Under the pieces are notes generated by a model that worked only from the letters and a program-made list of their open reading frames with translations, was not told where the DNA came from and searched no databases. A stretch of 32,397 bases of DNA from a virus: the IMG/VR virus record IMGVR_UViG_3300033153_001972, positions 1 through 32,397 of that record, one strand, 5' to 3'. This document shows, one piece after another, positions 1-32,397 of this stretch; the first letter of the stretch is position 1; every line of letters begins with the position of its first letter. The translations under genes were made by a program, and so were the position numbers.

Positions 1-1
1 T

Positions 2-1492
2 AACTATCCGTTTTTCTTCAAGCCGATCCAGGATGGTATGGATCGTCCTAAGACCGAACTGGCATATAGAGTCCCAGCTTCAAAGCTTACTAGACGTAAA
101 TTAGATGACAACGTCAAATTAAAGGAACTACAAGGATTAGACACAACCATAGATTGGAAGAATACAGGAGATAACTCTTATGATGGTGAAAAACTAAAGA
201 TATTAGCTCATGATGAAAGTGGTAAATGGGAAAGACCTGATAATATATTAAACAACTGGAGAGTTACAAAAACTACATTAAGACTAGGACGTAGAATCGT
301 AGGTAAATGTATGATGGGCTCAACATCAAACGCATTAGATAAAGGTGGAGCAAATTTCAAGAAACTATACGGAAATTCAGACGTTACAAAAAGAAATAGA
401 AACGGACAAACAAGTTCTGGCCTCTACTCTCTTTTCATCCCTATGGAATGGAACTACGAAGGATTCATGGATACTTTTGGATTACCTGTATTCACTACGC
501 CAGGAGTTATAGAACATTGGGATAATGAAGTAGATGGATTAAAAGAAGATGCAGATAGTTTAAATGAATATTATAGACAATTTCCTAGAACAGAAAAGCA
601 TGCATTTAGGGATGAGATTAAATCTTCTTTATTTAATCTAACCAAAATATACGAACAAATAGACTACAATGAAGAAATTAACAACCTTGCTAATATTACT
701 CAAGGTTCTTTTCATTGGGAGCATGGAGTAAAAGATACTAAAGTCTTATTTGTACCTAATAATAATGGAAGATTTAATATTTCTTGGATTCCTCCTAAAA
801 ATCTTCAAAATAATGTAATACTAAAACATGGATTTAAATCACCTGGAAATGATCATATCGGAGCATTTGGTTGTGACTCTTATGATATTAGTGGCACTGT
901 CGATGGTCGTGGGTCTAAAGGATCACTTCACGGATTAACAAAATTTTCTCTAGAAGATGCGCCTGCTAATCATTTCTTTTTAGAATATATAGCTAGACCA
1001 GAAACTGCAGAAGTTTTTTTTGAAGATGTTTTAATGGCTATGATTTTTTACGGAATGCCTATATTAGCAGAAAACAATAAACCAAGACTATTGTATTATA
1101 TAAAAAGAAGAGGGTATAGATTGTTTTCTATAAATAGACCTGATAAAGTTTGGAATAAACTATCAGTGTCTGAAAAAGAAATAGGTGGAATACCAAATTC
1201 AAGTGAAGATATTAAACAAGCTCATGCAGCGGCAATTGAAGCTTATATAGAAGATCACGTGGGTTTTAAAAATGACGAGTATGGAGACATGTATCATCAA
1301 AGAACTTTAGAAGATTGGACACAGTTTGATATTAATAATAGAACAAAGCACGATGCTTCTATTAGCTCGGGTTTAGCAATTATGGCTTGCAACAGAACTA
1401 AATATAAACCAACCGCACAGAGACAATCTAAAAAAATAGATTTAGGATTTAAAACATATGATAACAACGGTTTAGTTTCAAAAATAATATAA
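2..1492 (+). CDS. Terminase large subunit, 5' end cut by window edge
   Basis: This is the ATP-driven DNA packaging motor and headful/end nuclease that docks on the portal. The reading frame is open to the left edge (codons from base 2), so the ATG at 38 is internal and the true start lies outside. The N-terminal ATPase with Walker A is probably missing or mostly missing. What remains begins with a conserved-looking stretch (YPFFFKPIQDGMDRPKTE), then CMMGSTSNALDKGG near residue 90 counted from base 38, matching the end of the ATPase module. An RNase H-like nuclease half follows, with acidic patches around FGCDSYD (about residue 280) and VDGRGSKG, an ILAENNKPRLLYY segment, and a late Asp in HDASISSGLA. 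The portal gene starts 3 bases after the stop, the usual terminase-portal order. The family is sure; the exact catalytic residues are inferred. Confidence 0.9.
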   Translation, partial: NYPFFFKPIQDGMDRPKTELAYRVPASKLTRRKLDDNVKLKELQGLDTTIDWKNTGDNSYDGEKLKILAHDESGKWERPDNILNNWRVTKTTLRLGRRIVGKCMMGSTSNALDKGGANFKKLYGNSDVTKRNRNGQTSSGLYSLFIPMEWNYEGFMDTFGLPVFTTPGVIEHWDNEVDGLKEDADSLNEYYRQFPRTEKHAFRDEIKSSLFNLTKIYEQIDYNEEINNLANITQGSFHWEHGVKDTKVLFVPNNNGRFNISWIPPKNLQNNVILKHGFKSPGNDHIGAFGCDSYDISGTVDGRGSKGSLHGLTKFSLEDAPANHFFLEYIARPETAEVFFEDVLMAMIFYGMPILAENNKPRLLYYIKRRGYRLFSINRPDKVWNKLSVSEKEIGGIPNSSEDIKQAHAAAIEAYIEDHVGFKNDEYGDMYHQRTLEDWTQFDINNRTKHDASISSGLAIMACNRTKYKPTAQRQSKKIDLGFKTYDNNGLVSKII

Positions 1493-1495
1493 TAG

Positions 1496-3895
1496 ATGAT
1501 TTACACTAATACACAAAGTTCATTCCCTAATCAGGTAGTTCCTCAAGAAGAGAAAATGTCATTAGAATATGGCTTGATGGTAGGGAGAGCAATTGAAGGA
1601 GAATGGTGGGCTTCCGGCGTAGGTGGAGCAAGATACACAAATAATTACAATATTTTCCACCGTAGAAGACTATACGGTAGAGGTGAACAATCTATTCAAA
1701 AATACAAAGATGAATTATCTATTAACGGTGATTTAAGTTATCTAAATTTAGATTGGACTCCAGTGGCTATTATACCTAAATTTGTAGATATTGTAGTGAA
1801 TGGTATGTCAGAAAAAGTTTATGACATTAAAGCTTACGCTCAAGACCCTGCTTCCCAAAAAGCTAGAACTGATTACGCCACTAAGCTTCATAAAAATATA
1901 ATGAATAGACAACTTCTTCAAGCCATACAGCAACAACTAGGAGTTGATCTAAGTGAAGTTAAAGAAATACCAGAACCACCAGAGAGTGAAGAAGAATTAG
2001 AAATACACTTACAGTTAGATTACAAACAATCCATAGAAATAGCAGAAGAAGAAGTTATTAATACTGTTTTAGATAGAAATAAGTTTGAGCTAACTAAGAG
2101 GAGGTTTTACAAAGATTTAGTTGAAATAGGTATTGGCTGTGTAAAAACTAATTGGAATAGATCTAACGGTGTTACCGTAGATTACGTAGACCCTTCTAAC
2201 TTAGTATATTCTTACACTGATGATCCTAATTTTGAAGATATATATTACGTAGGTGAAGTTAAAAATATTAGTCTACCCGAACTTAAAAAAGAATTTCCTA
2301 ATCTAACTAAGGAAGAATTAGAGATGATTCAAAAGTTTCCAGGCAATACTAACTATAGAAGAAATTACAGAGGAAATAGAGACGATGATACTGTTCAAGT
2401 TCTTTACTTTGAATATAAAACATATGCAGATCAAGTTTGGAAAATTAAAAAGACAGCGAACGGATTAGAAAAACAAATCGAAAAGCCAGACACTTTCGCT
2501 CCACCACCTAATGATGGTTTTGAAAGAGTTAGTAGATCTATAGAAGTATTATATCATGGTGCTAAAATACTAGGTCATCCAATAATGCTTGACTGGAAGA
2601 TGGCGGAGAATATGACTAGACCCAGTTCTAATTTAACTAAGGTTAATATGAACTACACTATTTGTGCGCCAGACTTGTATAAAGGGAGAATTACATCTCT
2701 TGTAGAGCGTATGATTACTTTTGCAGATATGATTCAGTTAACATCTTTGAAGCTTCAACAAGTATTATCTAGAATGGTACCCGATGGTGTATATCTAGAT
2801 GTAGATGGTTTAGCAGAAGTAGATTTAGGTAATGGTACTAGTTATAATCCTAAAGAAGCATTAAATATGTATTTCCAAACTGGGTCTATTGTTGGTAGAT
2901 CTATGACTCAAGATGGAGATATAAACCCTGGTAAAGTACCAATTCAAGAGTTAAGTAGTAGCAATGGTATGGCTAAAATACAAAGTCTTATACAAACTTA
3001 CCAATACTACTTACAGATGATTAGAGATGTAACTGGTTTAAATGAAGCTAGAGATGGAAGTAATCCTGACAAAGACGCTTTATTAGGTTTGCAGAAGTTA
3101 GCTGTAGCACAGTCAAACGTGGCAACTAGACATATATTAGATGCTGGTTTATATCTTACTCTTAGAGCTTGCGAAAACATTGCCTTAAGAGTTTCGGACT
3201 CCTTAGAATTTGGTTTAACTAATGAAGCTTTAGTAAATAGTATTAGTTTATTTAATGTAGCAACTCTACAAGAAATGAAAAACTTGCACTTATATGACTT
3301 TGGGATATTTTTAGAATTAGAACCTGATGAAGAAGAAAAACAAGTGTTAGAACAAAACATTCAAATAGCTCTTCAATCAGGAGGAATTAATTTACCAGAC
3401 GCAATAGATATTAGACAAGTACGTAACCTAAGATTAGCAAACCAAATGTTGAAACTTAAGCAAAGGCAAAAAGCTCAAGCTGATCAACAACAACAAGAAC
3501 GAATGGTTCAAATGCAAGCGCAAGCAAGTGCTAAAGCAGCTGAAGAAGCCGCGATGTTTGAAGTACAAAAACAAGAAGCTATTGCTCAAACTACGTTACA
3601 ACTAGAAACAGGTAAGAGTCAATTAGAAATGCAAAGATTAGAGGCAGAGTTTAATCATAAGTTACAATTAGCAGAACAGAAGTTTGGTTTTGACATGCAA
3701 TTAACTCAAGCTGATGGTGCAAAACAACAAGCAAGAGAAGCAGAAATTGAAGCAAGAAAAGATCAAAGAACTAAGTTAGCAGCAAGTCAACAAAGCTATA
3801 TGATAGATCAAAGAAAAAATAACTTGCTACCTAAAGACTTTGTAAATGAAGACGAAAATATTGGTAATCTAGATTTAGGATCGCCATTAGCTTAA
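1496..3895 (+). CDS. Portal protein with long Gln-rich coiled-coil C-terminus
   Basis: This is probably the dodecameric portal through which DNA enters and leaves the head, and on which terminase and neck proteins dock. At 799 residues it is in the range of large podovirus and crAss-like portals. Visible landmarks are an N-terminal YNIFHRRRLYGRG stretch, the segment WTPVAIIPKFVDIVVNGM near residue 87, VDYVDPSNLVYSYTDDPNFED near residue 229, and RDVTGLNEARDGSNPDKDALLG near residue 511. This pattern of a wing, stem and crown helices with a conserved 'TG.NEARDGS' turn is typical of portals. From about residue 651 to 770 the chain becomes a Gln/Glu/Ala-rich helix likely to form a coiled coil, which could reach into the capsid as a barrel. 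The start follows the terminase stop by 3 bases with no Shine-Dalgarno. Identification rests on position between terminase and capsid plus recognised sequence character. Confidence 0.87.
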   Translation: MIYTNTQSSFPNQVVPQEEKMSLEYGLMVGRAIEGEWWASGVGGARYTNNYNIFHRRRLYGRGEQSIQKYKDELSINGDLSYLNLDWTPVAIIPKFVDIVVNGMSEKVYDIKAYAQDPASQKARTDYATKLHKNIMNRQLLQAIQQQLGVDLSEVKEIPEPPESEEELEIHLQLDYKQSIEIAEEEVINTVLDRNKFELTKRRFYKDLVEIGIGCVKTNWNRSNGVTVDYVDPSNLVYSYTDDPNFEDIYYVGEVKNISLPELKKEFPNLTKEELEMIQKFPGNTNYRRNYRGNRDDDTVQVLYFEYKTYADQVWKIKKTANGLEKQIEKPDTFAPPPNDGFERVSRSIEVLYHGAKILGHPIMLDWKMAENMTRPSSNLTKVNMNYTICAPDLYKGRITSLVERMITFADMIQLTSLKLQQVLSRMVPDGVYLDVDGLAEVDLGNGTSYNPKEALNMYFQTGSIVGRSMTQDGDINPGKVPIQELSSSNGMAKIQSLIQTYQYYLQMIRDVTGLNEARDGSNPDKDALLGLQKLAVAQSNVATRHILDAGLYLTLRACENIALRVSDSLEFGLTNEALVNSISLFNVATLQEMKNLHLYDFGIFLELEPDEEEKQVLEQNIQIALQSGGINLPDAIDIRQVRNLRLANQMLKLKQRQKAQADQQQQERMVQMQAQASAKAAEEAAMFEVQKQEAIAQTTLQLETGKSQLEMQRLEAEFNHKLQLAEQKFGFDMQLTQADGAKQQAREAEIEARKDQRTKLAASQQSYMIDQRKNNLLPKDFVNEDENIGNLDLGSPLA

Positions 3896-3919
3896 CATAT
3901 AATTATATAATATCATATC

Positions 3920-4879
3920 ATGGAAGAAACAAAACAAGAAAACATCCCACAAGAGGGTGAATTTAAAATGAAGAAAAAACCAGGAAGACCTAAAAAATTA
4001 GTAAACAAAAAAAAGGAAACTCCTAAAATAGAAATTAAAAAACAAGAAGATGCCGTTTCAGAGCCAAGCCCAGAGAAAGTGGATGTACGCGAATTACCCA
4101 AGGATGGCGGAGAAGTGGGAGAGACACACGCCGAAAAGCAAGAAACTCCCCAAGCGAAAGAAGAAGAAGTAAAAACTGAAACTCCTTCGATAGTAGAGAT
4201 CACAGATGAAGAACCAGAAACTGTTACTCCTCCCGCGCCAATAGCAAAAGAGGAAATTCCAACACCTAAGTTACCAGAAAACGTAGAAAAACTAGTTAAC
4301 TTTATGAAAGAAACTGGTGGAGATATAAATGATTATGTTAGATTAAATGCTGACTATTCAAATATAGATGATGATGCTTTATTAAAAGAATATTATAAAA
4401 ATACTAAACCACATTTAGATTTAGAGGAAATTGATTTTTTAATGGACGAACAATTTAAAGTGGATGAAGATTACGACGAAGAGCGAGCCGTTCGTAAAAA
4501 AAGACTCGCTAAAAAAGAAGAAGTTGCAAAAGCTCAAAAGTTTTTAGAAAATCTTAAAAAACAGTATTACGACGAAATCAAGTTGAGGCCAACCGTAAAC
4601 AATGAGATATCTAAAGCAAATGAGTTTTTCAACAGATACAATAAAGAACAAGAAATAGCTAAAAAGCAACACGAGGAGTTTATAAATTCAACAAACAAAA
4701 TGTTCTCTGATGAATTCAAAGGTTTTGATTTCGCTTTAGGAGAAAAAAAGTTTAGATATTCTGTAAACAATCCCAATGAAGTTGCTGAAGCCCAATCTGA
4801 TATTTCAAATGTGCTTAAGAAGTTCTTAAACGAAAAAGGAGAAGTTGTCGATTATAAAGGTTATCATAAAGCTATGTAA
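3920..4879 (+). CDS. Scaffolding-like capsid assembly protein, C-terminus apparently lost by frameshift
   Basis: This 319-residue, highly charged protein lies between portal and major capsid protein, the classic place for an internal scaffold. The first 125 residues are Lys/Glu/Pro-rich and likely disordered, and include an AT-hook-like PGRPKK at residues 21-26. Residues 125-319 look helical, with a DYVRLNADYSNIDDDALLKE segment followed by a coiled region rich in Glu and Lys. The frame ends at TAA after KGYHKAM. The next 36 codons in the -1 frame read as a plausible C-terminal tail, and scaffolding proteins normally bind capsid subunits through a basic C-terminus. I therefore think the annotated end is not the ancestral end. 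No separate prohead protease gene is visible. Scaffold function is inferred from position and composition, not from a catalytic signature. Confidence 0.65.
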   Translation: MEETKQENIPQEGEFKMKKKPGRPKKLVNKKKETPKIEIKKQEDAVSEPSPEKVDVRELPKDGGEVGETHAEKQETPQAKEEEVKTETPSIVEITDEEPETVTPPAPIAKEEIPTPKLPENVEKLVNFMKETGGDINDYVRLNADYSNIDDDALLKEYYKNTKPHLDLEEIDFLMDEQFKVDEDYDEERAVRKKRLAKKEEVAKAQKFLENLKKQYYDEIKLRPTVNNEISKANEFFNRYNKEQEIAKKQHEEFINSTNKMFSDEFKGFDFALGEKKFRYSVNNPNEVAEAQSDISNVLKKFLNEKGEVVDYKGYHKAM

Positions 4880-4986
4880 GTGCTGAGGGAAGGAAAACAG
4901 CTCCTGATGATATTTATTTAAATGGATTTAAAGTGAAAGCAGTTAGTGGTGTAAATAGTTCTAAATTAAAAATAAAACGAAAATAA
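4870..4986 (+). pseudogene. Out-of-frame remnant of the scaffold-like protein's C-terminal tail
   Basis: In the -1 frame relative to the preceding gene, bases 4870-4986 are open and end in TAA. They encode a peptide whose latter part reads YLNGFKVKAVSG, then NSSKLKIKRK. It has no ATG, so it cannot be an independent gene with a normal start. The basic end and coding-like composition fit the missing C-terminus of the scaffold-like protein. From memory, related phage proteins carry a comparable 'SSKLKIK' ending after a longer helical stretch, so a deletion of some tens of codons that is not a multiple of three is likely here. An assembly error is equally possible. No canonical X-XXY-YYZ slippery heptamer is present in the short overlap between 4870 and 4876. 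Confidence 0.6.
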
Positions 4987-5002
4987 CAAAAACTAATATA
5001 AA

Positions 5003-6472
5003 ATGGCTTTAGGAAATTTTATAGTACAAAACGCTGGATTACTTCCAACGCAAGATCAGTCAGTTTTATCGACTAACTATCTTCAATGGACAGATCCAGG
5101 TTCTGCAGACTTTGCTGATTTTGCTCAACAATATCTACCAGAATTGTACGAACAAGAAGTAGAAAGATTCGGTAACAGAACGTTATCAGGATTTTTAAGA
5201 ATGGTTGGCGCTGAAATGCCAATGACATCTGATCAAGTAATTTGGTCTGAACAAAATAGATTACATATCGGTTATGAAAACGTAAGTAAGATTGATACTG
5301 CAAATGATGCTACATTTACAGTTAACGTTCCAGCTGGTAATGAAGTAGTAATTAGAGTTAATCAAACTTTTGTAGTTTATGATCCAGCTTCTGGATTAAC
5401 TTTAAAAGGTTTAGTTACAACCGCTCCAAACCCAGGTAACCCAGGAACATTTACTTTCCAAGGTGCTTGCTACACTGCTCCTAACTTTGCAGCTTTAAAT
5501 GCAGTAAACCTTAAACTATTTGTTTATGGTTCTGATTTTGCAAAAGGAACATTAGGAATGGATGGTTCAGTTACTCCATCATTTACTCAATTTAACAACA
5601 AACCAATCATCATTAAAGATAAATATTTAGTTAATGGTTCTGACACTGCTCAGATTGGTTGGGTTGAAGTTGCTACTGAAGACGGAACATCTGGATTCTT
5701 ATGGTATATGAAAGCTGAATCAGAAACTAGACTAAGATATGAAGATTATCTTGAAATGGCGATGGTTGAAGGTGAATTAGCTGCGGCTGGTTCAGGTGTT
5801 GCTGGTCTACCAGGAACTCAAGCTTCAGGTGTTGGTACACAAGGTATGTTTGCAGCTTTAGAAGATAGAGGTAACGTTTATGCTGGTTTTGCTGGTGCTC
5901 CAAATCCTGGTTCAGGTGCTTTAGGAGACTTCGATCAAATCCTACAACAATTAGATTTACAAGGTGCAATTGAGGAAAATATGTTGTTTTTAGATAGAGC
6001 TACTGCTCTTGATTTTGATGATATGATTGCTACTCAAGCTGGTAGTTCTTATAATGCTACAACGGCTGCTTCTTACGGTCTTTTTGACAACGAAGCTGAA
6101 ATGGCACTTAACTTTGGTTTCTCTGGTTTTAGAAGAGGTTCTTATGACTTTTACAAAACTGATTGGAAATATCTTAATGATGCTTCTACAAGAGGAATGG
6201 TTGATAACATTAAAGGTGTATTAATACCTGCTGGTACTTCAACTGTTTATGATCAAATGTTAGGATCAAACATCAGACGACCTTTCTTACACGTAAGATA
6301 TAGAGCTTCTGAAACAGACGATAGAAGAATGAAATCATGGATTACTGGTTCTGTAGGTGGTGCTTATACATCATCTTTAGATGCTATGGAAGTTCATTAT
6401 CTTTCTGAAAGATGTCTTTGTGTACAAGCTGCTAATAACTCTTTTAAAACTTATAAATTATGGGAGCATTAA
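5003..6472 (+). CDS. Major capsid protein (HK97-fold expected)
   Basis: This is the shell-forming protein of the head. At 489 residues it follows the scaffold-like gene. It shows the composition and order expected of a large HK97-type capsid protein: an N-terminal arm, a helix-rich segment near residues 240-320 (MAMVEGELAAAGSG, then DQILQQLDLQGAIEENML), and a C-terminal domain with VLIPAGTSTVYDQMLGS, RRPFLHVRYRASETDDRR and DAMEVHYLSERCLCVQAANN. The late motifs match, from memory, the major capsid proteins of crAss-like and related marine podoviruses. The leader (AAAACTAATATAAA before ATG) has no Shine-Dalgarno but is A-rich, as in highly expressed Bacteroidota genes. The stop overlaps the start of the next gene by 13 bases, so the two are probably translationally coupled. 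The fold is inferred, not computed. Confidence 0.85.
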   Translation: MALGNFIVQNAGLLPTQDQSVLSTNYLQWTDPGSADFADFAQQYLPELYEQEVERFGNRTLSGFLRMVGAEMPMTSDQVIWSEQNRLHIGYENVSKIDTANDATFTVNVPAGNEVVIRVNQTFVVYDPASGLTLKGLVTTAPNPGNPGTFTFQGACYTAPNFAALNAVNLKLFVYGSDFAKGTLGMDGSVTPSFTQFNNKPIIIKDKYLVNGSDTAQIGWVEVATEDGTSGFLWYMKAESETRLRYEDYLEMAMVEGELAAAGSGVAGLPGTQASGVGTQGMFAALEDRGNVYAGFAGAPNPGSGALGDFDQILQQLDLQGAIEENMLFLDRATALDFDDMIATQAGSSYNATTAASYGLFDNEAEMALNFGFSGFRRGSYDFYKTDWKYLNDASTRGMVDNIKGVLIPAGTSTVYDQMLGSNIRRPFLHVRYRASETDDRRMKSWITGSVGGAYTSSLDAMEVHYLSERCLCVQAANNSFKTYKLWEH

Positions 6473-7128
6473 GAATAAACTTAACAGACGGAACATCAAC
6501 CTTTATTGACTTAAGTAATGCAACAAGTGTTAATGTTGCTAACTGTAATGAACAAAAATTCACGATTATTGTTGATGGACAGGGATACGACGTTATAAGG
6601 TTTGATACGACAGGTAATTTAGGAGATGAAGTAATATGGACATGGCAAATGCTTGCCGCTTATGTTTGTATAGCTGCAGATCCAATTAGATATGGTTATC
6701 CAAACTTGGGAAATAATTATGAAACTTACATACAGTATGACGATGAGAAATTTTTAGCTTCAGCTATTGATTCAGCTTTGTCTAATATTGCAGAACCAGC
6801 GGTTTTATCTAATAGAACAGCTCTAGCGATTGATATAGTAAGTTCTGATGAAGCTAAGGATTTAGGTGAGCAAATTGATAATGAAAAAGCCAACTGTGAA
6901 GATGAAGCAAGCATTCTAACAGAAGATTGCGAAAAGGCTGTTACAGATCCAGCATGTGTAAATGGTTTCGATTTTGGTGGAATAATATGTAGCTGTGGCG
7001 ACGCAGCTTGTTGTGAAGCAACCAAGCAAACCTACATTAAAAACTGCTTGTCAGGAGTTTTAGATGGCATTAGAATTGATTGGAAGCATCAATATCTTTT
7101 TAAAACGGTAACTAACGAAGGACCTTGA
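6460..7128 (+). CDS. Cysteine-rich virion-associated protein of unknown function
   Basis: I do not recognise this 222-residue protein. Its ATG lies inside the last codons of the capsid gene (ATGGGAGCATTAA, 13-base overlap), and an intrinsic terminator follows directly, so it shares a transcript with the capsid gene and may be made in related amounts. Residues 1-60 look beta-rich (MGALRINLTDGTSTFIDLS). Residues 146-196 hold eight cysteines (146, 157, 166, 177, 179, 184, 185, 196), including CSC and CC pairs; two more are at 29 and 70. Such density suggests metal binding or disulfide stapling. Together with the position, this makes a head decoration or capsid-stabilising protein a reasonable guess, nothing more. 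It ends in TGA. Confidence 0.8.
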   Translation: MGALRINLTDGTSTFIDLSNATSVNVANCNEQKFTIIVDGQGYDVIRFDTTGNLGDEVIWTWQMLAAYVCIAADPIRYGYPNLGNNYETYIQYDDEKFLASAIDSALSNIAEPAVLSNRTALAIDIVSSDEAKDLGEQIDNEKANCEDEASILTEDCEKAVTDPACVNGFDFGGIICSCGDAACCEATKQTYIKNCLSGVLDGIRIDWKHQYLFKTVTNEGP

Positions 7129-7147
7129 TAAAATAAATAAAACAATC

Positions 7148-7176
7148 AAAAACCCCTATTAATTTAGGGGTTTTTT
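7148..7176 (+). terminator. Rho-independent terminator after the capsid gene pair
   Basis: An 11-base-pair perfect stem (AAAAACCCCTA, 7148-7158, with TAGGGGTTTTT, 7165-7175) encloses a 6-base loop and ends in a T-run to 7176. It lies 20 bases after the TGA of the cysteine-rich gene and only 12 bases before the ATG of the next gene. Downstream genes therefore need read-through or a promoter that overlaps this element. The A-run on the left means the hairpin could also work on the opposite strand, but no gene is read that way here. Confidence 0.92.
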
Positions 7177-7188
7177 AAAAATAAAAAA

Positions 7189-8013
7189 ATGGGAGTTATA
7201 AGAGTAAAATTGGCTAACAACTATAGGACAGATCCGATACTAGCCGCGGATGATTATTTCCAAACCAATAGAGTTGTAAAATTAGTATCACCAGACAGTA
7301 AAATTATTCCAGGTTCCTGGAAAATGAGTTCGGATGTACCTTTGCAATTCGGTTTTGGAGCATATGCAAAATTGAATTCTGGAGGATATTGGGGTTTTAC
7401 AGTATGTTTTTTGAAAAATCAACAAACTGGAGTTACAGAGCTTTATGAAAAGCATCTTTCGACACAAAATTTCAATGGAGATATTAGCCCAGAATATTAT
7501 GCATGGTGGGAAGCTGGAAACGCACCCACACTTACAGACTTCAATATTTCGCCTGCTTCAGGATTTGTAAGTGAATTTGGAACATTTGTACATCCTGCTT
7601 ATTTAGCAGTAGCACATTTAAATGAAATATCTGTACAAGACCAAATGAATATTGACTTTGTTTATCCAAGTCCTATTCATCAAGATCAACCAAACTTTTA
7701 TTTTAATGATACAAATACTAATATTATTAAAGAAGGAGGTCTTGGGGCTAGAACACAACAAACAAGTCAAAGAGGTAAAGACAATGTGCCGGGACTTACA
7801 CTAGAAAAAAATGAAGGTTTTGGAGCATATGGAGATAATCCTTGGCCCAAATGTAGCATGACTTCTTTCTTTGAGACACAAGCTTTTAACGCTGGAAATG
7901 AAGAAGATATTAATAATGACATGCGGTCTAGTATTTTATCCTGCAGTGATGAGCAAGCTGCGCAATGGGATGAACAGTGGAGTGAAATTCTTTCAGGCCC
8001 TGGCCCTGCGTGA
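7189..8013 (+). CDS. Hypothetical protein in head gene cluster
   Basis: I do not recognise this 274-residue protein. It begins MGVIRVKLANNYR, which resembles the opening of the gene before it (MGALRINLTDG), hinting at a shared N-terminal strand or a weak relationship. The body is rich in aromatic residues and looks beta-structured up to about residue 170 (WKMSSDVPLQFGFGAYAKL, YWGFTVCFLKNQQTG). The C-terminal third is Asn/Gln/Gly-rich and ends in a flexible SGPGPA. There is no signal peptide or membrane segment. The start is 12 bases after a terminator T-run, in an A-only leader (AAAATAAAAAA), and the gene ends in TGA. Its place between capsid and neck genes suggests a virion or head-completion role, which is inference only. 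Confidence 0.75.
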   Translation: MGVIRVKLANNYRTDPILAADDYFQTNRVVKLVSPDSKIIPGSWKMSSDVPLQFGFGAYAKLNSGGYWGFTVCFLKNQQTGVTELYEKHLSTQNFNGDISPEYYAWWEAGNAPTLTDFNISPASGFVSEFGTFVHPAYLAVAHLNEISVQDQMNIDFVYPSPIHQDQPNFYFNDTNTNIIKEGGLGARTQQTSQRGKDNVPGLTLEKNEGFGAYGDNPWPKCSMTSFFETQAFNAGNEEDINNDMRSSILSCSDEQAAQWDEQWSEILSGPGPA

Positions 8014-8032
8014 TACAAACAATAAATAAACA

Positions 8033-8050
8033 ATTATATTATATTATATT
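8033..8050 (+). repeat. ATTAT pentamer repeat abutting a start codon
   Basis: Bases 8033-8050 are three copies of ATTAT followed by ATT, running directly into the ATG at 8051. It is the only leader in the window made purely of a short tandem repeat. It keeps the start region unstructured and could vary in copy number. A regulatory role is speculation. Confidence 0.6.
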
Positions 8051-8458
8051 ATGAAAAATGAAAAAACATGGGAGATGAAAGATAGAAATTACTATCTTAC
8101 TAATGATATGTCTCCATTAACTTATACTTTAGCTTCAAGACATAGTAGAAGATTTCCTTTACTATATTTTGATGAAGAACAAGGACACAATAGAGAGATT
8201 AGATATGCTACTAATCAAAAGTCAGTTTTTGTAGATGAACAAGATGGAAATGCAACTTTAGAGCATATTGTTTTTGAGAACGGAGCGTTACACGTTCCTA
8301 AAGAAAGACAAAACCTTCAGAAGTTGTTATCATTATACCATCCAGATAAAAACAAGAAATACAAAGAACTTGATTTGATTGAAGAAGCAACTGATGACAT
8401 AGATGATTTAGAAGCAGAATTTCAAGCATTCAAGCATTATCTATGGCTAGAGAACTAG
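8051..8458 (+). CDS. Conserved-looking small protein, unknown role, pairs with next gene
   Basis: This 135-residue protein has no function I can name. It is rich in aromatic and charged residues, with segments YYLTNDMSPLTYTLASRHSR, PLLYFDEEQGHNREIRYATN and LEHIVFENGALHVPKERQNL. The C-terminus is an acidic helix (EEATDDIDDLEAEFQAFKHY). From memory, very similar openings and the 'LLYFDEEQG..R..RYA.NQKS' core occur in marine phages next to neck genes. Its stop codon (TAG) overlaps the next start by 16 bases, so the two are probably made together. It lies between head and neck genes, so a head-completion or assembly role is possible. An HPD tripeptide at residues 97-99 is not backed by a J-domain. 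Confidence 0.78.
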   Translation: MKNEKTWEMKDRNYYLTNDMSPLTYTLASRHSRRFPLLYFDEEQGHNREIRYATNQKSVFVDEQDGNATLEHIVFENGALHVPKERQNLQKLLSLYHPDKNKKYKELDLIEEATDDIDDLEAEFQAFKHYLWLEN

Positions 8459-8808
8459 AAATAGAGCATGCTGAAGCTATTTTAAGAGTAGAAATGGGAT
8501 CTGGTGTTAGTTCTATGAGTTCTAAGGAGATAAAAAGAGATGTTTTAGTATTCGCTAAAAGAAATCCTTATTTGTTCTTAGATTTAGTTTCTGATGAGAA
8601 TGTTCAACTTAGAGACTTTGCCATTAAAGCAACTGAAGCTAATATAATTAAACTTTCTCAAGACCAACGTACATTTGCGTGGGGTAGTAATGGTAAAAAA
8701 TTAATGACAATACCTTTTGATGAAAATCCATATTCAGCTTTTGCTGCGTATTTAAAAACGGATGAAGGAATTGAAGTTTATAAATCCATAGAGAAAAAGT
8801 TAAAATAA
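8443..8808 (+). CDS. Conserved-looking small helical protein, unknown role
   Basis: This 121-residue, mostly helical protein starts inside the preceding gene (16-base overlap), which implies translational coupling and perhaps a complex between the two products. Recognisable stretches are DVLVFAKRNPYLFLDLVSDE, IIKLSQDQRTFAWGSNGKKL and MTIPFDENPYSAFAAYLKTD. The spacing of conserved-type residues suggests a small globular DNA- or protein-binding fold, but no named motif is present. A terminator begins 15 bases after the stop, so this gene closes a short transcription unit that started at or before 8051. From memory it travels with its neighbour in marine phages. Confidence 0.78.
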   Translation: MARELEIEHAEAILRVEMGSGVSSMSSKEIKRDVLVFAKRNPYLFLDLVSDENVQLRDFAIKATEANIIKLSQDQRTFAWGSNGKKLMTIPFDENPYSAFAAYLKTDEGIEVYKSIEKKLK

Positions 8809-8823
8809 CAAGTGATTATAATT

Positions 8824-8849
8824 AAGGCGGCTATGCGGCCGCCTTTTTT
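8824..8849 (+). terminator. Rho-independent terminator before neck genes
   Basis: The stem AAGGCGGC (8824-8831) pairs perfectly with GCCGCCTT (8838-8845) around a 6-base loop, followed by a T-run to 8849. It is the most G+C-rich spot in this A+T-rich neighbourhood, as expected for a functional hairpin. It lies 15 bases after the stop of the small helical protein and 17 bases before the next ATG at 8867. Confidence 0.93.
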
Positions 8850-8866
8850 ATTACAAAAATATTAAT

Positions 8867-9658
8867 ATGGCTATAAACGTTAATACAGTATATCAAACAG
8901 TATTATTAATTTTAAATAAGGAGCAAAGAGGTTATATAACTCCTAATGAATTTAATAAACTAGCAACACAAGTTCAGTTAGAAATATTTGAACAATACTT
9001 TGAAGATCTAAATCAACAATTGAGAGGACCAGGGTATGAAGATGAATATGCTGATAGAGTAGATAACTTAGATGAAAAAATATCTATGTTTAAAACGTAT
9101 GGAACTGCCACTTACTATAATCCTGGAGGTATTGAACCATATTTTTATATGCCAGAAGATGTTTATCGTATAGGTACTATTATGTACAAAGGTGAACAAG
9201 CAATCCAACCTACAAACAGAGGTGAATATCTACATCTCTATATGTCTAAATTAACTAGACCTACAACAAATTATCCTTTATATATTCAAGAAAGTAATGT
9301 TACTATTCCAGATCCTTTAAATCCAGGCCAAAACTTGTGTACTGACTGTATAAAAGCATATATATATCCAGAAGAAATTAAAGGTAAAGTTAATATATCA
9401 TATATTAGAAAACCAAAAAACGTTGTGTGGGCTTACAATACTGGATCTTTAGGTCAATATATATTTGCAGAACCGGAGCAAACTATTCCACCGCCTATAC
9501 CCTCAACTGGATCTGTAAACTTTGAAATTTCAAATCAAGATCAAACCGAGGTTATTATAAAAATATTAATGTACGCTGGTGTTGTAATTAGAGATCCGCA
9601 AATAGTACAAGCAGCGGCTGGACAAGCGGCAGGTGTTGAACAAAATCAAAAAAGCTAA
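8867..9658 (+). CDS. Putative head-tail connector / neck protein 1
   Basis: This 263-residue protein opens with a helical segment, VYQTVLLILNKEQRGYITPN, followed by EFNKLATQVQLEIFEQYFED. I associate this with a structural protein found just before the tail adaptor in crAss-like and related phages. The rest is mixed, with YMPEDVYRIGTIMYKGEQAI and a short Cys pair (CTDC, about residue 157). The C-terminus (IKILMYAGVVIRDPQIVQAA) is helical, then Gln/Ala-rich. It is followed after 3 bases by the next gene in a neck-like pair. The likely place is the ring between portal and nozzle or a neck accessory position. Function is inferred from order and remembered resemblance; no catalytic motif is visible. 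Confidence 0.7.
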   Translation: MAINVNTVYQTVLLILNKEQRGYITPNEFNKLATQVQLEIFEQYFEDLNQQLRGPGYEDEYADRVDNLDEKISMFKTYGTATYYNPGGIEPYFYMPEDVYRIGTIMYKGEQAIQPTNRGEYLHLYMSKLTRPTTNYPLYIQESNVTIPDPLNPGQNLCTDCIKAYIYPEEIKGKVNISYIRKPKNVVWAYNTGSLGQYIFAEPEQTIPPPIPSTGSVNFEISNQDQTEVIIKILMYAGVVIRDPQIVQAAAGQAAGVEQNQKS

Positions 9659-9661
9659 TAT

Positions 9662-10990
9662 ATGTCATTTCTTCAAAACACTCCAAATGGCGGTTTAATA
9701 ACCGAAACAAATCAACAATACTACGTAGGTACTCAAATAAATATTGTTAGCTATACAGGAATTACAATGGATTCTATGGTTTATACTTTTAATGAAGTAT
9801 TAACTTTAGGTAGTACGACATCTTGGAATCCTACTGATTACGATTATCATTTAAATAATTTTATAGTAGAAGTAAGTCCTGATGGTTTAGCTCCTTATGA
9901 GTTGTGGGATGGTTCAGGTGGTGTTGGTTCTCCTGCTGGTCCAACTGGTACAGGTGGAGGATATTCTATTCAAGAATTTTCTAATATAAAACCTTATAGT
10001 ACTTTAACATTTGACAACCCTGATGCTATTACAGATGGATACTGGGTTAAGGTAACTTTAAAATCTCAATTAGTAGATGGAGCTCCTAACTATGGAGATT
10101 ATCAATATATATCTATTTTTGATATTGTAAACAATTTTATGATAGGATATGTAGGAGACGAAAAGTTAATTTCAAAAGTAAAAAGAAGTGATGTATTGTT
10201 TCATGCTAAAAGAGGTTTACAAGAATTTTCATATGATACGTTAAGATCTGTTCAGTCTCAAGAATTAACTATTCCTCCAAGCCTATCGGTTATACTACCA
10301 CAAGATTACGTTAACTACGTTAATCTTTCATGGGTCGATAGACAAGGTATTAAGCATATTATATATCCTACTACGTTAACTAGTAATCCTACTGAAACTC
10401 CTATACAAGATACTAATATTACAAATAGTCCTTTTGGATTTAACTTTCCATCTTCGGGATATGGTATACCGGTACAAGATAATTTTGGAGAAAATTTAGA
10501 AGGAACTTCTATGACAGAGGAAAGATGGAAGAATGTAAAACCTTTTAATCAACCTACAATAGAACCATTGTTTTCTCAAGGTATTGGAGATAGCATCTAT
10601 GCTCGAAGGGAAGTAGCTCTCTTAGGTCAAAGATATGGGCTAGAACCAGAACTATCTCAATATAATGGGTGGTTTACTATAGATAAAAGAAAAGGAAAAA
10701 TTTCTTTTAGTAGCAACTTGAGTGAAAGATTAATATTATTTGAATACATTTCTGATGGATTAGCTTATGAAGAAGATACTAAAGTTCCTAAACTAGCAGA
10801 AGAAGCAATATACATGCATATCGCATATAATATATTAGCTAGTCGTCCTCGTACTCCCGAATATGTCGTAGCAAGATATAAGAAAGAAAGAAGAGCAGCT
10901 TTAAGAAATGCAAAAATAAGATTGTCCGAACTTAAACCAAATGAATTTGTCCAAGTAATGAGAGGCAAATCAAAATGGATTAAATATTAA
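9662..10990 (+). CDS. Putative tail adaptor / stabilisation protein
   Basis: In this 442-residue protein, residues 1-165 are beta-rich with a glycine loop (GSGGVGSPAGPTGTGGG). Residues 170-215 are helical with KVKRSDVLFHAKRGLQEFSY, then a strand motif LPQDYVNYVNLSWVDRQGI. The C-terminal 65 residues are helical and basic, ending MRGKSKWIKY. The combination of 'HAKRGLQEFSYDTL' and 'LPQDYVNYV.LSWVD' is what I recall for P22 gp4-like or crAss-like tail stabilisation (adaptor) proteins, which seal the portal and recruit the nozzle. It lies 3 bases after the neck protein and 3 bases before the giant nozzle-like gene, so these three are one unit. Assignment to the adaptor family is by memory and order. 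Confidence 0.7.
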   Translation: MSFLQNTPNGGLITETNQQYYVGTQINIVSYTGITMDSMVYTFNEVLTLGSTTSWNPTDYDYHLNNFIVEVSPDGLAPYELWDGSGGVGSPAGPTGTGGGYSIQEFSNIKPYSTLTFDNPDAITDGYWVKVTLKSQLVDGAPNYGDYQYISIFDIVNNFMIGYVGDEKLISKVKRSDVLFHAKRGLQEFSYDTLRSVQSQELTIPPSLSVILPQDYVNYVNLSWVDRQGIKHIIYPTTLTSNPTETPIQDTNITNSPFGFNFPSSGYGIPVQDNFGENLEGTSMTEERWKNVKPFNQPTIEPLFSQGIGDSIYARREVALLGQRYGLEPELSQYNGWFTIDKRKGKISFSSNLSERLILFEYISDGLAYEEDTKVPKLAEEAIYMHIAYNILASRPRTPEYVVARYKKERRAALRNAKIRLSELKPNEFVQVMRGKSKWIKY

Positions 10991-10993
10991 ATT

Positions 10994-13900
10994 ATGCCAG
11001 AAGTTAAAAATACATTTCTCCAGTCTAAAATGAATAAAGACATGGATGGTAGAATATTACCAAACGGTCAATATAGAGATGGACGAAATATTCAAATTAG
11101 TAGATCCGAAGGAGACGATGTCGGTGCTTTAGAAAATGTATTAGGTAATGGGTTATTAACAAGTTTTGGTTTTACTAACGAAAATTTAGAGATAATAGGT
11201 CATTTAATGGTGGATACTATTGATACTATATTTTTATTTTTAACTGACTACTATGATTCTTCTCCAAATCAATTAGATAATAACATAGCAGGTCAAACCA
11301 CTGCGTACGTAGGAAACATAGTAGAGTGTTATATAGTATCGTATAATGTAACTACTCAAACACCTAAGATACTTGTACAAGGAAATTTTTTAAACTTCTC
11401 TAAAAGTCATCCTATTACTGGTGTTAATTTAATTGAAGAACTTTTATTTTGGACTGACAACAGAAACCAACCTAGAAAAATAAATATAAGTTTAGCTGAA
11501 CCTGGATATTATACTAAAGAAGATCATATATCTGTAGCTAAATATTATCCATACAATCCTATACTTCTTTTAAATAGAAATGATGATCCAATAGCTAAGT
11601 ATCAATCTTCTATGAAAGATAAAGTAAGTAAATATTTACCTATTCACGCAGCTGCTAGAGTTCAAAGTGTTGATGCTGCAGCCGGATCTTTTGTTATTGA
11701 AGGTATGTATACTAATATAATGCCTAACACTCCAGCTACTGGCTTGTCCAATGGAGATTTAATAACAGGTGTAAATGTAGATAAAAATGACTTAGCGGTA
11801 ACTAATACTGTTACTATTTCACCTTTACTCACCACTATTACAACATCACCATTAGTTCTTACATCCTTACTTGAGAATGACATTGTATATTTTCAAAGAC
11901 AAAACCCAGATTATGATGTCAATTGGACCGGTGATGAAAACTTCTTTAAAGATAAATTTGCAAGATTTAGTTATAGGTTTAAATTTGATGATGGTGAATA
12001 TTCTTTATCCGCACCATTTACCCAAATCGCCTTTGTTCCTGAGCAAGATGGATATTTTATAGGGGATAGTGCTATTGATGATTCAACAGTAGCTTTAGTA
12101 GGGCAAGAAAGTGCAACGTATGATTCAACTGTTGTTAAGTTTATGCAAAACAAGATCAATGATGTTGTATTAAATATACCTTCACCTACTATAGATAATG
12201 ATAATACTTCTTTAAAATGGAATGAAGTTAATGCTGAGTTGAAAATAACAGAAATTGATATATTATATAAAGAAGCTCAATCTAATAAAACCAGTATAGT
12301 TGAAACTTTACTTATAGATGATTTTAATATTAATGATGATATTTTAACCTACAATTATAAAAGTGCTAAACCTTGGAAAACATTACCAACTATTCAAACA
12401 ACTAGAGTAACAGATGTAGTTCCTATAAGAGCTTTAGCTCAAGAATCTTCTGGTAACAGAGTGATATATGGAAATTTTATTGATAAACATTCTTCACCTG
12501 TTACACTAAATTATCAAATAAATATTAATGAAAAAGTAGAATTACCTACAACATCAGGTGTAACTAATCCAGATGAATATGTAAGAAAAGAATACCAAAA
12601 TCACACTTTAAAACAAAATAGAACTTATCAATTAGGTGTTGTATTAAGCGATAGATATGGAAGACAATCCAATGTTATTCTCTCTTCCATTATCAATACT
12701 ACTTTACCGGGTAATTTGGCTTCTACTTTTTACCATCAATACAGATCTGTAGAAGATGCAATATTAATAGATAAATACCCAAACTGGAGTGAGTATGGTG
12801 TTGCTGTTGGAGCTCAAGCTATTCCTGATTCTTGGCCAGGTGATCAAATAAATGCTATTTTTTGGAGTGTTATTCCTGAATTTAAAAACCAAACAGGTTA
12901 TCCTGGTTTATATAGTATTGCAGATGGAACTATAACAGCAGTAAACGATGTTACGGTTACTAATCCGGTTTCACCTTCATCTTGTGGTCCTTATACAGTT
13001 ACTATAGAAGGTATTGTTAAGACTGGAAGTGGTCCTACAGCTGTTATTCAATTTTCAGTGGAAAATGGAAGCATTGTCGATATTACGGTAATATCTAGCG
13101 ACGATGGGTGGACAGAAGGACAAGCATTTGAAGCGGATTTAAGCGCCTTGCTTACTACCCCAGGATGCGCTTGGTTAACTTCTGAAACACTAAAAGGATT
13201 TGTACAGGTAGCAAAAGATAATCCATTAGGATATTATAGTTATAAGTTTGTTATAAAACAAACAGAACAAGAATATTATAATGTTTATTTACCTGGAGCA
13301 TTAGCTGGTTATCCAAAAGATCAAGCTGGAGAAGAAGCGTTAAATACAGGTGAAGATGTTATTGTAACCGACGACCCAGTTGCAGGAACTGATACCGTTA
13401 CTACAGAAGAATCTGTAGCTTTCCCTACTGTAGCTTTTACATATCCAAAAGGTCAACAACGTCATACTTCTCATATAGTATTATTTGGAGATAATGTAAA
13501 TAAAGTACCTAAAGATCTTCAAGATGTAGGTCCACTTACAGAAAAATTTAGATCATCAGAACAATTATATGGGCGAGTAAATACTTTCTTATTAAATAGT
13601 CTTCCAAGTAATATCCAGTATGATCCTGGTCAAAGATCAGATACTGTAGTGCAAATAGGTACGATGGTAAGTTTAGGTTTAGGAGATTTAACAATAAATC
13701 CTATAGAACCTACTATACCACCTGCTTTTTATAAAGGAGAGACTAATCCTTTAATAGGGAGAGTAGAAACAAATAATCAATTTGGAATAATCAATGGGCT
13801 AGGTGCCGCAACTCAATATGATTATGGACCTTATTTAGCTGTATATGAAACTAAACCTGTAGAATCTTTATTAGATATATTTTGGGAATCTACGTCTTCA

Positions 13901-15844
13901 GGATTAATAAGTGATTTAAATAAGAAAATTAAAGAAGAAGACAACACTGTTCCTACAGGTGTTACAAATATAGATATTAGCTGGAGTGAAGAAGATGACT
14001 TTGGAACTTATATTTCTAATACTTTTGAAGCTGCTGGCGCAAATGGCCAAGGAGTGGGACCATTGTCTACTATTGCTATAACTCAAGTTATAAGAGGAGA
14101 TAATACAGTTGTAACTCCTCAATTTGAAATTGAAGAAACTGGTGGTTTTGGAAGTGGTGAGTATCAAATAAAAATAGCACCATATGCAATAGATAATGAA
14201 GGTTTTGTTTGCTGGGAAGATAATCTTAAAAACACTTTCTATTTTGACTTATTATTGACATATAATTCTGGTTTAGCTAATCAACCTGTTTTAACTATTC
14301 CTGTACAAGTTACTGGTTATGTAGTGAATTCTTCACCTAAACAAAGAAATTTCCCTAGTATAGAAGATATAAAAGGTTGGGTTTTTAATGGAGAAGCTAT
14401 TATGACACCTGAACAAGGGTTTCCTATTGGCCCATTTGAAGAAAATGGATCAGGATTTTTGCCTCAATGTGATGGTGGTTTTGGTCAACTACCTTATGGA
14501 TTAATTAGATCTAATGGATCTTTTCCTAATCCACCTGGACAATTTCCCGGTATTCAACCACCATTTAATCCACCTTACACTGATCCCAGTACACAACCTG
14601 ATACAAAGTTAACAATGACTGCTAATCAAATATCTTGTGACTGGAGTTCTTTACCTGGTGGTGCCCCAAATCAAAACTGGGATGCTCAAAAACCTCATGT
14701 AGTTAGAGGAAGAAATGATTGTACTGGAGGATGTGTATCTAATGTTGTTTTCACATCAGATCAATTTTTTGAAGCAGCTAATGGATCTTTTGGATCTAGT
14801 CCACCTGCTTTTCCTTCAAGCATTTACAATGGTATTGAATTAGAATATGATATTCCAAGAATGTATCAGGTAAGTATGTATTTACCTTGGTTTTATTATG
14901 CAGGTAGGTTTCAAACTTATTGGTTTGGACACTCTCAACCTATTAATTATGCTCCTACAGATAAGTGTGGAACTTTTGAATGTATATTTGGATACAATAG
15001 TTATGTGCCAGAACCAGGTACTACTACAGGTTCTAACGAACCTATACAAGGTATACCTCAAGGACCTATATATTGGGATTTTTCTACTGATCAACTTGAT
15101 CCAACATTAGGTGGTGAAGATAAAGTAGGACAAAAACTAAATGGTGGATCTCATTATTGGGATGATTTACAGTCTCTTTCAGCGGCTAATCCTGATATGA
15201 TGAACCTTCAACAAGGGTATAATACTTTTTATACAGTAGAAGGACCTAAAAGATTTTTCTTTACAACTACTCAGAATACTGATGCGGTTGGTACTAATGT
15301 TGGAGACAAAATAACTCAAGGAGACTATTGTACTGACATAAATTTAAATGGAGGTGGATATCATATGTACTTAGGTGGAATAGACAGCAATGGACTAGGA
15401 CCTGGTAGAAGTGCTAATAATATGAGATTCTTTGTTAAAACTCAACCTGTGACGCAAACTGTAGGTAATTTCACAGGACCTAGAAAAGCAAATATTTATT
15501 GTGGTAACCCTAACCTTCCAGCTGCTGGTTTTAATAATGTTAATCAAGGACCATTTGGTTGGGCAAGAACTTTTGAATGGCAACAACAGACAATTCCTTC
15601 GATGGCATATATTCCACGCTCACTTAATAATGGTGACTGTGATGAACAAAATCAAACTATAGTTGGAAATACTATACCACCTGGAAGATATGTGGTAACT
15701 CTAAGAGTAAGAGACAAAAATGGATCTGGTTTAGAATATGAGTGGGATGTGCCAATTACTATACCTCCGTTCTGGGAATCACAAAATGGTCAACTTCCAT
15801 TTGGAGATACAAACGTTTGGTGTCAAGATGGTGGATGTTCATAA
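10994..15844 (+). CDS. Very large tail nozzle/hub-like protein
   Basis: This 1616-residue protein carries near its N-terminus the signature SKMNKDMDGRILPNGQYRDG followed by SEGDDVGALENVLGN. It resembles the opening of podovirus hub/nozzle proteins (crAss-like and P22 gp10-like, from memory). Around residues 825-870 it has a HIVLFGDNVNKVPKDL segment followed by KFRSSEQLYGRVN, also familiar from that group. Between about residues 655 and 725 sits a Gly/Ser-rich beta module that interrupts the flow and looks inserted. Residues about 1120-1616 are Pro/Gly/Asn/Phe-rich, as in receptor-binding or surface regions, and end with a PKD/Ig-like sandwich (PGRYVVTLRVRDKNGSGLEY, about 1562) and a Cys-containing tip. 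T7 gp12 is roughly half this size, so the extra length probably adds external domains. It is probably exposed on the tail. Confidence 0.72.
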   Translation: MPEVKNTFLQSKMNKDMDGRILPNGQYRDGRNIQISRSEGDDVGALENVLGNGLLTSFGFTNENLEIIGHLMVDTIDTIFLFLTDYYDSSPNQLDNNIAGQTTAYVGNIVECYIVSYNVTTQTPKILVQGNFLNFSKSHPITGVNLIEELLFWTDNRNQPRKINISLAEPGYYTKEDHISVAKYYPYNPILLLNRNDDPIAKYQSSMKDKVSKYLPIHAAARVQSVDAAAGSFVIEGMYTNIMPNTPATGLSNGDLITGVNVDKNDLAVTNTVTISPLLTTITTSPLVLTSLLENDIVYFQRQNPDYDVNWTGDENFFKDKFARFSYRFKFDDGEYSLSAPFTQIAFVPEQDGYFIGDSAIDDSTVALVGQESATYDSTVVKFMQNKINDVVLNIPSPTIDNDNTSLKWNEVNAELKITEIDILYKEAQSNKTSIVETLLIDDFNINDDILTYNYKSAKPWKTLPTIQTTRVTDVVPIRALAQESSGNRVIYGNFIDKHSSPVTLNYQININEKVELPTTSGVTNPDEYVRKEYQNHTLKQNRTYQLGVVLSDRYGRQSNVILSSIINTTLPGNLASTFYHQYRSVEDAILIDKYPNWSEYGVAVGAQAIPDSWPGDQINAIFWSVIPEFKNQTGYPGLYSIADGTITAVNDVTVTNPVSPSSCGPYTVTIEGIVKTGSGPTAVIQFSVENGSIVDITVISSDDGWTEGQAFEADLSALLTTPGCAWLTSETLKGFVQVAKDNPLGYYSYKFVIKQTEQEYYNVYLPGALAGYPKDQAGEEALNTGEDVIVTDDPVAGTDTVTTEESVAFPTVAFTYPKGQQRHTSHIVLFGDNVNKVPKDLQDVGPLTEKFRSSEQLYGRVNTFLLNSLPSNIQYDPGQRSDTVVQIGTMVSLGLGDLTINPIEPTIPPAFYKGETNPLIGRVETNNQFGIINGLGAATQYDYGPYLAVYETKPVESLLDIFWESTSSGLISDLNKKIKEEDNTVPTGVTNIDISWSEEDDFGTYISNTFEAAGANGQGVGPLSTIAITQVIRGDNTVVTPQFEIEETGGFGSGEYQIKIAPYAIDNEGFVCWEDNLKNTFYFDLLLTYNSGLANQPVLTIPVQVTGYVVNSSPKQRNFPSIEDIKGWVFNGEAIMTPEQGFPIGPFEENGSGFLPQCDGGFGQLPYGLIRSNGSFPNPPGQFPGIQPPFNPPYTDPSTQPDTKLTMTANQISCDWSSLPGGAPNQNWDAQKPHVVRGRNDCTGGCVSNVVFTSDQFFEAANGSFGSSPPAFPSSIYNGIELEYDIPRMYQVSMYLPWFYYAGRFQTYWFGHSQPINYAPTDKCGTFECIFGYNSYVPEPGTTTGSNEPIQGIPQGPIYWDFSTDQLDPTLGGEDKVGQKLNGGSHYWDDLQSLSAANPDMMNLQQGYNTFYTVEGPKRFFFTTTQNTDAVGTNVGDKITQGDYCTDINLNGGGYHMYLGGIDSNGLGPGRSANNMRFFVKTQPVTQTVGNFTGPRKANIYCGNPNLPAAGFNNVNQGPFGWARTFEWQQQTIPSMAYIPRSLNNGDCDEQNQTIVGNTIPPGRYVVTLRVRDKNGSGLEYEWDVPITIPPFWESQNGQLPFGDTNVWCQDGGCS

Positions 15845-15880
15845 ATAGTAATATATAAAATAAACAAGTAATTATAAAAT

Positions 15881-17848
15881 ATGGCTTATCAGTTACCAGT
15901 AAAATATTTTAACTCTTTTTGGCTAAAGAAGGTTGTAGGAGATCCTGATCTTGACCCTCAGCAAGCTATAACAGATGATGGTGGTGTTCCAGAAAATGAA
16001 TCTACTGTCACTACAAGCGTGTATGGAGGACAAACTCAACGTGAGTATTATTTACCTACTTGGCCTGGGCTACCATGGGGAGATGAACTTTCCTTGCCAA
16101 ACCCTGAAGATGGAAATGTTTTAAAAAATTATCCTTGTTTTCCATGGGGCGGAAGAGATTGGAATAGCTATACATCTGGAAATCCTTTACCAGTGTGTGA
16201 AGGAGGTAGTTTGCTCGATAGGACTACTAGTTTAGAAACAGGAAAAGAGAGATGTTGGTTTGTGGAAGAAGCTAGAATTAGAGGAGGTTTTAATAATACT
16301 AGTGTAGATTTTGGTACTAAAGCTTATGCTGTAGAAGAAGATAACTTACAACAACATAGATTTAACACTTTAATATATTCTGGTATATATAATTCTAGAA
16401 CAGGTATAAATAACACTAATGTGTTTTCTACAGCAGATGGATCCATAACAGTTAGTTTAAGTCCTACTAATGGAAGTGTGCAAAGATTATACGCTTATAA
16501 TACTAATTTAACTATATTTCAAGAGAATAAAGTAAGTAAAGCATTGATTGATAAAGATGCTATATATTCAGCAGAAGGAGTTGGAACACCGGTAACATCA
16601 TCTAAGGTAGTTATAGGACAAATTGTTCCTTACGGTGGTGAGTTTGGGATTAGTACCAATCCTGAATCATGGGCACAATATGGTTTTAGACAATACTTTG
16701 CAGATCGCTTTCGAAATGCAGTTTTAAGACTTTCAAGAGATGGTATTACAGAAATATCACGTTACGGGTTAACAGATTTCTTTAGAGATACTTTTTCAAC
16801 TATTACATCTGATCAACAACAAAATACAATTACTTTCAGTTATCTTGCGGACACAACTCCTGATACTTCTCAAATAACTTTTGAAATATTCAATAGTCCA
16901 GATTGTGATTGTTCAAATATAAAAATAGGATCTTTATTAAGTATTAATGGGGTGGTTATCCCAGATATATTCGTAGTAGCTGTAGACCCTGGTGCAACCA
17001 CATGCCTTATAACTACTTCAACGAGGTGGGATGCTGCTACATACAAACAAGGAGACTGGCCTGAATATATAAGTTTTATAACATATAATAAAGATAAAAT
17101 AGTTGGTGGATATGACACATATAATCAAAACTATGTTATATCAGTACAAGATTTTGAGAACAGCTCTGATAGTGCATGTAATGTATTATCTACTTACAAT
17201 ACATTAAACTTTGATGAAGCAATAAATGGCTGGGTTAGCTTTTATAGTTATAAACCAGTTTTTATAGATAGTTTAAAAAATAATTTCTTTTCATCTAATA
17301 GCTATAGCTTATATCAACATTATGTAGATAGTATTAATAATAGAGGAGTATTTTACGGTGAAAGAAGCGGATCTAGTATTGAATTCATTTTTAATCCTAA
17401 TCCATCTATGGTTAAAAATTTTCAAACCATAAACTACGAAGGCACAAATGGATGGCAAGTTGATTATTTCTTATCTGACTCTACTGAAATGTTACCTTAT
17501 CCAGGTGGAACTAATCTATGGTATCCAGTTGGAGATGAGACTAATTTTGTGTATAGTTTAGAACAAGGAAGATATACGAGTCCTCTTACTCAAATGAATG
17601 AGTATGCTGGATTTCATAGAAAAGAAAATTTATATTGTAGTAACTTAGTAAATAAGTCGGCACCATTTGCTGGAGAAGTTGTGTTTGGAGGAAGTATGAC
17701 AGGTATTAAAGGATATTTTGCTACAGTAAGATTAAGTACAGATGAAGAAAGAACAGATAATAATGGTAATATATTAGAACCTACAGATTTAGGCGGCATG
17801 AAAGAGTTGTATGCTGTAACATCGTCTTGGGTTAGATCATCAAATTAA
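15881..17848 (+). CDS. Tail structural protein, probably beta-propeller-like partner of the nozzle
   Basis: This 655-residue, beta-rich protein follows the nozzle-like gene by 36 bases. Recognised segments are RIRGGFNNTSVDFGTKAYA near residue 131, ENKVSKALIDKDAIYSAEG near 212, and YGFRQYFADRFRNAVLRLSR near 267 followed by DGITEISRYGLTDFF. Further repeats of short strands with KIVGGYDTYNQNYVIS near 405 suggest blades of a propeller. I recall the same string of motifs in large tail proteins of crAss-like phages. The N-terminal 110 residues are Pro/Trp/Gly-rich. It may form the distal nozzle or muzzle ring with the preceding protein. The start has an A-rich leader and no Shine-Dalgarno. Propeller architecture is inferred from sequence rhythm and would need a structure prediction. 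Confidence 0.68.
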   Translation: MAYQLPVKYFNSFWLKKVVGDPDLDPQQAITDDGGVPENESTVTTSVYGGQTQREYYLPTWPGLPWGDELSLPNPEDGNVLKNYPCFPWGGRDWNSYTSGNPLPVCEGGSLLDRTTSLETGKERCWFVEEARIRGGFNNTSVDFGTKAYAVEEDNLQQHRFNTLIYSGIYNSRTGINNTNVFSTADGSITVSLSPTNGSVQRLYAYNTNLTIFQENKVSKALIDKDAIYSAEGVGTPVTSSKVVIGQIVPYGGEFGISTNPESWAQYGFRQYFADRFRNAVLRLSRDGITEISRYGLTDFFRDTFSTITSDQQQNTITFSYLADTTPDTSQITFEIFNSPDCDCSNIKIGSLLSINGVVIPDIFVVAVDPGATTCLITTSTRWDAATYKQGDWPEYISFITYNKDKIVGGYDTYNQNYVISVQDFENSSDSACNVLSTYNTLNFDEAINGWVSFYSYKPVFIDSLKNNFFSSNSYSLYQHYVDSINNRGVFYGERSGSSIEFIFNPNPSMVKNFQTINYEGTNGWQVDYFLSDSTEMLPYPGGTNLWYPVGDETNFVYSLEQGRYTSPLTQMNEYAGFHRKENLYCSNLVNKSAPFAGEVVFGGSMTGIKGYFATVRLSTDEERTDNNGNILEPTDLGGMKELYAVTSSWVRSSN

Positions 17849-17853
17849 ATTAA

Positions 17854-18255
17854 ATGGAATTAAATATAAGAAGACTTCAACCAGAAGATTTAGAAATAAT
17901 AAATAAATGGTGGGAAGCATGGCCTGATTGGGTAAATCCAGGAATTGGTTTTTTACCTGAAACAGGTGTAGTAGTAACAGCAGGAGACAAACCTATTTTT
18001 GCCGCATTTATATATTTTACGAATGCACAAGTAGCTTTATTTGAATGGATGATTTCAGATCCAAACTATAGAGAAGATAATAGACAAGAAGCTGTAGAAT
18101 TACTTATACAAGGTGCAGAATCAGTTATTAAATCACAAGGATATAAATTCATGTTTAGTATAAGTAAACACAAGAAATTAATGAACACAATGGAGAATTT
18201 AGGTTTTCATGTAGATAGAGAACCATCTTATGAACTTTTAAAATTAATAGAGTAA
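17854..18255 (+). CDS. GNAT-fold protein, T7 gp13-like position
   Basis: This 133-residue protein has the strand-helix order of GCN5-related acetyltransferases: an opening strand and helix (NIRRLQPEDLEIINKWWEAW), two central strands (VVVTAGDKPIFAAFIYF and VALFEWMISDP), a long helix (EAVELLIQGAESVIKSQGYK) and a closing MENLGFHV. The acetyl-CoA pyrophosphate loop, usually R/Q-x-x-G-x-G/A, reads REDNRQEA (residues 73-80) and has lost the glycines, so catalysis is doubtful. In T7-like phages the gene just before the internal virion proteins 14, 15 and 16 is gp13, which as I recall also has a GNAT-like fold. Here the next genes look like 14, 15 and 16 analogues, so a virion assembly role is more likely than metabolism. 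It is separated from the next ATG by 1 base. Confidence 0.68.
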   Translation: MELNIRRLQPEDLEIINKWWEAWPDWVNPGIGFLPETGVVVTAGDKPIFAAFIYFTNAQVALFEWMISDPNYREDNRQEAVELLIQGAESVIKSQGYKFMFSISKHKKLMNTMENLGFHVDREPSYELLKLIE

Positions 18256-18256
18256 T

Positions 18257-19045
18257 ATGGCAGTAATGACAGGAATAGCCGCTGCCGGTATGATAGCCGG
18301 TGCAGGCATGGGAGTTTTCACAGCAGTACAAGCAAATAAAGAAGAAAAAAGAGCTAGAGGCGAAAAAATAAAACAAGAGCAAATATTAGAAGATCAAAGG
18401 AATAGTAGACAAAAAATATACAATCCTATGGCTGGTCTAACTAATGAAGCTGAAAATATTGGTGTTGCTACTCAAGCAACAAAGTTTGCAGCTGAACAAG
18501 CGGATATGGCTTTAGCAAATACATTAGATACTATTAGAGCTACTGGTGGTGGTGCTAGTGGTGCAACTGCATTGGCTCAAGCTGCATTACAAAGTAAACA
18601 AGGTATTGCTGTAGAAATTCAAAGACAAGAATTAACTAATAAACAAAACATTGCTGCTACACAAATGAAGATCAATGAACAAAAAGCTCAAGGAGCTAAA
18701 TGGGCATGGGAAGAACAAGAACAAAGAGATATAATTGAATTAGATAGAACACAAAACTTAATGGATAAAGCCGAAGCTCAAGAATTTGCTGCGCAAGCTC
18801 AAAAGATGGAAGCTATTGGTAATATTGCTAGTTCTGTTGTAAGCGGAATGGGTAATATGGCTACGGGTATGGCGACTGATAATCAAGTGGCTGGATTTGC
18901 TCAATATGGCTACGATCAATATGCCTTAAACCCTAGTGATCCTCAATGGCAGGGTTTTTCACAGATGGATGGTACTTCTGGTAATAGAAAAGCATATGGC
19001 GCTGTTAATAGTTATTTTGGCGGATACGGTATGTTTAATCAATAA
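18257..19045 (+). CDS. Internal virion protein, T7 gp14-like (ejected)
   Basis: This 262-residue protein opens with a small hydrophobic Gly/Ala stretch (MAVMTGIAAAGMIAGAGMG), then a long Ala/Gln/Glu-rich helix (ANKEEKRARGEKIKQEQILE onward) and Gly/Ala segments (IRATGGGASGATALAQAAL near 95). After residue 190 comes another membrane-like GNIASSVVSGMGNMATGMAT, with a soft Gly/Tyr tail. This matches the design of T7 gp14, the small ejected protein that forms a pore in the outer membrane: an N-terminal hydrophobic segment, coiled helices and a second Gly/Ala stretch. Size (T7 gp14 is about 196 residues) and location, after a GNAT gene and before two large genes, support this. Similarity is of architecture rather than residue identity. 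Confidence 0.65.
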   Translation: MAVMTGIAAAGMIAGAGMGVFTAVQANKEEKRARGEKIKQEQILEDQRNSRQKIYNPMAGLTNEAENIGVATQATKFAAEQADMALANTLDTIRATGGGASGATALAQAALQSKQGIAVEIQRQELTNKQNIAATQMKINEQKAQGAKWAWEEQEQRDIIELDRTQNLMDKAEAQEFAAQAQKMEAIGNIASSVVSGMGNMATGMATDNQVAGFAQYGYDQYALNPSDPQWQGFSQMDGTSGNRKAYGAVNSYFGGYGMFNQ

Positions 19046-19056
19046 AAAAATATAAA

Positions 19057-20793
19057 ATGGGCTACGTAGATCCACAACAAAATATACGAACTTATCTTCA
19101 GACTATGAACGATCAGACTAGAAGGTTTGGTGAAGAGTTTGATAGTATGTTTGCTAGAGTAAATCAAGACGTTAGAGGTAATATTGCTGCTAATATAGCA
19201 AAAATAGAACAAGCTCGTCTTAAAAAACAAGTTGGCGCAGAAGATTATTGGGAGGCATATAAAAAAGCTACTCCTAAGGAAGGGTATATGGAGAATAGGA
19301 ATAAATTTCTTAAACATGTAGGAGAGTTGTATTATGGTATTTCAGATTGTGGCACGCCAGATTGTGAATACAAGCAACGTAATTATGAACAAATACCTAG
19401 TAAAATAGCAGAAGTACAAGGTGTATATTTAGCTTTGAAAAAAATGTTTGATGATTCTATTGGAGCTGGAGATGGTATCCCTGGAGGATATAATCCGGCT
19501 ACCTCTCTAAAAGTAATGGGTTTTATAGATGAAGATGCTGACCATAGCTATGATGTTAATGATGATGGTAAATTAGTAGTTAGTTACAAGTATGGTGGAG
19601 TAGATTATTCCATGACTGCTCAAGAAATTATAGATTTAGGTGTAGAAGGAAATTGGGGTGTTAAAGTATATGGAGATCCTGTTTCTACTAGAACTGAAAT
19701 ATGGGATGGTATCAAAAAGAAAATAGATTATGATAAATTAGTTTCTAAATATCAAAGCACGAGTGGAAGAACTACAAAACAATTTGATCAATATAAAGTT
19801 GCTAATGAAGAATTTATAAAATTTGCATCTAATCCAGAAGAATATAAGCAAACTATAGAAGGTCAAAATGGTCAAACTATAATGGGGAACAATTGGGCTA
19901 TTATATTAAATGACGCAGTGGATGTAGTAAACGATCCTACTGCACCCCAAGAGCTTAAAGATAAGTATCAACCTTATTTAGATAAAATATTAGGGGGAGC
20001 TGATGGTAAATATGGTGGAGCTGCTGCAGCTGATGATATTAAAATCCCTGGAAGAGATATGAATGTAAATTATTTAGGAGATGAAAATGTTCAAGATTAT
20101 GTAGGCTCAACAGCTACAAGCTCTAGTGATTGGTTAAATTTTTATAAAAATCAAGGAGCAGCAGGGGTGTGGGATGTAACAAATGCCAATATGAAAGGTT
20201 TAGCTTATGATTGGTTTAGTAGCTACAACCCTAAAACTAATTATTTAAAAGGATATAATAATAAAGGTAAAGTATTAAAGACAGAGGTTAGAGGTGGTAA
20301 AGGATCATCTAATTCATCAGGAGGTGGTAAAGGAACATTTGATTTAAATAAGAAAAGAGATCAAATTGTTACATGGGCTAAAAACTCTGATAGTCCTAAT
20401 ATTTCAAGTGCTTACAAAATACCTTATGGACCTAATAATAATAAACAAACAGGTATTGCTTATATATGGGGTGCTGATGCCAATGCTGGAAAAAATCCAA
20501 CATATATAGGTTTAATGAGTGAATGGTTAAACAGTAATGAAGGATTACCAAGTATTGGTTTAGCTGCACCTAAAAATTCTACATTTAAAATAGATGCAGA
20601 AGGTAAAGTTTATATTGAAAATAGTGATGGAAGCATTACGCCAACTTCAATTATATTTAAACCTGGTAGGGAATTATATGGTAATGATCAAACAATAAGA
20701 AGTATTTTAGATAATTTTGATAAACAAGCAAGAGCTGATGCTAATCAAGGAGGAGTAGACAGCGATGAAGACCCTGCAGGACTAAACAATTAA
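19057..20793 (+). CDS. Probable internal virion protein in the T7 gp15 position
   Basis: This 578-residue protein has no recognisable enzyme motif. The N-terminal 110 residues are helical and charged (NIRTYLQTMNDQTRRFGEEF, then IAANIAKIEQARLKKQVGAE). A DVNDDGKLVVSY segment near residue 173 looks like a beta hairpin or a weak EF-hand loop, and residues 425-440 are a Gly/Ser/Lys linker (GGKGSSNSSGGGKG). The C-terminal part (QTGIAYIWGADANAGKNPTY, then KIDAEGKVYIENSDGSI) is beta-rich. In T7 the gp15 gene lies between gp14 and gp16 and its product forms the periplasmic tube with gp16. The order is the same here. The tag is positional; no sequence similarity to gp15 is claimed. It ends 10 bases before the giant gene. 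Confidence 0.5.
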   Translation: MGYVDPQQNIRTYLQTMNDQTRRFGEEFDSMFARVNQDVRGNIAANIAKIEQARLKKQVGAEDYWEAYKKATPKEGYMENRNKFLKHVGELYYGISDCGTPDCEYKQRNYEQIPSKIAEVQGVYLALKKMFDDSIGAGDGIPGGYNPATSLKVMGFIDEDADHSYDVNDDGKLVVSYKYGGVDYSMTAQEIIDLGVEGNWGVKVYGDPVSTRTEIWDGIKKKIDYDKLVSKYQSTSGRTTKQFDQYKVANEEFIKFASNPEEYKQTIEGQNGQTIMGNNWAIILNDAVDVVNDPTAPQELKDKYQPYLDKILGGADGKYGGAAAADDIKIPGRDMNVNYLGDENVQDYVGSTATSSSDWLNFYKNQGAAGVWDVTNANMKGLAYDWFSSYNPKTNYLKGYNNKGKVLKTEVRGGKGSSNSSGGGKGTFDLNKKRDQIVTWAKNSDSPNISSAYKIPYGPNNNKQTGIAYIWGADANAGKNPTYIGLMSEWLNSNEGLPSIGLAAPKNSTFKIDAEGKVYIENSDGSITPTSIIFKPGRELYGNDQTIRSILDNFDKQARADANQGGVDSDEDPAGLNN

Positions 20794-20803
20794 TAAAATA
20801 TTT

Positions 20804-23800
20804 ATGCCAGAATATACAACAGTAGAATTTTTAACCCGTGTTCGTAATAAATATAATGCTTATTATGACATGGATGACACTGAGCTTTTAGAAAAAATAT
20901 TAGCTAAATATCCTGTTTATAAAGATCAAATAACTGACTATGTATCTCCAGAAGATAAATATAGAGATGAGCAGTTGACTGAATTTGTAAAGCAAAGATT
21001 TGATGGGCTGACTGATGCAGGTGAAGGGTTAATTAATCCTTGGGACAATAATCTTAAATCTCCTATGTCTCCTGATTATGACTTTGCTACTGATAGTCCT
21101 ATGGCTATTGATATACAAAAAGATTTCCAAGCAAATAGAGAAAGATACGATGATGTAGTAAAAATGTTTAGAGAGTTAGATCCAGATGCTAGTGTTGAAT
21201 ATGCTGAAGGTGGAGTAGGTGGTGTTATTAATATGCCTGGTATAAGTGGATTGGATGAAGAAGAAGATCCAGAAATTTTCTCAGCAGCGTATGGTCTAAT
21301 ACAAGGTACAGGCAAAACTTTAGCAATGGGTAATTGGGAAGAAGGAGAAACCCCATGGAATATTCAAGAATTTAGTTTGGACCCTGCTATACGTAAAAAA
21401 CAATTGGCTGGTTTTAAAAAGCGCTATGAAATGTTGCCAGACAAAATAACTCAAATTAACAAACAGAAACTAATAGATCTTCAAGCTATGCAGCCTGATG
21501 ACAGAGTAGAGGCTATTGAGAATGGTAGATCTTTCCCTGTAGATGACATAAACACAGGATATCCTAGTTCTTTATACGCCTCAGCTAATGATACTAGAAA
21601 TATTACAGGAGTTGGAGTTGATGCTTACAGAGAAGGTACATTAAGAGGTGCCACTGATAAAAATCTTTATGGAAAGTTTGATGTTAATACTTTAACAGAC
21701 GCTACAGATTATACATTCAAGGGTAATGAACAAGTAATAGAGAATTTTTATGATGAATATGGAGAGCCTTTTTCTGCTCCAGGAGCATCTAATACAAAAG
21801 CTCTGTTTAGTGGATTTAGCTATAGAGATTTTTTAGATAATCCTGAACAGTTTAAGCAATGGCTTTATAAAGCACAATCAGGAAAGTTAAGAGATTTTGC
21901 TATAGAAAGATTAGAAAAAAATAACCCAACTGACGAAATGATTTCTTATGCAAATAAGAAATACGGTGTTACAAGTAAGGAAGATATAATATCTAGAATA
22001 GCTAATGATTCAACATCGCCTTGGGCTGAATATTTTTTCCCTATAGAGACATATGAAAAAACTCATAAAATGGGTAAGGATGAGAATCCATTACTTGCGA
22101 ATGGTAAAGAAAATCCTAATTATAATAAAAATATTTACTATATAAATGCTCCAGCTAAAGGTATTCCGTGGAAAGAATGGAATGGTTTAAGCAACGAAGA
22201 AAAAGATAGAAGAATATCTAAAGGTGAAGGTAACATAACTCAGATAGCAGAAGTTAGAGATCCCGATCTAAAGTTCTTTGCAGAGTGGGATGTGTTAGAA
22301 ACTATAGATGATGGAGATGGTAGTGATAGATTTGTAGAAGTTAAAAAAATATTAGCAGGTGGGCCAGCTAACCTGGGTGAGTATGAAACCCTTGCTCAGT
22401 TTTTTGCTGGCAAATATGACCAAAATGGCAAATCATTAGATTTTATAGATTTTGATAGACCTAATTGGGAAAAGTTTACAAATAGACTTGATGCTTCTAC
22501 AGATTGGCAAACTCTTTTTCAGTTTGCTGTAGGTGGACCTGCTCAATATGATCATTATGATAAAAAAATTGCTACAAATAATCTTGAAGATTGGTGGTTA
22601 AGTATTAAAGATAATCCTACTGTACAAAAGTACACGCAAAGATCTTTAGGTACTTTTAGTGAAAATGAAAAAGACGAGAGAATCGCTAAATTTGGTTGGG
22701 ATAAAAAAACAAAAAAAGATATAAAACAAGAAGAAAAAATTTTAAAAGAAAAGTTTAAGAAAGAAGGTGATTATTTAGGAGAATGGAGAAAATATAGAGA
22801 AAAAGAATTACCTTATTGGAAGGAACTTTCAGAAACAAAAAAGGATGGCGGCCTCAAGCTCAGAGTCGAAGACGATAAGATTGACATGCATAGACCTGGA
22901 GTTGAAGAAAGAATGCTCAAAATGAGATTTGATGAAAACGTTTGGGCACCGAAAGAGAAGCAATACATTGAGGATAACTATGCGAAATTATTAGCGGATG
23001 ACCCTGAAGCTATAATGCCAAATAGGATCGACAACAAGGTTAGAACTCATATAACTGAGCAAGGTAATAGTTTAATGAGTATATTCCGAAAAAATGAAGT
23101 AGCAGGTCTTCCTGACATGTTTGATAGTCAAGGAGATTTTGCAGGCGACATTGGAGAAGTATCTGAAAAGGCAGATGATAAAACCAGTAGAGATAAACAA
23201 GCAACATATACTGGCCCAGGTTCACAATATCAATTAGGATTAGAATATATAGAAGCTAATAATATAAGTGATAGAGAGTCAATGTATGAAGCCAGAGATG
23301 GTTTATTTTGGAAGCTTAACAGTTTAGCAAAGATGATTTCTGACAAGGCTGGCGAAGTGGGTAGTATGAGGTACAAAGGAACTGTCAGCAATGTTGTAGG
23401 AAAACTAGGTACTATGTTTCAAGATAGCATGCAAGAAGGTGATAATGAATTACAGTTGCTAAGTTGGACAGGTGATATTGCTAGAATAAATCATCTTGTT
23501 GAAACAGGAGAGTTTGAAGGATTTTGGAGACTTTTAAGAAGTAACCATCCTTTAGCTCAAGAGTTTAATGAAACATTAAGAGACTTTCAAGCGTTACATG
23601 AAGTAGCAACTCTTGGTAAAGATGTATTTGGAACCAGCCGTGAATTTGATGAATCCGGAGGGGTTATAGCTAATATAGGCTCTACCTGGGATAAAATGTT
23701 TACTGGATATGATGCTTTTGATGGAATTACTGGTGGAGCTGCAGAAATAGGAAATGATGAAAGAGCTTTAATTATGTCTAATTATTTAGCAGGTAATGGT

Positions 23801-26800
23801 TACTCTGATTTATCTCCTCATATACAAGAAAGATTAGAAGCTGGATGGGGTGAAGTAGGTGTTGAAACAACAGCTAGTTTAGTGCCTTTAATAATAGAGA
23901 TTGCTGCTGTTGAAGCTGGTGGCGGTGCTGCTGCTATTGAAAGCATAGGCCTGTGGGCTAATAGACTGAAGAACTACTCTGCAGTAAGTAGAAGATCTAA
24001 ATTATGGAATGGTATAATTACTAATACTTTAGGCGGAACTAGGTATTATGGTACCACTAGAGCTATGAGAAGTGGAACTAATTTAACAGGTGAAATGCTT
24101 AAAATTGCCGCTGCTGACGAGTTAGGTAATTATATATATGGTAGAGATAAAATGGGATTAACCTTTGGTGGTAGTATGGGCTATGGTATGGCTATGGCAG
24201 AATCGCTAATGACTTCTCAACTAGGAAGAAAACTACCTTTCTTACCAGGCATATTACAAAAACTTAGTCAAAGTCGTGCTATTCCTTCTAGGTTTTTAAG
24301 TCAACAAGGAGGACAAATAACAGGTGCAGGATTAGGATATATGTCTATGCAGGTTGCTGAAGCAGCTCAAGGTCTTACTAATGAATTATTAGGTGGAGAA
24401 GAATATGATTTAGCTCACCAACTTCAAGGTATGTCTGATATGAATCAAACTGTAGGAGTATTAACTTCATTATACTTTCTTGGTTTTAAAGGAAGCAAAG
24501 TTTACGATGCTTTAAGTAAAGACATACACTACGGTTTTAAAGGTCCATATCCTGAATTAACAAAAGCTAAAAAAGAATTAAACATCAAAGGAGATGATGG
24601 CTTGTATTATGAAACTAAAGAAGGCAAGTACGAAACAATAGATGATCTTTATGACAGCGAAGTTGACAAGTTATTAAATGATAAGAAATATGAAAATGAT
24701 CTCACTCCTGAAGGATATATAAAACCTAAAAGTCCATTAGCTAAAAAGCTTAACGAATTAAAAAATGCAAAAAGAACTGTAGAGTCATATGAAGATTTAG
24801 CTCTTGCTAAAGAGCTGGTAAAAGGAGATTTCAAAAAAGGTTCAAACTATCAAAAATATAAAGATAATTTATATTTCTTAAAGCAAGATATAGAGCAAGG
24901 TGCTGGTTTAAGCACAGATCTTATATCATGGGTAGGATCAGGCCATGTAACGCCAGAAGCGTTATCTGCTACGCTTGGTAAATCAAAAGCTTGGGCAGAG
25001 AGATTTATTGAACAGCAAGGTCAAATAATGGATATGGTTTCTAAGAGTGGAGTTTTCCCTAACAACAAGTATAGAAAACCAGCTATTGAACTAGCAGTAA
25101 AAGTTTATGACTTGCAATATGCTAAAGAATCATTAGAACACAAACAATCTCAAAGCTCTGTTGTTAATCCAGAAATAAAAGCTGAAATAGCTAAAGTAAA
25201 TGAGCAATTAAAAGAGGTATTATATGGAAATGAAAAAAGACCAGGTCTCAGTGCTTTATTAGAAGGTGGCAAAAAAAATCCTCACAGCTTATTTGCTAAA
25301 ACAGAACCGGAACGACTTAAGCAAATGGAGACTAGTGATGCTGTGGTAGAATCAATACTAGAATATAACAATAGTAAAGGAGGCCAAAGAGCTAAGTTAG
25401 AACCTTTATCTTTTGATGAAATGATGGATAAATATCCAGAGCAAGCTTTGGAAAATCCTGAAGGCTTTTTTCACACTAATGCAGATGGATCTGTAAACTT
25501 AGTGGTTAATAGAGAAAGGGCTTTAGATTTAAATCCAGCTACTTCTTTACATGAATTAGCTCACTTTTTAGTAGATAGCAGCTTTAAAGACGCTAAAGGT
25601 AATGTAACTCCAGAAGGAAAAAAGATTATTGACAGTTGGTTAAACAGTATGCCTAGGCAGAAAAGAGCCGTGCTAGAAAAAAGAATTGCAGATAATTATT
25701 CGAGTAATAAAGCTCCAGAGCAGTATTATGTAGAATACTTAACGTCTTACTTAGATGCTGTAGGCAAAGGTGAAGCAACTTTACCTAAAGGAGAGTTTTC
25801 AAAAACAATAGGAAACAAGCTTAAAGATTTTTTTAAAGATAGTCCAGAAATTAATTTTGATCTATCAACAGTCGAAGGAATTGAAAATTTAATTGGATTA
25901 TTAAATCACGCTACTAGTAAGCCAGGTAAATTGAATATTACTCTTCAAAAATTAATTGACAAAAAAATAGCATCAGAAAAAGGGGAAGCTCCTAAAGAAG
26001 AAGCTAAAGAGAAAAGTGAAACTTCTGATGAAAAAGAAAAAGAACAAGAGATTGAGGATGCAAATACACCAGTTGAGACTGAAAAAATAAATCCTAAAAA
26101 AGCTGCTAAAGCAAAAGTTAAAGAAAAAGCTCAAAAAGATAAAGCAAAAGAAGAAGTTAAAGAAGAAGTTAAAGAAGAGGAATCACCTGAGGTTCAAGAT
26201 AAAACAACTGTAGAAAAAAGAAGTGATACTTTTAAATCTCCTAAAGAATTAATAAAACAATTAGAAATAACTGATTCTGAGATCATTAAAAAAATTAATG
26301 AAAAACATGCGAATGACTCTTTTGGTGTTGATATAGAGTTGGTAGAAATAAGAACTGACGCAGATGGTAATAAAACTGCAATGGTTGATATTGCCGGTGA
26401 TGGAGAGTTAACTAAAATAAAACTACCATTTGACAAAGGAACTTTCTCTAAATCAAAAGGGTTAAAAGATATTAATTTAGAATTAAACAAAAATTTAAAA
26501 GAAAAAGAAAAATTAATAGCTAGTAATAAAGCTTTAGTGGTAGCAGGTGCCGCTAATAATAGAGACAAGATTAACAAGAATGTAAATCGATTAAAAGAAA
26601 TTAATAAAAATATTAACACTCCTACTCGAACAAAGTTTGAAACTAATAAGATGGGTGTAGAAATTGTAAGATCTACCGAAAAGAATTTATTAGGCAAAAG
26701 AATTCCAGGAGATGTAGCTGAAGCCTATAATAAAAGTATTAAAGCAGGAGATGCTAAATTAAAAGCAGGAGATTTAATCACATCTAGAAATATAAAAGAC

Positions 26801-29800
26801 GTTGTCTATGGTGCTGAAAAATTACTAGCAGATATAAACGCTCCAATTATAAATAAAGCTAAATCTATGTATAAAGAAATTCCTGACTCTAAAATAACTA
26901 GTAGAGCTCAATGGAATGAAATGGTAGATAACTTCTTTAGTTCTAAACTTCCAGAAGACGGTAGTATTTTATATGGTAAAAAGAAAAGAGATTCTAAACA
27001 ATTCTTATTTGATCCTAAACAATCTGGATTAGGTACATATATGACTAACTTCTTTGTTAATAAATCTAAAGAGCTATTTAAGAAAGGAACATTTGAAAAA
27101 GGTGGAGATGCTTTAGATAACTTAAATATATCAACTGATACTCCTAGTTTAGAAGCGACTGAAGCTTCAATGAGAAAGAATAAAGCTTTAGATTTAGGTC
27201 CAGCTGATACTAAATTGTTTGAAGATATTACAAGAAAATTTATTAAAGATAATATTAAAAAAATAAGTAAAGCACAAGGAGATAAGCAAGCTTTAAGTGA
27301 TATATTTGATACTGATCTTAATAAATATTTAGATAAGAATATTACAGAAATTATATCGAAAAAGATGCCTAAAGGTTATAAAGAACCTTATAAAAACTGG
27401 GTGGAAGCTATAGCTCCTGAATTAATAAAATTAGCTGAGACTAAAATAGGAAAAGATGGGGTGATGGTAGGTGATCCTTATGTTTTTATTAATAGAGGAG
27501 GAAAACAATTTCAAAACTTATTTTATAAACCTAGAAAATTAACGGCTAAAGGAGATGTGGGAAGAATAAAGGTTGCCGAAGGAAAAGAAAATCCAGCTTG
27601 GGACTTTCTTCAACCATCAGAAAAAGCTATAGTAGATTTCTTTACTACAGATAAACCTGGAAAGCCTAGAAAAGACTCTTTAAGAAAACCATTAGCTAGA
27701 ATAATTAGTAAAACTATTGCTAAAGATTATACCAATAAAGTTTTAAGTGAAGCATGGGAACAGGCGGCAAAAAAATTAGATATAGATAAATTAATATCTA
27801 AAGATAAAAAAGATTTAGATTATAAAGTTTCTAAAGATTGGGCTAAAGATATTAAAGATAATCCTTATGCAGAGCTTACAACTGATCAATTAAGATCTGT
27901 TTTAAAAGATAATTTATTTTCTGATGTTGCTAATGCTATTATACGTAGTGAAGATTTTATAGCATCGAAAAATAAAGATTTAAAAACTATAGACTTTGAA
28001 AACATAAAGAAAAATTTAGGTAAACGATGGGGTGCTACTCCAGAAATGTTAGATTTTATAAGTGTATCAAATATAGTAGATAATGCAGAAATATTTAGAC
28101 TAGAACAACCTATTGCTTTTAAAGATTGGTTGAATGCAGCTGAAAAAGGTTTAGAGCTTGAATGGCATGCAAATAATCCTCAAATGAATAAGTATTTTGA
28201 AACTGCTATTATAAGAGGTATGCTAGATAAAGCTTATGCGGCTAGAGAAGATGTAGCCACATTTGTAAAAGGTATTGATGCGTTGCCAGACAAGGTTAAA
28301 TGGAATGGTAAGGATTTAGATATTTCAGGATTAAAAGAATATTTAAAATCCCCTGAAAGTGCTATGTATGGTAGTAGTAATAAAGCAGGTGAACAAAAAG
28401 TAAACTATTTTAATGAAACAGTATTAAAGAAATATATAGATCATGCAATTAAGTTTGGTGAAAAACTTCCTACCTGGTTGTTAAAAATGTCAAATAAAAA
28501 TTCTGTTTTAGGTACACTAGGGTTAGGTACTTCACCTACAGGATTATCTTCTTTAAGTTTAAAAGAAGGAGCAAGACGTAGTTTAGAGGGTTGGGAAAAA
28601 GCTATAGCAAAAGCTATGGACAGAGGAGAAACTTTTGGAGATAATACAGCAGCGGAGTTAGCACAACAACTACCAAATACCCAAAGTACTACTCCTAAAA
28701 TGATGGCTACTAGAGAAGGTAAAAACTGGATACCTACAGGTATAGAGGTTTATGATACGCCTTGGGCTAGAAAACAAGCTGATAGAGCATTGGAAGCTCT
28801 TGGAAAGAATGAATCTAAAGCTTTTGCAGGATTAGAAAAGAAGTTGAAAGACTTTTATTCAGATAGCCAAATGAAGAGGTTAATGAAAAAAGATTTTACT
28901 GACTTAACCGACGCTGAAATAGCAGAAGTATTGTCTAAAGGTATCAATGAAGGTAACAATGCTATACGTAAAGAAGTATATGATGCTATACAAATAGCGA
29001 AAGAGGAATACATAGCAGAAGCAAAAACTGAAGCCGAAGCTCTAGATAGAATGGAATACGTGATGAGAAAATCTAAAGAAAATACTAATCTAGTAGAAGG
29101 TTTAGATAGACAAGCTGTACCTATAGAAGCTATATATTGGCCTGAAGGTAAAAAATTAATGGCAGAAACTATAAAGCTTGAGCATTTAAAAGTTTCTGTA
29201 GATCAGTCTAATAAAGTAATGGCTGCAGTAATACAAGGAGAGTATAGTACAAAAGGAAAAGATATATCTCGGGATTACGTAGGAATATTATCACAGAAAA
29301 AATTATTAGATATAGTGGATTTCCGTGGTAAAACTACTAACACATCGACTGTAGCTAGAATGGCTTTAGATTTATTAGAGTTAAAAAATTATAGAACTAT
29401 TACTCCTGATGGTAAGTTTGGTGAAACTTATTACGAGAGAATGATTAGAGAAGCTGGAGCTGATATTAAATTAACTTCTAAAGAAATAGAGTTGATTAAG
29501 TCAGAAGCATTAGCTGGATCAGTAGCTGAATGGGCTATAAATAGAGATGCTACAGGTAGAAAGATACTAAAGACCGCTGTAGAAAATGCTAAAACTTTAG
29601 AAAAAGTTTATGACAAAAACCAATCTAATCAAGTATTTTCTAAATCTAAAAAACTTAGTATTCCTAATCAAATAGAAGGAATGAAGATAGCTGACAAAGC
29701 TTTAGAACTAGGGAGAGAAAGAGATAAAAAAGTTAAAAAAGCTAGGGTATTTGATTTTGATGATACTGTTGCAAGAACTAATAGCAAAGTATTTGCTACT

Positions 29801-32397
29801 AAAGATGGTGCAAAGAAAATATTAAATGCAGAAGAGTTTGCAAAGCAAGGCGAAGCATTAATGAATGATGGTTGGAAAATGGATTTCTCTGATTTTAATA
29901 GAGTAGTAGAAGGAAAAAAAGGTCCATTATTTGATCTAATGAAGAAAATGAAAGATGCAGCTGGAGATAGAGATATGTTTATACTAACTGCGCGTGCTCC
30001 AGAATCTGCTCCAGCTATTAAAGAATTTTTAGACGCTATGGGAATTGATATCCCTTTAGATCACATAAAAGGTTTAGGTAATTCTACAGGAGCTGCTAAA
30101 GGAGAATGGATATTAGAAAAAGCAAGTGAAGGATATAATGATTTTTATTTTGCTGATGATGCTACTCAAAACGTAAAAGCTGTTAAAGAAGTTTTAGATC
30201 AGATAGATGTTAAATCACAAGTGCAGTTAGCAATGAGTAAATCAGCAGACTTAAGTAAAGCTTTTAATAAACTTATTCAAGGAAGTAGTGGAGTAGAATG
30301 GTATAAAGATTTTTCTCCTGCTAAAGCTAAAGTACTTGGTAAGAGCAAAGGTAAAGGTAAAATTATACTTCCAGCTGGAGCAGAAGATTTCTTAGGTTTA
30401 ATATATACTACTTTAGGTAAGGGCAGAGTAGGAGAAAATCAATTAGCTTGGTACAAAAAGAATTTACTAGATCCATATAATAGAGGGACGCAAAGTTTAA
30501 GAACAGAGCGAACTAATATGATGGCTGATTTTAAAGAGCTGAAAAAACAATTAGATGTTCCTAAGGATTTAAGAAAAACTACTGAATCAGGTTTTACAAA
30601 TGAGCAAGCAGTTAGAGCTTATTTATGGGCTGAAAGCGGTATGGATATTCCAGGTTTATCTAAAAGAGATTTAAAAGAGTTAACTGATATTGTTAAAAAC
30701 AATCCTAAACTAGAAGCTTTTGCTAAACAATTACAAATGATTTTAAAAGGAGATAAATATTCTACTCCAAAAGAACATTGGTTGTCAGGCACTATAACAA
30801 CAGATTTAATTGACATTTTAAACACAACAAAGCGAGATACTTATTTAAAAGAATTTAAGGATAACGTTGATATAATATATAGTAAAGAAAACTTAAACAA
30901 ACTAGAAGCTATATACGGCAGTAAATACCGTGCCGCATTAGAAAATTCTATAGCTAGAATGAAGTCTGGTAAAAATAGAACTGGTACAGAGAGTAAATTA
31001 ACTAATGATGTGTTAGATTATGTTAATGGATCTATTGGTACTATTATGTTTTTTAATACTAGATCTGCTTTATTACAAACTATATCAGCAGCTAACTTTA
31101 TAAATTTAAAGCATAATAATCCTATTAGAGCTGGTAAAGCTTTTGCTAATCAAAAACAATATTGGAAAGATTTCACTGAGCTAATGAATTCAGATTACTT
31201 AGTGGACAGACGTAATGGATTGAAGTTAAATATATCTGAATCTGAAATTGCAGACGCTGCCGCTACTAGTAGAAACAAAGCAAAAGCAGCTATTAATTAT
31301 ATATTAGAAAAAGGATATTTACCTACTAAGTTTGCAGATAGTTTTGCTATTGCATCAGGTGGAGCTACATGGTATAGAAATAAGATAATTGATTTAGTAA
31401 AAGAAGGAAAAACTGAAGCTCAAGCTAAAGAAATAGCTATGAAGGAGTTTATAGAAATCTCGGAAATTTCTCAACAGTCCTCTGATCCTAGTAAAATATC
31501 TAGTCAACAGGCTAGTACAGCAGGAAGAATATTTTTACAATTCGTAAATACTCCTATGCAGTATACTAGATTGCAGAAAAGAGCCGTTCAAGATATTATT
31601 AATAAAAGAGGAGATTGGAAAGATCATGTAGGAAAAATATTATATTATGGAATAATGCAGAACTTATGGTTCAATGCTGCACAACAAGGATTGTTTGCGT
31701 TAGGTTTTGGAGATGGAGATATAGGAGAAAAAGAAGAGCAAAAAATATATGACACAGCTAACGGTATGTTAGATAGTATATTAAGAGGAGCTGGTTTTGG
31801 AGGCATGACTATATCTGTTTTGAAAAATACATTATTAGACCTATATGAAAGAAGTGGAAAAGATAGACCTGAGTATCAAGATGCGTGGCAAAACTTGTTA
31901 CAGTTTTCTCCTGCAATAAGAAGTAAATTTATGAAACTTAAAGCAGCTGGTTGGATGTTTGACTCTAAAAATCGTAGACAAGAGATGATGGATAAAGGAT
32001 TTAGCTTAGATAACCCTGCTTATGAAGCTGCTGCTAAAGTTATTTCAGCTACGACTAACATTCCAGTTGATAGATTGTTTACTAAGTATGAAAATATTTC
32101 AAATGCTTTTTCTGATGAAACAGAAACATGGGAGAGTATAGCTAATTTATTAGGTTGGCCATCTTGGCAATTGAAAACTAGCAGTTCTGATAAAAAAGAA
32201 GCGTATGACGATCCAAGTATATATGATGCGTGGGAACAAAAATCTATATTAAAACAATATGGATTATCAGAAAGAGGTATTAAGCAATATAAAAACAAAG
32301 ATATGAGAACTAAAAAAATCAAAGAATTGCAAAAACAAAAACGTTCTCAATACTTTCCTAAAGAAGAACATAAAGATTTATATTATAAATCTAGAAA
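20804..32397 (+). CDS. Giant multidomain (polyvalent-type) virion protein, 3' end cut by window edge
   Basis: One reading frame runs from ATG at 20804 to the right edge without a stop: 3864 full codons, over 400 kDa, still incomplete. In order it has an N-terminal motif (YDMDDTELLEKILAKYP, residues about 21-37), a long acidic/aromatic region, Gly/Ala hydrophobic segments (1020-1195), a metallopeptidase-like HELAH (1583-1587), a Lys/Glu linker (about 1720-1810), a sigma-region-2-like patch (about 2069), long helical regions, a HAD phosphatase domain (about 2980-3130), and a C-terminal region (about 3400-3640) of a type I recall from giant marine phage proteins. It sits in the T7 gp16 position after gp13/14/15-like genes, so ejection with the DNA is likely. 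No transglycosylase motif was seen. Function beyond this is open. Confidence 0.9.
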   Translation, partial: MPEYTTVEFLTRVRNKYNAYYDMDDTELLEKILAKYPVYKDQITDYVSPEDKYRDEQLTEFVKQRFDGLTDAGEGLINPWDNNLKSPMSPDYDFATDSPMAIDIQKDFQANRERYDDVVKMFRELDPDASVEYAEGGVGGVINMPGISGLDEEEDPEIFSAAYGLIQGTGKTLAMGNWEEGETPWNIQEFSLDPAIRKKQLAGFKKRYEMLPDKITQINKQKLIDLQAMQPDDRVEAIENGRSFPVDDINTGYPSSLYASANDTRNITGVGVDAYREGTLRGATDKNLYGKFDVNTLTDATDYTFKGNEQVIENFYDEYGEPFSAPGASNTKALFSGFSYRDFLDNPEQFKQWLYKAQSGKLRDFAIERLEKNNPTDEMISYANKKYGVTSKEDIISRIANDSTSPWAEYFFPIETYEKTHKMGKDENPLLANGKENPNYNKNIYYINAPAKGIPWKEWNGLSNEEKDRRISKGEGNITQIAEVRDPDLKFFAEWDVLETIDDGDGSDRFVEVKKILAGGPANLGEYETLAQFFAGKYDQNGKSLDFIDFDRPNWEKFTNRLDASTDWQTLFQFAVGGPAQYDHYDKKIATNNLEDWWLSIKDNPTVQKYTQRSLGTFSENEKDERIAKFGWDKKTKKDIKQEEKILKEKFKKEGDYLGEWRKYREKELPYWKELSETKKDGGLKLRVEDDKIDMHRPGVEERMLKMRFDENVWAPKEKQYIEDNYAKLLADDPEAIMPNRIDNKVRTHITEQGNSLMSIFRKNEVAGLPDMFDSQGDFAGDIGEVSEKADDKTSRDKQATYTGPGSQYQLGLEYIEANNISDRESMYEARDGLFWKLNSLAKMISDKAGEVGSMRYKGTVSNVVGKLGTMFQDSMQEGDNELQLLSWTGDIARINHLVETGEFEGFWRLLRSNHPLAQEFNETLRDFQALHEVATLGKDVFGTSREFDESGGVIANIGSTWDKMFTGYDAFDGITGGAAEIGNDERALIMSNYLAGNGYSDLSPHIQERLEAGWGEVGVETTASLVPLIIEIAAVEAGGGAAAIESIGLWANRLKNYSAVSRRSKLWNGIITNTLGGTRYYGTTRAMRSGTNLTGEMLKIAAADELGNYIYGRDKMGLTFGGSMGYGMAMAESLMTSQLGRKLPFLPGILQKLSQSRAIPSRFLSQQGGQITGAGLGYMSMQVAEAAQGLTNELLGGEEYDLAHQLQGMSDMNQTVGVLTSLYFLGFKGSKVYDALSKDIHYGFKGPYPELTKAKKELNIKGDDGLYYETKEGKYETIDDLYDSEVDKLLNDKKYENDLTPEGYIKPKSPLAKKLNELKNAKRTVESYEDLALAKELVKGDFKKGSNYQKYKDNLYFLKQDIEQGAGLSTDLISWVGSGHVTPEALSATLGKSKAWAERFIEQQGQIMDMVSKSGVFPNNKYRKPAIELAVKVYDLQYAKESLEHKQSQSSVVNPEIKAEIAKVNEQLKEVLYGNEKRPGLSALLEGGKKNPHSLFAKTEPERLKQMETSDAVVESILEYNNSKGGQRAKLEPLSFDEMMDKYPEQALENPEGFFHTNADGSVNLVVNRERALDLNPATSLHELAHFLVDSSFKDAKGNVTPEGKKIIDSWLNSMPRQKRAVLEKRIADNYSSNKAPEQYYVEYLTSYLDAVGKGEATLPKGEFSKTIGNKLKDFFKDSPEINFDLSTVEGIENLIGLLNHATSKPGKLNITLQKLIDKKIASEKGEAPKEEAKEKSETSDEKEKEQEIEDANTPVETEKINPKKAAKAKVKEKAQKDKAKEEVKEEVKEEESPEVQDKTTVEKRSDTFKSPKELIKQLEITDSEIIKKINEKHANDSFGVDIELVEIRTDADGNKTAMVDIAGDGELTKIKLPFDKGTFSKSKGLKDINLELNKNLKEKEKLIASNKALVVAGAANNRDKINKNVNRLKEINKNINTPTRTKFETNKMGVEIVRSTEKNLLGKRIPGDVAEAYNKSIKAGDAKLKAGDLITSRNIKDVVYGAEKLLADINAPIINKAKSMYKEIPDSKITSRAQWNEMVDNFFSSKLPEDGSILYGKKKRDSKQFLFDPKQSGLGTYMTNFFVNKSKELFKKGTFEKGGDALDNLNISTDTPSLEATEASMRKNKALDLGPADTKLFEDITRKFIKDNIKKISKAQGDKQALSDIFDTDLNKYLDKNITEIISKKMPKGYKEPYKNWVEAIAPELIKLAETKIGKDGVMVGDPYVFINRGGKQFQNLFYKPRKLTAKGDVGRIKVAEGKENPAWDFLQPSEKAIVDFFTTDKPGKPRKDSLRKPLARIISKTIAKDYTNKVLSEAWEQAAKKLDIDKLISKDKKDLDYKVSKDWAKDIKDNPYAELTTDQLRSVLKDNLFSDVANAIIRSEDFIASKNKDLKTIDFENIKKNLGKRWGATPEMLDFISVSNIVDNAEIFRLEQPIAFKDWLNAAEKGLELEWHANNPQMNKYFETAIIRGMLDKAYAAREDVATFVKGIDALPDKVKWNGKDLDISGLKEYLKSPESAMYGSSNKAGEQKVNYFNETVLKKYIDHAIKFGEKLPTWLLKMSNKNSVLGTLGLGTSPTGLSSLSLKEGARRSLEGWEKAIAKAMDRGETFGDNTAAELAQQLPNTQSTTPKMMATREGKNWIPTGIEVYDTPWARKQADRALEALGKNESKAFAGLEKKLKDFYSDSQMKRLMKKDFTDLTDAEIAEVLSKGINEGNNAIRKEVYDAIQIAKEEYIAEAKTEAEALDRMEYVMRKSKENTNLVEGLDRQAVPIEAIYWPEGKKLMAETIKLEHLKVSVDQSNKVMAAVIQGEYSTKGKDISRDYVGILSQKKLLDIVDFRGKTTNTSTVARMALDLLELKNYRTITPDGKFGETYYERMIREAGADIKLTSKEIELIKSEALAGSVAEWAINRDATGRKILKTAVENAKTLEKVYDKNQSNQVFSKSKKLSIPNQIEGMKIADKALELGRERDKKVKKARVFDFDDTVARTNSKVFATKDGAKKILNAEEFAKQGEALMNDGWKMDFSDFNRVVEGKKGPLFDLMKKMKDAAGDRDMFILTARAPESAPAIKEFLDAMGIDIPLDHIKGLGNSTGAAKGEWILEKASEGYNDFYFADDATQNVKAVKEVLDQIDVKSQVQLAMSKSADLSKAFNKLIQGSSGVEWYKDFSPAKAKVLGKSKGKGKIILPAGAEDFLGLIYTTLGKGRVGENQLAWYKKNLLDPYNRGTQSLRTERTNMMADFKELKKQLDVPKDLRKTTESGFTNEQAVRAYLWAESGMDIPGLSKRDLKELTDIVKNNPKLEAFAKQLQMILKGDKYSTPKEHWLSGTITTDLIDILNTTKRDTYLKEFKDNVDIIYSKENLNKLEAIYGSKYRAALENSIARMKSGKNRTGTESKLTNDVLDYVNGSIGTIMFFNTRSALLQTISAANFINLKHNNPIRAGKAFANQKQYWKDFTELMNSDYLVDRRNGLKLNISESEIADAAATSRNKAKAAINYILEKGYLPTKFADSFAIASGGATWYRNKIIDLVKEGKTEAQAKEIAMKEFIEISEISQQSSDPSKISSQQASTAGRIFLQFVNTPMQYTRLQKRAVQDIINKRGDWKDHVGKILYYGIMQNLWFNAAQQGLFALGFGDGDIGEKEEQKIYDTANGMLDSILRGAGFGGMTISVLKNTLLDLYERSGKDRPEYQDAWQNLLQFSPAIRSKFMKLKAAGWMFDSKNRRQEMMDKGFSLDNPAYEAAAKVISATTNIPVDRLFTKYENISNAFSDETETWESIANLLGWPSWQLKTSSSDKKEAYDDPSIYDAWEQKSILKQYGLSERGIKQYKNKDMRTKKIKELQKQKRSQYFPKEEHKDLYYKSR
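23861..24400 (+). other. Gly/Ala-rich hydrophobic segments inside the giant protein
   Basis: Residues about 1020-1195 of the giant protein contain three stretches with few charges: SLVPLIIEIAAVEAGGGAAA (near 1025), MGLTFGGSMGYGMAMAESLM (1117), and GAGLGYMSMQVAEAAQGL (about 1173). They resemble the weakly amphipathic, glycine-spaced helices of ejected proteins such as T7 gp16 that enter the inner membrane. None is a classic single-pass helix, so membrane entry is inference. Confidence 0.45.
25500..25740 (+). other. Zincin-like metallopeptidase motif inside the giant protein
   Basis: Bases 25550-25564 encode HELAH (residues 1583-1587), preceded by ATSL and a run of strands (SVNLVVNRERALDLNP), the usual setting of a zincin active helix after a beta sheet. 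About 57 residues downstream, YYVEYLTSYLDA offers Glu1644 in a helix of the 'E-Y-x-x-x-Y-L' type that can supply the third zinc ligand in gluzincins. Metallopeptidase domains of this kind are known in phage polyvalent proteins. The target is unknown; self-processing or cleavage of a host protein are both possible. Confidence 0.62.
25963..26220 (+). other. Lys/Glu-rich linker inside the giant protein
   Basis: Residues about 1720-1805 are almost only Lys, Glu, Ala, Asp and Thr, ending in a perfect in-frame tandem duplication of EEVK (bases 26150-26173). It reads as a disordered or single-helix linker that divides the protein into two parts of more than 1700 and more than 2000 residues. It follows the metallopeptidase-like domain directly. 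Confidence 0.75.
26900..27200 (+). other. Weak sigma-70 region 2-like patch inside the giant protein
   Basis: Residues 2069-2093 read FDPKQSGLGTYMTNFFVNKS followed by KELF. The order F-D-P, G, T-Y, aromatic, then a basic helix is that of sigma-70 region 2.3-2.4 (FDP...G..F.TYA..WI...I). The preceding residues (WNEMVDNFFSSKL) could be the helix before it. No region 4 or region 3 is seen nearby. It may be a chance match or a degenerate copy. Confidence 0.3.
29741..30180 (+). other. HAD-superfamily phosphatase domain inside the giant protein
   Basis: All four HAD motifs are readable in order: motif I VFDFDDTVA with the nucleophile Asp2984 and acid/base Asp2986, motif II ILTAR with Thr3062, motif III Lys3099 in AAKGEWIL, and motif IV YFADDATQNV with Asp3118 and Asp3119. 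Spacing fits a small HAD core of about 140 residues with a short cap. The active site looks intact, so phosphatase activity on a nucleotide, nucleic acid end or phosphoprotein is likely. The substrate cannot be told. Confidence 0.85.
31007..31710 (+). other. Conserved-looking C-terminal helical region of the giant protein
   Basis: Residues about 3400-3640 start with DVLDYVNGSIGTIMFFNTRS and continue through LPTKFADSFAIASGGATWYR to GRIFLQFVNTPMQYTRLQKR and ILYYGIMQNLWFNAAQQGLF, ending in a hydrophobic ALGFG. From memory this 'F.NTPMQY.R..K.A..D..N.RGDW' string recurs in giant proteins of marine phages and is among the large polyvalent-protein-associated regions. The amphipathic and aromatic helices at its end could contact membrane. 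Its function is unknown. Confidence 0.5.

Follow-up and report, generated by a model that had tools for sequence, protein, structure and literature searches.

A giant gene behind crAss-type muzzle genes in an environmental podovirus-like phage encodes a predicted zincin signature and a HAD phosphatase domain

RESULTS

Genetic environment of the giant gene

The window, i.e. the whole stretch of DNA analysed here, is an entire linear virus record of 32397 bases (IMG/VR record IMGVR_UViG_3300033153_001972), and the features described below all lie on its + strand. Terminase, portal, scaffold-like and capsid genes were assigned by homology (2..6472). The terminase is truncated at its 5' end, its frame (2-1492) being cut by the contig start; the open frames of relatives have ~740 residues. 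It is 64% identical to that of Podoviridae ctfjg026 and 49% to that of an Elemovirus of Flavobacterium. Pfam searches detected crAss muzzle domains further downstream (10994..17848), and a crAss-type muzzle is apparently divided between two genes, 10994-15844 and 15881-17848 (PF25731 and PF25729), in the lineage of the window. The next gene (17854..18255) codes for a 133-aa acetyltransferase-like protein (phrog_17252), as judged from its resemblance to the annotated ctfjg026 homologue. This gene adjoins ejection genes in ~15 of the loci that we fetched, as well as in ctfjg026 and Panino. It is followed by genes for a 262-aa protein with a Gly/Ala-rich hydrophobic N-terminus (18257..19045) and a 578-aa protein (19057..20793), in the positions of phi40:1 gp99, a virion protein, and gp100, a virion protein by MS/MS, respectively. 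The giant gene comes immediately after them (20804..32395).

The structural genes are homologous and collinear in ctfjg026, Elemovirus, phi38:1 and Panino. The last structural gene is large in these phages, coding for 3859 aa in ctfjg026, 3694 aa in Elemovirus and 1691 aa in phi38:1 and its near-identical twin phi40:1; the apparent counterpart in Panino (28228-33717) codes for 1829 aa. The source phage is podovirus-like, in the neighbourhood of Pervagoviridae/Elemovirus (Bacteroidota hosts), with a crAss-type muzzle, and the giant gene is its last structural gene.

The first-pass annotation had placed the giant protein in the ejection-protein position and in the virion. The position agrees with phi40:1, in which experimental MS/MS of particles underlies the annotation of gp97 to gp101, gp101 and the preceding genes thus being represented in virions. 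Nevertheless, gp101 and the window giant share no detectable similarity in sequence; BLAST and profile searches with this giant or its C-terminal module revealed no similarity in the giants of the cultured phages ctfjg026, Elemovirus, phi38:1 and Panino either. As these giants do not align with it, the virion location of the window giant is predicted from gene position. The same annotation had likened the upstream genes to T7 13, 14 and 15, which their sequences do not support: they have no T7 match in Pfam or PHROGs, and they are the final genes of a structural block that includes a crAss-type muzzle.

In four relatives (L042, L059, L064 and L075), the gene downstream of the giant gene codes for a protein that begins like a signal peptide and ends in an aromatic segment resembling a beta strand (e.g. 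...SFGINYTFK), similar to an outer-membrane barrel protein.

Integrity of the giant frame

The giant frame starts with ATG and runs for 3864 codons, stop-free, up to the 3' end of the record; the visible part of the protein amounts to 435 kDa. Given the base composition, the ln probability of such a stop-free frame is ~ -358, and it cannot be due to chance. The G+C contents at the three codon positions (0.45/0.35/0.18) resemble those of the adjacent genes and are near-constant over eight blocks of 483 codons, and hence reveal no frame break or obvious join. The closest relative that can be aligned in the upstream part as well, L019, is collinear with residues 914-3796. The giants of relatives continue for 0-150 residues after the end of the alignable part, so the gene is nearly complete. 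Thus, the frame described in the first-pass annotation, open from 20804 to the window end, is real, and nothing in the codon-position signal indicates a missed stop or a chimeric join in 20804-32397. That the frame might be a chimera or an assembly artefact has a negligible probability in our view. It comes from one contig and is open at its end, and three relatives (L035, L065 and L022) carry single-base indels or an assembly duplication; against this stand the uniform signal throughout the gene, the collinear L019 match and an identical architecture in 62 full-length relatives.

A family of environmental phages

Using the C-terminal 1432 residues as a query, we found the C-terminal module in at least 154 environmental viral contigs. 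We fetched 80 of them, 62 of which yielded full-length genes, giving 63 full-length members with the window protein (2252-4311 aa). All 15 of the relative records that were checked contain the same terminase (73-83%), so the family looks like a single phage lineage. A search of an annotated phage collection returned a single weak, partial match to the C-terminal part of the giant. Among cellular genomes, the module was present in 11 MAG contigs only, several of them in Bacteroidota bins, with no isolate genome among the titles. No phage with this type of C-terminal module is known as cultured or observed in particles. The family, with its 150 or more environmental contigs, escapes Pfam, PHROGs and NCBIfam. 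One protein takes up about one-sixth of the genome in these phages (7-13 kb; the contigs reach 60-70 kb).

In L035 (~9995), L065 (~9990) and L022 (~9650-9850), the frame is broken close to the HAD start or ahead of it, which raised the possibility of a natural gene split. We rejected it, as indels of a single base and a tandem duplication introduced by the assembly account best for the breaks; no intron family was found. The giants of L059 and L075 end in a short Cys/His-rich, zinc finger-like tail (C..H.KSNGKRCKM...CYYHD).

The constant C-terminal module

The constant module (residues 2938-3864; 29615..32395) was delineated using the 154 relatives and an alignment of 66 sequences, which are 41-72% identical. 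Its ~925 residues can be aligned in every pair of members. It begins with a HAD domain (residues 2975-3141; 29726..30226), recognized by its invariant residues and fold match. The catalytic residues D2984, D2986, T2988, R3064, K3099, D3118, D3119 and N3123 are invariant in 66/66 sequences. In the structural model, the nearest solved fold is the phosphatase domain of a bacterial Pnkp1 (4xru; Z 11.0 over 126 residues, 2.7 A), and the phosphatase domain of T4 Pnkp gives a Z of 9.9. The DxDxT motif, motif II, the Lys residue, the DD motif and a Rossmann-like fold are all present in the alignment and the model. As modelled, this is a complete HAD phosphatase domain, closest to those of T4 and bacterial Pnkp.

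The remainder is an all-helical domain of ~700 residues (~3147-3862; 30242..32389), as predicted by an AlphaFold2 model (pLDDT 74.6) and by BFVD matches. In BFVD, the fold of the module matched phage proteins that carry polyvalent annotations (E 1e-7 to 1e-5, TM ~0.3-0.45); the distant matches of the helical domain include large polyvalent, PolyVal ADP-ribosyltransferase and MuF annotations. A candidate internal repeat (2223-2373 versus 3183-3320) was set aside, its BLAST E value being just 0.003.

Upstream of the HAD domain, an EHxxP motif is found in 42/63 members, compared with 2.1 expected. In the window protein, it is represented by E2793-H2794 (29180..29185), without the Pro residue; E2793 is at least 90% conserved. 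This motif recalls the first half of HNH nucleases.

A zincin signature and other features upstream of the HAD domain

Using the alignment and a model of the product of 24980-26239, we delineated a putative zincin-type metalloprotease core at residues 1553-1657 (25460..25774). Its HExxH motif, HELAH in the window protein (residues 1583-1587; 25550..25564), occurs as a single copy in 60/63 full-length members, whereas shuffled sequences give an expectation of 0.4. The remaining three have EExxH, seemingly at the equivalent place. The sequence around the motif is only ~14% identical, and among 55 aligned sequences four columns are invariant: the H, E and H residues, which were selection criteria, and a Glu 60 residues after the Glu of the motif, which was not. 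This residue (E1644; 25733..25735) is the predicted third zinc ligand. The HExxH motif is found in non-proteases too; together with the invariant Glu, it represents a zincin metalloprotease signature, predicted at the motif level. In the model, HExxH lies in a helix (186-202) behind a beta hairpin, and the Glu in a second helix (246-262), which is the layout reported for the zincins of polyvalent proteins (PMC5512222). Searching the PDB with the model gave no confirmation of the zincin fold, as the helical flanks dominated the matches.

The only strongly hydrophobic stretch detected by a Kyte-Doolittle scan, a possible membrane segment, precedes this core (residues 1017-1048; 23852..23947). 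A linker that is K/E-rich in composition follows it (residues 1740-1830; 26021..26293).

We searched the window protein and the N-terminal regions of other giants against Pfam (40 proteins), NCBIfam and PHROGs (22 proteins) and found nothing recurrent. No defence-related, polymerase, methylase, helicase or ADP-ribosyltransferase domains were detected in these databases, and the Pfam LPD and MPTase models did not match the giant proteins. Thus, of the 'several enzyme-like domains' initially proposed, two are supported, by the zincin signature and the HAD domain, and no others were found. The role in host takeover or anti-defence that was suggested along with them is possible. P-loops are not above chance in the family (7 versus 9.6 expected). 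One giant, L080, has a convincing P-loop (GGPGAGKT) at residues ~793-812, downstream of the zincin. A close structural match in BFVD is named UDP-N-acetylglucosamine kinase, so zeta toxin-like kinases may be among the exchanged loads described below.

Exchange of the upstream arms

The conservation of the C-terminal module, alignable in all pairs, does not extend upstream. The stretch between the zincin and the HAD domain gave BLAST matches in 28% of pairs, and the region preceding the zincin, with a mean of 979 residues, gave any match in 8.5%. We then considered the 52 pairs whose HAD domain and C-module are 75% or more identical in DNA. In 27 of these, which share members and hence do not represent 27 independent exchange events, less than 15% of the upstream giant DNA can be aligned. 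Among these 27 pairs, identity on the C-module side reaches up to 92% (L026/L027). In the exchanged pairs, the break precedes the HAD motif by a median of 24 residues. If constraint acted on the protein only, synonymous sites would not be expected to lose their identity so abruptly. The region upstream of the HAD domain has thus undergone exchange, rather than fast divergence alone. As far as we searched the literature, we found no description of a HAD-helical C-module with such a fixed exchange joint. The joint indicates where to divide the protein in expression and structural studies, and the exchanged arms make up a list of candidate host-directed functions.

DISCUSSION

Proposed function and alternatives

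We propose that a short-tailed phage packages the giant protein as cargo and ejects it into the host along with the DNA; the protein would be of the polyvalent or virion RNA polymerase type, with no polymerase found. We give this reading a probability of roughly 0.6. We infer the packaging, the ejection, the zincin and HAD activities and all their targets. The muzzle of crAss001 gates the ejection of cargo proteins of 60-277 kDa, which are stored in the capsid and in the tail behind the muzzle, and whose exit requires partial unfolding (PMC10172136). The N4 virion RNA polymerase (vRNAP) is composed of a membrane-binding N-terminal domain, the polymerase, an HExxH domain (C1) and a helical C2 domain of ~1100 residues, and it was proposed to exit like beads on a string via a narrow channel (PMC12633501). 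Its C-terminal region is needed for encapsidation (PMC5512222).

By analogy, the HAD and helical domains might hold the giant protein in the capsid near the portal, like the C-terminal 1400 residues of N4 vRNAP. The smaller ejection proteins encoded directly upstream would build a channel first, and the giant chain would then thread the muzzle, partly unfolded and with its N-terminus leading. Its hydrophobic segment may serve to anchor it in the membrane. Once inside the cell, the zincin would either process the giant chain into functional pieces or cleave a host protein. The Pnkp-like HAD domain would take the phosphate off a nucleic acid end or another phospho-substrate. The N-terminal and middle regions could represent exchangeable parts, matched to hosts or to channel partners. 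A bolder version, which is tentative and which we would not yet favour, is that of a polymorphic injected system: a universal C-terminal HAD-helical cassette would be swapped as a unit at the fixed joint, the varied N-terminal arms of 1500-3300 residues would carry hidden host-directed functions, and the zincin would release the arms in the cell. The family makes the proposal that zincins process ejected giant proteins testable.

Among the alternatives, the giant might be a purely structural or ejectosome protein, forming a channel, a capsid core or a spacer, with HExxH and HAD as relics or serving virion maturation only, e.g. self-cleavage in the head. The location of the gene behind ejection genes, the hydrophobic stretch and the mostly helical nature of the C-module are all in line with such a role, as is the processing of phage P1 DdrB before packaging, for which a zincin was proposed as the agent (PMC5512222). 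Nevertheless, catalysis is probably under selection, because the HAD residues are invariant in 66 sequences and HExxH and the distal Glu are kept amid ~14% identity, and wholesale swapping is not expected of a scaffold. We thus consider this explanation unlikely.

There is little chance that the giant is a virion RNA polymerase with a domain diverged beyond recognition, as in N4 or crAss phages. Its part order and size equal those of N4 vRNAP, and the records of 12 relatives lack a T7-type RNA polymerase, a weak test since PF00940 was silent in control genomes too; however, no RNA polymerase match was found in Pfam, NCBIfam, PHROGs or PDB sequences, and DxDxD is absent from the window protein and not in excess across the family. 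Slightly less probable still is a surface or tail fibre-like protein, such as a giant adhesin, rather than an internal cargo. A huge size and strong variability among phages would fit such a protein, unlike the HAD and zincin domains, the helical nature of the constant end and the position behind muzzle and ejection genes, for which crAss and N4-type phages offer parallels.

Comparison with known systems

The cargo reading can be compared with several known systems. Like N4 vRNAP (gp50; Schitoviridae), an ejected giant of ~3500 aa (PMC12633501; PMC5512222), the window protein has a large helical domain at its C-terminus, preceded by an HExxH domain; the likeness of the helical domain to C2 is one of order of parts. 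It differs from gp50 by the HAD domain between these two parts, and no polymerase domain or sequence similarity was found. The crAss001 cargo proteins (gp45-gp50) are also large, helical, virion-carried proteins encoded behind the muzzle gene (PMC10172136); in contrast with the single chain of the window, there are three RNA polymerase-associated proteins, and the window protein is devoid of DxDxD. The gp101 of phi40:1/phi38:1 (Callevirus, Pervagoviridae), whose terminase, portal, capsid and tail genes are homologous to those of the window, shares the gene position and is a virion protein by MS/MS, but it is smaller (1691 aa), has no HExxH and cannot be aligned.

Polyvalent proteins (Iyer et al. 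2017), e.g. P1 DdrB, are multi-domain proteins encoded near late genes, with the zincin as a hub. The window giant similarly harbours a zincin-type motif with the additional Glu, two disparate predicted enzyme domains and virion-gene neighbours, and its C-terminal part is similar in predicted fold to proteins bearing polyvalent-domain annotations. Nevertheless, it has no match to LPD or polyvalent MPTase models, phosphatases are unmentioned in PMC5512222, and its family has one strict constant C-module. In the MuF polymorphic toxins, which are also virion-associated, one end is constant and the other is exchanged; the window family, in contrast, keeps the C-terminus and swaps the N-terminus, and no MuF domain was found using Pfam. 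Finally, T7 gp16 is likewise the largest ejection protein and the product of the final gene of its block, but the window giant is ~3 times longer, with no sequence similarity and no lytic transglycosylase domain found. The initial comparison with T7 gp13-16 therefore fails at the sequence level, and N4 vRNAP and the crAss cargo proteins are better comparators. Our best reading, by analogy, is that the window giant would work like N4 vRNAP and the polyvalent proteins, rather than like T7 gp16.
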